In this document: positions 1 to 64,000 of the stretch, in pieces | How the letters are laid out: each line of letters starts with the position of its first letter | Position numbering within the stretch: the stretch's first letter is position 1 | DNA from: a virus | Reading direction: 5' to 3' (one strand) | Virus record (IMG/VR): IMGVR_UViG_3300010158_000045 | Coordinates: 1 to 64,000 of that record | DNA length: 64,000 nucleotides | Position numbers and translations under genes: made by a program | Notes under the pieces: generated by a model | Databases searched by the model: none | What the model saw: the letters and a program-made list of their open reading frames with translations, nothing else | Told to the model about the DNA's origin: nothing

Positions 1-481
1 ATTTCAAGATGCATTAACTTGCCCCAATGATATTTTTGACCTCAACTTAAAAATTATGGGAGACCCGTATTATATTGCGCATAGTGGTTTAGGAAATTAT
101 ACTTCAGAAGCTACACAGTATGCAAATTTAAATGCTGACGGCACAATGAATTACGAAAACGGGGAAGTAGATATTATTGTTAATTTCAGGTCCCCGATAG
201 ATATTAATCAAACTACAGGGCTTTATAACTTTGGCCCTAACACTAAAACAGCACCAGTTAACAGATTTAGCGGAGCTTATTGTGTAACATCGGTGAGCAA
301 TGTATTTGATGAACGCGGTCAATTTACGCAAACAATACATGCTTTTCGACGTGCTGATCAAGAATCTGAACTAACAGCAACACCAGAAGAATTGGCAGGA
401 TCTGCCGCAATACCAGATCCAACAAATCCAAGCGGATCGATGGATTCTCCAGACGACTCTGCAGAAGAAAGCGGAACTTAA
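1..481 (+). CDS. Baseplate/tail hub-type structural protein, C-terminal fragment (partial)
   Basis: The reading frame is open from the left edge (frame of base 2), so this is the end of a gene that begins outside the window. The ATG at 56 is an internal methionine: the residues before it read DLNLKI and run directly into MGDPYYI. A segment of this kind (hydrophobic strand, GDPYYI, a glycine-rich turn, then a strand like VDIIVNFRSP) is typical of tail or baseplate hub proteins of contractile phages. The last 45 or so residues are acidic, Pro/Ser-rich and probably disordered. The stop codon abuts the ATG of the gp5-like gene, so the two are co-transcribed and the product probably acts in the baseplate centre. 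The assignment to a hub role is inference from context and this motif. Confidence 0.6.
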   Translation, partial: FQDALTCPNDIFDLNLKIMGDPYYIAHSGLGNYTSEATQYANLNADGTMNYENGEVDIIVNFRSPIDINQTTGLYNFGPNTKTAPVNRFSGAYCVTSVSNVFDERGQFTQTIHAFRRADQESELTATPEELAGSAAIPDPTNPSGSMDSPDDSAEESGT

Positions 482-2173
482 ATGTCAAATTATACAACAC
501 CTAATAGTACTCATTATTCTAGCTCAGAGTATCCGTCGACTCCGTCCGGCCCGTTTTTAGCCACGGTAGTTGGGCATCAAGACGGAAAATATATGGGACG
601 TCTTAAAGTATTAATAGAACGTCCGGGCTCTGGAAATAAAGATACCACCGGGCAAACTCGAACTGTTGATTACATGAGCCCGTTTATGGGTGTTACTAGT
701 TTTGATTTTACCACAGAAACCAACGACTACGACAATTCACAAAAAAGTTACGGCATGTGGATGATACCACCGGACGTGGGATCAACGGTTTTAGTAATGT
801 TTTTAGCCAACGATCCTAAAAGAGGATTTTGGATAGGCTGTGTACCTAAGGAAGATTCATTTGTAAATTTTATGACCCCAGGTCTTGCCGCAACTAAATT
901 TGCGTTCTTAGATGATGCAAGTCTTTCTGCAACAGAAGATAGTCAAGGCAGAGAATTACGAGTTCCAGTTTCAGAATATAACAAAAAAGTTCCTGAAAAT
1001 TCAGGAGCTCAACCGCCTACTACATTTAAAAAATCAGTTCATCCGTTAGCATTATATTTAGATGCTCAAGGATTATTGTTAGATGATGTGCGCGGCATCA
1101 CTACTAGCAGTGCTAGACGAGAAACACCTAGTAGCGTGTTTGGAATAAGCACCCCTGGCCCGGTGGATCAATTAGGAAAAACAGGTAGTCTTGGAACTGC
1201 AAATGCAAGTGTGCCAGACGCTCCTGTTAGTAGACTTGGTGGTAGTACTTTTGTTATGGACGACGGCCATAACAAATATCTCCGTAAGACTAGTGCCAGT
1301 AAAGGTCCTCCGGTATACGCCAGTGTAGAAGATGGTGAGACTGACGGCGATCCAACACTTTTACACAATGAACTAATTAGATTGCGCACAAGAACTGGTG
1401 CCCAAATATTATTTCACACTACTGAAGATTTAATTTATATCACAAATAGTAGAGGTACTAGCTGGATTGAAATGACCAGCGATGGCAAAATAGATGTGTA
1501 TGCGCAAGATAGTATTAGTGTGCATACAGACAATGACATGAATTTTTTTGCAGGCAGAGATATTAATTTAGAAGCTATTAGAAATATCAATATCAAAGCA
1601 GGCGGCAATCATCAACTAGAAGTTATAGGAAATAAAACTATCATCGTAACTGGTAATAGAACAATAAGTGTAAAAGGTACACACGACGAAACTATCATAG
1701 GTGCTACCAATTTATCAATACAAGGCGATTATAGCCAACTATTAAATGGAAATTTAGGGATTACAGTTGCCAAAGATACTAATATAAATGTCACTGGCGG
1801 AACTGCTATTACTAGTGCAAAAGATTTTAACGTTAAAACAACTGGCGGAAATAATCTAACTGCTGGCAAAGCCACAAACATCAAGAGCGGAGGCAATCAT
1901 GTGGAAACAGCCGCGCAAATTCATATGAACGGACCAGCTGCCACAGCCGCTACAGAAGCAACAAAAACTACTAAGGCTAAAATTCCTGTAGCTTTAGCTG
2001 TATATCCTAATCCAACTGAAACAGACGGAACAACAATTAACAGCATTATGTTAAGAGTGCCTACAACAGAACCATATCCGCATCATGAAAATTTAAATCC
2101 AGAATTATTTAAACGAGATAAAACAGATGCCAACGCCGCAAATAGTTCGGCACAATCACAAGTATCGGGGTAA
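482..2173 (+). CDS. gp5: gp5-like baseplate central spike protein, without lysozyme domain
   Basis: 563 residues. The N-terminal part (about 20-140) looks like the gp5/VgrG OB-fold domain: it begins GPFLATVVGHQDGKYMGRLK, and GSTVLVMFLANDPKRGFWIG is the typical OB-fold end. A linker follows (about 150-270). From about 320 to 475 there is a run of short repeated strands of the type INLEAIRNINIKAGGNHQLEVI, the signature of the triple-stranded beta-helix of VgrG/gp5 spikes. T4 gp5 has a lysozyme domain between the OB fold and the helix; nothing here has that length or its motifs, so the spike is probably not itself a muramidase. The gene starts immediately after the upstream stop and ends 3 bp before the next gene. 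Confidence 0.85.
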   Translation: MSNYTTPNSTHYSSSEYPSTPSGPFLATVVGHQDGKYMGRLKVLIERPGSGNKDTTGQTRTVDYMSPFMGVTSFDFTTETNDYDNSQKSYGMWMIPPDVGSTVLVMFLANDPKRGFWIGCVPKEDSFVNFMTPGLAATKFAFLDDASLSATEDSQGRELRVPVSEYNKKVPENSGAQPPTTFKKSVHPLALYLDAQGLLLDDVRGITTSSARRETPSSVFGISTPGPVDQLGKTGSLGTANASVPDAPVSRLGGSTFVMDDGHNKYLRKTSASKGPPVYASVEDGETDGDPTLLHNELIRLRTRTGAQILFHTTEDLIYITNSRGTSWIEMTSDGKIDVYAQDSISVHTDNDMNFFAGRDINLEAIRNINIKAGGNHQLEVIGNKTIIVTGNRTISVKGTHDETIIGATNLSIQGDYSQLLNGNLGITVAKDTNINVTGGTAITSAKDFNVKTTGGNNLTAGKATNIKSGGNHVETAAQIHMNGPAATAATEATKTTKAKIPVALAVYPNPTETDGTTINSIMLRVPTTEPYPHHENLNPELFKRDKTDANAANSSAQSQVSG

Positions 2174-2176
2174 CAT

Positions 2177-2737
2177 ATGAGTATATTTTCTAGAATTAGT
2201 ACAGACTTAGGTGAAGTTAAAAAACTTGCAAGCATTGCACACCTTGGTAACGGCATTAGCATTGATGCTGCCAAATCTTTAATTTCAAAACAATTAGGTG
2301 CCGTAACATCTGGACTCACTGGCGCAATTACTACAGCAACAAAATTAGCAGGAACGGCAACAAAATTATTAGACACAGCTAGTAAAATTAGCGGAGCTAA
2401 TCTTCCCAGCCCAGTACCTTCAGCGCCAGTAGTTTTTAGTACTCCTCCTATAATTAAAATTGGGTGCAGTAAAACCCAGCTAGTAGTTGTAGCAAACAAC
2501 CAAGACTCTATATATTTTAGTTGGGAAATTATAGGGGCTACCAGTTTTTCAATTGTTGATTCGCGTCCTTATATAACATTGCTACAAACCAACCCAGGAC
2601 AATTTGGATTTGGCCCAATTACTCCTACATTAGGAGGATCAGATTTTAAAGGTGCTAGCTTTACTATCACTGCTTCTAACAGCCGTGGAACTACAGTTGA
2701 ATCAAGACAGTGGACACTTGTTCAACCGGCTACTTAA
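2177..2737 (+). CDS. Baseplate-region structural protein with Ig-like C-terminal segment
   Basis: 186 residues, not recognised by name. Residues 1-75 are Ala/Thr/Leu-rich and probably helical. Residues about 85-184 are beta-rich and look like a single Ig/PKD-like fold: a strand LVVVANNQDSIYFSWEI followed near the end by a strand ASFTITASNSRGTTVESRQW, where ITASNSRG resembles the F-strand region of bacterial Ig-like domains. The gene lies 3 bp after the spike gene and before gp25, where contractile phages keep spike-tip or wedge accessory proteins. No PAAR-type motif was found. The structural role is inferred from position. Confidence 0.6.
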   Translation: MSIFSRISTDLGEVKKLASIAHLGNGISIDAAKSLISKQLGAVTSGLTGAITTATKLAGTATKLLDTASKISGANLPSPVPSAPVVFSTPPIIKIGCSKTQLVVVANNQDSIYFSWEIIGATSFSIVDSRPYITLLQTNPGQFGFGPITPTLGGSDFKGASFTITASNSRGTTVESRQWTLVQPAT

Positions 2738-2749
2738 AAGAGAACTTAT

Positions 2750-2908
2750 ATGGCAGATACTCCTACGGAATTAACACCAAGCATAGAACCAGTTATAGGA
2801 ACAGCAATAGAAGTTCCAAAAGACTATTGGAAAGCCTACTCAACAAATAAAGATGTGTTTGATAGACCCCCGCCTCCTGCGGACTCAGAAGATCAAGCCA
2901 ATGCTTAA
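2750..2908 (+). CDS. Small acidic/proline-rich protein in baseplate operon (52 aa)
   Basis: A short frame starting ATG at 2750, preceded by a plausible ribosome-binding site (AAGAG, about 7 bp upstream). It ends 14 bp before the gp25 gene. The 52-residue product begins MADTPTELTPSIEP and contains DYWKAYSTNKDVFDRPPPP, so it is acidic and Pro-rich with one aromatic patch. It fills an otherwise empty gap between two structural genes on the same strand. Its function is unknown. Confidence 0.55.
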   Translation: MADTPTELTPSIEPVIGTAIEVPKDYWKAYSTNKDVFDRPPPPADSEDQANA

Positions 2909-2922
2909 CATAAGGAATAATC

Positions 2923-3366
2923 ATGGCATCAAACAGTAATTTATACGATAAAATTGTTTTACCAGCAGTTAGACAACTCACAGATAGCCCTACAAAAATG
3001 TATAAAGGGTTTAGCACTATTAGTGGCAATACAGAAAACTATAATCTTTATGATTTTGATTTAATCAAACAAGACATATTAAATCATTTTCATGTCAGAC
3101 AAGGGGAAAGACTGATGAACCCGGCTTTCGGATGCGCCATTTGGGATATATTATTCGAGCCATTAACCGAGGCTGTGAAAGATATCGTGCTGAAAAATGT
3201 TAATACTATAGTTAATTATGATCCTAGAGTACAAGCAGAAAATGTTATAGTAACTTCTTATGATACTGGAATTCAGATTGAATTAACCTTGCTTTATGTG
3301 CCCTATAACCTACAACAAACGTTACAATTACAATTTGACCAGACCAACGGCTTAGTAGTGCGATAA
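2923..3366 (+). CDS. gp25: Baseplate wedge subunit gp25
   Basis: 147 residues, close to T4 gp25 (132). It has the GPW/gp25 family pattern: an N-terminal YDFDLIKQDILNHFHVRQGERL segment (the R-Q-G-E-R-L motif is highly conserved), then PAFGCAIWDILFEPLTEAV, and a C-terminal two-strand segment GIQIELTLLYVPYNLQQTL. In T4, gp25 holds the wedge core with gp6 and connects to the sheath. A clear ribosome-binding site (AAGGAATAA) lies just upstream of the ATG. The next gene is gp6, the same order as in other T4-like phages. Confidence 0.92.
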   Translation: MASNSNLYDKIVLPAVRQLTDSPTKMYKGFSTISGNTENYNLYDFDLIKQDILNHFHVRQGERLMNPAFGCAIWDILFEPLTEAVKDIVLKNVNTIVNYDPRVQAENVIVTSYDTGIQIELTLLYVPYNLQQTLQLQFDQTNGLVVR

Positions 3367-3387
3367 ACTACGCACATATTCTTTACA

Positions 3388-3395
3388 AATAAATA
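3388..3395 (+). promoter_or_regulatory. T4 late promoter-like octamer (AATAAATA)
   Basis: AATAAATA lies 18 bp before the gp6 ATG, in the 47 bp gap after gp25. It fits the NATAAATA form of the T4 late promoter read by gp55-type sigma factors. No -35 element is expected. The match to known motifs is direct; function is inferred. Confidence 0.5.
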
Positions 3396-3413
3396 CACTA
3401 CTAGGACAATTAA

Positions 3414-6400
3414 ATGAGCTCAACTGATAGACAAAATAATCTGCTAATTAATCAAGATTGGAAAAAAATATACCAGTCTTTTAAAAATGCTGATTTTCAA
3501 AGTTATGATTTTGAAAATTTACGCAGAACTATGATTACGTATTTGCGCACAAATTACCCAGAAGATTTTAATGACTATATTGAAAGCTCAGAATATTTGG
3601 CTTTAATAGATTTAGTAGCATTTGTTGGGCAAAGTGTTGCCTTCCGTGTGGACTTAAATGCCCGTGAAAATTTTCTAGAACTAGCGGAGCGCCGGGACAG
3701 TGTATTACGTTTAGCACGTTTAATTAGTTACAATGCTAAAAGAAATATACCTGCACAAGGGTTGTTGAAATTTACTACTATTCGTAGCACAGAAACTATT
3801 GTTGACAGCAACGGCAGAAATTTGTCAGGACAAGTAGTAACTTGGAATGACCCTGCAAATGCCAACTGGTATGATCAATTTATTAAAATAATAAATGCGG
3901 CCATGCCTTCAACACAACAATTTGGAAATCCATCTGCTAAAGATACAATTTACGGAATTCCAACAAGTCAGTATCGTTTCCAAACTACTAGTACTAATGT
4001 TCCTGTTTTCAGTTTTACTAAAACAGTAGCAGGGCGTTCAATGAACTTTGAAATCACCAGCACAACTTTTAGTGGTCAACAATACATTTATGAAGAAGCT
4101 CCTAAGTTAGGAAACAAACTTGCTTGCATTTATCGAGATGACGGCCAAGGCGCTGGCAGTAATAGCAACGGATTTTTCTTGAATTTTACACAGGGCACAT
4201 TGAACATTGGTGCATTTACAATTACACATCCTAGCAGTAATGAAAGTGTAGATATCAACACAACAAACATTAACAATAACGATGTTTGGTTATATAGATT
4301 AAATCAAAATGGCGCCGAGTCGGAATTATGGACCCCAGTGCCAACTATATCAGGTAATAACATTATCTATAATAGTTTAAATAAAAACATAAAAAACATT
4401 TATAATGTTATTACACGAGCAAGTGACACTATTAGCTTGGCATTTAGCGATGGTGTATTTGGAAATCTTCCATTAGGAGATTTTAGAACATACTATAGAG
4501 TTAGTAATGGATTATCTTATGTAGTAAACCCTGCTGATGTTCGTAATGTTACAATATCAGTTCCTTATACTAGCAGAAAAGGCCAAACTGAAACTCTATC
4601 TATCACGATGAATTTACAAACTAGTGTTTCAAATTCTGCTGTGTCTGAAACTAATGCTAGTATTAAAGCCAATGCACCGCAAACATATTATACACAAAAT
4701 AGAATGATAACTGCCGAGGATTATAATATTAGTCCTCTATCAGTTACCCAGCAAGTTGCCAAGGTAAAAAGTATTAATAGAACGTCTAGCGGTATTAGTA
4801 GATACTTTGATTTAAAAGACCCGACTGGAAAATATAGTTCGACAAATTTATATGCAAATGATGGAATTATATATCAAGATTTCTATTCTCAAATTACTAC
4901 GTTCCAGTACGCAACTAAAGTTGATATTGAAGGAATAATTTATAATACAATTTATGAGTTATTACAAACTATTGATTTAAGAAATTTTTATTACAATAAT
5001 TTTATTAATTTTTTAACTACTAGTCTTAATATTAGTTGGTACCAAGCTAGCTCTACAAGCTCTAGCAGTACTGGGTACATTGGAAATATTGTTGGGGCGA
5101 TCCCCTTTCCAGTGGGCGGATACACTGCAACGGATTTAAAATATTTAACGCCTGGCTCATTGATTAGGTTTGTAGCCCCAACTGGTTACTATTTTGATAA
5201 AACAAATTCAAACAAATTAGTTTTTGGATCAACCGGAGCATTAGGCAGTGCGGATTATCTGTGGGCAGAAGTAGTTAGCGTTACCGGTAACGGAGTTCCA
5301 ACTGTAGGCATTCCAGGCCCTATAATGTTGAATACAATCGTACCCGGCTCCGCAGTTATTTCACAAATTATTCCAAAATTTTCAACTACATTAAATTCTA
5401 CAGTTATTACTACAATGATAGATTTAATTTTTAGTAATAGACCATTTGGACTACGTTACGATGGTACTACGCAAAATTGGCAAATTATTTTTGAAACTAA
5501 TTTAAATCAATCATCTGCATTTACACTAGCAAAACAAGCAGATGCAACCAACACCAATCAAGATTCAAGCTGGATGTTATTGTTTACAACTGATAACGAA
5601 ACATATACAATTACTACTCGATTATTAAGATACATTTTTGAAAGCGATTCCGAACTATCATTTTATTTTGATGACGATTTAACTATCTACGATAACACTA
5701 CTAATTCAACAGTTAGAGATCAAATTAAAATTTTAAATATAAATCGACAACCTACAAAAGTTTATCCTTTTACTGAAGATTATGTATGGGATGTAACATC
5801 GGCTTATAGAGGCTTAGATGGCTATATTGATAATAAAAAAATTGTTTTATCATTTGCGGATACAGATTATAACGGTGTAGTAGATAATCCTCAGCTATTT
5901 TTAGACATAGTAGATCCAACTACTTCTCCAACAACCAAATATATTGTTCAACAAAAATATTTTATTTCTACAGGCCAAGAAGATTATCGATATGTTGCTA
6001 ATACTAATAATCTTATGATTGTTCTTAATTCAGAAAGTGAGCTGTTGTCTTACAACAACTATAAAGACGGCCAATATTTTTACTTTACTAGTACAGGTGT
6101 AGTAAAACAATTAAATATTGTAACAGGATCATTAATTCCAACATTAGATTACAAGGTCTTTGTTGGTAGAGATAATTTGAAATTTCAATACACCCATAGT
6201 GCAAACTATGAAAGTAGAATTGATCCAGGTGTAAGCAATATTATGGATGTTTACGTATTAACTAAGTCGTACGATACATCTTTTAGACAATGGGTAGACG
6301 GTGCTCCAATATCAGAACCATTACCACCTAGTTCAGATGAACTTAGTAATTTAATTGGCGCAACATTGGATGTTATTAAACCAATATCAGATGAAATCAT

Positions 6401-6857
6401 ATACCACCCTGTAAGTTATAGGGCATTGTTTGGAGTTTCTGCAAGTTCTGATTTACAAGCTAAATTTAAAGTTACGAAAAATATAAATTCAGTAGTGTCG
6501 GATAATGATATACAGTCTAGAATAATCACAGCAATTAATCAATTTTTTACATTGGATAATTGGAATTTTGGAGACACGTTTTATTTTACAGAGTTATCGA
6601 CTTATGTAATGAATCAGTTAGCACCGGACATAACAAACTTTATCATTGTGCCTACACAAAGCGGATCATATTTTGGTAGTTTATTTGAAATATCCTGTCC
6701 TAGCGACCAGATTTTTATTAGCACTGCAACAGTTGCTAATATAGAAATTATCACCGGCATTACTAGCGGAAATATTAAATCAGTTACCGGAACAGCTCTT
6801 AACTCTGTCTCCAATCAAACTATTACTAGCGCAACATACGGAAATCTAAATGGCTGA
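3414..6857 (+). CDS. gp6: Baseplate wedge subunit gp6
   Basis: 1147 residues, larger than T4 gp6 (660). The N-terminus has the gp6/J-like pattern: DWKKIYQSFKNADFQSYDFE, then MITYLRTNYPEDFNDYIESSEY and a helical stretch ALIDLVAFVGQSVAFRVDLNARENFLELAERRDSV, characteristic of T4-like gp6. The segment QTYYTQNRMITAEDYN (about residue 420) is the usual conserved core of baseplate J/gp6 proteins. The extra length is mostly beta-rich sequence in the second half. gp6 forms the wedge ring that controls sheath contraction. The gene ends with an 8 bp overlap with the giant gene downstream. Confidence 0.9.
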   Translation: MSSTDRQNNLLINQDWKKIYQSFKNADFQSYDFENLRRTMITYLRTNYPEDFNDYIESSEYLALIDLVAFVGQSVAFRVDLNARENFLELAERRDSVLRLARLISYNAKRNIPAQGLLKFTTIRSTETIVDSNGRNLSGQVVTWNDPANANWYDQFIKIINAAMPSTQQFGNPSAKDTIYGIPTSQYRFQTTSTNVPVFSFTKTVAGRSMNFEITSTTFSGQQYIYEEAPKLGNKLACIYRDDGQGAGSNSNGFFLNFTQGTLNIGAFTITHPSSNESVDINTTNINNNDVWLYRLNQNGAESELWTPVPTISGNNIIYNSLNKNIKNIYNVITRASDTISLAFSDGVFGNLPLGDFRTYYRVSNGLSYVVNPADVRNVTISVPYTSRKGQTETLSITMNLQTSVSNSAVSETNASIKANAPQTYYTQNRMITAEDYNISPLSVTQQVAKVKSINRTSSGISRYFDLKDPTGKYSSTNLYANDGIIYQDFYSQITTFQYATKVDIEGIIYNTIYELLQTIDLRNFYYNNFINFLTTSLNISWYQASSTSSSSTGYIGNIVGAIPFPVGGYTATDLKYLTPGSLIRFVAPTGYYFDKTNSNKLVFGSTGALGSADYLWAEVVSVTGNGVPTVGIPGPIMLNTIVPGSAVISQIIPKFSTTLNSTVITTMIDLIFSNRPFGLRYDGTTQNWQIIFETNLNQSSAFTLAKQADATNTNQDSSWMLLFTTDNETYTITTRLLRYIFESDSELSFYFDDDLTIYDNTTNSTVRDQIKILNINRQPTKVYPFTEDYVWDVTSAYRGLDGYIDNKKIVLSFADTDYNGVVDNPQLFLDIVDPTTSPTTKYIVQQKYFISTGQEDYRYVANTNNLMIVLNSESELLSYNNYKDGQYFYFTSTGVVKQLNIVTGSLIPTLDYKVFVGRDNLKFQYTHSANYESRIDPGVSNIMDVYVLTKSYDTSFRQWVDGAPISEPLPPSSDELSNLIGATLDVIKPISDEIIYHPVSYRALFGVSASSDLQAKFKVTKNINSVVSDNDIQSRIITAINQFFTLDNWNFGDTFYFTELSTYVMNQLAPDITNFIIVPTQSGSYFGSLFEISCPSDQIFISTATVANIEIITGITSGNIKSVTGTALNSVSNQTITSATYGNLNG

Positions 6858-9800
6858 TATTACTAATCCTTTTGGAGATAAAAAACCGCTGTCGGTTGAA
6901 CTTTTACCTAATTTTTATAAAACAGATCCTAATAAAAGATTTTTACAAGCAACTGTAGATCAGTTAATACAGCCTGGCGTTGTTAAAAAAATTAATGGAT
7001 TTATAGGAAGACAGGATTCTAAAGCTACGGTCGGTACTGATATTTTTCTCAACGCGGCTACTACAGACAGACAAAATTATCAATTAGAACCTGGGATCAC
7101 TGTTAACGATACATTAGGAAATAATTTATTTTTTAAAGACTATATTGATTACATAAATCAGTTATCAGTCCTAGGCGCAAACACATCCAATCACGCGAGA
7201 ATTAACAAAGAAGAATTCTACAGTTGGGATCCGCATATTGATTGGGATAAATTTGTTAATTTCCAAAATTATTATTGGTTGCCGTACGGCCCAGAAACTA
7301 TCAGGGTTTACGGACAGCAAGCAACTGCAATTAGTACATTCAATATTGATTTGCAAGTTGAAGGCTCTAATAATCAGTTAGTCTTTACTCCCGATGGCCT
7401 TGCACCCAATCCAGTGATTAAACTGTATAGGGGGCAGACTTATACATTTAATATTAACACTCCAAACAATCCTATTAGTATTAGATTAGCAAGATCGTTG
7501 CAATCTTTAGACAAGTATAATACTGGAGTTAGTCAGCAATCTGTTGATTCGGGCACTATAATTTTTAAAGTTCCTACAGATGCTCCTAATATTTTGTACT
7601 ATCAAAGCGATAGAGAATTAACGTTAGGTGGCGCATTTCAAATTTTATCTATTGATCAAGATAGTTATATTGATGTTGAATCGGAAATTTTAGGAAAAGC
7701 TACATATACACTTAGTAATGGAACCGCATTAAGTAACGGCATGAAAGTAACATTTGCTGGAAATGTGTCACCTGCTAAGTATGCTTCTGGAGAGTTTTAC
7801 GTCGAAGGTGTTGGCTCATCAATTGTATTGATAAACAAACAAGTTTTAGAAGTCAGTAGCGTTTATACAGTAGAACAAACTATACTATTTGATGCTACTC
7901 CTTTTGACAGCACGGCATTTAGTGATACAAGCGCCTTTGCACAATTAAAAGATTATATTACAATTAATCGTGCTAGCACGGATCATAATCCGTGGAGTCG
8001 ATACAATCGTTGGTTTCATAAAGATGTAATAGCTGCCAGCGCACATTTTAACGGGAATTATCCTGATACTGATCAACTGCAACGAGCAATTCGTCCTATT
8101 ATAGAATTTCAGGCTAATTTAAAATTATTTAATTTTGGCACATCAGCCGTAGCCGACATTGATTTAATAGATAACTTTACAACAGATGCATTTTCAATTA
8201 TAGAAGGTAGTAAGGGATATAATGTTGACAGCATAGCATTAAGTCAAGGCCAGAAAATATTGTTTACAGCGGACACTGACAAATTTGTAAAAAATAATAT
8301 CTATCAAGTTGAATTTGTTGATGTAAAACACCTAAACTCTGGTAGTCGTCAACTTCATTTAGTAAAAATAGCAGAACCCCAATTAAATCAAGTTGTGTTA
8401 GTGCGAGCTGGTACGACTAATCAAGGCTTAATGTATTGGTATAACGGCACGACTTGGATTAAAACTCAAACAAAAACTGCAATAAATCAAGCGCCGTTAT
8501 TTGACGTTGTAGATAGTAACGGAAAAAGTTTTAGTGATTTAACTGTTTATGAAGGATCTACATTTGCAGGAACAAAGATTTTTTCTTATAAAATTTCTTC
8601 AACTGGTACAGTTGATCCTTATTTAAAATTTCCATTAACTTATAAAAATATTGCAAATATTGGCGACATTGTTTTTAATTTCAATTTAATATTAGATTCA
8701 TTTATATACAAAGATGTAACAACAGTTATTAATAAAAATATTTCTACAGGATTTTTAAGTTATAAAACATACTCTGGTAATACAGAGTATGTTAACGGCT
8801 GGCAAAAATGTAGTAATACCGCGGTTCAAGCTGGAATAAGAATTTACAAAAATTCTAATATTACTAATAATTTCAATATAGATGTTTTTGATGACACTGA
8901 CAACTTGGATGATTTAGAAGTAAAAGTTTTTATCAACGGTATATTTTTAAATAGAAATTTTTATTCTATTATTGACGCCGGACAATATAAGCAAGTATTA
9001 TTAAAAACTTCTATTGGATTAACGGATGTTTTAACAATTAAAACATATTCAAATAAACCAATTAATTCTAACGGTCATTATGAAATTCCTATTAATTTAC
9101 AAAATAATCCGTTAAACGATGCCATAGAAAATTTTACTCTAGGCGAAGTTATTGATCATTTTAGTTCTATAGTAAGCAACATACCTTTGAAGGTGTTGTC
9201 ATCTGTTGCTGAAAATACAGTTTCAAATCAAAGTTTTGATCCCGATTACGTTAACGTCAGGGATTTAGGCAATATAACACAATACGGTACAAAATTTGTG
9301 CAACATAGTGCTCCCGCAAGTTTGAATTTGTATCATATTACGTCACAAGCAAATAATGCAATTAAATCAATTGAACAAAGCAGAGACGATTATATCAAAT
9401 TTAAAAAATTATTTGTGTCTGTTGCTGAAACTATTAGTAATAATAATATTCCTCGCAAACAAGTTGACGAGATTTTAAAAATTATCAACTCTGACAAGAT
9501 TAATTCTCAGCCATATTATTTTAGTGATATGTCTCCTTACGGTAGTAGCGTAAGCACAACAATTGAAGTTATTGATTACAGAATAAAAAATTATCCACTT
9601 AATAATATTTTTAATTTAGACACGCTATCTGAAAAGGCAGTGGGTGTATATGTAAACGATGTGCAATTAATTTACGGACAAGATTACACATTTAATTTGC
9701 AAGGTTTTGTGACTATAACATATTCATTAAGCAACGGCGATTCCGTGTCTATATACGAATACGACAGCACAGACGGATGCTTTATACCTGAAACTCCTAC

Positions 9801-12800
9801 CAAATTAGGAATTTTTCCAAAATTTGCTCCAAAGATTTATTTAGATACAACATTAATAACGCCACGTACGATGATACAAGGTCACGACGGCAGTCAGATT
9901 CTTGCATACAATGATTATCGAGATAATATTATTCTTGAACTGGAAAAACGAATTTTTAATAATATAAAAATAAGTTATGATGCTGATTTATTTGATATAG
10001 ATGATATTATTCCAAGTTATACTAGAAAAACTGATTATTCGTTAGCCGAATATAATCAAGTAATAGCTCCTAGTTTTTATAAATGGATGTCTTTGATAGA
10101 TCAAGATTACACAAAAAATACATCGTTCAGTCCTGCAAATCCTTTTACATATAATTATATAGGCACAGCATCGCCTACTGGTACAGACATACCCGGATAT
10201 TGGAGAGGAATATTTAGATATTTTTATAATACTGATCGTCCTAATTTATGTCCTTGGGAAATGCTAGGGTTTACTTTAGAACCAGAGTGGTGGACTACAG
10301 CATACGGACCAAGCCCTTATACCAGCGACAATTTAGTAATGTGGTCAGATATTTCTAAAGGATTAATTAAAGGCGATGGCACTTCTCCGCCGGTCATAAA
10401 TCCTAAACATATTAAATCATTTTTATTAAATCACATTCCAGTAGATGAATCTGGCAATTTAATTAGCCCGGCAGCCGCAGGCCTTGCTATCGGAGCTTTA
10501 ACTACCTCTATAGAAAATAATTTTAAATTTGGAGATATTGGCCCAGTTGAATCTGCATGGAGAAGAAGTAGTCATTATCCGTTTAGTGTATTATTAGCTA
10601 ACATGTTGTTGTTTCCAGCCCATGCTTTTTCTGTACTGTTAGATAGATCCAGAGTTGTTAAAAATATATCTAATCAAATAATTTATTCACCTACTGGGTT
10701 AGTAATTAAACCTAGCGATGTGATATTACCAAGCATTGCTTCTAATAGTGTTAGAGTACAAACTTCTGGTATTATAAATTATATTGTAAATTATATTTTA
10801 AGTGATAACCTTAAATCATATACTGCATACAAATACGATTTAACTAATATTCAGACTAATTTAAGTCATCGAATTGGCGGATTTACTAGCAAACAAAAAT
10901 TTAATTTAATATTAGACAGTAAAACACCGCTTAGTACAAATAGCGTATTTGTGCCGCAGGAAGACTATACTGTTATTTTAAATAAATCCAGTCCTATTAA
11001 AAAGATTTGTTACAGCGGTGTAGTAATAACTAAACTTGCTAACGGATTTGAAGTACGGGGGTATACTACTACCCAACCTTATTTTGTGTACTACCCATAT
11101 TTACAATCTGGGACAACAGTAACTATCGGCGGAATATCTGAAGCATATACAGTTTGGACTCCAAACGAAAACTATGTTGCAGGCAAAATTGTTCGATACG
11201 TTAATCAATACTATAGAGTTAAAACATCGCATGTGTCTACAGATACGATACAGACTCAGTATTTTGCATCATTAGGAAGTTTGCCAATCATTGGCGGAAA
11301 ATCTGCTGTCTTTAGAAAAACATGGGACCGATCAACTAAGATAACTGTTCCTTATGGAACACAATTTGAAACCATACAAGAAGTAGTAGATTTTTTATTA
11401 GGCTACGGCGAATATTTAAAAGATCAAGGATTCATCTTTGATGACTTTAATGCTAATTTACAAATTGTTACCAATTGGGAAACAAGTGCCAAAGAATTTT
11501 TATTTTGGACCACACAAAACTGGAGTTCTGGTCAGGATAAATGGGACGACTGGGTTCCTAGTAAAGGATTTGCATACAATGACATTGTTAGATACAATGG
11601 AGAATATTATAAAGCTATTCAAAATATACTACCTAACATTGTTTTTCAAATTGCCGGCTTTGCAAAACTTGACGGTTTAAATACACAAGGTAATTCTGTA
11701 TTAAGTTTAAGCCCAGCCGCCGATAAAATAATTTTTAACACTACGCTGAGTGTAGTCGATGACATTCGTAATCAATTTAATGGATACGAAATTTATAAAG
11801 TAGATGGCACGCCACTCGAAGCAATTTTTATAAACTCTTATAGATCTGATAACGCAGTAAGTTATAGTCCTAGGACAGGTGACGGTATATACGGCGCAAC
11901 GTTTTATCTAATACAGCACGAACATGTGGTGCTATTAAACAATAATACAATGTTCAATGATACATTGTATAACCCGCCTACTGGCTATAAACAAGATCGC
12001 ATCAAAGTTTCAGGCTATGTTAGCACTGACTGGTATGGCGGTTTTGATATTCCAGGATTTATTTTAGATTTAGCAAAAATAACAGAGTGGCAAACTTGGA
12101 CTGATTATGATCTAGGCGACATTGTTAAACACAAAGAATTTTATTATACCGCTAGTAAATTTTTAGCAGGATCTGCTAAATTTGTTGACAATGATTGGAT
12201 CAAATTAAACGAAAAACCATCGACACAATTATTACCAAACTGGACATATAAAGCTGGACAGTTTACAGATTTCTATAGTCTCGATAGTGAAAACTTTGAT
12301 AGCGGCCAACAACGAGTGGCACAACACCTTATTGGATATCAAAAACGACAATACTTAGATAATATTATTCAAGATGATGTTAGCGAATACAAATTCTATC
12401 AAGGAATGATTCGTGAAAAAGGTACTCAAAATGTACTTAATAAATTGTTTGACGTACTCAGCGCCGACAATAAAGAAAGTCTAACATTTTATGAAGAGTG
12501 GGCAATTCGTGTTGGTCAGTACGGAGCAAATAACGCATTTGAAAATATTGAATTTACGTTAGATCGAACAACGTTTACTAATAATCCTCAAGGCTTTGAG
12601 CTAGTAAATGCAGTTGAATATAATGTTGTTAAAGATTTTATTATTAGACAAACTCCTAATGACATATATTTAAAACCAGCAGGTTATAATTCATCACCGT
12701 GGCCTTTAAATAAAAATTATCAAAAGTTTTTAAATAATTCGGGCCATGTAAGAAAATCAGAAGTTTTTAAAAGTCTTAAAACTTTAGGAGACATAACAGG

Positions 12801-15800
12801 AATAGATCCTGAAACTGGCGCAAAATACAATATAACAACTTTTGATAACAACTGTTATGTGCATGTTGCGTTTGATGCAAGCTCTTGGAATGTTTATAAA
12901 TTTACAGATTTACAAATTTCAATAACGAATGTTTCTTATGCAAATTCTATTTTAACATTAACTACAAGAAATTTAATAAATCTATCGGTAGGTGATTATA
13001 TAGGCATAAGTCAAGTAGACATACTAACAGGATTTTATCAAGTATCATCTGTAGAATTAAACTCTTTTACACTAGACGCTAAGATTTCTGGTTTCCCAAC
13101 ACCGTTTACCCAAGCAGGACAGTTGGTAATTTATGGGTTTGTTAGTCAGCGTGTAGCAAAACTTGATGATTTAGACAATATTATTACCGCGCAACCGTCT
13201 ACTGGCGACAAAGTTTGGGTAGACGATAATGGCTTTGGAAAATGGGCTACGTTAGAGTACTCGCTAGTCTATAATAAAACTGAGATAGCTAACACGTTTC
13301 CAGCTGATAATTTAAATTTTGGAAAAAATTTAATAATTAACAAAGACGGAAATATAGCAGTAACCGCAATGAGTACTGGCGAAATTCGTATATGGGATAA
13401 GGCCGGGCAAGCAAGTTCTTGGGTTGAGCGCCAAACAATATCCCTGCCAGTTGAATTAGTAGGAACTAATACACCCAATAATTTATCAACAGTGTTGGCA
13501 ATCAGTGATGATGCAAAATGGCTAGCAGTAGGTTCACCGCTGGCTGGCAATATTCCAACAAAATACAAAGGTGAACTTTCAGTAGTAAGATATTATCAGG
13601 TAAAGGATGTTGTCTCTTTTACAAATTCTAGTTCGGTTGCTGAATTTTATGAGTCACTGAGCTTGCATTACGGCGGGTATAATGCTACCACACAAATGCC
13701 TGATCTTACTAAGTGGAAAAAAATACCGTATCTTACTTTAGATGTTAATGGAACACCGTCTTATCTTGCTAACGAAGGTGTAGTTTCTTTATATCAAAAA
13801 GATGGAAACAATATTTTTACTTTGGTAGATCACATTGTTAGCCCAACATCTAGAGACACAACTACATTTACACCTAACGGTTTTGTAAGTGCTAATCTCA
13901 CTGCTGATGAACAATTTGGATCGAGTATTGTTTTTGCTGACAATGTGTTATGGGTATCCGCTCCAGGATATAAAACATTAGATTATACATCTGTCTACCA
14001 ACATTTTTATGCCCCATATATCAAACAAGGCATAGTGAGAAAATTTGCTTACGATCAAGTTATATTTGCAACGTCGGCATATAACCCTGTTGGTTCGTCG
14101 GGCACAACGGTTGTAGTAACATCCACGATAGGTATCCTTCCGAACATGGCGGTGACCGGCACAGGATTTACTAATCAATATGTAGTTTCAGTTATAGACT
14201 CAACACGATTACAGCTCAGTGTTGCCCCAACCAGCACACCCTCAGGAGAACTTAATTTTTCTAACACCTATTGGCATTTAGATTTTACTTTGTCTGGCCA
14301 TCGCGGCCCAATAGGCACTACAAATTTCCCTCAATCGTTTATTCGAAACGGAACAACAGCCACAGTAAAATTTGCTATAGGAACTGAGTTTGATTATACT
14401 TCGCCCTTGTATACAGTTGGCAGTCAGATAACTGTTTCAGGAACTCCTTACAATACGTTTAACGGAACATTTACGGTAACTAGCTGTAGCACTACAGAGT
14501 TAACTTACACCGTGGCAACTACTGCCGACACAGCCGATAACACTCCTTATAATCGCCGGGCTCCGGGCGGCTTTGGTGGCGGTGCTGTCCTATTTGATGC
14601 TGTTGTTCAACCTACAAATAGCTACGGAAATAAATTACGTGTTAGTCTAGATAACAGTAAATTAGTAGTGTCCGGCATTTCAGAAGGTGCATATGGCACT
14701 GTTTATATCTATAATCGTCCTAACTCTGCAACTACTTCTCCAGAATATTTTGTCATTATGGGTGCTGATTATTTCTTTGGTGTAGGTTTGGATTTAAGTT
14801 CTAGTGGAAATTATCTAGCTATTGGAGATATTACAACTAGTGTTTCTAAAATAAATCAAGGAAGTGTTAGTATTTTTAAATTTAATACTGAGTCTGAAAT
14901 ATTTGAACCTTATCAAGTTCTAACCAACCATGCATCAAAATCTTCTGGATATTTCGGAACTAATTTAGGATTCATGAACGGGGAACAAACACTAGTAATT
15001 TATAGCCAAGACGAAGATACTAGTCAAAATACTAAATTTGATGCAAAATTAACTACCTTTGATAAACGATCTACAGTGTTTACAGCAACACATACAAACA
15101 GTGGAAGAATTGATATCTATGACCGTTACTTGACAAAATGGGTTTATAGCGACACTTTAGAAACTACTAATGAAGAATTTGACGGCTTCGGGCTAGGATT
15201 TGCTGTGGGTGCAAATCATATTTTAGTAGGAGCACCATTTAGTCTAGATTCCATATTTAAATCAGGAAAAATTTACGACTACTATAAAAAATTAAATGCG
15301 TTAAATTGGAATGTAGCACACTACGAGATAGAAAAACCAGATCCAAAGAAAATTAAAAAGGCGTTTTTATACAATAAAGCAACTGGAACTTTAATCAAAT
15401 ACTTAGATGTTATCGATGTATCGCAGGGAAAAATTGCCGGCGCTGCCGAAGAAGAAATAAAATTCAAAACATTCTATGATCCTGCAATATATTCAGAGTC
15501 TACTGGTGTGTATACTGTAGTCCAAGATAGCCAACAATCTTGGACTAAATCTCAAGTAGGCATGCTATGGTGGAATTTATCTACAGCTAAATTTATTGAT
15601 TCTTATGATAACGATGTTGTATACAGAAATACTAACTGGAATACACTAGCAACCGGCGCCAGCATTGATATTTACGAATGGGTAGAATCTACAATATTAC
15701 CATCGGTGTGGGATAAACGAGCAGACACTACAGCTGGACTTGCCGCGAATATCAGTGGAACTAGTTTATACGGAGATGCAGTTTATAGTAAGGTAACTAA

Positions 15801-18800
15801 GTTTGATACCATTGCACAAACCAACAAATATACCTATTATTTTTGGGTCAAAAATAAAAAAATAATACCTAATGTTTCTGGTAGATATTTGTCAGCGTTG
15901 GATGTTTCATTGCTTATTTCAAATCCAAGAGGATATAACTATTCTTATTTGGCGTTAACTGGCGCAAACAGTTTTAGCTTAGTAAACGTTGCAAATGATC
16001 TAATTGATGTAAACGTGGTATTGTCTGTAGAGTATTGGACTATAGATAAACTTGACCAGAATATTCATAGTCAGTATAAATTAATTAGTAATGATGCCAA
16101 CACTATATTGCCAACAATAATAGAACAAAAATGGGCCGATAGTTTATGCGGGAATGATTTATTCGGAAGACTAGTCCCAGATCCTGCCCTGCCTCCAAAA
16201 TTAAAATACGGTATTCAAAACAGACCAAGACAAAGCATGTTTGTAAACCGATTTGAAGCACTTAAAGAATTAGCAGACCGTGTAAATTCAACATTAGCTC
16301 TTAATCAAATAGTAAAAACTAGAAATATTTCACGTTTAAAATCTTACGATAAACAGCCTAGTAAGAATACAGGACTTTACGACTTAGTTAAAACAACAGA
16401 AGTTAGTATTCCTTTAATTAACACAGGAGCATTTAGTAAACCAATATTAGGCGAACCAACTATTTCAAACGGAAAAATTATTGATATTCCAATAATTAAT
16501 GCAGGACGAGGCTATTTGTTTGCTCCTTACATTACTATAGTGGGAACTGGAATAGGCGCAAAAGTTCAATCAGTAATTAATGCCGCAGGACAAATTACAG
16601 GTGTTACTATTATAAATTCAGGCGAAGGTTATACTGTTAATACCACTGCATCTATAAGAAATTTTTCTGTATTAATTGAAAGTGATAGTGAAGCAGAAGG
16701 ATTTTGGAGCATCTATTCATATGAACCTTCTACAAAAATCTGGTCTAGAATACAAACACAAAGCTATGATGTAAGAAATTTCTGGGAATATGCTGATTGG
16801 TATGCTCCGGGTTTTAATAAATTTTCTCCTATTGATTATTCTGTGGACAACTATTACGGATTAAACACAATAACTACAGAATTAACACAAATTGTTAAAA
16901 TTAGAAACACAAATGCTGGTGGCTGGAGTTTACTAGAAAAATATGCTAACTCAAAATCTTCAGATTGGACACAATCGTATCGTGTTGTAGGGTTACAAGA
17001 GGGTACGATACAATTGAAATCTTCTTTATATCAAAGTATTAATACACCACTAGGATATGACGGATCAATATACGATAATGTTGTATATGATAATAGCCCA
17101 AATATTGAATTACGTATTATATTAGAAACTTTAAAAGATGATATTCTAATTGGGAATTTAAAACAAGATTATTTAAATTTATTTTTTACTACAATAAGGT
17201 ATGCACTGAGCGAACAGTTGTATCTTGATTGGATTTTTAAAACAAGTTTTATTAAATCAACGCATAATGTTGGATTATTAGACCAACCAGTGACATATCG
17301 TCCTGATAATTTAAGTAATTTCCAAGACTACATTTCAGAAGTTGTTCCTTACAGAACAACAATTAGAGAGTATATTAGTTCTCATACTGCTATAGATCAA
17401 GAAAACACCTTAATATCAGACTTTGATTTACCGCCAATTTTTGAAGATAATTCAAATACAGTAATTAATCCTTATGTTAAGAATGGCAGTATGATAGTAG
17501 ACGATGCTAACATACAAGTTTATCCTTGGAAAAATTGGCTACAAAATGTAGGATTTACTATAACTAGTATTAATATAGTCGACGGAGGCTCTGGGTATAT
17601 TTCAGAACCAGTAGTATCAATCACTAGCGATTCTGGTAGCGGAGCTACAGCAAGAGCATTTTTTGCAAATGGAATAGTTAACAGAATTACATTACTAACT
17701 CCGGGAGCCGGCTACTTATCGGCTCCAACAATTACAATATCGGGTGGTTTGTCGGTAGGCGGAACGCAGGCCACGGCCGCCGCAGTTATTGGAAAAGGCG
17801 TAGTGAGATCTAACTTGATTAAAATTAAATTTGATAGAACTACTTATTCTTATTATGTAACACAACTTTCAGTCACTCAAACATTTGCCGGACGATCTGG
17901 CATTGTACAATTCCAATTAAAATGGGCACCAGACATTAAAATTGGAAATAGTTCTGTAACTGTCGACGGTGTAGTAGTGCTACGAGATTTATACAAGTTA
18001 ACAATAATAACTTCCAAAAAGAATAACACCACACAATATTCTGGTTTAATAACATTCTTGACAGCACCAGCGACTGGTTCAGTCGTCATTGTTAATTACA
18101 ATAAAGACGAATCTTTGTTAAATGCTGCCGACAGAATACAATATTACTATCAATCAAGTAAGAACACAGTTGGATCGGATCTTGCTCAGCTGATGACGGG
18201 GATAGATTATGGTGGAGTCATTATAGATGGACTAAGTTTTGATGTAGCAACTGGCTGGGGCACATTGCCTTATTACAGCGACAAGTGGGACAGTGCTGAT
18301 CCAACATTTAATGATTACATTGTAACAGTGAGAGCCAATACTCATTCGTTTACATTGCCGTATACTCCTTCAACTGGCACACAACTCAATGTCTACTACA
18401 TACAAAAAAATGTAGATGTGGGCGTTTCTGATGGAGTAAATTTAAACTATCCTTTCTCTTTACGGGATACTTTTGTGGAAACAAGCGCAGAATATGATGC
18501 AGTCTCGGTAACTATACAAACTTCTTACGTTGCTCCACCTACTTATATTGCTTCTACCACAATAAGAGTTACCAGCACCGTTGGAATACGTCCAGGAATG
18601 TCAGTGTTTGGCACAGGGTTTGTGGTCGATCCAAAAACTCTTGTGCCATTGCAAAAAGTGATTAGTGTTAATTCAGTCAACAGTACTGTGTTGCTAACTT
18701 CTCCACCAAATGTGCGCCCAGTTGGAGTGTTATCATTTACTTTTAATATTCCCGGTTCTTTTAATTTATACGTTGACAATGCTGACGGTGTATTGGTAGG

Positions 18801-21800
18801 GGATCTAGTATCCACAACAGTTTCATCCTGTTTTGGCAATGATACTGTTGTGGTTGGAGTGGACACAGTTAATAAAATAGTAAAACTGAATCAAATAATT
18901 TACAGGATTGTTCCTTACAATACTACTATAACTTTCTCACGTAAGATCAGTGTAGTTTTTTATAATTACAATGCTATATTGCCATCACCGGCAGCAATTG
19001 GAACTAGAATTATAATAACAGGTGTATTAGATTCTATAAGATTAGACGATCCATACTATGGAGTTGATTTTGATCCAGCGCACCCTGATAATCCGTATCA
19101 AACAAATCAGTCAGCTGTAATGGTTTCTCCAGTAGGTGATAATAATACCAATACTTTTGTCATACCTGACACATTTGATGTGTACGACGGTGATCAATTT
19201 ATTATAAGACAAAGCACCAGTGACGGATCAATTAAACCTCTTGAGCAAGACTATGACACTGCGTTATCTGGCGGCAATATGGTATATAGTACAGCAACGG
19301 GTATATCGCCGGATGAGATTATCGTGGACGGTGATGATCTAATTAGCCCAACTACTAGTCCTGCCCCAGAAGAAGTAGTTCCCGGTCAAATAGTTGATGC
19401 ACTAGCTATTAAAGTGTATGACCAACCTAATTCTGGAAGTGCAAATATTAAAGTAGACAAGTATTTTGCCGACGGTAAGACTAAATCATTTGCAATTACA
19501 CAGACATTTAATAATGAAAGAGCAATTATTGTTAAAAATAATAATGTAATTAGTTCATATACTACAGATTACGTTGTTGATTATAAGAATAAATTAGTTA
19601 ATTTTACTTTTGCTCCAAATGCTGGAAATATTATTAGTATATTCAGTTTTGGATTTAACGGTTCTAATATAATAGACATTGATTCTTTTGTGGGTGATGG
19701 ATCAACTACTGAATTTTTAACCAAAGCACCTTGGCTAACATACGAAACAGGTCTTGTATACGTAAACGGAGTTGCGGCATCAGTTGAATTATTCAAAACA
19801 GATTCAACATATGATTCGGCAAACCGTACAGGAATTAGATTTGGACTTGCTCCATTAGTTGATTCTGTAATCAATTATGTAATTGTTAGTGGAACTCAAC
19901 AAACATTTAGTATAGCCAAGACTGAAACAATTGTTGCCGACGGTGTTAAAAATACATATAATTTATCATACCCAGTGGGAAATACTTTGCCGGCTGAATC
20001 TAATATAATTGTACGAGTAGATAATACGATTTTACCAAATCCAACTAATCAGTATTTTACTATTGAAAATAATAATCTTAGCTACACTATTGATAAGGCA
20101 AGAGCACTTCCTTACAGTATCATAATCAGTAATATTCTAGTATATGTATCTGGAAAAAAATTAAATTTAGGAACAGACTATGTTATCGACTTAGGCGGCA
20201 TAACTGTAAATATAACTAAACAAAATTATAATATATACAAAGGTAAGACGTTAGCTATTAGTATTATACAAACTAACGGCTATACATATTTGCCAGATAC
20301 TCAGCAAATTTTATTTAATACTGTCTACACTCCTTCAAACACTATTGAAGTAATGAGTTTTTATAATCACGATATTTTAGATATTGAAAGGACCGCATTT
20401 AATATAACCACTAACATATCTTATACACAAGATACAGTAGCGTATTTTACCTATACTGGTCTTGGAGCAGGAATTCTACCGGTTGATAGAACAGTACTTA
20501 GTGATGCTTATGTATGGGTAATGAAGAATAATGTGTTGTTAACTCCGTCCGTTGACTATAAGTTGTCAGACAATAAAAAATCTATAATACTAGAAATTAC
20601 ACCAGCTCGTAATGATGTGTACTCTTTGATGACGTTTAACAATAACGTTCTAGTTCCTGGAATTTCGTATATGCAATTTAAAGATATGCTTAACAGAACA
20701 CATTTTAAGAGATTAAGTAAAAATAAACAAACAAAATTAGCAACAGATTTACGTTATAACGATATTGCTATTCAGTTAATTGATGCTAGCAATTTTGATT
20801 TACCAAACACTACACTAAACAAACCGGGTGTGATTGAAATTTACGGAGAACGTATCGAGTTTTATCAAATTGAAGGTAATACATTAAGCCAGTTACGACG
20901 TGGCACACACGGAACTGGAACTCCGAGAATCCATCCTATAGGAACTCCAGTGCAAGATATTGGGCCAAGTGAAACACTGCCGTATTCGGAATCTTCATTA
21001 GTAACAACAGTGATTAGCACTGGTACTAATATTGTGCCTTTACCGTTTGTACCGACAAAATCTGGTATCAAACAGTGGTTTACAAAATTGGGATTCACAC
21101 TCAAAGACAACCATAATGGGGCAAATGGATACACAATCAACGATGTGGTAATTTATAACAATTTGTATTATGTAAATATAAAAACCTATGTGTTTGATAA
21201 GAAGAATATAATTCTTCCCACAAACAAAGTTTATTGGGAACTATACGATACCAAAGTTCCTGTGGGATTTGAACAATGCGACGAGCTTGAAGTTTTCATT
21301 GCAGGGTATAATGACGCAATAGAGTGGATTGAAAAAACAAGTTATACAGTTGGTGTAATCGTTAAAGTGGCAAGTTATACCTATAGATGCATTTCGGCGC
21401 ACACTAGCTCAACAAACTTCCTAAATGATAAAGCCAATTGGCAATTCTTTGTTGGAAATTTAAGATTGAAAAAACAACCTTATAAAGTACATAATGAAAC
21501 AATATCTCCATATAGCCCTGCCGGAGATGTTAAGCTGGATGCAGAATTTGCAGTAGACGGTGTTAGTCCAAGTTTAAGATTAACAAATTTAATACCTGCT
21601 GGCACTCAGATTACTGTAGTAAGACGAAAAGGCACAAGATGGGATAGTTCGTTAAATATTCAATATGATGATAATGCTATTGCTAATTTCTTAAAAGCAA
21701 CACCTGGAATTTGGTATCATGATAAAGTTGTATTGACAACAAGTACAACATTTACGGGAACTTTTGATAATAGTAGTACAGGATTCGATGATAGTACAGA

Positions 21801-21810
21801 TACGTGGTAA
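6850..21810 (+). CDS. Giant (4986 aa) baseplate/tail structural protein, mosaic of beta domains
   Basis: One uninterrupted frame of almost 15 kb. The N-terminus (SVELLPNFYKTDPNKRFLQ, LDQ-type helix, NFQNYYWLPYGP) matches the large structural protein that follows gp6 in aquatic T4-like phages, in the place of T4 gp7. Visible segments: five short repeats resembling CBM5/12 (ChtBD3) carbohydrate-binding modules at about 1434-1462, 1567-1594, 1745-1771, 4751-4801 and 4824-4871 (W-x4-Y-x2-G-D-x-V pattern); a propeller-like array with FG-GAP-type strands at about 2155-2815 (for example ILVGAPFSLD); G-x-GY-x3-P repeats at about 3221-3264 and 3579-3652; repeated DG-x-T-x2-F units at about 4190-4400; and an RRGTHGTGTPRIHPIGTPVQD motif near 4690. 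No separate gp8 or gp10 gene follows, so part of their role may be inside this protein. That fusion idea is inference. Confidence 0.8.
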   Translation: MADITNPFGDKKPLSVELLPNFYKTDPNKRFLQATVDQLIQPGVVKKINGFIGRQDSKATVGTDIFLNAATTDRQNYQLEPGITVNDTLGNNLFFKDYIDYINQLSVLGANTSNHARINKEEFYSWDPHIDWDKFVNFQNYYWLPYGPETIRVYGQQATAISTFNIDLQVEGSNNQLVFTPDGLAPNPVIKLYRGQTYTFNINTPNNPISIRLARSLQSLDKYNTGVSQQSVDSGTIIFKVPTDAPNILYYQSDRELTLGGAFQILSIDQDSYIDVESEILGKATYTLSNGTALSNGMKVTFAGNVSPAKYASGEFYVEGVGSSIVLINKQVLEVSSVYTVEQTILFDATPFDSTAFSDTSAFAQLKDYITINRASTDHNPWSRYNRWFHKDVIAASAHFNGNYPDTDQLQRAIRPIIEFQANLKLFNFGTSAVADIDLIDNFTTDAFSIIEGSKGYNVDSIALSQGQKILFTADTDKFVKNNIYQVEFVDVKHLNSGSRQLHLVKIAEPQLNQVVLVRAGTTNQGLMYWYNGTTWIKTQTKTAINQAPLFDVVDSNGKSFSDLTVYEGSTFAGTKIFSYKISSTGTVDPYLKFPLTYKNIANIGDIVFNFNLILDSFIYKDVTTVINKNISTGFLSYKTYSGNTEYVNGWQKCSNTAVQAGIRIYKNSNITNNFNIDVFDDTDNLDDLEVKVFINGIFLNRNFYSIIDAGQYKQVLLKTSIGLTDVLTIKTYSNKPINSNGHYEIPINLQNNPLNDAIENFTLGEVIDHFSSIVSNIPLKVLSSVAENTVSNQSFDPDYVNVRDLGNITQYGTKFVQHSAPASLNLYHITSQANNAIKSIEQSRDDYIKFKKLFVSVAETISNNNIPRKQVDEILKIINSDKINSQPYYFSDMSPYGSSVSTTIEVIDYRIKNYPLNNIFNLDTLSEKAVGVYVNDVQLIYGQDYTFNLQGFVTITYSLSNGDSVSIYEYDSTDGCFIPETPTKLGIFPKFAPKIYLDTTLITPRTMIQGHDGSQILAYNDYRDNIILELEKRIFNNIKISYDADLFDIDDIIPSYTRKTDYSLAEYNQVIAPSFYKWMSLIDQDYTKNTSFSPANPFTYNYIGTASPTGTDIPGYWRGIFRYFYNTDRPNLCPWEMLGFTLEPEWWTTAYGPSPYTSDNLVMWSDISKGLIKGDGTSPPVINPKHIKSFLLNHIPVDESGNLISPAAAGLAIGALTTSIENNFKFGDIGPVESAWRRSSHYPFSVLLANMLLFPAHAFSVLLDRSRVVKNISNQIIYSPTGLVIKPSDVILPSIASNSVRVQTSGIINYIVNYILSDNLKSYTAYKYDLTNIQTNLSHRIGGFTSKQKFNLILDSKTPLSTNSVFVPQEDYTVILNKSSPIKKICYSGVVITKLANGFEVRGYTTTQPYFVYYPYLQSGTTVTIGGISEAYTVWTPNENYVAGKIVRYVNQYYRVKTSHVSTDTIQTQYFASLGSLPIIGGKSAVFRKTWDRSTKITVPYGTQFETIQEVVDFLLGYGEYLKDQGFIFDDFNANLQIVTNWETSAKEFLFWTTQNWSSGQDKWDDWVPSKGFAYNDIVRYNGEYYKAIQNILPNIVFQIAGFAKLDGLNTQGNSVLSLSPAADKIIFNTTLSVVDDIRNQFNGYEIYKVDGTPLEAIFINSYRSDNAVSYSPRTGDGIYGATFYLIQHEHVVLLNNNTMFNDTLYNPPTGYKQDRIKVSGYVSTDWYGGFDIPGFILDLAKITEWQTWTDYDLGDIVKHKEFYYTASKFLAGSAKFVDNDWIKLNEKPSTQLLPNWTYKAGQFTDFYSLDSENFDSGQQRVAQHLIGYQKRQYLDNIIQDDVSEYKFYQGMIREKGTQNVLNKLFDVLSADNKESLTFYEEWAIRVGQYGANNAFENIEFTLDRTTFTNNPQGFELVNAVEYNVVKDFIIRQTPNDIYLKPAGYNSSPWPLNKNYQKFLNNSGHVRKSEVFKSLKTLGDITGIDPETGAKYNITTFDNNCYVHVAFDASSWNVYKFTDLQISITNVSYANSILTLTTRNLINLSVGDYIGISQVDILTGFYQVSSVELNSFTLDAKISGFPTPFTQAGQLVIYGFVSQRVAKLDDLDNIITAQPSTGDKVWVDDNGFGKWATLEYSLVYNKTEIANTFPADNLNFGKNLIINKDGNIAVTAMSTGEIRIWDKAGQASSWVERQTISLPVELVGTNTPNNLSTVLAISDDAKWLAVGSPLAGNIPTKYKGELSVVRYYQVKDVVSFTNSSSVAEFYESLSLHYGGYNATTQMPDLTKWKKIPYLTLDVNGTPSYLANEGVVSLYQKDGNNIFTLVDHIVSPTSRDTTTFTPNGFVSANLTADEQFGSSIVFADNVLWVSAPGYKTLDYTSVYQHFYAPYIKQGIVRKFAYDQVIFATSAYNPVGSSGTTVVVTSTIGILPNMAVTGTGFTNQYVVSVIDSTRLQLSVAPTSTPSGELNFSNTYWHLDFTLSGHRGPIGTTNFPQSFIRNGTTATVKFAIGTEFDYTSPLYTVGSQITVSGTPYNTFNGTFTVTSCSTTELTYTVATTADTADNTPYNRRAPGGFGGGAVLFDAVVQPTNSYGNKLRVSLDNSKLVVSGISEGAYGTVYIYNRPNSATTSPEYFVIMGADYFFGVGLDLSSSGNYLAIGDITTSVSKINQGSVSIFKFNTESEIFEPYQVLTNHASKSSGYFGTNLGFMNGEQTLVIYSQDEDTSQNTKFDAKLTTFDKRSTVFTATHTNSGRIDIYDRYLTKWVYSDTLETTNEEFDGFGLGFAVGANHILVGAPFSLDSIFKSGKIYDYYKKLNALNWNVAHYEIEKPDPKKIKKAFLYNKATGTLIKYLDVIDVSQGKIAGAAEEEIKFKTFYDPAIYSESTGVYTVVQDSQQSWTKSQVGMLWWNLSTAKFIDSYDNDVVYRNTNWNTLATGASIDIYEWVESTILPSVWDKRADTTAGLAANISGTSLYGDAVYSKVTKFDTIAQTNKYTYYFWVKNKKIIPNVSGRYLSALDVSLLISNPRGYNYSYLALTGANSFSLVNVANDLIDVNVVLSVEYWTIDKLDQNIHSQYKLISNDANTILPTIIEQKWADSLCGNDLFGRLVPDPALPPKLKYGIQNRPRQSMFVNRFEALKELADRVNSTLALNQIVKTRNISRLKSYDKQPSKNTGLYDLVKTTEVSIPLINTGAFSKPILGEPTISNGKIIDIPIINAGRGYLFAPYITIVGTGIGAKVQSVINAAGQITGVTIINSGEGYTVNTTASIRNFSVLIESDSEAEGFWSIYSYEPSTKIWSRIQTQSYDVRNFWEYADWYAPGFNKFSPIDYSVDNYYGLNTITTELTQIVKIRNTNAGGWSLLEKYANSKSSDWTQSYRVVGLQEGTIQLKSSLYQSINTPLGYDGSIYDNVVYDNSPNIELRIILETLKDDILIGNLKQDYLNLFFTTIRYALSEQLYLDWIFKTSFIKSTHNVGLLDQPVTYRPDNLSNFQDYISEVVPYRTTIREYISSHTAIDQENTLISDFDLPPIFEDNSNTVINPYVKNGSMIVDDANIQVYPWKNWLQNVGFTITSINIVDGGSGYISEPVVSITSDSGSGATARAFFANGIVNRITLLTPGAGYLSAPTITISGGLSVGGTQATAAAVIGKGVVRSNLIKIKFDRTTYSYYVTQLSVTQTFAGRSGIVQFQLKWAPDIKIGNSSVTVDGVVVLRDLYKLTIITSKKNNTTQYSGLITFLTAPATGSVVIVNYNKDESLLNAADRIQYYYQSSKNTVGSDLAQLMTGIDYGGVIIDGLSFDVATGWGTLPYYSDKWDSADPTFNDYIVTVRANTHSFTLPYTPSTGTQLNVYYIQKNVDVGVSDGVNLNYPFSLRDTFVETSAEYDAVSVTIQTSYVAPPTYIASTTIRVTSTVGIRPGMSVFGTGFVVDPKTLVPLQKVISVNSVNSTVLLTSPPNVRPVGVLSFTFNIPGSFNLYVDNADGVLVGDLVSTTVSSCFGNDTVVVGVDTVNKIVKLNQIIYRIVPYNTTITFSRKISVVFYNYNAILPSPAAIGTRIIITGVLDSIRLDDPYYGVDFDPAHPDNPYQTNQSAVMVSPVGDNNTNTFVIPDTFDVYDGDQFIIRQSTSDGSIKPLEQDYDTALSGGNMVYSTATGISPDEIIVDGDDLISPTTSPAPEEVVPGQIVDALAIKVYDQPNSGSANIKVDKYFADGKTKSFAITQTFNNERAIIVKNNNVISSYTTDYVVDYKNKLVNFTFAPNAGNIISIFSFGFNGSNIIDIDSFVGDGSTTEFLTKAPWLTYETGLVYVNGVAASVELFKTDSTYDSANRTGIRFGLAPLVDSVINYVIVSGTQQTFSIAKTETIVADGVKNTYNLSYPVGNTLPAESNIIVRVDNTILPNPTNQYFTIENNNLSYTIDKARALPYSIIISNILVYVSGKKLNLGTDYVIDLGGITVNITKQNYNIYKGKTLAISIIQTNGYTYLPDTQQILFNTVYTPSNTIEVMSFYNHDILDIERTAFNITTNISYTQDTVAYFTYTGLGAGILPVDRTVLSDAYVWVMKNNVLLTPSVDYKLSDNKKSIILEITPARNDVYSLMTFNNNVLVPGISYMQFKDMLNRTHFKRLSKNKQTKLATDLRYNDIAIQLIDASNFDLPNTTLNKPGVIEIYGERIEFYQIEGNTLSQLRRGTHGTGTPRIHPIGTPVQDIGPSETLPYSESSLVTTVISTGTNIVPLPFVPTKSGIKQWFTKLGFTLKDNHNGANGYTINDVVIYNNLYYVNIKTYVFDKKNIILPTNKVYWELYDTKVPVGFEQCDELEVFIAGYNDAIEWIEKTSYTVGVIVKVASYTYRCISAHTSSTNFLNDKANWQFFVGNLRLKKQPYKVHNETISPYSPAGDVKLDAEFAVDGVSPSLRLTNLIPAGTQITVVRRKGTRWDSSLNIQYDDNAIANFLKATPGIWYHDKVVLTTSTTFTGTFDNSSTGFDDSTDTW

Positions 21811-21828
21811 CAAAGGAAAATAATAAAA

Positions 21829-24492
21829 ATGTCGCAACTAATAATTAATACAAAAGCAGGCGCCGCAGATAGTTTAAAATCTGGCGCCGCTAAAATCAAC
21901 AGTAATTTTACTGAACTATATTCGCTATCCTTGCCATCGCTGATTGGAAATAGCGGAAAATATTTAACAACAGACGGTAACCTTGTTAGCTGGCAACCAT
22001 TCCAAGCAACTAACGGAGTAGTCACTACGGCTGCCTATTCAGATCCTGTTTGGATTACTAGTTTAAACTATTCAAAATTAATAAACACTCCAAATTTAGG
22101 AATCTATTTAACTGCTGAAAGTTTATCAGTTAGAACAAGTATTGCCAGCGGTAACGGAGCGTTGAGTTATTCCGGCGGACAATTCACTTACACACCACCA
22201 GTTGTGCCTACATATACTATTAATACGGCTAGTCCTGCTGGCACAGGTAGTTTAAGTATAAGCGGAAGTGTTTTTACCTACACTCCACCAAATGTATCGT
22301 CTTTGATTTCCTTAACTAGTTTAAGTGTTATTAATACTACACCATCTGGCGTTGGCGGCATATCTTATAATAGTTCTACAGGTTTATTTACATTTGTACC
22401 TCCAGCCGCAACTACCACAATAACAGGCAATGCTGGAACAGCAACAGCTTTGCAAACTGCTCGTACTATTAATGGTGTTAGTTTTGATGGAACTGCAAAT
22501 ATCACAGTTCCCGCTACTACTATTGCTAGTTCTTTAACAACACTACCTACAACAGTTATTAATTCTAGTTTGCAAACCGTTGGAACACTATCAGGTTTGA
22601 ACGTTACTGGAAATACTGTTATTACTGGAAACCTAACAGTAACTGGTACAACAACAAGTACCAGTACTAGCACTTTAAGTGTAGCTAATAAAACAATTAT
22701 TGTTAGTAACGGCAGTACAAGTAGTGCATTAAGTGATGGTAGCGGATTACAAGTGTACGGCCCAACGCCAAATCCTACTTTTTTATATACTCACGCTAAT
22801 ACTAGTTTTACAAGTAATATTCCTATTGTTGCCAGCACATTCACTGGAAATTTAACTGGTAACGTAACTGGTAACGTAACTGGTAACGTAACTGGTAATG
22901 TAAGTGGAACTGCTGGTACTATAACTGGAATTTATAGCGGAACATTAACAACGGGTCAAATAACTTCAGCGTTAGGATTTACTCCAATACAGTTGAGTAG
23001 TCTAAGTGTTGGAGCAAATGCGGCCGCCAACGGATCTGGAGCTATCAGTTATGCTAGCGGTGTGTTCACATATACCCCTCCAAATTTATCAACATATCTT
23101 AATATCAATAGTTTAAGCATAACAACAAATGCAGCCAGCGGAACTGGTGCATTAAGTTATTTGAATGGAGTGTTTTCGTTTACACCGCCAAATCTATCAA
23201 CATACTTAACAGGAATTACTGGTAATCAAGTTACTACAGCATTAGGGTATACACCTTTACAATCTACTAGTTTAAGTGTGCTTACCAATACTGCTAGTGG
23301 TGGTGGCTCTTTAAGTTACAGTGGTGGAGTATTTACTTTTACACCGGCCAGCGTTCCAAGTTATAGTGTGTCAACAAGTCCAACAGCTAATGGCGGCGGT
23401 AGTTTAAGTTTAAATGGAACTACATTCTTGTTTACTCCAGCAAGCATACCAACTTATAATGTACAAACAAATAGTGCAAGTGGTTCTGGTGCATTAGGAT
23501 TAAGCGGTTATACATTCACATATACTCCTCCGTTAATACCTACAGTACCAACTTATACAGTAACATCTAATACAGCTAGCGGTAACGGAAGTTTAAGTTT
23601 AAGTGGAAACACATTTTCGTTCACTCCGGCTTTAGTGCCAACATACACAGTGTCGTCAAACACACCAAGCGGAAACGGAGCGTTAAGTTTAAATGGAAGT
23701 GTATTTTCATTCACGCCTCCAGTTATTCCTGTAGTACCAACTTATACAGTAACTACTAATTCTGCCAGCGGTGGCGGTGCACTGAGTATCAGCGGTAATA
23801 CATTCTTTTTCACGCCAGCCGCCCAGTATAGTTTACCAACGGCTACCACCAGTGTTACAGGAGGTGTAAAAATTCCAGCTGTGGCAACCAGCGGCATTAC
23901 AAATAGTACAGGCACTATTGGTTTAGCCACTGCAAGCGACACACAATTGGGCGGCGTCAAAGTTGACAACAGCACAATAACAATTACCAGTGGAGTTATC
24001 AGTGTTTCGGCAGCATCTACAACACAACTTGGTGCTGTTAAAATAGATGGCACGACTATATCTATTAATGGTAGCGGACAATTAACATCTAGCGGTGCAG
24101 GCTTGTCTAGTCGAACAACAGTTTCAACGACAACAGCTAGCATTGCATATCAAACAAGCGCCACGGCAACGGTAGTAGCAGCCAAAGGTTATGCATTGTA
24201 CAGTATACAAGCAAGTGCAGGCGCCTGGATTACAATTTATACAAGCTCAAGTGCGCAAAGTGCAGATAGTTCACGAGCAATAACTACTGATCCCACACCG
24301 GGAAGCGGTGTAATAGCAGAGATAATTACTACTGGTGCAGTATCAAATACAACTTATTTTACTCCAGCTGTAATGGGATTCAATGCAGACGGCACTCCGG
24401 GGACAAACATGTATTTGAAGATTTATAATAATAACAGTGCCGGTGCATCTGCAATAACAGTTACAATCACGTACTTAAAACTAGAAGCATAA
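21829..24492 (+). CDS. Repeat-rich tail fibre-like protein (887 aa)
   Basis: The N-terminus has IINTKAGAADSLKSGAAKINSNFTELY, a common attachment segment of phage tail-associated proteins. From about residue 95 to 665 a degenerate unit of roughly 25-40 residues recurs (SLSVxTNxASGxGALSYSxGVFTFTPP). Residues about 665-765 contain two LGGVKVD/LGAVKID units typical of trimeric phage fibres. The final 120 or so residues look like a compact beta domain (YSIQASAGAWITIYTSS). Four tandem 12 bp units occur at 22858-22905. It starts 18 bp after the giant gene with AAAGGA upstream and probably forms part of the fibre or baseplate periphery. Host-binding specificity cannot be read from the sequence. Confidence 0.7.
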   Translation: MSQLIINTKAGAADSLKSGAAKINSNFTELYSLSLPSLIGNSGKYLTTDGNLVSWQPFQATNGVVTTAAYSDPVWITSLNYSKLINTPNLGIYLTAESLSVRTSIASGNGALSYSGGQFTYTPPVVPTYTINTASPAGTGSLSISGSVFTYTPPNVSSLISLTSLSVINTTPSGVGGISYNSSTGLFTFVPPAATTTITGNAGTATALQTARTINGVSFDGTANITVPATTIASSLTTLPTTVINSSLQTVGTLSGLNVTGNTVITGNLTVTGTTTSTSTSTLSVANKTIIVSNGSTSSALSDGSGLQVYGPTPNPTFLYTHANTSFTSNIPIVASTFTGNLTGNVTGNVTGNVTGNVSGTAGTITGIYSGTLTTGQITSALGFTPIQLSSLSVGANAAANGSGAISYASGVFTYTPPNLSTYLNINSLSITTNAASGTGALSYLNGVFSFTPPNLSTYLTGITGNQVTTALGYTPLQSTSLSVLTNTASGGGSLSYSGGVFTFTPASVPSYSVSTSPTANGGGSLSLNGTTFLFTPASIPTYNVQTNSASGSGALGLSGYTFTYTPPLIPTVPTYTVTSNTASGNGSLSLSGNTFSFTPALVPTYTVSSNTPSGNGALSLNGSVFSFTPPVIPVVPTYTVTTNSASGGGALSISGNTFFFTPAAQYSLPTATTSVTGGVKIPAVATSGITNSTGTIGLATASDTQLGGVKVDNSTITITSGVISVSAASTTQLGAVKIDGTTISINGSGQLTSSGAGLSSRTTVSTTTASIAYQTSATATVVAAKGYALYSIQASAGAWITIYTSSSAQSADSSRAITTDPTPGSGVIAEIITTGAVSNTTYFTPAVMGFNADGTPGTNMYLKIYNNNSAGASAITVTITYLKLEA
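22858..22905 (+). repeat. Tandem 12 bp repeat (GGTAACGTAACT), four units, in frame
   Basis: Three identical copies of GGTAACGTAACT and a fourth with substitutions follow one another in frame, encoding GNVT-GNVT-GNVT-GNVS. A related GNLT codon set precedes them. A multiple-of-three unit in a fibre gene can change copy number without breaking the frame. Confidence 0.9.
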
Positions 24493-24493
24493 T

Positions 24494-26080
24494 ATGACCA
24501 CAGTCAATAAAAATGTCAACGACCAGATAATGATTAGTCTGTATCTTGTAAGAGATACCCACGAAAATGGAATGACTTTAAAAGAATATGCAGATGCTGT
24601 GCTTGAAGGCCAAGAACCAATTTTAGGTCACAGTTCGTTTGTTTATCAATTTGGTGCGACAGATGAAAATTTGCAAAAAGCTATAGACTGGGCCCGTGCA
24701 AATAATTTTTCTATTCATGAATCGCATCACGGACAAAGTGTAGTCAAAGTTACAGGGTCAGTGGGTGCTTTTAATAGTGCATTTAACATTACATTACAAG
24801 ATGTGACGGATGGTGGTAGAACTTACATGATGCCAAATGTTGCTCCGACTATTCCTCAAGCAATGATAGGTATAATTGAAAGTGTTCCTGGATTTGACGA
24901 AAGTTTTATTGCTGTAAAACATGCAACAAAATATGATCCTCTAGATTATCCTGGCGCTGATCCTACGATTGCTAATCCTGCAATAGCAGTAACACCCATA
25001 CAAATGAGTACAGCTTATAAATCACCGACCGGTGACGGATATGGTGTGTGTATTGGAATTTTTGAATTAACTTATAGTGGTTATGTTACAGGATATAACG
25101 CCACGGATGTTACAAATAGCTTTTCTCGTATCGGGCTAACTGCTCCAACAATTACAAATATAAATGTAAATGGAGCAACAGTAAGTTCAACCAGCGATGC
25201 AGAAAGTATGCTGGACATTTATTGTTCAGGAGGCGCCGCGCCTCGAGCAAAAATAGCATACTATACAGCACCAAATGGTGGAACACAGAACATCATTGAC
25301 AATATCAATGCGTGTGCAAACGATACTGTAAACAATCCTTGCGTACTTGATATAAGCTGGGGAATTGGCGATGGCACAGTATTTGATTCAGCATTGCAAG
25401 CCTGCGTGACCAAAGGCATTACAGTTTTTGTTAGTTCAGGCGATAGCGGTGCAAACAATTTAAGTATGGCGCAAACTTGTTGCAGTCAATATATGGTATC
25501 AGCCGGTGGCACGACTACAGTACTAGATGGCAGTAATAACATCAGTAGCGAAGTTGCATGGAGCGGAAGTGGCGGCGGTATTAGCAGTTCAGTGCCCTTG
25601 CCCAGTTGGCAAACTGGTTTAACCTCGACTACTAAAACAGCCAGCTCAACAGGTTCTCCAACTGCTTTACCTCGCCGAGGTGTTCCTGATATCAGTGCTC
25701 CTGCAAATCCGTCTACCGGCTGGACATTTTATGTAAACAACTCCTTGCAGACCTGGGGCGGTACCAGCGCCAGCGCACCGTTTTTAGCAGGCACTTGGGC
25801 AAGATTAACTGCACTATTAGGCACTAGAGTACCGTTTGATATGTCTATTTGGTATAGTAATTCTTCAATGTTCACTGATACTACAAGCGGTGATAATAGA
25901 AATGGATATACTACTGGTTATACTACAACCGCAGGCTGGGATGCTGCCACAGGGTTAGGCAGTCCAAAGGTAGATCAAATTTACAAATACTTCCATACCG
26001 GATCGACATTCCCTAAACAAAATTACGGATTTAGGTCTACAGGCCCAGTTTATCCTCGGAAAACAACAGGTGCCCGATAA
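24494..26080 (+). CDS. Peptidase S53 (sedolisin/kumamolisin-type serine protease) with pro-domain
   Basis: 528 residues. Residues about 10-140 match the pro-kumamolisin activation domain (SSFVYQFGATDENLQKAIDW, VVKVTGSVGAFNSAFNITL, TIPQAMIGIIESVPGFDE). The catalytic domain (about 160-500) has the sedolisin residues: Glu237 and Asp241 in DAESMLDIYCSGGAAP, the oxyanion Asp317 in VSSGDSGA, and nucleophile Ser425 in GGTSASAP. The calcium site at the C-terminus is recognisable around Asp462 and Asp483 (AGWDAATGLGSP). All expected catalytic residues are present, so it should be an active endopeptidase after self-processing. No signal peptide is visible. It lies between two fibre-type genes, which suggests a virion or entry role, but that is inference. 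Confidence 0.92.
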   Translation: MTTVNKNVNDQIMISLYLVRDTHENGMTLKEYADAVLEGQEPILGHSSFVYQFGATDENLQKAIDWARANNFSIHESHHGQSVVKVTGSVGAFNSAFNITLQDVTDGGRTYMMPNVAPTIPQAMIGIIESVPGFDESFIAVKHATKYDPLDYPGADPTIANPAIAVTPIQMSTAYKSPTGDGYGVCIGIFELTYSGYVTGYNATDVTNSFSRIGLTAPTITNINVNGATVSSTSDAESMLDIYCSGGAAPRAKIAYYTAPNGGTQNIIDNINACANDTVNNPCVLDISWGIGDGTVFDSALQACVTKGITVFVSSGDSGANNLSMAQTCCSQYMVSAGGTTTVLDGSNNISSEVAWSGSGGGISSSVPLPSWQTGLTSTTKTASSTGSPTALPRRGVPDISAPANPSTGWTFYVNNSLQTWGGTSASAPFLAGTWARLTALLGTRVPFDMSIWYSNSSMFTDTTSGDNRNGYTTGYTTTAGWDAATGLGSPKVDQIYKYFHTGSTFPKQNYGFRSTGPVYPRKTTGAR

Positions 26081-26101
26081 AACTAGCACATTATAAACAT
26101 T

Positions 26102-26109
26102 GATAAATA
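26102..26109 (+). promoter_or_regulatory. T4 late promoter-like octamer (GATAAATA)
   Basis: GATAAATA sits 20 bp before the ATG of the next structural gene, in the 49 bp gap after the S53 gene. It matches NATAAATA. Promoter function is inferred. Confidence 0.5.
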
Positions 26110-26129
26110 TTAGATAAAGAGAGACCAAC

Positions 26130-26747
26130 ATGCAGAGTAAAGATCTAACCGGAATCCACATTGAAGGACATATTAAAATATGGGATCCTGAAAGTAAGGA
26201 AGTCTATATTAATAAACGTAACGCAATTCATTACGAAAACATTAGTACAGCCCTAGCCAACAGTTTATCCAACAATAACGATGGCGGATTTATCAGCCAA
26301 ATGTCGTTTGGTAACGGCGGAACCGCAATCGATCCAACTGGAATTATTACATATTTTACTCCGAATAGTACAGGTAGTAATGCTGGTTTATACAATGAAA
26401 CATATCATAAAATAGTCAATCAAAATTCTAGTAGCAATGCAGATCCTACAAGAAATTACATGGAAGTTAGACACGTCACCGGCACAAATTATAGTGACAT
26501 ATTTGTGACTTGTTTATTAGATTATGGCGATGGAAATGATGCAGGACAAAGCGCATTTGATAATACAAATAATAATAACAGTACGTTTGTATTTGACGAG
26601 CTTGGATTAAAAAGTTACAGTGCTACTGGAAATCCGTTATTATTAACACACGTAATTTTCCACCCTGTACAAAAAAGCCTTAATAGACTTATACAAATTG
26701 ATTATACAGTAAGGCTTCAAAGTTTAACCGGCCTAGTGTCAGTTTAA
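26130..26747 (+). CDS. Conserved phage virion structural protein (205 aa)
   Basis: 205 residues, beginning SKDLTGIHIEGHIKIWDPES and containing ISQMSFGNGGTAIDPTG. Proteins with this opening and the FGNGG motif occur near tail fibres in T4-like aquatic phages, but I cannot assign a name. It is beta-rich with Asn/Gly-rich loops and ends with strands ALTHVIFHPVQKSLNRLIQIDYTV-like in character. A strong ribosome-binding site (AAAGAGAG) lies just upstream. It stands 10 bp before the first collar fibre gene and is probably a fibre connector or baseplate component. Confidence 0.6.
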   Translation: MQSKDLTGIHIEGHIKIWDPESKEVYINKRNAIHYENISTALANSLSNNNDGGFISQMSFGNGGTAIDPTGIITYFTPNSTGSNAGLYNETYHKIVNQNSSSNADPTRNYMEVRHVTGTNYSDIFVTCLLDYGDGNDAGQSAFDNTNNNNSTFVFDELGLKSYSATGNPLLLTHVIFHPVQKSLNRLIQIDYTVRLQSLTGLVSV

Positions 26748-26757
26748 GGAATAAGAA

Positions 26758-28962
26758 ATGTCATATCAAGTTACATTTACAGACTCCACTAATCCAGCTA
26801 AACCGCCAATTACAGTAGCTGATCAATCACTTAATAGTCAAACTAGTTTGACTTTTGTTGGTAAAAACTATGCTGGATATGCTCCTATTGTTGCTACTGA
26901 TTTTTTACATTTATTAGAAAATTTTGCAGCCGACCATGCCCCGAGCAATCCAATAGAAGGTCAGTTATGGTATGATAATACCAGCGGTGTTCACTTATTA
27001 AAAATTTATGACGGTACAACTTGGACGGCAGCAGGATCGGTTAAGAAAAGTCCTAGCAGTCAGCAACCTCCACCTGCAAATAGTGTTATTGGAGACTTGT
27101 GGGCTGACACAACTAATAGTCAGTTGTATATTTTTACAGGTAGTAACTGGGTATTAGTCGGCCCTCAATTTAGTCAAGGCACATTAACAGGCCCCCAAGT
27201 TGAAAATATTATCGATACATTAAATGTTTCGCACAGTGTTGTTACAATATATTCAAACAATACTCCCGTAGTTATTATCAGTCAGGATTCTTTCACACCA
27301 AAATCTACAATAACCGGATTTATTTCTTTTAATAAAGGTATTAATTTATATACAGATACCGGTGATTTAGGTCTCGAGACCGGGTCAAGTGCGGGTATAT
27401 GGGGAACTGCTCAACAAGCTACTTCGTTAGTTTATAACGGAACTCCAGTTGTAGCAACTAATTTTTTAAGAAAAGACATTGCCGACGTAAGTAGTTTTCC
27501 TATCAGCGTTAGAGCCAACGGTGGTATAACTGTAGGTAGTGCATTAAGTGTCAGCTTGGTAACTGATAACGTTGGTAACGGAGTGTTGTATAATAACTCT
27601 AGTAACAAGAGTATGAGTATACGTGTTACTCAGTCCAATGTTCCATATACTGCACTATACATAGATTCCAGTTTAAAAGTAGGCATTGGGAAAAATAATT
27701 CAAGTCCCCAGGCCACTTTAGATGTGATAGGTCAAGTTAACATTGGAGATGATACTGCCTCTAGTTTGTTGGGCAGATTGCTTGTAAACGGGACTTCGGA
27801 TGTAGGAGCACTCAGTACAGGGTTAGGAGATCCAGGCGGAGCAAGTATACAAACTTTGGGCGGTTTAAGTGTTGCCAAAAGTACCAAATTAGGCGATGAC
27901 ACTACAGTTAACGGACAACTTTATTTAAATTGGATAGACGGTGTTACGGGTATACCTAAGACAGGATCAGCATTACTGCCAGTAACGACTGGAATTTATG
28001 ACATTGGCAGTGCCAGTCTTAGTTTTAGAAACATATACGCTAGTAGTTTTGTAGGAAATTTTACAGGCACGTTTACTGGTACATTACAAGGCAATATTAG
28101 TGGATCTGCCGCACGATTAGCAAGCGCAACAGAGTTTAGTCTTGCAGGTGACGTTGCAAGTAGTGACGGCGGAACAGCGTTCACTGGCCAAACTGTCGAC
28201 GGCAGGGCAATTCTAAACACAGTTATTAGCCCAGACTTTATATCAACTAAATCAGCGGCTACCGATTCGTTTTTAACTGACCAGTTGTTAGTTTATAGAT
28301 CTAACTCAGGTCTTGTTAGTATGTCTAAGTCAGTTTTGTTTAATCATATTCCTCAAATTCCAGTAGGAATTATATTTCCATTTGCTGGCTCGGCCAGTGC
28401 TGTACCTACAGGATATTTATTATGCGATGGCAGTGAAGTTTTGACCTCGGCTTACCCCACGCTGTTCAGCGTAATTGGTTACACATACAAAGCATCCGTA
28501 TCGTTACAGGGACTGGGAACTTTCGGCTTACCAGATCTTCGAGGCAGAGTGCCTTTAGGTAAAGATGACATGGATAATCAAAATGAGATTCCTAGCAACG
28601 ATGGGACCGGCACATTAATAAATGCCGGCGGCGGATCAGCTAACCGAGTATCGGACATTACTGGAAAAACATTAGGAACAGGTTCAGGATTGCAACAAGT
28701 AACAATTCAAACTAGAAATTTACCTGATCACAAACATAATTTAAGCAGTAATGCCGCTCAATACTATGCTCCAGGACTACCTAGTGGTGTTCCAGATCCA
28801 GCGGCAATTCCATCTTACGGTTTACCTAATTTTAGTACTGGTTCGGGACTTCCAAACAGCGGCGGAGTTATTCCAGATCAAAATACAACTTTGGGAAATG
28901 CGCTAAACGTAATGAATCCGTACTTGACTATTAATTATATTATTTACACTGGAGTTATTTAA
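26758..28962 (+). CDS. Tail fibre protein with phage tail collar domain
   Basis: 734 residues. Residues 1-135 are the module shared with the next two genes: a FVGKNYAGYAPIVATDFLHLLENF segment, GQLWYDNTSGVHLLKIYDGT, and GDLWADTTNSQLYIFTGSNW. The middle is beta-helical fibre sequence, including NIGDDTASSLLGRL and IYDIGSASLSFRNIYASSF. A phage tail collar domain lies at about 533-605: PVGIIFPFAGSASAVPTGYL, LCDGSEV, FGLPDLRGRVPLGKD. The C-terminal 130 or so residues are Gly/Ser-rich and end in YLTINYIIYTGVI, as in T4 gp12-like short fibres. The stop codon overlaps the next ATG (TAATG). It is probably a receptor-binding fibre. Confidence 0.85.
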   Translation: MSYQVTFTDSTNPAKPPITVADQSLNSQTSLTFVGKNYAGYAPIVATDFLHLLENFAADHAPSNPIEGQLWYDNTSGVHLLKIYDGTTWTAAGSVKKSPSSQQPPPANSVIGDLWADTTNSQLYIFTGSNWVLVGPQFSQGTLTGPQVENIIDTLNVSHSVVTIYSNNTPVVIISQDSFTPKSTITGFISFNKGINLYTDTGDLGLETGSSAGIWGTAQQATSLVYNGTPVVATNFLRKDIADVSSFPISVRANGGITVGSALSVSLVTDNVGNGVLYNNSSNKSMSIRVTQSNVPYTALYIDSSLKVGIGKNNSSPQATLDVIGQVNIGDDTASSLLGRLLVNGTSDVGALSTGLGDPGGASIQTLGGLSVAKSTKLGDDTTVNGQLYLNWIDGVTGIPKTGSALLPVTTGIYDIGSASLSFRNIYASSFVGNFTGTFTGTLQGNISGSAARLASATEFSLAGDVASSDGGTAFTGQTVDGRAILNTVISPDFISTKSAATDSFLTDQLLVYRSNSGLVSMSKSVLFNHIPQIPVGIIFPFAGSASAVPTGYLLCDGSEVLTSAYPTLFSVIGYTYKASVSLQGLGTFGLPDLRGRVPLGKDDMDNQNEIPSNDGTGTLINAGGGSANRVSDITGKTLGTGSGLQQVTIQTRNLPDHKHNLSSNAAQYYAPGLPSGVPDPAAIPSYGLPNFSTGSGLPNSGGVIPDQNTTLGNALNVMNPYLTINYIIYTGVI

Positions 28963-30632
28963 TGACATATCTGATCACTAAAACAGATGGCTCTACACTA
29001 ACGCAGGTAGCAGACGGAGTATTAGACCAAACAACAACTGACCTTACATTAATTGGAAAAAATGCAAGCGGGTACGGTAATTATATAGATAATAATTTTG
29101 TACATTTATTAGAAAATTTTTCTAATGTAGTTCAACCTATACATCCAATTACTGGACAGTTATGGTTTGACACTAGTGAAAATCGATTAAAAGTATATGA
29201 TGGAATTACATTCAAAGTTAGTGGCGGCACGATTATATCTAATACCACTCCTAGCGGCATAACTGCCGGAGATTTATGGATTGATAGTAATAGACAACAA
29301 CTTTATTTTAATGATGGAACAAGCACAAAACTAGCTGGCCCAATATACACATCAAGTCAGGGCATTACAGGATTTAGTACAGAAGATGTATTAGATACTA
29401 ACAGTATAAGCCGAACAATTCTATTATTATATGTTGCACAAACATTAATTGGAATTTTCAGCAAAGATAATTTTACACCAGCTACACCAATTGGCGGATT
29501 TAGCGGTAGCATAACCGCAGGATTTAATATAGGCACTTATGCTGGCCTTAAATTTACAACTCCAACTACGCAAGCAGATTACTTGCTAGCTCCAGACGGG
29601 TCAAGAAAAACAGCCGCTAATTTTTTAAGTACAACGGATAGTTCTAGTACAACTGGAACAATTACAATTCAAAATACTACACCACTTGTATTAGGTGTAG
29701 GCGCAAATACTGAAATTGATACAACTTCTACTTTATTCCAGATTAAATCAAATACAATAAATCAAAATTTTGGAATTAACACTTTAAATAATAGCGGTCT
29801 TCAAAATAGCGTGTTTATTAATACTGCTAATAAGTATGTTGGAATTTACACAAACACACCTACTAGTACACTAGATGTTAATGGAGATGTTACAGTCGGT
29901 GGTAATCTTACAGTAAAAGGAAGCACTTTAACAATTAGTACAAGTGTAATTAATATTGCTGACAAATTTATTACATTAGGCAAAGTAACTACGCCCAGTA
30001 ACACTACAGCAGACGGCGGCGGCTTTACAATTGCTGGCGGCAACGATACTGACAAACAATTTTTATGGAATTTAAGTAATTTAAGTTTCAACAGCAGTGA
30101 AAATATTAACTTGACTGCTGGCAAATCGTTTAAAGTTGGAGGATTTAGCGTCCTAAGCCAAACTCAATTAGGTACAACAGTTACCAGTGCTCCGGGATTA
30201 GTCAGTGTTGGAACTTTAGCAGGAGTAGGTGTCAGTTACATGACACTTGGCGGCACTGGTACTGAATCAACAATAGCCTATACAAATAGCAGTCAGACTA
30301 ATGGTACCATTTATCTAGTTCCAAAGGGATCGGGTAGCGTAGATATTGGAAATTTTAAGATAACTAACCTAGCCACTCCTACAGCTAATGGAGATGCCGC
30401 AAATAAATCTTACGTAGATACTGCTATTGCTAAGGCACCTTTAGCAATAAGTTTAACAACAACCGGACTAACAAACCCACAAATTGCAGGTAACTATCTA
30501 AGTAAAGTATTTCCGGGAGGCGAGCATCCTGACAACACTATTGCAAGGGTTGTTTGTACTGATGGCGGCACTACTACAGTTAGGCAGTTCCAGTTATTAG
30601 CTGGCACATGGGCATATCAGACTCAATTGTGA
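28962..30632 (+). CDS. Tail fibre protein sharing N-terminal module (556 aa)
   Basis: The first 130 or so residues repeat the architecture of the preceding fibre: LIGKNASGYGNYIDNNFVHLLENF, GQLWFDTSENRLKVYDG, GDLWIDSNRQQLYFNDG. The middle has beta-helix turns such as VDVNGDVTVGGNLTVKGSTL. The C-terminal region contains IGNFKITNLATPTANGDAANKSYVDTAIA, a fibre/trimerisation motif frequent in T4-like proteins. No collar or chaperone domain was recognised. The start overlaps the upstream stop, so translation is coupled. The role as fibre or adhesin is based on these features. Confidence 0.75.
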   Translation: MTYLITKTDGSTLTQVADGVLDQTTTDLTLIGKNASGYGNYIDNNFVHLLENFSNVVQPIHPITGQLWFDTSENRLKVYDGITFKVSGGTIISNTTPSGITAGDLWIDSNRQQLYFNDGTSTKLAGPIYTSSQGITGFSTEDVLDTNSISRTILLLYVAQTLIGIFSKDNFTPATPIGGFSGSITAGFNIGTYAGLKFTTPTTQADYLLAPDGSRKTAANFLSTTDSSSTTGTITIQNTTPLVLGVGANTEIDTTSTLFQIKSNTINQNFGINTLNNSGLQNSVFINTANKYVGIYTNTPTSTLDVNGDVTVGGNLTVKGSTLTISTSVINIADKFITLGKVTTPSNTTADGGGFTIAGGNDTDKQFLWNLSNLSFNSSENINLTAGKSFKVGGFSVLSQTQLGTTVTSAPGLVSVGTLAGVGVSYMTLGGTGTESTIAYTNSSQTNGTIYLVPKGSGSVDIGNFKITNLATPTANGDAANKSYVDTAIAKAPLAISLTTTGLTNPQIAGNYLSKVFPGGEHPDNTIARVVCTDGGTTTVRQFQLLAGTWAYQTQL

Positions 30633-30642
30633 TGCAAAATAG

Positions 30643-30650
30643 AATAAATA
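30643..30650 (+). promoter_or_regulatory. T4 late promoter-like octamer (AATAAATA)
   Basis: AATAAATA lies 23 bp before the ATG at 30674, in the 41 bp gap between two fibre genes. It resembles the site before gp6. Function is inferred. Confidence 0.45.
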
Positions 30651-30673
30651 CACTAGAATAAGGAACGGGCGAC

Positions 30674-32164
30674 ATGTCATATACTATAAACAGATTTAAT
30701 GGAACTCAAGTATCAGTAATTGCTGATGGAACCATTGATTCTACACTAGATCTTAAATTAATTGGTAAGAATTACGCAGGATACGGAGCTGTACAGAACG
30801 AAAATTTTGTATATTTGCTAGAAAATTTTGCCGGCTCCACCCAACCTCCTCGCCCTGTAAGCGGTCAACTATGGTTTGATAGTAACACAAACAAGTTAAA
30901 ATTTTACGATGTTAATGGTAAATTTAGAATTGCAGGTGGTGCAGAGATATCGGCTACTCAACCAACTGGGTTAACTACTGGTGATTTCTGGTGGGATACC
31001 GCTAATCAACAACTTTACTCTTATAACGGCTCTGGATTTACACTAGTAGGTCCGCAAGGTTCTGCAGGCGCAAATACTACTGAATTAAAAACAGCAAGTG
31101 TGTTAGATTCTAATGGTGGCGCCCATACTATTATCAAAGCTATTGATAGTGGCAATGTTATATTCACGATTAGTTCAGATGCTGAATTTACATTAAATTC
31201 TTCAGCTAATGCTATTACAGGATTTACAAAAATACACCAGGGTGTTACCCTAGTTTATTCAAATAACGATTCTCTACCTGGCCAAACTACTAGTAATCAT
31301 AGATTTTGGGGAACAAGTACCAACTCAGATCGCCTGGGTGGACTAAGTGCTAGTAGTTTTATCCAAACTGGAAACGCAATATTCTCAAGTCTAGTTCAGT
31401 TTAGTGATGCAGGTTTTACGGTTGGAGCTACTCCAGCTAAGTTGAAAATTTACAATAATGCCGCTACAACACCTACTTTTATTAATCAAGTAGGCGATAC
31501 ACTTACATTCCAAACAACAGTCAACGCTGTTACTAAAAATCCATTGAATTTAGTGGGCGCAGACATGTTGCCAGGCACAAATTTAACCAACAATATTGGA
31601 TCTTCAACATTACAGTGGAACAATCTTTATGCTAACTATGTATATGGTACAGCACAACAAGCTGACGCTTTGAGTGTTAGTGGAACATATAGAAGTGCAA
31701 GTATAGCCAGTGCCATTAATACCATTGCAGTTCGAGACAGTAACGGCAACTTAAACGCTAATTTGTTCCAAGGAACTGCTACAAGTGCTAATTATGCTGA
31801 CTTGGCAGAAAAATATTTAACAGATGTTGAATTAGAAGCAGGCACTGTAGTAGCTGTTGGCGGCTCTGCAGAAGTTCGAGCAACAGTCTGGGGTGATAGA
31901 GCAGTTGGAGTAGTATCAACAAACCCAGCTTATATGATGAATAGCGAATTAGCCGGAGGAACATATATTGCCCTCAAGGGACGAGTTCCATGTAAAGTTA
32001 CTGGTACTATTAATAAAGGTGATCAATTAGTTGCTACAAACGGCGGCGTAGGTATGTCTATAAACAATGATGTCAGTGCTCCGACACTTTACCCATTCGG
32101 AATTGCGCTAGAAAACTTCGATGGCAGTTCAGAAATTGGCACTATCGAAGTAATCGTACTATAA
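30674..32164 (+). CDS. Tail fibre protein with shared N-terminal module and DLAEKY-type C-terminus
   Basis: 496 residues. The N-terminal 130 or so residues are the third copy of the shared module (LIGKNYAGYGAVQNENFVYLLENF, GQLWFDSNTNKLKFYD, GDFWWDTANQQLYSYNG). The C-terminal 125 residues start NYADLAEKYLTDVELEAGTV and include VWGDRAVGVVSTNPAYMMNS and ALKGRVPCKVTGTINKGDQL. This is a common conserved terminus of aquatic T4-like fibre proteins and resembles peptidase_G2-type domains, some of which self-cleave; cleavage here is not shown. The ribosome-binding site is AAGGAA, about 9 bp before the ATG. Confidence 0.78.
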   Translation: MSYTINRFNGTQVSVIADGTIDSTLDLKLIGKNYAGYGAVQNENFVYLLENFAGSTQPPRPVSGQLWFDSNTNKLKFYDVNGKFRIAGGAEISATQPTGLTTGDFWWDTANQQLYSYNGSGFTLVGPQGSAGANTTELKTASVLDSNGGAHTIIKAIDSGNVIFTISSDAEFTLNSSANAITGFTKIHQGVTLVYSNNDSLPGQTTSNHRFWGTSTNSDRLGGLSASSFIQTGNAIFSSLVQFSDAGFTVGATPAKLKIYNNAATTPTFINQVGDTLTFQTTVNAVTKNPLNLVGADMLPGTNLTNNIGSSTLQWNNLYANYVYGTAQQADALSVSGTYRSASIASAINTIAVRDSNGNLNANLFQGTATSANYADLAEKYLTDVELEAGTVVAVGGSAEVRATVWGDRAVGVVSTNPAYMMNSELAGGTYIALKGRVPCKVTGTINKGDQLVATNGGVGMSINNDVSAPTLYPFGIALENFDGSSEIGTIEVIVL

Positions 32165-32167
32165 ATA
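32160..32167 (+). promoter_or_regulatory. T4 late promoter consensus (TATAAATA)
   Basis: Exact TATAAATA, overlapping the stop codon of the preceding fibre gene and 21 bp before the next ATG at 32189. It is the best match to the T4 late promoter on the plus strand here. Confidence 0.65.
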
Positions 32168-32188
32168 ACATCAACTAAAGGTAAATGT

Positions 32189-33109
32189 ATGGCCGGCCAA
32201 GGTAATTTAATTGTAGCAAACGATTACAACACAATTCAAGCAAAAATCGCATTAGTTCTTGGAACAGGATCGTCAGATTACGGCTATTGTCAACAAGTAT
32301 TAAGCAGTCAAGTTAACAATCTTAACACCAAAATTACAGTTAATCAATGGAATAATCTTCGTACTGATTTATTATTAGCAAGACAACACCAAACAGGCTC
32401 AGATCAAAGTGGCCAACTAGCATTACCAACTAGTAGCACCACTATCAAGGAAGCAGACAGGTCTGCTTATAACACGTTTGCAGATACTATTCTTACTAAT
32501 AGACTAGTTACACCCCCAGCATCTCAATATTCATTAACTACAGTTCCAACTGTAACTCGAACAAACCCTTGGGCAAGTACAGTTAGTTATACACTAACAT
32601 TAAATTTTCCAGGATATACCAGCGGTTCAACAGTAGTATCTGCAATTAATAATGCTAGAGCATTTTTTAATGCCGGCGGACTAGTAAAATTTAGTGCTAG
32701 TTTTTCAAACTATACAACTGATGGGTCGCGAACAGTAAACGAGTCGTGGGCAACTTTGTTAGCAAACATGGGAACAATTACTTTTGGGGCGCATGCTACT
32801 ACTAACACCGGATCGGGCACTCCACAAGCTAAAGGATTTTTTGATCTTACAACAAGCAATCAATTAATGTTTACCAAACTAGTAGATCCAGCATACACTC
32901 CAACTTATAGTCCTAATCAATACGATTTATATGCAAGATTTGGCGCCACCAATGCGCAAATTATTTTTACTCCAACTTGGAGTTACACAGCCGGCGGTAA
33001 TGTGCTGGAAGCTGCCAGTGGAACTTTATCTAGCGTCTCGCAGATAATAACACCTACTGGTTCAAACGTATCAGTTGGTATTCCAACTTACGTAAACTCA
33101 GCTTTATAA
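32189..33109 (+). CDS. Conserved tail-associated structural protein/adhesin (306 aa)
   Basis: The N-terminus MAGQGNLIVANDYNTIQAKIALVLG and WNNLRTDLLLARQHQTG match a family of virion proteins near the fibres of aquatic T4-like phages. The last 180 residues are beta-rich (VSYTLTLNFPGYTSGSTVVSAI, GGLVKFSASFSNYTTDGS). It has its own late promoter-like site and an AAAGGT ribosome-binding site, and is the last gene of the tail block. I cannot name the family precisely; a peripheral adhesin or fibre component is likely. Confidence 0.65.
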   Translation: MAGQGNLIVANDYNTIQAKIALVLGTGSSDYGYCQQVLSSQVNNLNTKITVNQWNNLRTDLLLARQHQTGSDQSGQLALPTSSTTIKEADRSAYNTFADTILTNRLVTPPASQYSLTTVPTVTRTNPWASTVSYTLTLNFPGYTSGSTVVSAINNARAFFNAGGLVKFSASFSNYTTDGSRTVNESWATLLANMGTITFGAHATTNTGSGTPQAKGFFDLTTSNQLMFTKLVDPAYTPTYSPNQYDLYARFGATNAQIIFTPTWSYTAGGNVLEAASGTLSSVSQIITPTGSNVSVGIPTYVNSAL

Positions 33110-33120
33110 TATCTAATCTC

Positions 33121-33149
33121 TTGACAAGCTAATTACTGTAGTGTATTAT
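33121..33149 (+). promoter_or_regulatory. Sigma70-type promoter (TTGACA-N17-TATTAT)
   Basis: TTGACA at 33121-33126 and TATTAT at 33144-33149 with a 17 bp spacer, in the 60 bp gap before the 116-residue gene at 33170. A ribosome-binding site (ACGGAG) follows at 33157-33162. It would let the glycosyltransferase block be expressed by host-type polymerase, independently of the late tail genes. Confidence 0.72.
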
Positions 33150-33169
33150 ATACATTACGGAGTTTATCT

Positions 33170-33520
33170 ATGGACGAAAGAATTGAAAAAGCGTTCGAAA
33201 CTGCCAATTATATGGCCACGCTTTCGAATCAAAAAAGAATAATACAAGAAGAATTTAAGCAACAGCTAATATTTTATATTAATGGTAGCACATTTCAAAT
33301 TACAACAGATTTAATTAGTTACATCAAAACTGTAGTTGATCTTGGCAATACAATTGATGTAGTTTTTATTGATAGTAATGGCGTGCCAGTTCTAATAGAT
33401 GATGTACGGAAATTTTTAGATGATATTTCTTCCTGTTATCTTACAGCATGCCATGATTATATTAAAAAATACAATGATATTCGTGTTAAAAGAAAAATTA
33501 AGGATATTATTGAATTATGA
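33170..33520 (+). CDS. Conserved phage protein of unknown function (116 aa)
   Basis: A mostly helical 116-residue protein starting MDERIEKAFETANYMATLSNQKRII. Proteins with this N-terminal pattern are found in other aquatic T4-like phages. The centre has two beta strands (LIFYINGSTFQITTDLI and DVVFIDSNGVPVLIDDV). It is the first gene after the sigma70-type promoter and overlaps the next gene by 4 bp, so it is the leader of the glycosyltransferase operon. No catalytic motif was seen and the function is unknown. Confidence 0.7.
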   Translation: MDERIEKAFETANYMATLSNQKRIIQEEFKQQLIFYINGSTFQITTDLISYIKTVVDLGNTIDVVFIDSNGVPVLIDDVRKFLDDISSCYLTACHDYIKKYNDIRVKRKIKDIIEL

Positions 33521-34365
33521 GTATCGGCGCAGTGCTTGTTGCTCAGAATAATTCTACTATTGATTATGTCAAGCTGGCAATTTTTTCTGCCCAGAGAATC
33601 AAAGACTTTTTAGATATTCCAGTTAGCATACTAACTGATAGTCGAGGATATGTAGAATCTCAATATCCCAATCATCCATTCGATCAGATCATAGATATTC
33701 CGTTTGGTGAAAATTTCTCTCAACGTAGATTTAATGATGGGTCTTTAACTAGCAAAATCCTTGAATGGAAAAATTTATCAAGATATCGCACTTATGATTT
33801 AAGCCCATATGATACTACTCTGGTAGTTGATGTAGATTATATAATCAATTCTTCTGTGCTAAAATCTGCGTTATATTTGGACTGTCCTTTACAAATTTAT
33901 TCAAATAGTATGGATATAGCTGAATGGAGAGATTTAACAGAATTTCAACGTATCAATCCTTACAGTATTCCTTTTTATTGGGCTACAGTTTTTATTTTTA
34001 ACAAAGGCGCAATTACAGAATCGTTTTTTATGTTGCTAACACATATTAAAGATAATTGGGATTATTATAGAACTTTGTATTGTGTAACCAGTCCTATGTT
34101 TAGAAACGATATAGCATTTAGTATTGCTATACATATTATGGATGGAAAAACATCGGGAGATTTTGCACAAGAATTGCCAGGAAAAATGATTTATGGTAAA
34201 GACACAGATGTACTGATAAGCATAGAAAATACTACAATGAAATTTTTAATAGAAAAGAAAAATTATCTAGGCGAATATACACTGGCCAAAACTCACGGAC
34301 TTGATGTTCATGTTATGAACAAATTAAGTCTTAGTCGATATATAGACGGAGGCACCGGTGTCTAA
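33517..34365 (+). CDS. Glycosyltransferase-like (GT-A fold) phage protein 1
   Basis: 282 residues. It opens with the strand IGAVLVAQNNSTIDYVKLA followed by DIPVSILTDSRG, a Rossmann-like beginning. VVDVDYIIN at about residue 109 is a candidate DxD metal/nucleotide-sugar motif. Later come IPFYWATVFIFNKG and a helix-rich end. The next gene has the same plan, so the two are probably paralogues. The fold resembles GT8-like enzymes, but donor and acceptor are unknown. The start overlaps the previous stop by 4 bp (ATGA), indicating translational coupling. Confidence 0.6.
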   Translation: MSIGAVLVAQNNSTIDYVKLAIFSAQRIKDFLDIPVSILTDSRGYVESQYPNHPFDQIIDIPFGENFSQRRFNDGSLTSKILEWKNLSRYRTYDLSPYDTTLVVDVDYIINSSVLKSALYLDCPLQIYSNSMDIAEWRDLTEFQRINPYSIPFYWATVFIFNKGAITESFFMLLTHIKDNWDYYRTLYCVTSPMFRNDIAFSIAIHIMDGKTSGDFAQELPGKMIYGKDTDVLISIENTTMKFLIEKKNYLGEYTLAKTHGLDVHVMNKLSLSRYIDGGTGV

Positions 34366-35203
34366 AGGATTTTTAATTTTTGCACAAAATACAGATACTG
34401 TCGATTATGTTGAACAGGCGTATGCACTTGCTTTAAGTATTAAACACAGTCAGCAAACTATTAAGAATATTTCGTTAGTTACTAATTCAAAAGTTCCTAA
34501 AAAATATACTAAAATATTTGATCAAATTATTCCAATTCCGTATTTTAAAAAAATAAAAAACAGCCCGTTACATGCAGAACATAGGTATCAATTATACTCC
34601 GCCACGCCCTATACTGAAACAATAGTTTTAGATAGCGACATGCTATTGTCGGAAGATATAACAGATTGGTGGAACTATTGCAGTAATTACGATGTGCATT
34701 TTTGTAGCCATATTACTAACTACAAATTAGAAACAATAGTAGATACAGTACATCGTAAAACATTTATTGAAAATAACTTGCCTAATGTTTATTATGCATT
34801 ACACTATTTTAAAAAATCGGATACAGCCCGGGAGTTTTATAAAATTCTTGAATTTGTTGTTAATAACTGGGAAGGCTGTTATGGCAGATTTGCTTCCGAA
34901 CATTATCAGGATTGGGTAAGTATGGATGTATCTGCCGCCATTGCTATTAAACTTTCTGGTTTAGAAAATGCCGCGTTTAGTAAATTAAATCCTATGCAAT
35001 TTACTCATATGAAAACACCTATTCAAGGATGGCCTGTTGTTCCTGATAGCTGGCAAACTGCTGTGCCTTGTGTCTTAAATAGCAGTGGAAATCTTGTAGT
35101 AGGCAATATACGTCAACATAAACTATTCCACTATGTTGAAAAACATTTTATTAATAAAAAAATATTATCTAAATTAGAAGGACTATTCAATGAAAAAAAT
35201 TGA
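34358..35203 (+). CDS. Glycosyltransferase-like (GT-A fold) phage protein 2, GTG start
   Basis: 281 residues. The start is GTG, chosen because GGAGG lies 4-5 bp upstream and no ATG is better placed. It begins SKGFLIFAQNTDTVDYVEQA, parallel to the preceding protein. TIVLDSDMLLSED at about residue 90 contains a DxD motif, and MDVSAAIAIKLSG and MKTPIQGWP follow, as in nucleotide-sugar-dependent transferases. It overlaps both neighbours by a few bases. It is likely to transfer a sugar, but the acceptor (capsule, LPS, virion protein or DNA base) is unknown. Confidence 0.62.
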   Translation: MSKGFLIFAQNTDTVDYVEQAYALALSIKHSQQTIKNISLVTNSKVPKKYTKIFDQIIPIPYFKKIKNSPLHAEHRYQLYSATPYTETIVLDSDMLLSEDITDWWNYCSNYDVHFCSHITNYKLETIVDTVHRKTFIENNLPNVYYALHYFKKSDTAREFYKILEFVVNNWEGCYGRFASEHYQDWVSMDVSAAIAIKLSGLENAAFSKLNPMQFTHMKTPIQGWPVVPDSWQTAVPCVLNSSGNLVVGNIRQHKLFHYVEKHFINKKILSKLEGLFNEKN

Positions 35204-35813
35204 AGACGGTTTGAGTGCTGAGGATCTAGATAATATTGCAAGACTATCTTTTAATCCAATTTATAGATTATATTTTAATCTTGAGTCGGGCGAAATACTA
35301 GCCTTATCCAACGAGGATCGTTCCGAATATGATCATAACATAATTGTTTCTTATGAACAGTACGAAGCATTTATTACAGGCCGAGAGCATTTTAAAGATT
35401 GGTCAGTTATTAACACTAAAAACGGAGTAGAATTAATACAAAAAGTATTTCAAGGACACACATTTAGAAATAACATGTTTGAATGGATTATAGATCCCCC
35501 GACTAAATCTACAGATTTAGTTGTGCATTGGGATGAGTACAAAAAGCATTGGATTTTTATAATTTCAGATAATGCAAGACAACGTTATTACGATAAAAAA
35601 ATAACTACACCTATAGTTAAATTTTTTATTACATTGCAAAACGATTTTGATTTCTTAATAAGAACTATAGAAATTGAACTAAAACTACTAATAGTAGACA
35701 AGGTTATTGTGCCGTTTGAATTTAATTTAGAATCAAAAATAGATCAAATATCGATCAGTTCTAGAACAGTATTTGATAGTTATGGATTGAAAATATGGAA
35801 AATAAAAAAATAA
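35190..35813 (+). CDS. Conserved phage protein of unknown function (207 aa)
   Basis: 207 residues with strands IYRLYFNLESGEILALSNED near the start and WIFIISDNARQRYYDK in the middle. It ends in a region KFFITLQNDFDFLIRTIEIELK that recurs in other aquatic phage proteins of this gene neighbourhood. No enzyme motif is visible. It lies between glycosyltransferase-like genes and overlaps both (14 and 19 bp), so it is probably an accessory of the same operon. Confidence 0.62.
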   Translation: MKKIEDGLSAEDLDNIARLSFNPIYRLYFNLESGEILALSNEDRSEYDHNIIVSYEQYEAFITGREHFKDWSVINTKNGVELIQKVFQGHTFRNNMFEWIIDPPTKSTDLVVHWDEYKKHWIFIISDNARQRYYDKKITTPIVKFFITLQNDFDFLIRTIEIELKLLIVDKVIVPFEFNLESKIDQISISSRTVFDSYGLKIWKIKK

Positions 35814-36706
35814 AAATTATAGATCAAGACATCGTATTTTTAAGTTACGACGAACCAAACGCTGAAAAAAATTATGCAGATTTGTTAGCAAAGGTTCCTT
35901 GGGCCAAACGTGTGCATGGTGTTAAAGGTAGCGATGCCGCACACAAGGCCTGTGCAAAACTAAGCGAAACAGAATATTTTATTACAGTAGACGGTGATAA
36001 CATTGTTGACCCTAAATTTTTAGAAGTTGAAATAGATTTAGATGAATTAGGTCTTACACCCGACCACGTATTCAGCTGGTGCGGCAATGTTCATGTAAAC
36101 AATCTTATGTACGGAAATGGCGGGCTCAAAATGTGGACACGTCAGTTTGTTAACAAAATGAAAACACATGAAAATTCAGATCCTACAGATACTAAAGGAT
36201 TAGTAGAATTTTGTTTTGATAACAAATACTATCAGTTTAACGAAAATTATAGTGAGAGCTTTACCAATGCAAGTCCGTTTCAAGCCTTTAGAGCAGGATT
36301 TCGGGAAGGTGTTAAAATGAGTTTAGACCAAGGTGCTAAAGTAAAAGATCTTAAAAGTATTTGGTGGCAAAACTATGACAGATTGTTAGTATGGTGTAAC
36401 ATTGGTGCAGATGTTCCTAATGGTGATTGGAGCATTTATGGTGCAAGAGAGGGAGCATACTTGACCAATTGTACTGATTGGGACTATACCAATGTTCGTG
36501 ATTTTGAATATCTAACACAACAGTGGGAAGAAAAATACAGTAAAATTACTGAAGAAATGTTATCTTATGAAATTATGGGATTAGGTGAAACTCTTAAACA
36601 TGAATGTAATTTAGAAATTACAGATATTGATGCTGCCGGAAGTAAATTTTTTAAACGAGTTTTTAACAATAGTCCCCGTATTACAAGGAAAAAACACAAT
36701 GTATGA
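35795..36706 (+). CDS. Glycosyltransferase-like (GT-A fold) phage protein 3
   Basis: 303 residues. After a short lysine-rich start it has IVFLSYDEPNAEKNYADLL and then AHKACAKLSETEYFITVDGDNIVDPKF, where VDGDN (about residue 68) is a DxD-type motif of GT-A enzymes. FSWCGNVHVNNLMYGNGGLKMW is a probable acceptor loop, and ASPFQAFRAGFREGVKMS precedes a helical end. The next gene has the same order of motifs. The start overlaps the upstream gene by 19 bp. Substrate is unknown. Confidence 0.65.
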   Translation: MENKKIKIIDQDIVFLSYDEPNAEKNYADLLAKVPWAKRVHGVKGSDAAHKACAKLSETEYFITVDGDNIVDPKFLEVEIDLDELGLTPDHVFSWCGNVHVNNLMYGNGGLKMWTRQFVNKMKTHENSDPTDTKGLVEFCFDNKYYQFNENYSESFTNASPFQAFRAGFREGVKMSLDQGAKVKDLKSIWWQNYDRLLVWCNIGADVPNGDWSIYGAREGAYLTNCTDWDYTNVRDFEYLTQQWEEKYSKITEEMLSYEIMGLGETLKHECNLEITDIDAAGSKFFKRVFNNSPRITRKKHNV

Positions 36707-37412
36707 TATTGCATTTATAAGTTATAATGAGCCTAAAGCTACGGATCAATACATACTGTTATTAAAGAATCATACTTATAATAGAATTTTTAGAGTTCAA
36801 AATATTAAAGGTATACATCAAGCTCATATTGAAGCCGCTAAAAAATCAAATACTAATATGTTTTATGTAGTTGATGCAGATGCCAGTATATTACCTAGCT
36901 TTAAATTTGATTTAAAATTAGAAAAAGACGAAGAAGATACTGTGTATGTTTGGAGATCAGTAAACCCTATCAACGGATTAGAATATGGGTATGGTGGAGT
37001 TAAATTATTGCCCAAGCAAATGACTATTGATATGAACACATCTAATGTTGATATGACTACTAGTATCAGCAAGAAATTTAAATCATTTAATAAAATTAGT
37101 AACATAACAGAATTTAATATTGATCCGTTATGTACATGGCGTAGTAGTTTTAGAGAATGTGTTAAATTGTCCAGCAAGAGTATTACTGGACAATTAGATG
37201 CGGAAACTACTGAGCGTTTAAAAATCTGGAGATTCAATCATAGCAAAGCCCCGTTCGCAGAGTATTCTAGGGGCGGCGCAAGCGCAGGAGAATGGTATGG
37301 CTCAACGTATAAAGATGACCCAGAAGCACTGTCTAAGATTAATGATTTTGAATGGCTAGAACATCAGTTCAATGCGCATATTGCACAATTCCCGCCAGAG
37401 TCTTTTAAATAA
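36699..37412 (+). CDS. Glycosyltransferase-like (GT-A fold) phage protein 4
   Basis: 237 residues from the ATG at 36699; AAGGA stands 10 bp upstream. An in-frame ATG at 36627 would lie deep inside the upstream gene and is less likely. MYDIAFISYNEPKATDQYILL and HIEAAKKSNTNMFYVVDADASILPSF parallel the preceding protein, with VDADA as DxD. WRSVNPINGLEYGYGGVKLLP corresponds to the putative acceptor loop, so the two are tandem paralogues. The gene ends 8 bp inside the convergent ThyX gene. Confidence 0.65.
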   Translation: MYDIAFISYNEPKATDQYILLLKNHTYNRIFRVQNIKGIHQAHIEAAKKSNTNMFYVVDADASILPSFKFDLKLEKDEEDTVYVWRSVNPINGLEYGYGGVKLLPKQMTIDMNTSNVDMTTSISKKFKSFNKISNITEFNIDPLCTWRSSFRECVKLSSKSITGQLDAETTERLKIWRFNHSKAPFAEYSRGGASAGEWYGSTYKDDPEALSKINDFEWLEHQFNAHIAQFPPESFK

Positions 37413-38085
37413 GATCGTTTGTTAAAGGAAAGATTTCAGCTATCACTCGAGCACAGGCAATTGCAACTTCTTGATGCTCTTTCTGTGTGCCATTGGCACT
37501 ACGTAATTCAATAAAATGAATCCAGCTACGTAATGTGCCATTCATATATAAACGGCTTTCTGTAAGTCCTTCGGGTAGTACAGCTCGGGCTTGTTCTTTA
37601 GCGATGCCTTTTTCAATAGCCCATGTATAAGCATTTTGGGCTGTTTCAATAACTTTATTTTGCATCTGTTCCCACTGATAAGCAAGGAACCGATCAGCAT
37701 CATCATTTTGAATGTCTAATTCAATTGAGTTTTGTCTGTTCTTTGTATCTTGCTTTCGTGCATCTCTACGTACAAACGACAAGTCTTTAGTAGGGTCAGC
37801 ATATCGCTGACTGAACTCTTGGAAACTAAAACTTCTGTGTCGCAAGATTTGACGGGCAATATCTCGGGTTGTAGTAATTTCGATGCAGGCTGAGACCATT
37901 TCGAGTGGTGACCAGTGCTGGTGTTTGATGAGGTATCGGATGAGTTTTTCGGATGTGTCTGTGTTGAGTTGATTACTTGGATTGGACACACGGGCGCAAT
38001 ACGCAATGAGTTCCTGCGCATCTTTGATGCCCAAATTTGCAAATTCTGGTGTGGGTTGACTGTAGCTAAGTAACTGAACATTCAT
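37405..38085 (-). CDS. thyX: Flavin-dependent thymidylate synthase ThyX
   Basis: 226 residues, the usual ThyX length. The signature RHRSFSFQEFSQRY lies at residues 82-95, matching RHRxxSxxxxSxRY. The enzyme methylates dUMP to dTMP using methylene-tetrahydrofolate with FAD and NADPH, supplying thymine for phage replication. Other family features are PLEMVSACIEITTTRDIARQ before the motif and AVLPEGLTESRLYMNGTLRSW after it. It is the last gene of the minus-strand operon and overlaps the last plus-strand gene by 8 bp. No terminator was seen between the converging operons. Confidence 0.95.
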   Translation of the reverse strand: MNVQLLSYSQPTPEFANLGIKDAQELIAYCARVSNPSNQLNTDTSEKLIRYLIKHQHWSPLEMVSACIEITTTRDIARQILRHRSFSFQEFSQRYADPTKDLSFVRRDARKQDTKNRQNSIELDIQNDDADRFLAYQWEQMQNKVIETAQNAYTWAIEKGIAKEQARAVLPEGLTESRLYMNGTLRSWIHFIELRSANGTQKEHQEVAIACARVIAEIFPLTNDLI

Positions 38086-38088
38086 TAT

Positions 38089-38409
38089 TTATAACTTCTT
38101 TTTCTTGAGAAATTTTTGAGTGCTATGTTCAATGTCTTTTTTAACCTTGTGCGTATCTAGTTTAAAATCGACATCCACAATTTCACTCTCGTAGCGTTTA
38201 ACCATTTCGGATAGATTCTTTTCAAAGGCACTCCATCCGTCTTTTTTAACCTGACTTGTTATTTTTATTTCCCAAGTTTTACCATTTCTAAAATTGATCA
38301 ATACTGCATGTACGTAGCCAAGAGGCATCACATTTAGTTTAATATCCCCGAAAACTTCAGGCCAATTTGCTATGACATCTTTGGGAAGTACTTTTCCCGT
38401 TGATGTCAC
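38089..38409 (-). CDS. Conserved small phage protein of unknown function (106 aa)
   Basis: 106 residues: a short beta-strand region (DIKLNVMPLGYVHAVLINFRNGKTWEIKI) followed by a charged helix rich in Lys and Glu (DTHKVKKDIEHSTQKFLKKKKL). I recognise no domain. Its start overlaps the stop of the upstream gene by 4 bp, and it ends 3 bp before thyX, so all are one transcript. The C-terminus is strongly basic, which could bind nucleic acid, but this is speculation. Confidence 0.6.
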   Translation of the reverse strand: MTSTGKVLPKDVIANWPEVFGDIKLNVMPLGYVHAVLINFRNGKTWEIKITSQVKKDGWSAFEKNLSEMVKRYESEIVDVDFKLDTHKVKKDIEHSTQKFLKKKKL

Positions 38410-39005
38410 GATTCAGTAGTTACCTTAGTTTTCTTTGTAGTTGGAACTAATGCTTCTGCTTGACGACGCAATTCAGCCGCTTGCTTGCTTAGACGATCTG
38501 CTTCACTTCGAAATTGTTTTGCTTGAGCTTCCGGAGTTGATGGCACTGTAGCAGTCACAGTTGGAGCGACAGTTTCTGTAACCGGTACGGTCTCAGCCTT
38601 TTTGATTTCTGGAGTGTTTGACTTCAACGACAATTCGTCTACAGCTACACCTCGTTGCTCGGCAATAATTTGATTCAACTCGGATAATATAATAGTATTA
38701 GAGTTAGTCGGAGTCATTTCAATATCGCTAGTGCCAACTTTAATTAATCGGCCTTGTGCATGCAAAGCAGATAACATTGTGCTACCATCGGGAAAAGTTG
38801 AACGAGCCATAACTTCGGCAAACTCGTAAGCATCTTGGCCAGCATTGCTTTCTACCAAATTAATAATTGCATCGTGATATGCATCGGGCAAATTTTCAGT
38901 TGGTACGATTAAACAATTATGTGCATCACCTGGTAATGTGCGATATACTATAATACATTTTTTCTTTGTAGTAGCAACTCTGCCTACGTGTTTAAGTTCG
39001 GCCAT
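38406..39005 (-). CDS. Conserved phage protein with disordered tail (199 aa)
   Basis: Residues 1-105 form a compact region: AELKHVGRVATTKKKCIIVYRTLPGDAHNCLIVPTENLPD, then HDAIINLVESNAGQDAYEFAEVMARSTFPDG and a short alpha region. Residues 125-199 are Ala/Thr/Pro/Val-rich, with a final helix SEADRLSKQAAELRRQAEAL. This N-terminal block is known in many aquatic T4-like phages, without an assigned function. It sits between a small acidic protein and a small basic one. The AGGATAATATT ribosome-binding region lies just upstream of the ATG. Confidence 0.65.
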   Translation of the reverse strand: MAELKHVGRVATTKKKCIIVYRTLPGDAHNCLIVPTENLPDAYHDAIINLVESNAGQDAYEFAEVMARSTFPDGSTMLSALHAQGRLIKVGTSDIEMTPTNSNTIILSELNQIIAEQRGVAVDELSLKSNTPEIKKAETVPVTETVAPTVTATVPSTPEAQAKQFRSEADRLSKQAAELRRQAEALVPTTKKTKVTTES

Positions 39006-39009
39006 AATA

Positions 39010-39252
39010 TTATCCTTGTGCTTTTTGAGCTTCGGCTTGCTTTTGTACTTGCTCTAAAAAGTTTGTTAGTTTATTGTAAATCGTACCAACTGCGACCATT
39101 TCGTTTGGTTTGAATGCACCGCGTTGGCTGCCCAAATCAATAATGTTTTTCATTGCGGCCAAGTCATTGATAGTTAAATCATTTGCTTGATCTTGTTGTT
39201 GTGCATCCTGTGCAGGCGCTTGTTCTTGTGTATCTTGTACAGTATCAGTCAT
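39010..39252 (-). CDS. Small acidic/Gln-rich conserved phage protein (80 aa)
   Basis: 80 residues. The first 25 are Gln/Asp-rich and disordered; the rest is helical (LTINDLAAMKNIIDLGSQRGAFKPNEMVAVGTIYNKL). The DLAAMKNIIDLGSQRGAFK pattern recurs in T4-like aquatic phage proteins. AAAGGAGAT upstream is a strong ribosome-binding site. Function is unknown. Confidence 0.6.
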   Translation of the reverse strand: MTDTVQDTQEQAPAQDAQQQDQANDLTINDLAAMKNIIDLGSQRGAFKPNEMVAVGTIYNKLTNFLEQVQKQAEAQKAQG

Positions 39253-39292
39253 GTGTATCTCCTTTGAAAAGTACTAATATTAATTATCTTGT

Positions 39293-39571
39293 TTATAAAA
39301 TCGGACAAGCAATCGTGAAAAAACTTAGTTCTTTTTCACTTTCAAAGCCAATTCGTGTATTATATACAATAGTATTTGAACTATCGAGCCCAATGCCCTG
39401 TCCTATGTAGTACCGATTATTTAAGTTCTTACTGATCCACGCATCTAAAGATTTGATTAACGTGGGATTATATCGGTCAATAATTGTGTATTTAAAATGG
39501 GGACAGGCAAAATCAACCCTCCGCAAATTGAAATAATTTAAAGGATTGGCTTTGCCTGCTTTTAGTGTCAT
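39293..39571 (-). CDS. Conserved small phage protein (92 aa)
   Basis: 92 residues starting MTLKAGKANPLNYFNLRRVDFACPHF. It contains YTIIDRYNPTLIKSLDAWISKNLNNRYYIGQ and an aromatic, charged C-terminus. The start overlaps the end of the VWA gene by 4 bp (ATGA). No domain was recognised. Its coupling to the VWA-type gene suggests a shared transcript but says nothing about its role. Confidence 0.6.
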   Translation of the reverse strand: MTLKAGKANPLNYFNLRRVDFACPHFKYTIIDRYNPTLIKSLDAWISKNLNNRYYIGQGIGLDSSNTIVYNTRIGFESEKELSFFTIACPIL

Positions 39572-40752
39572 GCTACTTCTTTAACTTCTTCGTAGTACGC
39601 ATACTCGCCGAATGGAGGAACAATTTTATCATTGCCGTGAATAATAAACACTGTATCACAGTAGTTTTCATCACCCCAGCTACCCCAAGGATAACCGTCT
39701 GTAAACATGATAAACTTCTTAGGATGAATATCATTTTCTTTCATGTAATCCCAGTTAACATCAAACTCTGTTCCGCCACCGCCCATTGGCTCGTAGTAGT
39801 CAAACTCGTCGATGTTATATCCATCAAAATCAGCTTCGTTGTATACTTTAGTGTCAAAGCACCACACTTTAATTTTAAAGTCTTGATACTCTTGCATAAT
39901 ACCTTTGATCTCTGACAAAAAGTCTTTAGCCTGCTCGTCACCGATACTACCTGACATGTCAATGCCTACACAAATATCAATAGTTTCTTGAAATTGTGTA
40001 CCGGGCAAAATAGCGTTCATATGCCAGCCCTTACGATTAGGACGCATAAACGAATAGTCGTTTTTAATAGTACTTTGAATTTGCTGGCGTAAGATCTCAC
40101 GCCAATTCATTTTAGGTTCTGTAAAATCTTTAATCATTCGTTGTACACTTGCAGGAGTATTACCTGCACCTGCGGCATTTGCCGCTTGAATAGTAGCTTC
40201 ACGAATTTCGTCACGAATCTGTTTTAATTCTTCTTTGGTATACTTAGGCTGATTACCCTTGCCGTCTTCGCCCCAATCAATGTGTTCATCCAACAATTGA
40301 CCAAGTGCATTAAGTTCATCTTCGTCCATTTCGTCAAAGATTTTGTCATAGACTTCTTCTGCACCCATACCGTAATATTTAGGGTCATGGAAGATTTTAA
40401 TACCTTCAATATTGTGTTCACCGATACGGTCACGAACTAATTGTCCATTTACACAATAGTCAGCGGCAATATTAAAAATACGTGCGTTACGACCTTCACG
40501 ACGACCCATGTGGTCAAATACGTTGTGTAAAATTTCGTGTGCAATAACAAACTCTACTTGCTTAACACTAAGTGGAGCAAAAAATTCACGATTAAAATAG
40601 ATTGTGCGTCCATCAGTAGCGGCAGTGGGAACCCAATCTGATGCTTCTTGGATTTTTAAACGTGTAGCCATATTGCCGAAAAACGGATGGCGAAGTAGTA
40701 GACCCACACGGGCTACAATAATTTTATCAATAATTGGATCTGCGTTTGACAT
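39568..40752 (-). CDS. VWA-like/putative metallopeptidase domain protein (partner of MoxR ATPase)
   Basis: 394 residues from the ATG at 40752 (AGGAG about 7 bp upstream); an in-frame start further upstream is not needed. Residues about 60-80 have FVIAHEILHNVFDHMGRR, an HExxH zinc motif (His72, Glu73, His76) typical of the putative metallopeptidase domain found with VWA-like proteins. The second half contains ICVGIDMSGSIGDEQ, a MIDAS-type DxSxS, and FIMFTDGYPWG. This matches the DUF2201/CobT-like architecture. The neighbouring MoxR AAA+ gene (40827-41918) is its usual partner, so the two probably form a metal-dependent chaperone or insertase. The substrate is unknown. Confidence 0.82.
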   Translation of the reverse strand: MSNADPIIDKIIVARVGLLLRHPFFGNMATRLKIQEASDWVPTAATDGRTIYFNREFFAPLSVKQVEFVIAHEILHNVFDHMGRREGRNARIFNIAADYCVNGQLVRDRIGEHNIEGIKIFHDPKYYGMGAEEVYDKIFDEMDEDELNALGQLLDEHIDWGEDGKGNQPKYTKEELKQIRDEIREATIQAANAAGAGNTPASVQRMIKDFTEPKMNWREILRQQIQSTIKNDYSFMRPNRKGWHMNAILPGTQFQETIDICVGIDMSGSIGDEQAKDFLSEIKGIMQEYQDFKIKVWCFDTKVYNEADFDGYNIDEFDYYEPMGGGGTEFDVNWDYMKENDIHPKKFIMFTDGYPWGSWGDENYCDTVFIIHGNDKIVPPFGEYAYYEEVKEVA

Positions 40753-40781
40753 ATTTGCTCCTGATTGTTTACTATGTATAT

Positions 40782-40810
40782 AGTATAACACCTCCCGAAG
40801 GAGGTGTCAA
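40782..40810 (-). promoter_or_regulatory. Sigma70-type promoter (TTGACA-N17-TATACT)
   Basis: On the minus strand TTGACA occupies 40810-40805 and TATACT 40787-40782, with a 17 bp spacer. It lies in the 74 bp gap between the MoxR gene and the VWA gene's ATG at 40752. The spacer and part of the -35 carry a perfect inverted repeat. Confidence 0.7.
40788..40807 (-). terminator. C(UUCG)G hairpin, likely terminator of the MoxR gene
   Basis: ACACCTCC and its inverse GGAGGTGT flank four bases; on the minus-strand RNA the loop is closed as C(UUCG)G, the extra-stable tetraloop frequent in T4 intercistronic terminators. It follows the MoxR stop by about 20 bp. No U-run follows, only UUAUACUAUAU, which is also the next promoter's -10. 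Terminator function is inferred. Confidence 0.6.
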
Positions 40811-40826
40811 ATACAGCTACACCAAA

Positions 40827-41918
40827 TTACTTCTCTGTAGCGGCGCTAATGTACTTACCAAACTTAGCGTGGAAAGCATCGAAACATTTGATCTCGTCTG
40901 GATCTAATGGCAATTTGTAAGTGCTCAATGCCAATTTAGTACCCATAATAACCAATTCTGTTTCAAAATTATCCATGATAAATTGGAAGAAGTTGTTAAC
41001 TTGATCATTCCAATTTTTGGCTTTCTTTTCGCAAGACTCTTTAAGTTCGTAGCACAACGATACAGTCAAAGAATACATAGCACTAATTTCTTTAGTTTTA
41101 AGTTCTTTAATTTTACCGCTCAAAATGTCTGTAGGATTAGGCATTTTGCTTGCGTGTTTACGGTGTGCCATAAACTTAACTGCCAAACCTTCGCCTACAG
41201 AACCTGACACTAAATCAGTTAACGTGTCGTTATCGCAGTCGTCGTCTGTAAGCAATTCGCTTACAAAACTCCAAGAGCGAGGAGTAGCAAACGCACGTGA
41301 GCTAGACTTTGGATCAAAGTCATACAAGTCTTTCTTGCTGAAAGTCAAAAAGCCCACAACATCCTGATGGATCTTGTTGTCTACGGCCCAGCCAAAATAG
41401 TCATCCCAGTCCACTGTCATTTCCAAGTGAACAAAACGATTAGCCAACGGAGCAGGCATACGGAATGTAACGCCTTTATCTGTTTCGCGATTACCAGCCG
41501 CTACCAACATAACGTTGTCGGGCAAGTGATACGTACCTACACGGCGATTCAAAACCAACTGATAGGCAGCCGCTTGTACGCTAGGAGCCGCACTATTCAT
41601 TTCGTCTAAGAACAAAATAATGTGTTTGTGTTTTGCCGCCATTTCTTGTGTTGGCAATTCGTTAGGCGGTGCCCAACGCATAGTATTGTCGTTAGAATCA
41701 AAGTAGGGGATACCTTTAATATCAGTAGGTTCCCAAAGACTTAGCCGTACATCAATTACATGGGCATCAAGTTCGGTACCCAGTTGTTTAATAATATCGG
41801 ATTTACCAATTCCGGGAGGACCCCATAGGAAAATTGGACGTTTGTTTTTAAATGCTTTACGCAGAGACTTTTTTGCACCTTGGGGGCCTACGGTGCGAGT
41901 AGCGAGTTCTGATGCCAT
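40827..41918 (-). CDS. MoxR-family AAA+ ATPase
   Basis: 363 residues. Walker A is GPPGIGKS at 33-40 (Lys39). Walker B follows in the IILFLDEMNSA stretch near residue 105, and a sensor-like AAGNRETDKGVTFRMPAPLANRF segment near 160 gives the usual MoxR pattern. The C-terminal part is helical. MoxR ATPases act with VWA proteins to remodel or metallate targets, as RavA does with ViaA. The adjacent VWA/HExxH gene supports that pairing. It has its own sigma70-type promoter upstream at 41975-42003, suggesting expression before the late tail genes. Confidence 0.88.
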   Translation of the reverse strand: MASELATRTVGPQGAKKSLRKAFKNKRPIFLWGPPGIGKSDIIKQLGTELDAHVIDVRLSLWEPTDIKGIPYFDSNDNTMRWAPPNELPTQEMAAKHKHIILFLDEMNSAAPSVQAAAYQLVLNRRVGTYHLPDNVMLVAAGNRETDKGVTFRMPAPLANRFVHLEMTVDWDDYFGWAVDNKIHQDVVGFLTFSKKDLYDFDPKSSSRAFATPRSWSFVSELLTDDDCDNDTLTDLVSGSVGEGLAVKFMAHRKHASKMPNPTDILSGKIKELKTKEISAMYSLTVSLCYELKESCEKKAKNWNDQVNNFFQFIMDNFETELVIMGTKLALSTYKLPLDPDEIKCFDAFHAKFGKYISAATEK

Positions 41919-41974
41919 TTCTTTTCCTATCTTAGTTAAAAATAAATTGTTGTTGATTAACGCTGTATGTATGT

Positions 41975-42003
41975 ATTATACGGCATATAGTGTATCAAGT
42001 CAA
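41975..42003 (-). promoter_or_regulatory. Sigma70-type promoter (TTGACT-N17-TATAAT)
   Basis: On the minus strand TTGACT is at 42003-41998 and TATAAT at 41980-41975 with a 17 bp spacer, 57 bp before the MoxR ATG. The -35 overlaps the stop region of the upstream gene. Confidence 0.72.
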
Positions 42004-42407
42004 CTGTTATTTTGACTAGCTAGCTCTTTTTCTCGCTCATTCATGGCCTTAATTAAACCAAATTTTCTAATGTCGTCCGAAAACAACATTAGTTCAAAAC
42101 CCTTGCGCTCTGAGAAAACAGTAATTGACATTGGTGTAAGATAATAAGGGCAATCAACGTATCTTTCCAAAAAAATAATTGTTTGGGGACTGAGTTCGAT
42201 TGGTTCTGTAAACGGAATTTCGTGCTCTTTCAATTCCAATTCTTTTACCAAAAATTCATAACCTTCGTCGGTTAATCTAAATGCATTCTCTTTGCCTACT
42301 CGATTGCTTTGCCACCATTTACGACCAAATAGTGTTACATTGGCATCGTCTGTACTTTTGCCCCATTGCTCCAAAAAAATCTTAGTAAGTGTATTTCGGT
42401 TGATCAT
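42000..42407 (-). CDS. Conserved phage protein of unknown function (135 aa)
   Basis: 135 residues. WWQSNRVGKENAFRLTDEGYEFL and IIFLERYVDCPYYLTPMSITVFSERKGFELMLFSDDIRKFG form a widely distributed phage protein pattern; this family has no assigned function that I know. The N-terminal half has a winged-helix-like look (LTDEGYEFL), so a nucleic-acid-binding role is possible but not supported further. It overlaps the upstream gene by 4 bp. Confidence 0.7.
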   Translation of the reverse strand: MINRNTLTKIFLEQWGKSTDDANVTLFGRKWWQSNRVGKENAFRLTDEGYEFLVKELELKEHEIPFTEPIELSPQTIIFLERYVDCPYYLTPMSITVFSERKGFELMLFSDDIRKFGLIKAMNEREKELASQNNS

Positions 42408-42688
42408 TTTACTACTGTGCCAGTAGTTAGCATAACTACCTGAAAATCCTCACATCCAAAAGTTAAATTTAATTTTTTAGCAAGATTTTTAGCGTGTCCA
42501 GGATTACTAAAAGACACTTTTTTATACTTAGGACCGGGATAGTTGACTAAGCTGTTAAAACTTTTTAAATTAAAAGGCTCGTTTTTGTAGAACACGGCCC
42601 ATATGGCTTCAGCTTCTAAAATCTGTTCAGATTTATAAGTTTTTTTATTAGTATGTTCTAATAAAACTTTTGGCTTAGGTCTTGACAT
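42404..42688 (-). CDS. Conserved phage protein of unknown function (94 aa)
   Basis: 94 residues. It contains EAEAIWAVFYKNEPFNLKSFNSLVNYPGPKYKKVSFSNPGHAKNLAKKLN, a pattern recurring in aquatic T4-like phages (a W-A-V-F-Y strand and a basic GHA-K helix). No catalytic motif was seen. A late promoter-like octamer at 42716-42723 and an inverted repeat precede it. It overlaps the next gene (42000-42407) by 4 bp. Confidence 0.65.
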   Translation of the reverse strand: MSRPKPKVLLEHTNKKTYKSEQILEAEAIWAVFYKNEPFNLKSFNSLVNYPGPKYKKVSFSNPGHAKNLAKKLNLTFGCEDFQVVMLTTGTVVK

Positions 42689-42689
42689 A

Positions 42690-42716
42690 ATATGCGTCCT
42701 GGTAATATACGCATAT
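42690..42716 (-). repeat. Inverted repeat (8 bp arms) in the leader of the 94 aa gene
   Basis: ATATGCGT and ACGCATAT flank an 11 bp loop, ending 1 bp before the ATG. The Shine-Dalgarno AGGA (minus 42700-42697) lies in the loop beside the 3' arm. Depending on the transcription start, the stem could form or be cut. Confidence 0.6.
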
Positions 42717-42723
42717 ATTTATC
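42716..42723 (-). promoter_or_regulatory. T4 late promoter-like octamer (GATAAATA)
   Basis: GATAAATA on the minus strand, 27 bp before the ATG at 42688. It is the only such octamer on the minus strand with plausible spacing to a start codon. Function is inferred. Confidence 0.45.
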
Positions 42724-42726
42724 TCT

Positions 42727-42975
42727 TTATCCGGGTGGTCCGAAGCCACCGCCATCAAGTTGTACGGTAACAACTTCTGGATTTACACTAGCTTTTAAAG
42801 CATTATACATACTTTCGTAATCTTGATTCATTTTAATTAACATTTCGCTAAGTGCTAAATTCAACAAACGAGCTTGTTGAATAGTTATCCTAACTTCTTT
42901 GCTTTGACTTATTTCAGCGGCTTTTATTAACTGAATTAATTGAGTAATAGGCGTTGTATTAATTTGATTTTGCAT
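42727..42975 (-). CDS. Conserved small phage protein (82 aa)
   Basis: A helical 82-residue protein: NTTPITQLIQLIKAAEISQSKEVRITIQQARLLNLALSEML recurs in aquatic T4-like phages. The Gly/Pro-rich end (DGGGFGPPG) is coded by a stretch that also forms a C(UUCG)G-type hairpin at 42734-42750. Its start overlaps the upstream gene by 17 bp. Function is unknown. Confidence 0.65.
   Translation of the reverse strand: MQNQINTTPITQLIQLIKAAEISQSKEVRITIQQARLLNLALSEMLIKMNQDYESMYNALKASVNPEVVTVQLDGGGFGPPG
42734..42750 (-). terminator. Possible C(UUCG)G hairpin at the end of the 82 aa gene
   Basis: On the minus strand GGTGG and CCACC flank a CTTCGG loop plus one A, overlapping the final codons. It resembles the T4-type terminator hairpin but has a bulge and only A-rich sequence after it. 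Weak evidence. Confidence 0.3.
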
Positions 42976-43438
42976 TTGCCAACACCGTTTTCATTTCTAG
43001 CTTATCCATAAAAGGACCCTGGTATGGGTAACGTTCTATAGTAATTGCTTTAGGACAGAAACTCTTAACCCAGCCTTTGTTGAATTTAATAATGTAATAG
43101 CCGGCGCAGTATAGACTTTTACTCTGTGCGCTTTTAGTAAACAACGGCAATTTACGTCTAACATCGTACATGCTGTTATACGGAGCACACATGGTTGGAA
43201 AACCGTGACATTCATGTATCTCTGGTTGTGTAACTTTTACTTTAACGCTATTTAAAAAGAAATCTTCTCCAAATTGTTTGGTTAGGTCTTGTTTCTTATT
43301 AAACATAACTTCACCGTTAGTACTTGATAGTACAAACTTGTTGTTTTCTTTTTTGTGTAGTGTTGCAATCTTAGTTCCGTCTTGTTCAACAATCCAGAAT
43401 TTGCCATCTACAATTGGCTTTGCGTGTATGTCTGTCAT
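42959..43438 (-). CDS. Conserved phage protein of unknown function (159 aa)
   Basis: 159 residues beginning MTDIHAKPIVDGKFWIVEQDGTKIATL. It contains CHGFPTMCAPYNSMYDVRRKLPLFTKSAQSKSLYCAGYYIIKFN, a cysteine-containing block conserved among T4-like aquatic phage proteins. The five cysteines could bind metal, but no canonical zinc motif is clear. It lies 2 bp downstream of the Bax-inhibitor-like gene and overlaps the next gene by 17 bp. Confidence 0.65.
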   Translation of the reverse strand: MTDIHAKPIVDGKFWIVEQDGTKIATLHKKENNKFVLSSTNGEVMFNKKQDLTKQFGEDFFLNSVKVKVTQPEIHECHGFPTMCAPYNSMYDVRRKLPLFTKSAQSKSLYCAGYYIIKFNKGWVKSFCPKAITIERYPYQGPFMDKLEMKTVLANAKSN

Positions 43439-43440
43439 AA

Positions 43441-44136
43441 TTATTTCCTATCTCCAAACAGTTGTAACAAGTTGATAAACAAATTAATAAAGTCCATATA
43501 CAGAGTTAATGCACCGGTAACTTCTGCGGCAGGTGATGTGTCTACACTTAGTTCTTCACGTATCTTTTGTGTATCGTAAGCGGTTAGCCCCAAAAAGATA
43601 ATAATAGCTAATGCTGAAATGACAGTTTGCATTACAGTCGATCCAATAAAGATATTGACAATACTGGCAATTACAATAGCAACCAATCCAACAAACATAA
43701 ATTTGCCAAGGCTATCTAAACTACGTCTAGTAAAATATCCATAACCACTCATGACACCAAACAAAATGGCCGCACCCATAAACGCACTTACAATTGATCC
43801 CATAGTAAATATGGCAAAGATTGTGGCAAAACTCAAACCCATAAGTGCCGCAAATCCATGCAAACATAGTTGAGCAACTTCTTTGCTAGGATTATTACCT
43901 AACACCATAGCAACACCAAAGATTGCAACAAGCGGAGCAAAGATTACAATCCACTTTAATACACCTGTAAAAAAGAATTGTAGTAATTCTGGGCTAGTGC
44001 CAACAAAATAACTAACAATCATAGATACAACAACTGCTAGGCTCATGTGTCCATAAACACGCCCCATTGCACTATTAATTTCTTCTGCTGATCGGTAATT
44101 TAAAATACCGTTATTTGTATAATTTGCACCAAACAT
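43441..44136 (-). CDS. Bax inhibitor-1 (BI-1/YccA-type) family membrane protein
   Basis: 231 residues from the ATG at 44136, which follows the RNase H stop; a longer frame would start inside that gene. About seven hydrophobic segments are visible (for example HMSLAVVVSMIVSYFVG, WIVIFAPLVAIFGVAMVLG, FMFVGLVAIVIASIVNIFIG). The C-terminal LTAYDTQKIREE near residue 193 is the BI-1 family signature (AYDTQ.I). Bacterial relatives include YccA, a substrate and modulator of the FtsH protease, and YbhL. It probably sits in the host inner membrane. Its place among replication genes suggests early or middle expression. Confidence 0.88.
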   Translation of the reverse strand: MFGANYTNNGILNYRSAEEINSAMGRVYGHMSLAVVVSMIVSYFVGTSPELLQFFFTGVLKWIVIFAPLVAIFGVAMVLGNNPSKEVAQLCLHGFAALMGLSFATIFAIFTMGSIVSAFMGAAILFGVMSGYGYFTRRSLDSLGKFMFVGLVAIVIASIVNIFIGSTVMQTVISALAIIIFLGLTAYDTQKIREELSVDTSPAAEVTGALTLYMDFINLFINLLQLFGDRK

Positions 44137-44137
44137 T

Positions 44138-45124
44138 TTAGTTCTCCTTGTACTTGGCTTGGAACGGTTCAGCATACGTTTGTATGTTGTCTGCAATTTT
44201 CTTCATGTCCCATGCATTGCAGAATTTAAGCATACGAATACCTACTTGGCTAACATCTTTAGGTACTGCGTTAACTTTAATGGTTTCTTTAATCTCTTCT
44301 TTAATATCATCAGGCTGTGCTGTTAAATCACACAACTGTACATTGCGCTGATAGTCTTCTAAGACACGGTGCTCTTCGCCATTGTGGTCAACCCATCTCT
44401 GTAACATGAGATTGTTCCACGCATATCCGCGGCTTTTACGATCTTCGAACGCTTCAGTAAGACCAACTTTGTTTTTAGAACCTTTAGTACGCACACCTGG
44501 ATATGCCGAGAAGACATTATCACTGGTATCACCACGCATACATTTCTCAAACAGCATCCATTCTGGGTCTTGTGCTGGCTTTGGCTCGCCTGTTTTTTTG
44601 TCTTTAACGGGCTTACCTTTTGCATCAAAGATTCCTTTATGTGTAATATGTAAATCACCTACACCGTTATATTGACTAACTGTGGGGCTTACAAGTTGTG
44701 CAAAATCTCCATCTGTCGAGATAATAACGTGTTTAGAATCTGGATGTGCTTGGATCCAGCCGGCAATTAAATCATCAGCTTCTAGATTAGGGTGTTGCAT
44801 TACAGTGGCATTAGTTTTTTCTGTAACGAATTTTTTAAATTCGTCAAAGGCTTCCCAGAACAACTTGTCTTCTTCTTGTTCTTTTACAGTCATTGCCGCA
44901 CGAGTTTCCTGTCTGTTAGCTTTATAAGGTTTATAATAGTCCTTACGCCAGCTTCGACCTTCGAGACAGAACACCACATGACTACCGCCAAAATCTTGCC
45001 ATGCTTTCTTGATACTGTTAAGGGTGATATGAAATGCCATGCCAAGTTTAATATCGGCACTGCCTTGAACTACATGCCTTGCACGGAAAAAAGTGTTAGC
45101 AGTATCAACTATAATATGTGTCAT
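44138..45124 (-). CDS. rnh: RNase H / 5'-3' exonuclease (T4 Rnh-type, FEN family)
   Basis: 328 residues, close to T4 RNase H (305). It has an N-terminal aspartate (HIIVDTANTFFRARH, Asp7), VVFCLEGRSWRKDYYKPYKANR, LEADDLIAGW (near 115), ISTDGDFAQL (near 135) and CMRGDTSDNVFSAYPGV (near 200), which together supply the acidic metal-binding residues of the FEN family. The enzyme removes RNA primers from lagging-strand fragments. It overlaps the upstream gene by 4 bp and precedes the BI-1 gene by 1 bp. Confidence 0.92.
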   Translation of the reverse strand: MTHIIVDTANTFFRARHVVQGSADIKLGMAFHITLNSIKKAWQDFGGSHVVFCLEGRSWRKDYYKPYKANRQETRAAMTVKEQEEDKLFWEAFDEFKKFVTEKTNATVMQHPNLEADDLIAGWIQAHPDSKHVIISTDGDFAQLVSPTVSQYNGVGDLHITHKGIFDAKGKPVKDKKTGEPKPAQDPEWMLFEKCMRGDTSDNVFSAYPGVRTKGSKNKVGLTEAFEDRKSRGYAWNNLMLQRWVDHNGEEHRVLEDYQRNVQLCDLTAQPDDIKEEIKETIKVNAVPKDVSQVGIRMLKFCNAWDMKKIADNIQTYAEPFQAKYKEN

Positions 45125-45555
45125 TTAACTTCGGCTTTGCCGTTACCTAATTTACTTACATTAATAAAACCAGCACTTGTCCTTGCTGGGTCTTGTCCTG
45201 CCTCGGCTAACATATTTGATGCTAAATCTCTGAACCAGCGATCTACAATCTCTTCGTCAGGGTCACCATCAAATCCATAACCAGCTTGTTTCAATTGTAC
45301 TATAAAAAGCTCGTTCCAGTCAAGCTCAAAAAATCCATTACGCACATTATCTTTGTTAACGTGTGTATCCAAAACTGCTACAAACGGTTCTCCTCGAGCA
45401 GTAGCTCGATCTTTTGGATCCATTTTGGCCTGCTCTTCTGCCTGTTGAGCTAGTACAGTTTCGGCAACTGCCTTATCTCTAACTATTTGAAGAGCATCTT
45501 TTTCGGCTTGCAGTTTGTCAATGCCAAGCCATTTTTTAAATAAATTTTTAATCAT
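45121..45555 (-). CDS. Conserved phage protein of unknown function (144 aa)
   Basis: The preferred start is the ATG at 45555 because AGGAAAG precedes it; an in-frame GTG at 45576 has no such site. The N-terminal half is a charged helix (AEKDALQIVRDKAVAETVLAQQAEEQA), followed by GEPFVAVLDTHVNKDNVRNGFFELDWNELFIVQLKQAGY and EEIVDRWFRDLASNMLAEAGQD. This arrangement recurs in aquatic T4-like phages with no known function. The ribosome-binding site lies inside the 47 aa gene that overlaps it. Confidence 0.7.
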   Translation of the reverse strand: MIKNLFKKWLGIDKLQAEKDALQIVRDKAVAETVLAQQAEEQAKMDPKDRATARGEPFVAVLDTHVNKDNVRNGFFELDWNELFIVQLKQAGYGFDGDPDEEIVDRWFRDLASNMLAEAGQDPARTSAGFINVSKLGNGKAEVK

Positions 45556-45691
45556 CTTTCTTTCCTGTACAATCACACTCTCTGCCTTGTCTGCAATTAC
45601 CAGTACAAGCCGAATTATTGTCAGGAGTCATAATCATTATAACTCCTACTAATACTGCTACCATAAGTAATGCTATTAACATGGTTAACAT
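45548..45691 (-). CDS. Tiny membrane peptide with CxxxCxQGRxCxC motif (47 aa)
   Basis: A 47-residue frame beginning directly after the queE stop codon and ending inside the start of the next gene. Residues 1-21 are strongly hydrophobic (one membrane helix), followed by a hydrophilic tail CTGNCRQGRECDCTGKKDD with four Cys. The Cx3CxQGRxCxC spacing recurs in many small phage peptides, which supports a real gene despite the length. It probably sits in the inner membrane with the Cys-rich tail on one face; disulfide or metal binding is possible. Function is unknown. Confidence 0.7.
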   Translation of the reverse strand: MLTMLIALLMVAVLVGVIMIMTPDNNSACTGNCRQGRECDCTGKKDD

Positions 45692-46543
45692 TTAGGTACC
45701 CCATTCGTTTTTAAAGAGTGGCACTTGTAAACGATCGCTATAACGCCAACCACGTTTCATGGCCGCCAATGCTACATTCTTAGCGTTCAATGTATAAACG
45801 CTTTCAACACCGCCAACTGGCATCAAATATACATGGCCTTTAAATCCTGCAGAACGAAATGCGCCTACTGCACATTCTGCATCTGCAATATCTTGTTCTG
45901 TTGCTACAACAAATTTAAGATATGCGGTTCCTACTTCTTCATACTCACAAACAATTTCAGGACAAATAGCTTCTTCCCACTTTTCGCCGCTTGCTGGAAG
46001 TTTAGCACTTACGCTAAATGTAATCTCACGTTTATGTCTTGGAAGACCGTTCCATACGCTTAGATAATGCTTAAATTCTTGTGTAAGTTTTTGAGTGCCA
46101 TTTGTTTCAAATGTAATTTCTTTTAAGCCTTTCATCTTAGGGTTGTCTAACAAATCTGGATAGGCACGTTGCCAACCAAGCAACGGTTCACCACCTGTGA
46201 TGACAAGATGTTCATCTACCCATGTGCCATGGGGAATAATTTCACAAATACGATCTGCAATAGCGTCTGTAGTTAGCATTGGACTTAGATCTTTAAAACG
46301 TGGATCCCAACTAGCATAGCTATCGCACCCTGTGCTTACTAATGGCAAATCTTCATATTTGTTAAACATATGAACAACTTCGGCAATATCTTCTGCTTCC
46401 GTGCTTAGTTCACCACGAGGCATACCAAATCCTGCACATTTAAAGTTACAACCAAATGTACGTAAGAAAACAGACGGTACACCCATGTAACGTCCTTCAC
46501 CTTGTATACTATAGAATAATTCTGCTATCTTAATCTTACTCAT
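45692..46543 (-). CDS. queE: QueE-like radical SAM enzyme (7-carboxy-7-deazaguanine synthase)
   Basis: About 283 residues from ATG 46543. The N-terminus IAELFYSIQGEGRYMGVPSVFLRTFGCNFKC is classical QueE. LVITGGEPLLGW (about 110) is the radical SAM GGEP motif. QueE converts carboxytetrahydropterin to CDG in the 7-deazaguanine pathway. The usual CxxxCxxC cluster is altered: two Cys lie in CNFKC and the third position is Phe (CAGFGM); a Cys 37 residues on (TGCDSYASW) may supply the third ligand. The gene follows folE and two small genes, and precedes the tiny membrane peptide. Substrate and cluster assignment need biochemical confirmation. Confidence 0.88.
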   Translation of the reverse strand: MSKIKIAELFYSIQGEGRYMGVPSVFLRTFGCNFKCAGFGMPRGELSTEAEDIAEVVHMFNKYEDLPLVSTGCDSYASWDPRFKDLSPMLTTDAIADRICEIIPHGTWVDEHLVITGGEPLLGWQRAYPDLLDNPKMKGLKEITFETNGTQKLTQEFKHYLSVWNGLPRHKREITFSVSAKLPASGEKWEEAICPEIVCEYEEVGTAYLKFVVATEQDIADAECAVGAFRSAGFKGHVYLMPVGGVESVYTLNAKNVALAAMKRGWRYSDRLQVPLFKNEWGT

Positions 46544-46766
46544 TATCATCTCTTTCTAAAAACTGTGATACTTGATGCTCTGCGTCTTGAATACTTTCAG
46601 CCCAAACTGTAAATGTAGCAATGCCTTTACTAGCACTAATATCAAACGGAACAGTACCTTGAGGCAACCAGTTATCACCTACTTCACGTTTAATCTCAAA
46701 CTTATTTAGGTCTGTAGTTTTCATACGATAAATTAATTCGTCAGTTAGTTGTTTTGCTGTTTCCAT
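46536..46766 (-). CDS. Conserved small phage protein (76 aa)
   Basis: 76 residues: a helix (METAKQLTDELIYRMKTTDL) and then a beta-rich half ending in an acidic tail (QFLERDDNE). It overlaps both neighbours (queE and the 118 aa gene), as expected in an operon. I recognise no family. Its position between folE and queE makes it a candidate accessory to the deazaguanine genes, but no motif supports that. Confidence 0.55.
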   Translation of the reverse strand: METAKQLTDELIYRMKTTDLNKFEIKREVGDNWLPQGTVPFDISASKGIATFTVWAESIQDAEHQVSQFLERDDNE

Positions 46767-47097
46767 TTTCTTCCCTAAATTTATCCGAATCTTCTACAGC
46801 ATTCAATAACACGTGGGCATAGTTGAAAGCCTGTTGGCGTGTTAAATGAACAGTGGATTCTGTGTCAACATATCCTTTGGTAATTAAGGTCCAAATATGA
46901 TACCATCGTGTTTTACTCCACCAGTTTGTTTTGCCTGTAGTATAGACTGTTACAACAACATCGCTCGCATCTGTTTCAACCCACACATTATGATTGTGAT
47001 CTTCATCTCCACAATTACAGGCAATTCGATAAACTCGACTATCGCCCCAGTCGTTTGTTTTCATAATGCCTTCGGCAGGTATTTGTATTACTCTCAT
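46741..47097 (-). CDS. Conserved phage protein of unknown function (118 aa)
   Basis: 118 residues. YRIACNCGDEDHNHNVWVETDASDVVVTVYTTG is a beta-rich block with a CxC and two His that could bind metal, followed by WWSKTRWYHIWTLITKGYVDTESTVHLTRQQAFNYAHVL. The pattern is known from other aquatic phages but is uncharacterised. The start overlaps the folE stop by 4 bp, so it is translationally coupled to folE. Confidence 0.62.
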   Translation of the reverse strand: MRVIQIPAEGIMKTNDWGDSRVYRIACNCGDEDHNHNVWVETDASDVVVTVYTTGKTNWWSKTRWYHIWTLITKGYVDTESTVHLTRQQAFNYAHVLLNAVEDSDKFREENGNSKTTN

Positions 47098-47858
47098 TTT
47101 GAAGCATACTCCTGTTGCATTTTAATGTTGTCAAAGAATTCTTTCTTTGTGCCATGATCGTCTTTGAACGCACCTTTAAGTACAGTAGTCTGCGTTAAAC
47201 TACTCTTGGCCATAATGCCACGATTCTCACAACATCCATGTACTGCTTGTACATACACACCTAAGTCTCTTGCACCTGTTGCTTTTTGGATTTCGCGGGC
47301 AATGTCGTTACACAATTCTTCTTGTAGTGTTCCTCTGCGAGCACACCACTGGGCAATACGTGTATACTTAGATAAGCCAATAAGTTTTTCAGCCGCAATA
47401 ATACCAATGTAAGCAACACCAACAACGGGCTGATGATGATGACTGCACATAGAACGAAGCTCACTACGTACAACCAACATGCCTTCATAACGGTCTGCTG
47501 AATCGTTTGGAAACGCTGTTGCGTCTGGTGCTGGATCATATCTACCTTCCATGATTTCATTAAAGTACATTTTAGCAAGACGCTTTGCAGTGCCCTTACT
47601 ATTAGGATCATTTTCTCTGTCAATAAGCAATGCATCTAAAACTTTTTCAAATGCTTCTGTAGCTTCTTTGATTAAAATGTCCTTGGCACCTTCATGCAAG
47701 TATTCGCTAATATTGTCGCCTGCCCAGAATCTTTTGCCATCACGTTTCATTTTAAAACGGATGTTATCTCCTAAGTATGCTTCTTTATAGTTTTTGTCGT
47801 CATCGCCTTGTTGTTCAGCGCCTGCAAGAATGTTGTTGTGTGTTTGGGATTCAGTCAT
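47094..47858 (-). CDS. folE: GTP cyclohydrolase I FolE
   Basis: 254 residues, slightly longer than E. coli FolE at the N-terminus. Zinc ligands are recognisable: Cys138 and His141 in MCSHHHQP, and Cys209 in HGCCENRG (the family H-x-C-x3-RG pattern). LSKYTRIAQWCARRGTLQEEL is the usual FolE helix. The enzyme makes dihydroneopterin triphosphate, the first step of 7-deazaguanine (queuosine-type) synthesis. It leads an operon from the promoter at 47877-47905 with queE three genes downstream. Confidence 0.94.
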   Translation of the reverse strand: MTESQTHNNILAGAEQQGDDDKNYKEAYLGDNIRFKMKRDGKRFWAGDNISEYLHEGAKDILIKEATEAFEKVLDALLIDRENDPNSKGTAKRLAKMYFNEIMEGRYDPAPDATAFPNDSADRYEGMLVVRSELRSMCSHHHQPVVGVAYIGIIAAEKLIGLSKYTRIAQWCARRGTLQEELCNDIAREIQKATGARDLGVYVQAVHGCCENRGIMAKSSLTQTTVLKGAFKDDHGTKKEFFDNIKMQQEYASK

Positions 47859-47876
47859 TATTACTCCTATGTTTGT

Positions 47877-47905
47877 ATTATATAGGTTTATTTAGGTTTT
47901 TGCAA
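47877..47905 (-). promoter_or_regulatory. Sigma70-type promoter of the folE operon (TTGCAA-N17-TATAAT)
   Basis: On the minus strand TTGCAA lies at 47905-47900 and TATAAT at 47882-47877 with a 17 bp spacer, 18 bp before the folE ATG region. The 13 bp AAACCTATATAAT is identical to the clamp promoter's core at 58127-58139. Confidence 0.72.
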
Positions 47906-47917
47906 GATATTTTATAC

Positions 47918-48130
47918 TCAAAGTTTGTCGCTTAACAAAATTTTGCATAATTGATAATCTTTTTTTGATTTAAAACGGAATAGCATACAATCATCATAGG
48001 GATGACTGGTAAAACGATCACCAGGTAATCCAAATATTTCCACGACATCCGCACACACTTCATTCCACCAATACTTGTCTTGGTTTGCCCAGTTTAATCT
48101 AATTTCGTAAACTGAATCAACTGTTTCCAC
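47918..48130 (-). CDS. Conserved small phage protein, GTG start (70 aa)
   Basis: 70 residues from a GTG at 48130 overlapping the end of the previous gene. DKYWWNEVCADVVEIFGLPGDRFTSHPYDDCMLFRFKSKKDYQLCKILL matches a family of small phage proteins with a W-W-N...FGLPGDRFT core. No enzyme motif is visible. It ends the operon driven by the clamp promoter; the folE promoter begins 13 bp beyond. Confidence 0.65.
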   Translation of the reverse strand: METVDSVYEIRLNWANQDKYWWNEVCADVVEIFGLPGDRFTSHPYDDCMLFRFKSKKDYQLCKILLSDKL

Positions 48131-48284
48131 GTTGTTCGGCTTCTTTAAGTTGATCTTCTAAATATTCTAAATATTGACCTAATATTCCGGCTTGTTTAGG
48201 ATTTCCATCGGCATTTAATCTAGCTATATCTTGATTAGCTTGATCAATTTTATCTTTGAGTTCTGGTACAGTTAGGTCTCTCAT
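48117..48284 (-). CDS. Small helical protein (55 aa)
   Basis: A 55-residue frame starting ATG at 48284 (ATGA overlap with the upstream membrane gene) and ending 48117. It is helical and charged: VPELKDKIDQANQDIARLNADGNPKQAGILGQYLEYLEDQLKEA, a likely two-helix hairpin or coiled coil. Overlaps at both ends fit an operonic gene. Function is unknown. Confidence 0.6.
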   Translation of the reverse strand: MRDLTVPELKDKIDQANQDIARLNADGNPKQAGILGQYLEYLEDQLKEAEQRGNS

Positions 48285-48484
48285 TTACCAGTTCCAAATT
48301 TGATTAAAGAACCGCTGAACAATATATTAAATGCCGCCCACGTTTCCCAAGTTAATGATATTTTCAGTGCTGGAAATAAAGTATTCAAAGCCCAAATTCC
48401 CAAAATAGGACCAAGTGCAATAGCAATTACAATAAATGCTATTCCGAAACTAAGTTTAAGTAAACTTCCTGTTAATGTACTCAT
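48281..48484 (-). CDS. Small membrane protein with two hydrophobic segments (67 aa)
   Basis: 67 residues from the ATG at 48484, which overlaps the phosphoribosyltransferase stop (ATGA); a longer frame upstream would lie inside that gene. Two hydrophobic stretches are seen, residues about 12-38 (SFGIAFIVIAIALGPILGIWAL) and about 50-62. It resembles a holin-like or small inner-membrane protein in length, but no holin family was recognised. It is coupled to the upstream gene. Confidence 0.6.
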   Translation of the reverse strand: MSTLTGSLLKLSFGIAFIVIAIALGPILGIWALNTLFPALKISLTWETWAAFNILFSGSLIKFGTGK

Positions 48485-48969
48485 AGCCAAAATTCCTCCC
48501 AAGGATAAACTAGCCAACAATCTTCTTCTGCCTTGTTGACTTCCCATACAGAGTAATCAACAATTTCTTTACTAGCTAGATTATTAGTTAGCGTAGCAAA
48601 ACGAACGGTGTTATGAAATGTAGTATCCCAGCGAATTGCACTGGGCAATGCACTTGACTGCCAATCTTTTTTAATCCAAGCAATAGTAGTGCCTTGATCG
48701 TTAATATCGTCTACTACCAGTATGTTTTTTCCGTCGTATGCATCTTCGGCCATGCCGCAATTACTAACGGTAGATCCACCATCACGTAAACTAATATCTA
48801 CAGTTTGCATTGGTACTTGCATGTAGTGACTTAGCATGGTTGCAGGAATAAGACCTCCACGCCCGATGCCTACAATATAGTCAGGACGCCAATTGCTAGA
48901 ACTAATTTGCCTAGCAATATCCAAACAAGCACCTTCTACTTGAGACCAAGTATAATAGATCTTTTTCAT
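48481..48969 (-). CDS. Phosphoribosyltransferase (type I, XGPRT-like)
   Basis: 162 residues. The PRPP-binding loop is ILVVDDINDQGTT at 83-95, with a GIGRGGLIPATMLSHYM segment (34-50) that is the usual pyrophosphate loop. The size and these motifs match the hypoxanthine/xanthine-guanine PRTases, which make a nucleotide from a free base and PRPP. Near FolE and DpdA a purine or deazapurine base is a reasonable substrate, but this is inference. It is preceded by AAA-rich sequence and an ATGA overlap with the upstream gene. Confidence 0.8.
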   Translation of the reverse strand: MKKIYYTWSQVEGACLDIARQISSSNWRPDYIVGIGRGGLIPATMLSHYMQVPMQTVDISLRDGGSTVSNCGMAEDAYDGKNILVVDDINDQGTTIAWIKKDWQSSALPSAIRWDTTFHNTVRFATLTNNLASKEIVDYSVWEVNKAEEDCWLVYPWEEFWL

Positions 48970-49193
48970 GCTGTTAATGCAGATGCCAATGTTGCCATTT
49001 CTTCTTTAGTCATGAAAAAATTGTATACAGCACTATCAGTAACTTCGCCATCTTTTATTGATTGTTGTTCTAAATCAACACTAAACAACCCTTTTGGTCT
49101 AAGTACTTCGTGCTTTTTTAATACAAGGCGAAAACCCTCGTGATCTTTAATAACTGTTTCAGTATAGGTATCTCTAATTGACTCATGCAACAT
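48966..49193 (-). CDS. Conserved small phage protein (75 aa)
   Basis: The chosen start is the second of two tandem ATG codons, at 49193, preceded by AGGAG at about 7 bp; the longer frame begins inside the upstream gene. The product is helical then beta: ETVIKDHEGFRLVLKKHEVLRPKGLFSVDLEQQS and a final helix MTKEEMATLASALTA. No family was recognised. It overlaps its neighbours by 4-11 bp. Confidence 0.55.
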   Translation of the reverse strand: MLHESIRDTYTETVIKDHEGFRLVLKKHEVLRPKGLFSVDLEQQSIKDGEVTDSAVYNFFMTKEEMATLASALTA

Positions 49194-49584
49194 CATCTTC
49201 TCCTTTAATTGCTTCAAATGTTCTATATTTGCCCAAAGCCTGAATGTATTCGTCATACAACTTCTTTAGCTTTGGATGCTTCTTTTCAAGTTTAACATCT
49301 CTTTCAGGAATTTGCAAGACCTTTTCGATTGTGTTTAACCGTTCTTCTAAATCGCGCCCGTTGATAACCATGTTACCTTTGACTTCTATTGTAGGAGGAT
49401 TGGTTTGATTAATTTTCAGTGCTTCGTTTGGAACTGCTGTAGCGCCGGTAGTCCATATTGCATTGGTACTAGTACCGGCACCCGATATTAGATACTGTCC
49501 AGAAGTTCCAGTTGTGGTTGTAGGAATGGAAACATACCCTGGTGCCGAAGTTCCGTTAGATTGTGTTGTTATGAAGGCCGGCAT
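49183..49584 (-). CDS. Phage protein with variable N-terminus and conserved helical C-terminal domain (133 aa)
   Basis: 133 residues. Residues 1-60 are Thr/Ser/Gly-rich like fibre or structural sequence (TTTTGTSGQYLISGAG). Residues about 65-133 form a helical domain: IEVKGNMVINGRDLEERLNTIEKVLQIPERD, then KLKKLYDEYIQALGKYRTFE. A similar C-terminal layout occurs in the neighbour at 50019-50435, and such domains recur in T4-like phages. Function is unknown; a small virion or assembly protein is possible. Confidence 0.6.
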   Translation of the reverse strand: MPAFITTQSNGTSAPGYVSIPTTTTGTSGQYLISGAGTSTNAIWTTGATAVPNEALKINQTNPPTIEVKGNMVINGRDLEERLNTIEKVLQIPERDVKLEKKHPKLKKLYDEYIQALGKYRTFEAIKGEDDVA

Positions 49585-50053
49585 GCTTTCTATCGCTTAA
49601 ATATTTTTCAAAGTGAATCCATTTATCTTTAACAATAAATCCCCACTCGCGTTGACGTTTACCAACAAAGAACAATGTCCAAGGAGTTACACCTTCTTTA
49701 AGTTCAATGCGATGGAACGTATGTGTATTTCCAAAACGGAAACTACCTGGGCCACGCCAGATTCTTACTTCGCAATTCTTTGTACCATCTGGATTAAATT
49801 GTGCGATCCATTCATAGTAACCACCTGCAAGGATAATAGTAAAATAGTTCCAAGGATGATCATGCACATCATCTGGATCTGACTTTAAGAATTTATGTAA
49901 AAATACGTTGTATGGAAATGTCACACGTTCTTTGAACAGAACATAGTAACGCTCTAAGTATGGTTCGTTTTCTGTACGATCCATAATAATACGTTTGCGG
50001 TCATGGCGCTCAAGCCAATTAAGGACGTGGTCTTTGATCTTCTGGAGTATCAT
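49556..50053 (-). CDS. Cupin-type protein (165 aa)
   Basis: 165 residues with a cupin core: DPDDVHDHPWNYFTIILAGGYYEW (His-rich metal motif H-x-H) and a second box GSFRFGNTHTFHRIELKEG. The N-terminal helix LQKIKDHVLNWLERHDRKR is basic. Cupins bind a metal and often act as isomerases, epimerases or dioxygenases; sugar isomerases are one candidate in this glycan-rich neighbourhood. It overlaps the gene on either side. Identity of the reaction is unknown. Confidence 0.72.
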   Translation of the reverse strand: MILQKIKDHVLNWLERHDRKRIIMDRTENEPYLERYYVLFKERVTFPYNVFLHKFLKSDPDDVHDHPWNYFTIILAGGYYEWIAQFNPDGTKNCEVRIWRGPGSFRFGNTHTFHRIELKEGVTPWTLFFVGKRQREWGFIVKDKWIHFEKYLSDRKHAGLHNNTI

Positions 50054-50435
50054 AGTGGTCTTTCACTAATTTGTAAGTTGTTTTAAATTTTTCGTATGCT
50101 ATTTTTAAGCCAGGATATTCTTCGCACATTTTTTCAATTCTGGAAAACTCCGGAAAACAATTAACCCATTCTTCTGGCAAATTAATTCTAAAATTAGATG
50201 TATCAATACTAATGCCGCCAATACCAGTAGACAATGTACTAATTTGCGTAGTAGTCAATGTTGGAATAGTATAACTAGTACCAGAGACATAGCAGTGATT
50301 ATTCAAAGTGATGGTATCACAGGAACTAAAACTATACCCTGGAGAGGTAATTGTTATGGTATCACTACCATGACAACTACTAGCATAATCAGTTGAGCTG
50401 GGCCAACAGGTTGTTTGCGGAGAAGAAGTTGTCAT
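50019..50435 (-). CDS. Phage protein with Thr/Ser-rich N-terminus (138 aa)
   Basis: 138 residues. The N-terminal half is Thr/Ser/Cys-rich (TTSSPQTTCWPSSTDYASSC), probably an extended structural segment. The C-terminal half is a helical domain FPEFSRIEKMCEEYPGLKIAYEKFKTTYKL. Its overall plan parallels the 133 aa neighbour at 49183-49584 but the sequences differ. It overlaps the glycosyltransferase gene by 47 bp. Function is unknown. Confidence 0.55.
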   Translation of the reverse strand: MTTSSPQTTCWPSSTDYASSCHGSDTITITSPGYSFSSCDTITLNNHCYVSGTSYTIPTLTTTQISTLSTGIGGISIDTSNFRINLPEEWVNCFPEFSRIEKMCEEYPGLKIAYEKFKTTYKLVKDHYDTPEDQRPRP

Positions 50436-51489
50436 GTAAATCCTTTGTTTGTTTACGTATGGCAGGTATCCTTGTAGAATAATTGTCCATGTGTTCTATT
50501 ATTGCACGGCATAAATCTGGTCTGTAAACTGTGTATGTGTCATAATCGTTGGTCCATACGCTGGGATATTTGAATGTGTCGTAATACATTTCAGTATAAC
50601 TTAAACGATCCGGAACCATGGGAATAGCATCAACTACCGCACCTTCATAGCAACTAATACCGAGTGTCTCTTGTAAATTTGCACTAAACACCATTTTAGC
50701 TTCACCTAACAAATTATGATATTCATTTTTTGTTAGCTGTTGATCCTGACATACTACAAATTCGTACTGTGGTAAATGATGTGCTAGATCTCTAAAGATT
50801 TCAACTTGCTTTTCTGGAGCAATACGATGCGGAAAAAGAATAAGGTCACGTTTAGGCATGCCTTTATACATGGCCAGGGTATCATGCATATATTCCATTG
50901 GCCAACCAGTTCGTACAATCTTAGAATATTCTCCGCTTAGTATTTCGGAAAGTTCTTCTTCGTACCAAGGATTTTCAGCAGTAGAACCATTGTTTAATAA
51001 TTCTCTGTTGAATAATTCAATATGAAAATCTGTAGCAAAGTAGTTGTGATCAAATGCAGAGAAAAAACTCTTTTCTGCATTACGTACCCAGGGCTTGTTG
51101 CCAACCAGTCGACCTAAAAAGTCTTGTGGGTCATAACTGCCGGCATGCCATAGTCCGTGTGTTGTTACTGGAATGCCTAGTAGCTCACTCATGTACTTTA
51201 AGTTTATAATGCCCGGATGCCAAGCGTCAGTAAAAATAAAGTGGTCGCCGGGATGAACGGATCCGCTACAAAATAACCGACCCATTTGTTCAACTTGAGC
51301 AGACTTGTATATATTGGTGCCACCAAAATTAAGAAAAGCACCAGGAGTAGTGGCTGTAGGAATATCCGTAGGGCCAGAGATAATTTGAACATTGTGTCCT
51401 GCCTTTCGTAAGAGTGCAGGTACATGAGCCTTCCACTGGCCCGTGTACCTTGTTTCAACAGCTTCTAGATCAACTAAGAATACGTTCAT
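50389..51489 (-). CDS. GT-B type glycosyltransferase (366 aa)
   Basis: 366 residues in two Rossmann-like halves. The N-terminal half has VFLVDLEAVETRYTGQWKAHVPALLRKAGHNVQII; the C-terminal half has RDLILFPHRIAPEKQVEIFRDLAHHLPQYEFVVCQD and ETLGISCYEGAVVDAIPMVPD, the donor-binding E-x7-E-like stretch of GT4-type enzymes. The start overlaps the preceding gene by 4 bp. Relatives of this protein occur in other aquatic T4-like phages. Donor sugar and acceptor are not known. Confidence 0.8.
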   Translation of the reverse strand: MNVFLVDLEAVETRYTGQWKAHVPALLRKAGHNVQIISGPTDIPTATTPGAFLNFGGTNIYKSAQVEQMGRLFCSGSVHPGDHFIFTDAWHPGIINLKYMSELLGIPVTTHGLWHAGSYDPQDFLGRLVGNKPWVRNAEKSFFSAFDHNYFATDFHIELFNRELLNNGSTAENPWYEEELSEILSGEYSKIVRTGWPMEYMHDTLAMYKGMPKRDLILFPHRIAPEKQVEIFRDLAHHLPQYEFVVCQDQQLTKNEYHNLLGEAKMVFSANLQETLGISCYEGAVVDAIPMVPDRLSYTEMYYDTFKYPSVWTNDYDTYTVYRPDLCRAIIEHMDNYSTRIPAIRKQTKDLHDNFFSANNLLAQLN

Positions 51490-51740
51490 TGTTGATAACG
51501 ATTATTTCCACTGCGGTTGTATTCCCCGCGAGGTTTGCGATCGCCTACAAAAGGCTTCTTAGGACGATTACGTTTTTCGTAATTACGCCATGCCCAACTT
51601 TCTCTGTTGTAGAGGTCCGCTTCGTTAAACGGAAACATTTCCAACCTACAATAATCCAAATAAGATTCTAAATCGTCAAAGATTTTAACGACGTCTGGGC
51701 GGTTTTCGAAATATGCGTAATCTTTGTAATTCTTAGCCAT
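51486..51740 (-). CDS. Conserved small phage protein (84 aa)
   Basis: 84 residues starting YKDYAYFENRPDVVKIFDDLESYLDYCRLEMFPFNEADLYNR, a conserved phage core, then a basic Arg/Lys/Asn-rich tail (KPRGEYNRSGNNRYQQ) that looks disordered. It overlaps the glycosyltransferase gene by 4 bp. Function is unknown; the basic tail could contact nucleic acid. Confidence 0.65.
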   Translation of the reverse strand: MAKNYKDYAYFENRPDVVKIFDDLESYLDYCRLEMFPFNEADLYNRESWAWRNYEKRNRPKKPFVGDRKPRGEYNRSGNNRYQQ

Positions 51741-51751
51741 TATAGCTTTCC

Positions 51752-52147
51752 TTAATATTTAATAAACGAACCATTTTCTCCGTCTTCGGAGACTTCAATC
51801 CAAACCTCTCGGTTGGGATACTTTAGTGCGATGATGGTATGTAAATCATCTGACATCATCTCACAACTCTTGTAGTCAAGGCTTAGAACGGCACCTTGAC
51901 CATTATACAGCGACTCGAGCCATCGTTTGAACTGGATAAACTCGATGTCCCTGTCATTGTGTTGCACACTGATCCACACCCTGAAATGAAAGATATGACG
52001 GTGAGGATTAGCAAGAAACGACACATCATATTCATCTCCTGTTGCTAGGTTAGGATCTGTTGCCGCCGCTGGGTAGCAATGAATACCTTCCTTGCGCAAG
52101 GTAACCCAGATCATTTTGTTAGGTCTAATGTCTTGTTTAATAATCAT
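51752..52147 (-). CDS. QueD-like (6-pyruvoyl-tetrahydropterin synthase-type) phage protein
   Basis: 131 residues, QueD-like length. The segment NPHRHIFHFRVWISVQHNDRDIEFIQFKRWLESLY has the H-x-H (His-Arg-His) and the D-x-x-x-F-x-x-x-K pattern of the T-fold QueD/PTPS family. LDYKSCEMMSDDLHTIIA and VWIEVSEDGENGSF match the later family positions. The usual active-site Cys before HxH is missing (FLANPHRH). QueD makes carboxytetrahydropterin for QueE, so this would complete the folE-queD-queE set, but a catalytically altered homologue is possible. Confidence 0.5.
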   Translation of the reverse strand: MIIKQDIRPNKMIWVTLRKEGIHCYPAAATDPNLATGDEYDVSFLANPHRHIFHFRVWISVQHNDRDIEFIQFKRWLESLYNGQGAVLSLDYKSCEMMSDDLHTIIALKYPNREVWIEVSEDGENGSFIKY

Positions 52148-52148
52148 A

Positions 52149-52805
52149 TTATACTTTCTTTAAGCGTTGTAGTGGGTAATCGGGAACAAACAAACCGTCT
52201 ATAAAAAATACTAAAGTCAATCTTCCTGTATCTTCAATACCGTGATAGTCGTCTGCCGCATGGTACAAATGACTATCAAACATTACTAATCTATTGAATT
52301 TATTTTTAACTGTAATAGATTTAGTAAACTGATCGTTGTTTTCTTTTCTAAATTTTTCAAACGCATCTGCCGAATCGGGATCCATGAAAGACTGCATTTT
52401 TTCTTTGTGATTTAACAGTTCAGTTGCTTCCTTGTTAGATTCCCAAATAGTAGTTCCACTATCTAAATCAGACTCTGGATCAAGATAGATAATACCTGTA
52501 ATCTTATCTAGATCTTTATGTACCCAACCTTGATTATAGCGTCTATCTACCATTTGGAATCCAGCAGTAGCATGCCATTTTACTTCGGTGTGTGTATGAT
52601 GAAAATCGTAAAACACACTTAATGATCGCATAATAATGTGGTTAAGTAGTGCAGGATCGATATCGTTAAGCAATGCTGTACGCTTACCAGGCCACAGGTT
52701 ATGTGGATCTGTTTTAAATTCCTGCTGTAATGCAAATTCTCTAACCTTCATAGGGTTATCAAAGAAGTCATCCACAACTGTAGTTGGAATAATATAATTC
52801 TTCAT
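52149..52805 (-). CDS. 2-oxoglutarate/Fe(II) oxygenase-like protein (DUF6445-type)
   Basis: 218 residues from the ATG at 52805, which overlaps the upstream stop (ATGA). A double-stranded-beta-helix pattern is visible: GWVHKDLDKITGIIYLDPESD supplies H-x-D, SHLYHAADDYHG the distal His, and GRLTLVFFIDG the Arg for 2-oxoglutarate. Such enzymes hydroxylate small molecules, proteins or bases. Position between deazaguanine and dehydrogenase genes allows a role in base tailoring, which is inference. Confidence 0.72.
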   Translation of the reverse strand: MKNYIIPTTVVDDFFDNPMKVREFALQQEFKTDPHNLWPGKRTALLNDIDPALLNHIIMRSLSVFYDFHHTHTEVKWHATAGFQMVDRRYNQGWVHKDLDKITGIIYLDPESDLDSGTTIWESNKEATELLNHKEKMQSFMDPDSADAFEKFRKENNDQFTKSITVKNKFNRLVMFDSHLYHAADDYHGIEDTGRLTLVFFIDGLFVPDYPLQRLKKV

Positions 52806-53320
52806 GCAATAACAGTGTCTTGTGTATACTGATCCCAATGAGTATACTTGTCTTTACTCATCAAGCTCTGTAAGTGATGTGTCCACACACCTGGATTTGT
52901 AGCACCCCAAGTGCGGTCGTCCAGTTTAAGAGTGGCATTGTAGTTGAGTTGATTAATGTAAGGTAGTTTAACACTGATCATGGGAACAAATCGAGGATAC
53001 TCATTATAAGCAGACTCTAACACACCCTCAATATGTTCAACACCAAAGTCTAAACTAACCCAATAGTCTTTCTTCAAGCATTCTAGGATAACATCATCCC
53101 ACGGTCTGTATTCTGCTTGTGATATTGCCTTAGGGTTAAAACTTTGACTAGTGCCAAAATAGATATGTTTTACTTTGCTTTCTTCAGCTTTTGTAAGAAT
53201 TTCTTTTATAGGTGGTGTACCTACAACAAACAATGTAAACATGCCATGACACACAGTATGTTCAACTTCATACCCTGTAAAGTAAACGACGCCTTGTCGT
53301 TCTTCAGTGTTTAGTCCCAT
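52802..53320 (-). CDS. Conserved phage protein of unknown function (172 aa)
   Basis: 172 residues from ATG 53320 (GAGG upstream); a GTG 27 bp earlier is possible. VVYFTGYEVEHTVCHGMFTLFVVGTPPIKEIL and HIYFGTSQSFNPKAISQAEYRPWDDVI then YWVSLDFGVEHIEGVLE and FVPMISVKLPYINQLNYNATLKLDD form a well-conserved block in aquatic phages. It has a TIM-like alternation of strands and helices and conserved His/Cys, but no family I can name. It lies between the two dehydrogenase genes and the oxygenase. Confidence 0.68.
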   Translation of the reverse strand: MGLNTEERQGVVYFTGYEVEHTVCHGMFTLFVVGTPPIKEILTKAEESKVKHIYFGTSQSFNPKAISQAEYRPWDDVILECLKKDYWVSLDFGVEHIEGVLESAYNEYPRFVPMISVKLPYINQLNYNATLKLDDRTWGATNPGVWTHHLQSLMSKDKYTHWDQYTQDTVIA

Positions 53321-54216
53321 TTGATATAACCTCTGCTGTAACCACACGGACGATTAACGCCGTCCGCAAACGCTTGTTGCCATTCAGTGTTACGATTATA
53401 ACACCGGGTCCAAAAACTATCAACCTCTAGATAGCCTTTTTCAATCCAATACTTGGCAAAATGCATACAATCAATAAATTGAGGATTTCGGGGACTAGGT
53501 TTAATAGTAGTAACGGCTTTCCAAAGTTGTGACTGGGCTTCTGATTTACTAACTGCTTTGCCTACTCCGTCTATAATCAACGCATTGTTATTTAGATTTA
53601 TTTCTGTGCCTAGTTCGTATTTTCCAGTAAGGTCTACAACAACATCGTAACTTTCGCTGGTACCTAACAATAATTTATCGCCCCAAAGTTCTTGATTATT
53701 TGAACCTAGCACATCCACATGATAGATATAACCGTTTAGACGCATGGTATGATAGGCAACCCACGCAAGAAATCCACTGCCAATAATTAACATTCTTGTA
53801 TTGTCGTTTTTGCCTTGTCGCGACTCCAATTGATCTTTGGCCTGATTGATAAGATTAATGCCGCAAGCAACGGGTTCTAATATATACTTGGGATCAGCTT
53901 CTGGTATTTCTACATATTCATCCATGCGCACATTGTAATAGTCTGCATAAGCAGGCTCTCCACGTGTTGCTACATAGTCTCCAACTCGAGTTGTTACTAC
54001 ATTTGATCCAACTTTAGTTACTCGGCCAATACCTTCATGGCCTTGCATGTGTAGAGGTAACGGGCCAAAGTCTCCCAACATCATATCAATGTCACTGCGA
54101 CATACACCGGTCATAACTGCCTTGACTTCTATTTCGTAGGATGTTGGTTCGGGTTTATCAAACTCCACTTCTTCAAAGTGGCCTTGACCTGTTGTTTGTA
54201 AACATTTAACTTTCAT
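53311..54216 (-). CDS. Zinc-type MDR alcohol dehydrogenase
   Basis: 301 residues, shorter than the usual 340-350. Catalytic-zinc residues are present: GVCRSDI (Cys38), GHEGIG (His-Glu) and ILEPVACG (the Glu-Pro-Val-Ala-Cys stretch). The structural four-Cys zinc loop is missing. The Rossmann region is reduced (RMLIIGSGFLAWVAYHT, GSGFLA). It would oxidise or reduce an alcohol/sugar with NAD(P). It overlaps the Gfo/Idh gene by 4 bp, so the two dehydrogenases are probably used together. Confidence 0.82.
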   Translation of the reverse strand: MKVKCLQTTGQGHFEEVEFDKPEPTSYEIEVKAVMTGVCRSDIDMMLGDFGPLPLHMQGHEGIGRVTKVGSNVVTTRVGDYVATRGEPAYADYYNVRMDEYVEIPEADPKYILEPVACGINLINQAKDQLESRQGKNDNTRMLIIGSGFLAWVAYHTMRLNGYIYHVDVLGSNNQELWGDKLLLGTSESYDVVVDLTGKYELGTEINLNNNALIIDGVGKAVSKSEAQSQLWKAVTTIKPSPRNPQFIDCMHFAKYWIEKGYLEVDSFWTRCYNRNTEWQQAFADGVNRPCGYSRGYIKWD

Positions 54217-55097
54217 AAAGTTTCTATTTTCTCATGTATCCATGTATCTATATCAAATTGATCTAACCAGAATTGATAATTATCTATGTTATCGATAGCA
54301 TCTTTAATCATATTTAGGTATGCTTCTTCCGGACACCATCCTAATTCAAATCGTTCTATCTTGTTATCCGGCATTACAAACTCAATAGAGCTATCTTCTT
54401 CGTCCATACTACGCCAATTAGCTGTACAACGCCATTTACTGCCAAAGTTAATAACACACATATCATCGACATTGTATGTACCTTGTGGATTTACCACTCC
54501 GTAATCAGTACTGTCAATGTCTTTTAACTCCCAACACTGCATAGCAGTTTTACCGCTAACAGTATCTGCTCTCCATTGAGAGTTCATAGCTACATACAAA
54601 CTTAACAAATGGGGCATTAAGTCTCGACTAACTCCGCCAAACGCTAATTTCTTAGTAGTAAACCAACTGCCAGGACTGGGAATACAATTTTTACGTATCC
54701 AACGGATCTTAACTGTTTTAGCTCGATGGGCTAACTCTTTTAACTCAGCAATATTGCTACGCCACATATTATTTTTAACCATAATAAAGCGTGTTTGCGT
54801 AAACGTAGTTATTAGTTTTTGCCAAGTAGCACTGGTAGCAACGCCTGGTTTTTCAATAAAAACAATTTTACTAATAGGCGCAAGTTTTGCCGCAATTTCA
54901 AAATGCGTAAAATTTGGAGTACAAATATGCACAGTATCGAATCTACCATGTACTACAATAGCAGTATCAATGCTGATAAAATCTGCACCTTTACTGCTGT
55001 CATGATCGACGGTGACTACTTCATGTCCAAGTTTAGTTAAGACAGATTTGTATAACTGTCCAATACCCATGCCAATAATAAGGCTACGCTTGCTCAT
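54213..55097 (-). CDS. Gfo/Idh/MocA-type NAD(P)-dependent oxidoreductase
   Basis: 294 residues. The N-terminal LIIGMGIGQLYKSVL is the GxGxxG dinucleotide fold; TVHICTPNFTHFEIA and IVFIEKPGVATS supply the family EKP motif. LAFGGVSRDLMPHLL corresponds to the GG-x-x-x-D-x-x-x-H catalytic helix. Enzymes of this family oxidise or reduce sugars and related polyols. It overlaps the zinc dehydrogenase on one side and the BPSL0761-like gene by 14 bp on the other. The substrate is unknown; a nucleotide-sugar or an inositol-like compound is typical. Confidence 0.82.
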   Translation of the reverse strand: MSKRSLIIGMGIGQLYKSVLTKLGHEVVTVDHDSSKGADFISIDTAIVVHGRFDTVHICTPNFTHFEIAAKLAPISKIVFIEKPGVATSATWQKLITTFTQTRFIMVKNNMWRSNIAELKELAHRAKTVKIRWIRKNCIPSPGSWFTTKKLAFGGVSRDLMPHLLSLYVAMNSQWRADTVSGKTAMQCWELKDIDSTDYGVVNPQGTYNVDDMCVINFGSKWRCTANWRSMDEEDSSIEFVMPDNKIERFELGWCPEEAYLNMIKDAIDNIDNYQFWLDQFDIDTWIHEKIETL

Positions 55098-55329
55098 TTT
55101 TCTTTTCCTCGTAGGCTCTAAACATTCGAGTTACTTCTTCCATTTGTTTTTGAAACACTTCGGGAGCACCTATTGCCGCAATTTGCATATCATATTCGCT
55201 GGGATAATGTCGTAAACAGCGTCTAGCACTATCTTTAATTGCTTTAGGCACTCGAGGAGTAGTTAAGATCTCTAGTAAAAATCTTTGAGTCTGTACTACT
55301 GCTCGATATCTTTCATCAGGTAATGTCAT
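55084..55329 (-). CDS. BPSL0761-family small protein (81 aa)
   Basis: 81 residues from the ATG at 55329 (a GTG two codons earlier is also in frame). TLPDERYRAVVQTQRFLLEILTTPRVPKAIKDSARRCLRHYPSEYDM matches the BPSL0761-type bacterial/phage family with its RAVV-x-T-R and RHYP motifs. The family function is unknown. It overlaps the end of the DpdA-like gene by 14 bp. Confidence 0.75.
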   Translation of the reverse strand: MTLPDERYRAVVQTQRFLLEILTTPRVPKAIKDSARRCLRHYPSEYDMQIAAIGAPEVFQKQMEEVTRMFRAYEEKKNEQA

Positions 55330-57022
55330 GTACACTTGCCTCTAATGCGTCAAGTTTATCAATAGCCGATTCGTCAAAATCAACTTCTTCATCTGATTGT
55401 ACACTATCTTCGTCCACTTCGTCAAACAATACGGAGAACATTTTACCAGCATTTACCGTTTTCTTACCAGTTGCGCCACGTGTTCCAGGAATAGCTTGCC
55501 AAAATTTATCAAATCCGTCAATGATTGCTTCTGCCGTTGCTCTATCTGGAGCACTAAAAATGGCATCTACTACATCTTTAAAGTAAACTCTTTCAAATTT
55601 TTCATCGACAAGCATAGCAGGACATAAGCCGGCGTCGTATTGACGATTGGCTTCTTGTACACTATTCAAATGTAACCATACATTATGACCCATCATAATA
55701 GCATAGGTGAAGCTATCCCAACTTGTCTTGCCTTCTTTACCTATCTTATTTAGGTCTCCAGGGCCGTATATACAAATATCTTTTACTTCTACACCATCCA
55801 TTAATGGACTTGTAGTAAAAGAAGTAAAATGTTTGTCTTGTACTACTACATCTTGGAAGAGTCGTGTGTCTTTGCTGTATTTTTTGTTGTCAAGACTTGG
55901 CAACATGCGATAGAGCCATTTTTGTCTGTCTTCGATTTCTGTTTGGACATAGATCTGTCCGTTTGCTGTTGCCAGAAACGGTGAGGCGCAGTCAAAAGAT
56001 ATGGTAAAGTTTTCATTATGATATTTCCTTATAGCTCGTTGTATGTCAGTTAATAACAATGCCCACTCTAACTTAGAGGTGCCCAGGAAGTGCATCCAAT
56101 CTTGATGACCTTTTTCAAGAAGACCGTCAAATTTCAATGCCACTAATCTACGTAATACCAAATCTACGTCACACATATTTTGTCCACCCATAGCCCAGCC
56201 ATTAAATGCCTTATCGCCATAGATGTTGGGATCGCAAAAGTCTTTCATTTGTTGATACCAATCTTCTGCTTGTCCGTGATTTTCGCCTTGCAATACATTT
56301 AAAAACTTACAAGCACCTGTACGATGTTTAATAAAGTATTCATTATTGTATTTTGTAGCGTTTACAGCTTGTTGATATGAACTAATACCAGTAGCCGCTT
56401 TTCCAACAGGGCTACGTTCAACCCACGCTGGAATATCAAGTACCATGCCGTAATCCATAAGTGCATCCATCCAAGTTAACACTTGTTCACGTTTCTTCTG
56501 CGCCGCATCTAACAGTGCTTGATAGTTTTTAACATGATCAATTTTAGTATACTTAGGATTTCCGTTTTTATCTAACTTAGGATCGCCAGTTGGATGTAAT
56601 TGAGGTACAAGTTCAACTCCTTTAGCCTGCACTTCTTTCCATTTGGCCGCAACTTCAGGGCCGGTAGGATCACGCCATTCTCCTGCCCATACGCCTTTAC
56701 CAATTTGGAATCCACCTGAATCTCCTAGGACCCAACTTGTTGAACGATCTCTGTTGCGGAACATGTCTTCGCTAGGATCTGGTTTGGTCAAATCTAAATT
56801 AGCATGTCCTGCTGAGTATAAACAATGGTCAAAGTAAAATGCCGCATTAGGATTTAAGTAATTCATTGCTTCAATACCCAATGGCCCAAAACTCTTAGGG
56901 ATACGTGCAGGGTCAACATAGTTACTATAACGTTGTTTACCTATATAAGTGCTATAAAATCCTGACGTTGCCGGCAGGAAATACGCATAGTCCGATTGAG
57001 TTGCTGTTAGATTTCTATTCAT
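55316..57022 (-). CDS. dpdA: DpdA-like phage DNA guanine transglycosylase (TGT superfamily)
   Basis: 568 residues. Two catalytic regions resemble tRNA-guanine transglycosylase: VLGDSGGFQIGKG (Asp101; TGT has TDSGGFQ) and TISFDCASPFLATANG, where Asp344 aligns with the TGT nucleophile (FDCxxP). FNGWAMGGQNM resembles the GGLAVGE substrate loop. The phage DpdA family replaces guanine in DNA by a 7-deazaguanine base. The TGT zinc site (CxCxxC...H) is not seen, as in phage DpdA. It is far longer than TGT and ends in an acidic tail (VDEDSVQSDEEVDFDES). FolE, QueE and a QueD-like protein are in the same strand block. Confidence 0.85.
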   Translation of the reverse strand: MNRNLTATQSDYAYFLPATSGFYSTYIGKQRYSNYVDPARIPKSFGPLGIEAMNYLNPNAAFYFDHCLYSAGHANLDLTKPDPSEDMFRNRDRSTSWVLGDSGGFQIGKGVWAGEWRDPTGPEVAAKWKEVQAKGVELVPQLHPTGDPKLDKNGNPKYTKIDHVKNYQALLDAAQKKREQVLTWMDALMDYGMVLDIPAWVERSPVGKAATGISSYQQAVNATKYNNEYFIKHRTGACKFLNVLQGENHGQAEDWYQQMKDFCDPNIYGDKAFNGWAMGGQNMCDVDLVLRRLVALKFDGLLEKGHQDWMHFLGTSKLEWALLLTDIQRAIRKYHNENFTISFDCASPFLATANGQIYVQTEIEDRQKWLYRMLPSLDNKKYSKDTRLFQDVVVQDKHFTSFTTSPLMDGVEVKDICIYGPGDLNKIGKEGKTSWDSFTYAIMMGHNVWLHLNSVQEANRQYDAGLCPAMLVDEKFERVYFKDVVDAIFSAPDRATAEAIIDGFDKFWQAIPGTRGATGKKTVNAGKMFSVLFDEVDEDSVQSDEEVDFDESAIDKLDALEASVHDIT

Positions 57023-57373
57023 TTAGATCCAGTGTTGTGCTAGTACCATTAGACTTAACCAAGCCCACATAGTATTAAAGCCTACTAGTGTTGGCAATGC
57101 TTTTTTACGGCTTGCCCAAATAAGTGTTACGCTGGTTAGTAATGTTAGATAATATAGTTCCCAGATTTGAATACCAAATATTAAACCTGGAATAATGATG
57201 ATGGCTTTGGCCAACCAACTGACAAATTCTACAGTATTGTATCCTGTCCAATACTCTTTGGTAAACCACATCATATAGCAGTCACGCATATTTGCCCAGC
57301 CGCTATGGCTATAACTAATTGCCATTAGTACTAGCCATACACCTACTGCCAATAGAATTTGATCTGTAGTCAT
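57023..57373 (-). CDS. Small integral membrane protein (116 aa)
   Basis: 116 residues from the ATG at 57373, directly after the clamp stop. Three or four hydrophobic segments are visible (ILLAVGVWLVLMAISY, WLAKAIIIIPGLIFGIQIW, LYYLTLLTSVTLIWAS, TMWAWLSLMVLAQHWI). It contains many Trp/Tyr. It could be an inner-membrane protein of host takeover or lysis, but no family was recognised. Sandwiched between gp45 and dpdA, it belongs to that operon. Confidence 0.65.
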   Translation of the reverse strand: MTTDQILLAVGVWLVLMAISYSHSGWANMRDCYMMWFTKEYWTGYNTVEFVSWLAKAIIIIPGLIFGIQIWELYYLTLLTSVTLIWASRKKALPTLVGFNTMWAWLSLMVLAQHWI

Positions 57374-57374
57374 A

Positions 57375-58106
57375 TTATTTGCTCTGTGCCGGTAAAATAT
57401 ATTCGTATTCTGCAATACCGCTGTCTACTGTAATTTGTAGTGCGCCTTGGTCACTAATACGCATTGTTTTGTCGCCAGTTAGATTAAGAATACTCATAAC
57501 TTGTACAACGGGCCAAGACCATGCTTGTTTTAATTTGCCATCCACACCTGCTTGGAACGTAAATGATCCAGCGTGTGTGCTTGCATCTCCGAAACTAAAC
57601 ACTAGATTGTTGTTGTCTGTTCGAACTTGGAATGTTTGTTCTTCAGTGTGAGCACTTGCTTGGAACTTTAGCTTTTGAATACTAGCCATAGTCGGAGCAA
57701 ATTCTATGTTCCATGTTGCACCTTTGAACTTAACCGTCTTAAGTTTGTCATTGATGACTTCTGTGTTCATGAAACGATAGTCGTTTTCGAAGTCGCCAGG
57801 CCCGTTTTGAAAATGCAATCCTGTTGGAATTGTTTCTCCATTGCGTTCTTGCTTGACCACTTTAATGGTAAAGTTTTCTTTGTATTCTGGACACTTTAAA
57901 TGGATGTCTAGTTTATTTAGGTTAGGCATACCAAATACGCCTTCTAAGTCGTCGATTGCTTCTTTGGTCTTTGCATTAAGGATAACGCTACGATCTTCAG
58001 CCATTGATTCGATAACTGTTTCTTTATCAGTTGCACTAATTTTAATTAGTGGCAAAAATCCTAGGCTGTGTGTATGTGCTACTAGGTCTTGTAAAAAGTC
58101 TTTCAT
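57375..58106 (-). CDS. gp45: DNA polymerase sliding clamp gp45
   Basis: 243 residues, near T4 gp45 (228). The three-fold clamp pattern is seen with LEGVFGMPNLNKLDIHLKCPEY, DKLKTVKFKGATWNIEFAPTMASIQKLKFQAS and QVMSILNLTGDKTMRISDQGALQITVDSGIAEYEYILPA, the last being very typical. The clamp tethers the polymerase and, in T4, activates late transcription. It is preceded by a strong sigma70-type promoter at 58127-58154, and gp43 lies two genes upstream, as expected for a replication cluster. Confidence 0.92.
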   Translation of the reverse strand: MKDFLQDLVAHTHSLGFLPLIKISATDKETVIESMAEDRSVILNAKTKEAIDDLEGVFGMPNLNKLDIHLKCPEYKENFTIKVVKQERNGETIPTGLHFQNGPGDFENDYRFMNTEVINDKLKTVKFKGATWNIEFAPTMASIQKLKFQASAHTEEQTFQVRTDNNNLVFSFGDASTHAGSFTFQAGVDGKLKQAWSWPVVQVMSILNLTGDKTMRISDQGALQITVDSGIAEYEYILPAQSK

Positions 58107-58126
58107 ATGATTCTCCGTATTGTGTT

Positions 58127-58154
58127 ATTATATAGGTTTTTGTGACTATGTCAA
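58127..58154 (-). promoter_or_regulatory. Sigma70-type promoter of the clamp operon (TTGACA-N16-TATAAT)
   Basis: On the minus strand TTGACA is at 58154-58149 and TATAAT at 58132-58127 with a 16 bp spacer; both boxes are perfect consensus. It lies 20 bp before the clamp ATG, and its -35 is inside the end of the UDP-sugar dehydrogenase gene. Confidence 0.8.
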
Positions 58155-58919
58155 ATGTTTTCTTATCGTTTTATTATATTCTACTGCCGCATCGAGTATG
58201 GTCAAAGGTTGTTGGGCCTTATTTGCATATTCGAGTAACGCATTAGTATCCTTGGGGAAACAAGCACCCCCAAATCCTCTGTCTCCGTCGAAGCCAACAA
58301 CAGTATGACTATTACCGATACGAGAATCGTGAGCAATAATTTGCCTTACTAAATTGTAGTCAGCGCCACTAACCTTGCATAGATCATATAACTGATTAAA
58401 AAATGCTACTTTAGTGGCTAGGAAACTGTTAATACTGTATTTGACCAACGATGCTTCAGTCACACTACAGTAAAAATACAATTTACAATCAGGAAGTACT
58501 GATGTAAATAATTCTTGCCAAAATCCTTCTGGATCTTCTCCACCTAGTACCATGTACTTTTGATTGGCAAAATCCTCCACTGAGCTAACAGCCCGTAAAA
58601 ATTCTGGATTGTAGCAAATACTGTGATTTTCAAATGCTGATTGTATTGCAAACAATTGATCCGGCACTATTGTAGATTTAATCAGTACTGGCATGAATAC
58701 AGGAACTGATTTTAATACAGCATAGACTTGACTGTCATCACATGCATGTTGCTCTGTTTGGGGAGTACCCACACAGACAATAATACCATCAGCATCTGAA
58801 TGATCAGCAATCGACTCGTTGCCATATTTTGGATCAACAATAACTAACTCATGTTGTTTTTCTAGTGTACTTGCCACTGCTTTGCCTACAAAGCCATATC
58901 CTGCGATTATAATTTTCAT
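58146..58919 (-). CDS. UDP-sugar/GDP-sugar dehydrogenase-like protein, C-terminally truncated
   Basis: 257 residues, against about 390-450 for the family. IIIAGYGFVGKAVASTL is the NAD fold, YSINSFLATKVAFFNQLYDLC is the central helix, and GFGGACFPKDTNALL carries the catalytic Cys with the usual PKDT. These match UDP-glucose/GDP-mannose 6-dehydrogenases. The C-terminal sugar-nucleotide-binding domain is missing. The gene ends cleanly 1 bp from the polymerase gene and shows no frameshift, so this short form appears stable. It may oxidise a smaller or different substrate, or act with a host partner. Confidence 0.82.
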   Translation of the reverse strand: MKIIIAGYGFVGKAVASTLEKQHELVIVDPKYGNESIADHSDADGIIVCVGTPQTEQHACDDSQVYAVLKSVPVFMPVLIKSTIVPDQLFAIQSAFENHSICYNPEFLRAVSSVEDFANQKYMVLGGEDPEGFWQELFTSVLPDCKLYFYCSVTEASLVKYSINSFLATKVAFFNQLYDLCKVSGADYNLVRQIIAHDSRIGNSHTVVGFDGDRGFGGACFPKDTNALLEYANKAQQPLTILDAAVEYNKTIRKHLT

Positions 58920-58920
58920 A

Positions 58921-61590
58921 TTAAAACTCGAATAAACTGTTAAATGTATTTTTTTCTTCGGTACTTCTCACGTCCCATTTAAGCACACCAATCAAATTTT
59001 CTAATTTCTTATCAATAATAGTGGCCTCCATTTCTGCATGATCAAAAGGCAAATCCTTGAACCACTGCGGAAGTCTCAGCTCGTCTACTGGATAAGCCAC
59101 ACTGGTAAACGCCAGCGGATTAGGTTTGAGTTTACAAACAATAACTTTCTGACCATCAGTAATGTTCATTGAGTATTTGTCGTTGTACATTCTTTTGAGC
59201 GTATTCCAATTAATACTTGCTCGTACATGACCAGGCATATTAGCCTTGCCAGCTTTCTTCTCTTTTGCTTCGTATTCTGTAACTTTGTTTGCACGTTTTG
59301 GACTTCCTTTTTCCCAACCTGGACGAGCTTTGAATTTACTTCTAAACTCACTAATGCTGTCTAACACAGCCTGTTCTTCCTTGCCAGTAAGCACCATTTC
59401 TAAAACTTCGCTTAAAAAGTCTTGAATAAATTCTGGTGTATCACTGCGTTTGAGATCCAGCCCCATGGCTTTAATCTTGCCTGGTTTGCCATCTACGTCT
59501 GTGCGCTTGCCTTCTTTATCATAATACAGCACCGCATAACGTTTCTTGGTAATGAATAAACTCTTTGACCCAACAATTTCTCGGCCAGCTTTGATAACTT
59601 CGCCACGTGATTTAGGTACGTGGAATGTGTCCAACATAAACTGTGGGAACGTGTTGTTAACTTCATCTGCAATTTGATCATACAGTTGAATTACATTTTC
59701 CCGACTCCACGGAATTGCGCCACTATCGATATCTTTCTTTAACGTCTTGTATGCTGAGAAATAACATGAGTCTGTATCACCATAGATAACTGCTTTACCC
59801 ACGTGGTCATACTCACCTGTGATAATTTCATTTACCTTACTGGCCATATGCTTGGCAATTTGTCTGCCAACCAATGTTGTCGACTGACCAATTCGCTTGT
59901 CAAAGAACCTGCATCCACTGTTAAGAATAGCACCATACAAACTGTTAAGATTAATTTTCTTAACCAACTGTCGTTTGTCCCAATATTCCTCTTCAACTTT
60001 ATTGCCGGCCTTGATAGCTTCTTTTAATTTGGCCTGCATTTCTTTACGTTCTGCATACCAGCGTTTTAGTAGTCCAGGAATAATACCTTCTTTTTCATAA
60101 GTAAAAATTGTGCCGTTACTAGACAACATCCAAGGTTGGTTACTTTCAAATATGAGTCTATATACTTCGGCGGCACTTACTACGTCAACATCTCCGTTTT
60201 CCCAATCAATGGTAATGTCTGTGCCAATCTCTTGAGCCATTACTGCTTCATATTCATCCGCACCGAATTTACCTTCCCAGGCAGCCGCAAAACTTTTACC
60301 TTTGGCTATTTGTGCTTCGATGTATTCTTCAGTTTTAGTCTGACGTAACTGTCCAATAATTGTTTCTGGACCCATGTTAAGCGCACGAATAGCACTTGGA
60401 TAAAGACTATTGATATCCAATGAACCTACCCAGTCTTGAATACCTTCTTTGGGATAAGCAACATACGCACCAGCCGCACCTTCGTTATCTTCACGTTCAC
60501 TCATCTTAGTGCGGTTAGGCACTTGCATGCCTCTGCGATGGCATTCGTTAATAATAGCTTGCTCAGTTACCGCCACAGCACCCATTGTTGTCTGTAGTAA
60601 TACTGTATTTTCATGTGCCAGTGTATTGGCAAGGTCCATGAACTTTAATTTCTTATCAAGATCGTCAAGCAGTTTACAGTCATTGATGTTATATTCAACA
60701 AACGTCTTAAAGTCATTGTTGTATAATTGGTCGAGTGTACCTTCATATTGTGTTTTACGTTTACCTAACTCATATTCCGCAATGGCGTCAAGTCTATAAC
60801 TGTGGCGTTCTTCATACGTATACTTACGGTACAACTCAAGATAGTCTAAATGAACGCGACCAATGTAGTCATAGGTTACACTATCACGACCAAACTTTTC
60901 ATATTCTCTGCGTTTAGGAAACTGATCAAACAAACAGAAACGACGGGTATCTTCTTTACTCAATACCTTTGTCACTCTATTTGTGGTATAAGGCACGTCA
61001 AATCCTTCACTGTTCCAACCACTAAGCACGTCTGCATCTTTAATTAGATCCAAGAACATATCCAACAAGTCTGCTTCTTTGTCAAACAAATAAGTGTTAG
61101 GAAAATCTTTGACCATTTCCTTGGCTTCTTCCATCTTAAGACCTTTAGGAGGAATAGCCAAACATACCATAGTTTCTAACCATTGTAGGTAGACAGCAAT
61201 CGCAGTAATTGGCATGAACGCATCATCTGGACTTGCATAGCCACGCTCTGGATCAAAGTCTACCTCAATATCGAAAAATGCTACATTTAGTTTAGGCGCA
61301 TCTTGATTTAAATAGTGTTCACTTAGTGTAACAAAGATTGGATTAATATCGCTTTCAAACAATTCTTTGCCGCTGTTAATAGCCTGCTCTTTTCTGAGCT
61401 CTTTAGTATTTTTACAAACAATCTTGGTTAAGGAATCGCCGTAGATGGATTCAAATTTGCCGCGAGGGTCTTTAACATAGAACGTGTGTTTGACAGGAAT
61501 GTCACGGAACTCACGCTCACCTTTTTTATTACGTTCAACAACGCGAATGATATCATTCTCGCGGTCAAACCATGCGTCTACATAAGACAT
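58921..61590 (-). CDS. gp43: DNA polymerase gp43 (family B)
   Basis: 889 residues, close to T4 gp43 (898). Exonuclease motif: FFDIEVDFDPERGY (about residue 107). Polymerase motifs: SLDINSLYPSAIR (motif A, about 395), KKINLNSLYGAIL (motif B, about 548) and VIYGDTDSCYFS (motif C, about 603). The C-terminus ends in an EEKNTFNSLFEF peptide resembling the clamp-interacting tail. It replicates the phage genome together with gp45. Just upstream is a GGAGA ribosome-binding site. Confidence 0.96.
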   Translation of the reverse strand: MSYVDAWFDRENDIIRVVERNKKGEREFRDIPVKHTFYVKDPRGKFESIYGDSLTKIVCKNTKELRKEQAINSGKELFESDINPIFVTLSEHYLNQDAPKLNVAFFDIEVDFDPERGYASPDDAFMPITAIAVYLQWLETMVCLAIPPKGLKMEEAKEMVKDFPNTYLFDKEADLLDMFLDLIKDADVLSGWNSEGFDVPYTTNRVTKVLSKEDTRRFCLFDQFPKRREYEKFGRDSVTYDYIGRVHLDYLELYRKYTYEERHSYRLDAIAEYELGKRKTQYEGTLDQLYNNDFKTFVEYNINDCKLLDDLDKKLKFMDLANTLAHENTVLLQTTMGAVAVTEQAIINECHRRGMQVPNRTKMSEREDNEGAAGAYVAYPKEGIQDWVGSLDINSLYPSAIRALNMGPETIIGQLRQTKTEEYIEAQIAKGKSFAAAWEGKFGADEYEAVMAQEIGTDITIDWENGDVDVVSAAEVYRLIFESNQPWMLSSNGTIFTYEKEGIIPGLLKRWYAERKEMQAKLKEAIKAGNKVEEEYWDKRQLVKKINLNSLYGAILNSGCRFFDKRIGQSTTLVGRQIAKHMASKVNEIITGEYDHVGKAVIYGDTDSCYFSAYKTLKKDIDSGAIPWSRENVIQLYDQIADEVNNTFPQFMLDTFHVPKSRGEVIKAGREIVGSKSLFITKKRYAVLYYDKEGKRTDVDGKPGKIKAMGLDLKRSDTPEFIQDFLSEVLEMVLTGKEEQAVLDSISEFRSKFKARPGWEKGSPKRANKVTEYEAKEKKAGKANMPGHVRASINWNTLKRMYNDKYSMNITDGQKVIVCKLKPNPLAFTSVAYPVDELRLPQWFKDLPFDHAEMEATIIDKKLENLIGVLKWDVRSTEEKNTFNSLFEF

Positions 61591-61672
61591 AAAATACTTT
61601 CTCCATGCAATTTAGGGCTTGCAAATACCTATGTGCTGTTTATGGCCAGCTAACCTTTAACAACAATATTTA

Positions 61673-61930
61673 TTAGATACGTTTTGTGATATCTAAAATT
61701 GCTTCGATCTCTTCCCAATCTTCATTGTAAGCCGCCCAATCGCCTTTATGTGCAATCTTGATAGCTTTGTTAATAACACTTGGTTTAATTTGTAATTCTT
61801 CCGCAACTGCTTTAACAGTTTCTTTTAAGCCTTCTTGTAAGTCTTCGACTTCACGTAGTACTGTGCTACCTTCTGAAATCAAACGCTCGAGTTTTGCCTT
61901 TTCTTCTGCACCGTATGAACGACCGCCCAT
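61673..61930 (-). CDS. DsbA-like double-stranded DNA-binding protein (85 aa)
   Basis: 85 residues, close to T4 DsbA (89). EKAKLERLISEGSTVLREVEDLQEGLKETVKAVAEELQIKPSVINKAIKIAHKGDW is a helix-turn-helix-like block found in DsbA proteins of T4-like phages; T4 DsbA binds DNA near late promoters. The end is acidic (EEIEAILDITKRI). A sigma70-type promoter at 61955-61983 lies 25 bp upstream, and the DNA polymerase gene follows. The assignment rests on length and pattern, and a plain DNA-binding protein cannot be excluded. Confidence 0.6.
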   Translation of the reverse strand: MGGRSYGAEEKAKLERLISEGSTVLREVEDLQEGLKETVKAVAEELQIKPSVINKAIKIAHKGDWAAYNEDWEEIEAILDITKRI

Positions 61931-61954
61931 GTAAATCTCCTAATGTATATGCCT

Positions 61955-61983
61955 ATTATACGTTACTTATCCTGTAAATGCAA
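61955..61983 (-). promoter_or_regulatory. Sigma70-type promoter (TTGCAT-N17-TATAAT)
   Basis: On the minus strand TTGCAT at 61983-61978 and TATAAT at 61960-61955, 17 bp apart, 25 bp before the DsbA-like ATG. It could also serve the DNA polymerase and the sugar dehydrogenase downstream. Confidence 0.7.
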
Positions 61984-61996
61984 CCTTTAGAGGTGG

Positions 61997-62022
61997 AAAT
62001 GGCAGAAATTAATCTGCCATTT
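61997..62022 (-). terminator. Perfect 10 bp hairpin after the LysM gene
   Basis: AAATGGCAGA and TCTGCCATTT flank a 6 bp loop directly after the LysM gene stop and before the DsbA promoter. Only a short U-run (UUU) follows on the minus strand, so termination is plausible but weak; the same hairpin could act on plus-strand transcripts. Confidence 0.5.
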
Positions 62023-62024
62023 TA

Positions 62025-63677
62025 TTACTTAATGTTTGCTATTCTTAACCAACGAGCCAACTCATCTGATTCTTTTACTGGTGCAGTGTCAGCTTTGGAG
62101 CCAGGTGCACTGGCTAAACTTGCGGCCGCCGGATTGTTTTGAACATTTTGTTTATCTTTATCAATCAGTTGAGCGGTAGTAGGAGTGTTTTGTGGATTCA
62201 ATTTATCTTTGGCAATTTGTTGATCCACATCACTCATTGCCGCAGTTTGCGCGGCTGGAGAACTTTTGATCTCCTCCAAATCATCCAATTGTGATTCTAA
62301 ATCTTTTAGTTGACGAATATTATCTTCATCTTCAGATTTTTCTAAATCAATAATTAGTGCGGCTAACTGAGCTTTCATTGCATCAATTTCTTTTTGTGTA
62401 GCTTCAATTTCTTCTTTCTTTTTAGTGTCTTCAGCGGCCTTGGCATCATCAGCTGGTGTATCATCAGGACGAGGCTTTGCAATTGACGGTTGTTCAACTG
62501 GTTTAGAGCCTACACCTTGGTCATATGTTGGCTTACCACTGGCTGGAGGAATTGTTATTGTTGCCCCTGCTGTAATCTTGTTAGGGTTTGTAATACTAGG
62601 ATTAGCGGCCATCAATTCAGCAACGCTTACATTATTTCGTTTAGCAATAGTACTTAAATTATCACCAGGTTTGATCTGATAAGTCGTTGGCTCAGATGTT
62701 TTAGCATCTGCACTTGGGTTAACAGCACTTGGAGTAGCACCTGCACTAGGTGCAGTAGTCGCACCGTTAGCTGTTGCCATTTGGTCAGCAGTTGGGCCAT
62801 TTCGTTGACCTTGTCCGCCACCGATTTGACTACCAGCAGCCGCAACAGCCGCCAAGGCTGCCGCAATACTCTTCTTAGGATTATCTTTTAGCCATGCGCC
62901 TACGCCTGATTTCATATTGTCTGGAACAGCTCTCCAGGCCGCATCATCAATATCTGGGCGAGGTTTAGGCATGCCAACACGGCTACCCCAACCTGGAATT
63001 TTGCTCCAGTCGTCTGGGTTTGATCCAAACTTTTTCATTATATTAGGAAGCATTTCTCCAGCTGACTGTGCCGCACCCAATGGCCCTGGCAATCTCAACC
63101 CTGCTTCAAACAAATCGCTAAAACTTTCCATCAATGATTCTTTTAGAGGTTTGTCTGCTGGTGCATCTGTTTTTGCAGTGGACAAGGATGCTAATTTGTC
63201 TTTAAGAGCTTTGTACTTGGGAATTAAATCTGTTAATTGTTTTAATTCGTCATCCTCTTTAGTTTGACGGGCAATAGCCGCTTGACTGCCGCCTTGTACT
63301 CCTGCATCATAATCTTTATTACTAGAACTGAAAGGATTTAAATGACGTAAAAATGTACTTGTATTTGCTTTAGGAGGAACTAGTCCACGCTTTGCCAACA
63401 ATGCATCGCTAGATTCTGTACCAGTAGCACTGATACGTGGTTTAGATTGACCTGTCCCGCTGTCACTGCGATCCATCTCTGGATCAGCACTGACAAAGTA
63501 TCCACTAACTGGATCATATAGTCCGGGCAACTTATTATTTTGTGCAAGAGTCATTAGGATCTGAGCACGTTTTTGTTCGTCTTTTTCTTGACCAACTTGA
63601 GCTTCGATATCTTTTAGACGTAAGCCTTCGTTGAGCTCAATAGACTCTATGCGATTAATTAAATCTCGTAAGTTCAT
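62025..63677 (-). CDS. LysM-domain protein (550 aa)
   Basis: 550 residues. A LysM domain is at about 331-376 (TYQIKPGDNLSTIAKRNNVSVAELMAANPSI), which binds peptidoglycan-type glycans. The N-terminus (MNLRDLINRIESIELNEGLRLKD) is a helix found at the start of phage structural or head-region proteins. The rest is low-complexity: Ala/Pro/Thr-rich linkers, a Gln/Glu/Asp coiled coil (about 415-465) and a Gly/Pro-rich stretch near 240. A peptidoglycan-binding structural or internal protein is likely; no hydrolase domain was seen. It ends with a hairpin before the next promoter. Confidence 0.72.
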   Translation of the reverse strand: MNLRDLINRIESIELNEGLRLKDIEAQVGQEKDEQKRAQILMTLAQNNKLPGLYDPVSGYFVSADPEMDRSDSGTGQSKPRISATGTESSDALLAKRGLVPPKANTSTFLRHLNPFSSSNKDYDAGVQGGSQAAIARQTKEDDELKQLTDLIPKYKALKDKLASLSTAKTDAPADKPLKESLMESFSDLFEAGLRLPGPLGAAQSAGEMLPNIMKKFGSNPDDWSKIPGWGSRVGMPKPRPDIDDAAWRAVPDNMKSGVGAWLKDNPKKSIAAALAAVAAAGSQIGGGQGQRNGPTADQMATANGATTAPSAGATPSAVNPSADAKTSEPTTYQIKPGDNLSTIAKRNNVSVAELMAANPSITNPNKITAGATITIPPASGKPTYDQGVGSKPVEQPSIAKPRPDDTPADDAKAAEDTKKKEEIEATQKEIDAMKAQLAALIIDLEKSEDEDNIRQLKDLESQLDDLEEIKSSPAAQTAAMSDVDQQIAKDKLNPQNTPTTAQLIDKDKQNVQNNPAAASLASAPGSKADTAPVKESDELARWLRIANIK

Positions 63678-63679
63678 TA

Positions 63680-64000
63680 TTATTCCTTTGGTACACAGTT
63701 AGGCACTGTGCGTCCGCCTTTCTTTTTAGTTCCTACTGGCTTGTAACCATCCCAGCAAGGATTTGAATTTTTTAATGTTCGTTTCTTAGCGTTGGCTTCT
63801 TTGATAGGATTTTGATTGTGCTTTTTTAAATCGTTATCAAATTGTTTGATAGTGGCTTTATTGATACCTTTGAAACGTTTGTCACCTCGAGCATAGTCTC
63901 CTTCTGCATCGGCTTTCTTAGCATCTGCGTAGGCGGCTTTTTTATATTTGCCCAATGTGTCTGTACTTAGTTCGCTTAGACTTAAATGCCCCCCGTCTGG
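63680..64000 (-). CDS. C-terminal part of a conserved phage protein (partial at right edge)
   Basis: The frame is open to the right edge, so this is the end of a longer gene and no start codon is visible here. The in-window residues include LSLSELSTDTLGKYKKAAYADAKKADAEGDYARGDKRFKGINKA, a repeated basic/helical block common in conserved T4-like phage proteins, and end with CWDGYKPVGTKKKGGRTVPNCVP. The latter cysteine-containing motif recurs at the termini of aquatic phage proteins. It ends 2 bp before the LysM gene start, so the two are co-transcribed. Function is unknown. Confidence 0.65.
   Translation of the reverse strand, partial: PDGGHLSLSELSTDTLGKYKKAAYADAKKADAEGDYARGDKRFKGINKATIKQFDNDLKKHNQNPIKEANAKKRTLKNSNPCWDGYKPVGTKKKGGRTVPNCVPKE

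Follow-up and report, generated by a model that had tools for sequence, protein, structure and literature searches.

The window analysed here, a stretch of 64,000 nucleotides, comes from a virus record (G000) of 89,397 bases. In it, the gene for a gp6-type baseplate wedge subunit is followed by one open reading frame of 4986 codons, and the question raised by this locus is whether the product takes the part of T4 gp7, combines several T4 baseplate proteins in one chain, or lies outside the wedge altogether. In T4, gp7 is the baseplate wedge initiator within the (gp6)2-gp7 heterotrimer.

A single gene belonging to a known family

The ORF extends from 6850 to 21810 (features are on the + strand unless marked otherwise), starts with ATG, has no internal stops and encodes a product of 555 kDa. 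At the random-codon stop frequency of 6.7% given by the composition of the window, the chance of an ORF of 4986 codons is about 1e-150. Alignment with the homologue at locus L088 gave 72% amino acid identity across 4771 codons, and the differences at codon positions 1, 2 and 3 (0.23, 0.15 and 0.45) are biased to the third position, as for a protein that would be under purifying selection. The single 15 kb gene for 4986 residues proposed in a preliminary description of this DNA is thus confirmed by the uninterrupted frame, its negligible chance probability and the codon-position bias.

The giant matched phrog_10938 (PHROGs annotation 'virion structural protein', category 'head and packaging') at E=0 with 1027.7 bits over five stretches, and six of its ten segments matched this family independently. 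Relatives were detected by tblastn in 67 phage records, mostly of jumbo phages and at ~24-32% identity, including PA5oct-like Pseudomonas, Agrobacterium, Sinorhizobium, Salicola, Cronobacter and Erwinia phages as well as Serratia, Escherichia, Salmonella, Klebsiella, Xanthomonas and Vibrio jumbo phages. At least 596 contig stretches in IMG/VR encode a relative of the N-terminus of the giant, the complete ORFs there being 3883 to 5402 aa long, and eight loci were found in bacterial genome bins (mainly marine MAGs, with some phage-like contigs of 153-335 kb). The gene is genuine and its product is a large new member of an already known family, to which no function has been assigned; length by itself is not new, because the family is already in databases, larger versions included. 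The published accounts examined, on RaK2, on Atu_ph07 and on jumbo phages as a group, describe no function for the giant. The protein is among the longest of tailed phages, and its family, which is common in viromes from both fresh and marine waters, is annotated merely as a virion structural protein.

The Rak2-like and jumbo phage members with names are RaK2 ORF070 (3326 aa), PBECO4 gp538 (3333 aa), GAP32_230 (3341 aa), XacN1 ORF325 (3313 aa), PA5oct gp355 (3857 aa), Atu_ph07 gp180 (4449 aa) and CBB_236. The window giant has in common with them its slot right after gp25-gp6, two conserved cores and huge size, but it is longer (4986 vs 3313-4449 aa). A shorter version at locus L027 (2996 aa) was considered as a natural split and rejected: where it stops, a second frame continues the protein, which suggests a frameshift or a misassembly.

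Gene order and evidence from virions of relatives

Upstream of the giant, the window encodes a gp5-type hub/lysozyme protein, a gp25-type baseplate wedge subunit (2923..3366; phrog_261/43) and the gp6-type subunit of 1147 aa (3414..6857; phrog_10646, E=6e-295; phrog_219, the family of T4 gp6, E=7e-16), and the ATG of the giant overlaps the final 8 nt of the gp6 gene. The order gp25-gp6-giant also occurs in the annotated maps of PA5oct, Atu_ph07, RaK2, PBECO4, GAP32, XacN1 and Vibrio phage 2.275.O. Across 150 loci, gp6 lies no more than 300 nt upstream of the giant in 149; the lone miss is XacN1, with a distance of 338 nt by the start chosen here and 66 nt by annotation. A real exception is Salicola phage SCTP-2, in whose genome the giant is far from gp6. 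The giant thus stands in the slot expected for gp7, as had been described.

Mass spectrometry of relatives indicates that proteins of this family are part of the virion. The PA5oct record marks the homologue of the giant with ESI-MS/MS. In phAPEC6, gp245 (381.88 kDa) was represented by 17 unique peptides with 7.6% coverage and is tabulated right after gp244, a 'baseplate wedge' protein (PMC7247149); judged by size and order, gp245 would be the PBECO4-type giant. CBB_236, which adjoins the gp6 homologue CBB_237, was represented by 21 peptides with 7.7% coverage (PMC5259590). By analogy, the giant of the window phage, itself known from a metagenome record, would also be a virion component.

Because the family is found in the virions of relatives, a baseplate-wedge giant in the place of gp7 is the best reading of the locus, and we consider the giant to be probably a tail-baseplate virion protein standing in for T4 gp7. 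Against this reading speak the PHROGs category, the distance between the giant and gp6 in SCTP-2 and the comparisons with gp7 profiles and with wedge protein folds given below. The preliminary description had suggested a fused or greatly expanded wedge or peripheral baseplate component; the gp6 linkage and the virion data of relatives make the wedge or peripheral assignment very likely, while the fusion of gp7, gp8 and gp10 did not hold (see below).

Domain composition of the giant

The alignment of 41 giants revealed two conserved cores, core A at residues 1-1960 (6850..12729), which is common to the Rak2-like, PA5oct and Atu_ph07 giants, and core B at residues 2851-3850 (15400..18399), together with two length-variable stretches at ~2000-2850 and 3850-4600. 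Several distinct types of beta domain were detected, in agreement with the preliminary description: a cupredoxin-like/YHYH-type domain, CBM5/12 modules, a probable propeller and GSGY repeats. The first of these occupies residues 158-266 (7321..7647; phrog_677, E=2e-13), and Foldseek with the AF2 model of residues 1-1190 matched it to cupredoxins (2dv6, probability 1.0); the UniProt name of relatives, 'YHYH domain-containing protein', is consistent with it. By alignment occupancy, this domain is missing from the RaK2, PBECO4 and GAP32 homologues.

Three modules resemble CBM5/12 (chitin-binding type 3) domains. The module at residues 1436-1465 (11155..11244) matched PF02839 at E=6e-4, below the cut-off, and its model matched chitin-binding domains such as 1ed7 in Foldseek (rmsd 1.7); that at residues 1568-1592 (11551..11625) passed the cut-off with E=2.8e-6 for the segment; the C-terminal one at residues 4825-4856 (21322..21417) reached E=8e-9 with the whole protein. 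Residues 2150-2850 (13297..15399), recognized as length-variable by alignment occupancy and largely absent from RaK2-type homologues, carry repeated VGAP/VGSP/IGD motifs and by motif probably form an FG-GAP-like beta-propeller (Pfam FG-GAP_2, E=0.16). The cupredoxin-like domain and the propeller-like region therefore both distinguish the window giant from RaK2-type members, which largely lack them.

Two GSGY repeat modules lie in core B. Module 1 (residues 3202-3274; 16453..16671) matched phrog_701 (6136 positions; E=8e-12) and phrog_2885 (4179 positions, 'baseplate wedge subunit'; E=2.5e-11), and module 2 (residues 3570-3654; 17557..17811) matched phrog_701 (E=1.5e-14) and phrog_19630 (E=5e-13), so that both are similar to families of other giant phage structural proteins and 'baseplate wedge subunit' proteins. 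Searched for as a DNA pattern, the GSGY motif gave no match. Residues 4203-4264 (19456..19641) resemble the N-terminal module of the T7 tail fibre (PF03906, E=3e-4, below the cut-off). Profile searches of PDB sequences with three alignments matched nothing beyond chitin-binding domains, and these weakly, and one tailspike repeat; with the model of residues 960-2010, Foldseek matched strongly just the family itself in BFVD, and small chitin-binding domains in PDB.

Comparison with T4 wedge proteins and cyanophage giants

The giant has the same gene position after gp6 as T4 gp7 (1032 aa), but T4 gp7 is five times smaller, and no significant similarity between the two was seen in profiles or, for the residues modelled, in fold. 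When nine segments of the giant were compared by hhalign with T4 gp6-gp12, nothing convincing was found (best E ~0.05), and the values against T4 gp7 were 0.22-0.91, none above the threshold. The same procedure worked for the neighbouring genes, which served as positive controls: the window gp6 matched T4 gp6 at E=4e-4, the N-terminus of the next gene matched T4 gp10 at E=2.5e-4, and the collar fibre matched T4 gp12 at E=1.7e-5. When AF2 models, one for residues 1-1190 and one for residues 960-2010, were compared by Foldseek, the matches listed included no T4 baseplate wedge protein. Profiles of gp7 and gp8 matched nothing in the record of the window, which is possibly a fragment, and nothing in ten relatives, half of them cultured jumbo phages and half large contigs, with a positive T4 control.

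T4-like cyanophages likewise have a giant gene behind gp6, whose product measures 7022 aa in S-MbCM6 (L231:6393-27461), 7124 in P-SSM7, 6817 in ACG-2014d, 6273 in S-CAM22, 4225 in ACG-2014f and 4067 in SynMITS9220M01. Some of them are annotated as 'baseplate wedge initiator' and others as structural protein. Smaller proteins in the gp7 slot are those of S-CRM01 (1454 aa, 'gp7-like'), HTVC008M (1016 aa) and Stenotrophomonas phage YB07 (503 aa). All these lengths are taken from annotated coordinates, and a position directly behind gp6 was observed for those genes whose start was included in the DNA retrieved. The length of the T4-like gp7-slot protein varies ~14-fold, from YB07 to P-SSM7 (loci L231, L304, L308 and L307). 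The cyanophage giants resemble the window giant in their huge size, in following gp6 and in having both GSGY and FG-GAP-like repeats; however, the core motif of T4 gp7 can still be recognised in them, and their similarity to the window giant is confined to the repeat modules.

The first alternative is that the giant is a true homologue of gp7, in which insertions interrupt the core (an LPxF helix and a YxxKGT motif), like that of the cyanophage giants, and accreted modules make up the rest. Besides the slot after gp6, the giants of 4000-7000 residues in cyanophages, which bear the T4 gp7 motif, speak for it. The motif in the cores of the cyanophage-slot proteins is FYxxKGxxxSxxxLFxxLxxE, and Y-x-x-K/R-G-T with the following helix occurs in T4, HTVC008M, YB07 and cyanophages. 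When the T4 and cyanophage gp7 core was compared with 98 blocks of the family of the window giant, the two blocks holding residues 1851-1876 (12400..12477), a candidate remnant of the gp7 core with a KGT motif, ranked first and second (scores 22.3 and 21.5), and the next best elsewhere scored 15.8-16.0. The maximum among 581 shuffled or reversed control blocks was 19.2 and the P-value of the motif is ~0.001 per block and ~0.1 corrected, over ~26 columns, after exclusion of seven degenerate column-shuffled controls (scores near 130 over 4-28 columns), with which the KGT motif would not stand out at all.

Against homology are this corrected P-value and the few columns behind it, and also a tblastn search with the cyanophage core, whose listed matches at E<0.1 include no Rak2-like phage. 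For the opening half of the gp7 core, the best match was at residues 801-890 (E=6e-4) and not at the N-terminus, as would be expected, so the idea of a split core is only half borne out; no fold match was obtained, and the KGT region was modelled at low pLDDT. The sequence evidence for descent from T4 gp7 may be called suggestive, which leaves homology plausible but unproven, and we place it somewhat short of an even chance. That the giant works in the place of gp7 is the safer claim. With similar reserve, the Rak2-type and cyanophage giants may be viewed as one gp7 superfamily, in which an expandable wedge scaffold of ~500 aa (YB07) to >7000 aa takes in binding modules and encodes much of the outer baseplate in one chain instead of separate gp8-type proteins.

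A fibre, a fusion or a wedge protein

The second alternative is a fibre, whisker or adhesin outside the wedge that is merely encoded beside gp6. CBM5/12, T7-fibre-N-like and GSGY modules occur in fibre proteins too, and Rak2-like phages bear tail whiskers (PMC5259590). The strict gp6 linkage of the giant and its strongly conserved core A (at residues 1801-1900, ~82% identity with near relatives) are, however, atypical of host-range fibres, and no other candidate for gp7 was found, so we regard this alternative as unlikely.

The following gene bears on the proposed fusion. The preliminary description had held that no gp10 gene follows the giant, but the next ORF (21829..24492), encoding a fibre protein of 887 aa, begins with a domain of the type found at the N-terminus of T4 gp9/gp10 (PF07880, E=2.4e-4, which misses the Pfam cut-off). 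A second N-terminal match of this type lies outside the window near the record end (record 88988-89098, - strand; L163; E=8.3e-5). Although gp8 went undetected elsewhere in the record and in the ten relatives, a chain of gp7, gp8 and gp10 is very improbable, because it is the following gene that carries the gp9/gp10-type N-terminus, with collar fibres encoded further on, no segment of the giant resembles gp8 or gp10 in the segment-wise profile search that had been proposed, and in S-MbCM6 genes for gp9 and gp8 are annotated in addition to the giant of 7022 aa.

For a baseplate-wedge giant in the place of gp7, the following course can be envisaged. The giant would be made right after gp6 from the overlapping start and would join the gp6 wedge through the conserved cores (residues 1-1960 and 2851-3850). 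Its CBM5/12, cupredoxin-like, propeller and GSGY modules would form an outer, variable part of the baseplate, and these modules may be turned towards the cell surface or provide docking sites for the fibres of the genes just downstream. Such a placement, with chitin-binding-type modules in the baseplate, would help explain how large phages have outer baseplates without a recognisable gp8.

Downstream fibre and peptidase genes

The downstream neighbours of the window giant, the 887 aa fibre gene and then a peptidase gene, differ from those of the named jumbo homologues. The peptidase (24494-26080, +), encoded by the second gene downstream of the giant, is a kumamolisin-type S53 (sedolisin) serine-carboxyl peptidase with a propeptide (phmmer 1t1e, E=8.9e-50; Pfam Peptidase_S8 and Pro-kuma_activ). 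Its tetrad, Glu237, Asp241, Asp317 and Ser425, aligns with that of kumamolisin and is invariant in all 32 sequences compared. No match was found among 50,697 phage records; homologues were found at 31 IMG/VR loci (L270-L300), and a gene like that for the 887 aa fibre protein is just upstream of the S53 gene in 30 of the 31, the remaining locus starting at a contig edge. The pair is also found apart from the giant, some loci having none in the DNA examined. The two genes look like a fibre-plus-protease cassette, and the peptidase may possibly act in fibre maturation or as a host-surface protease.

Next comes a gene for a protein of 205 aa (26130..26747; phrog_11259), a conserved neighbour in relatives. 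It is the commonest follower of the giant, being downstream in most loci with room for it, including PA5oct (where it is marked ESI-MS/MS), Atu_ph07 and Vibrio phage 2.275.O. The gp12-like tail fibre with a collar domain (26758..28962; PF07484, E=1.4e-15) is the first of three fibre genes at 26758-32164 (+; 734, 556 and 496 aa) with a common N-terminal domain (phrog_14394/15511), which is probably a common attachment domain. The last of them, of 496 aa, has a weak match to the Peptidase_G2 autocleavage domain.

Other genes in the window

Three further loci were observed on the - strand. At 39568-41918, a gene for a MoxR-type AAA ATPase adjoins one for a DUF2201 metallopeptidase/VWA-like protein, a pairing as in MoxR-VWA chaperone-like systems. 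At 53311-55097, adjacent dehydrogenase-like genes (ADH_N and GFO_IDH_MocA) are possible sugar-metabolism genes. At 62025-63677, a LysM-domain protein of 550 aa (E=5.8e-13) is encoded, which is a possible cell-wall-binding protein or lysin.
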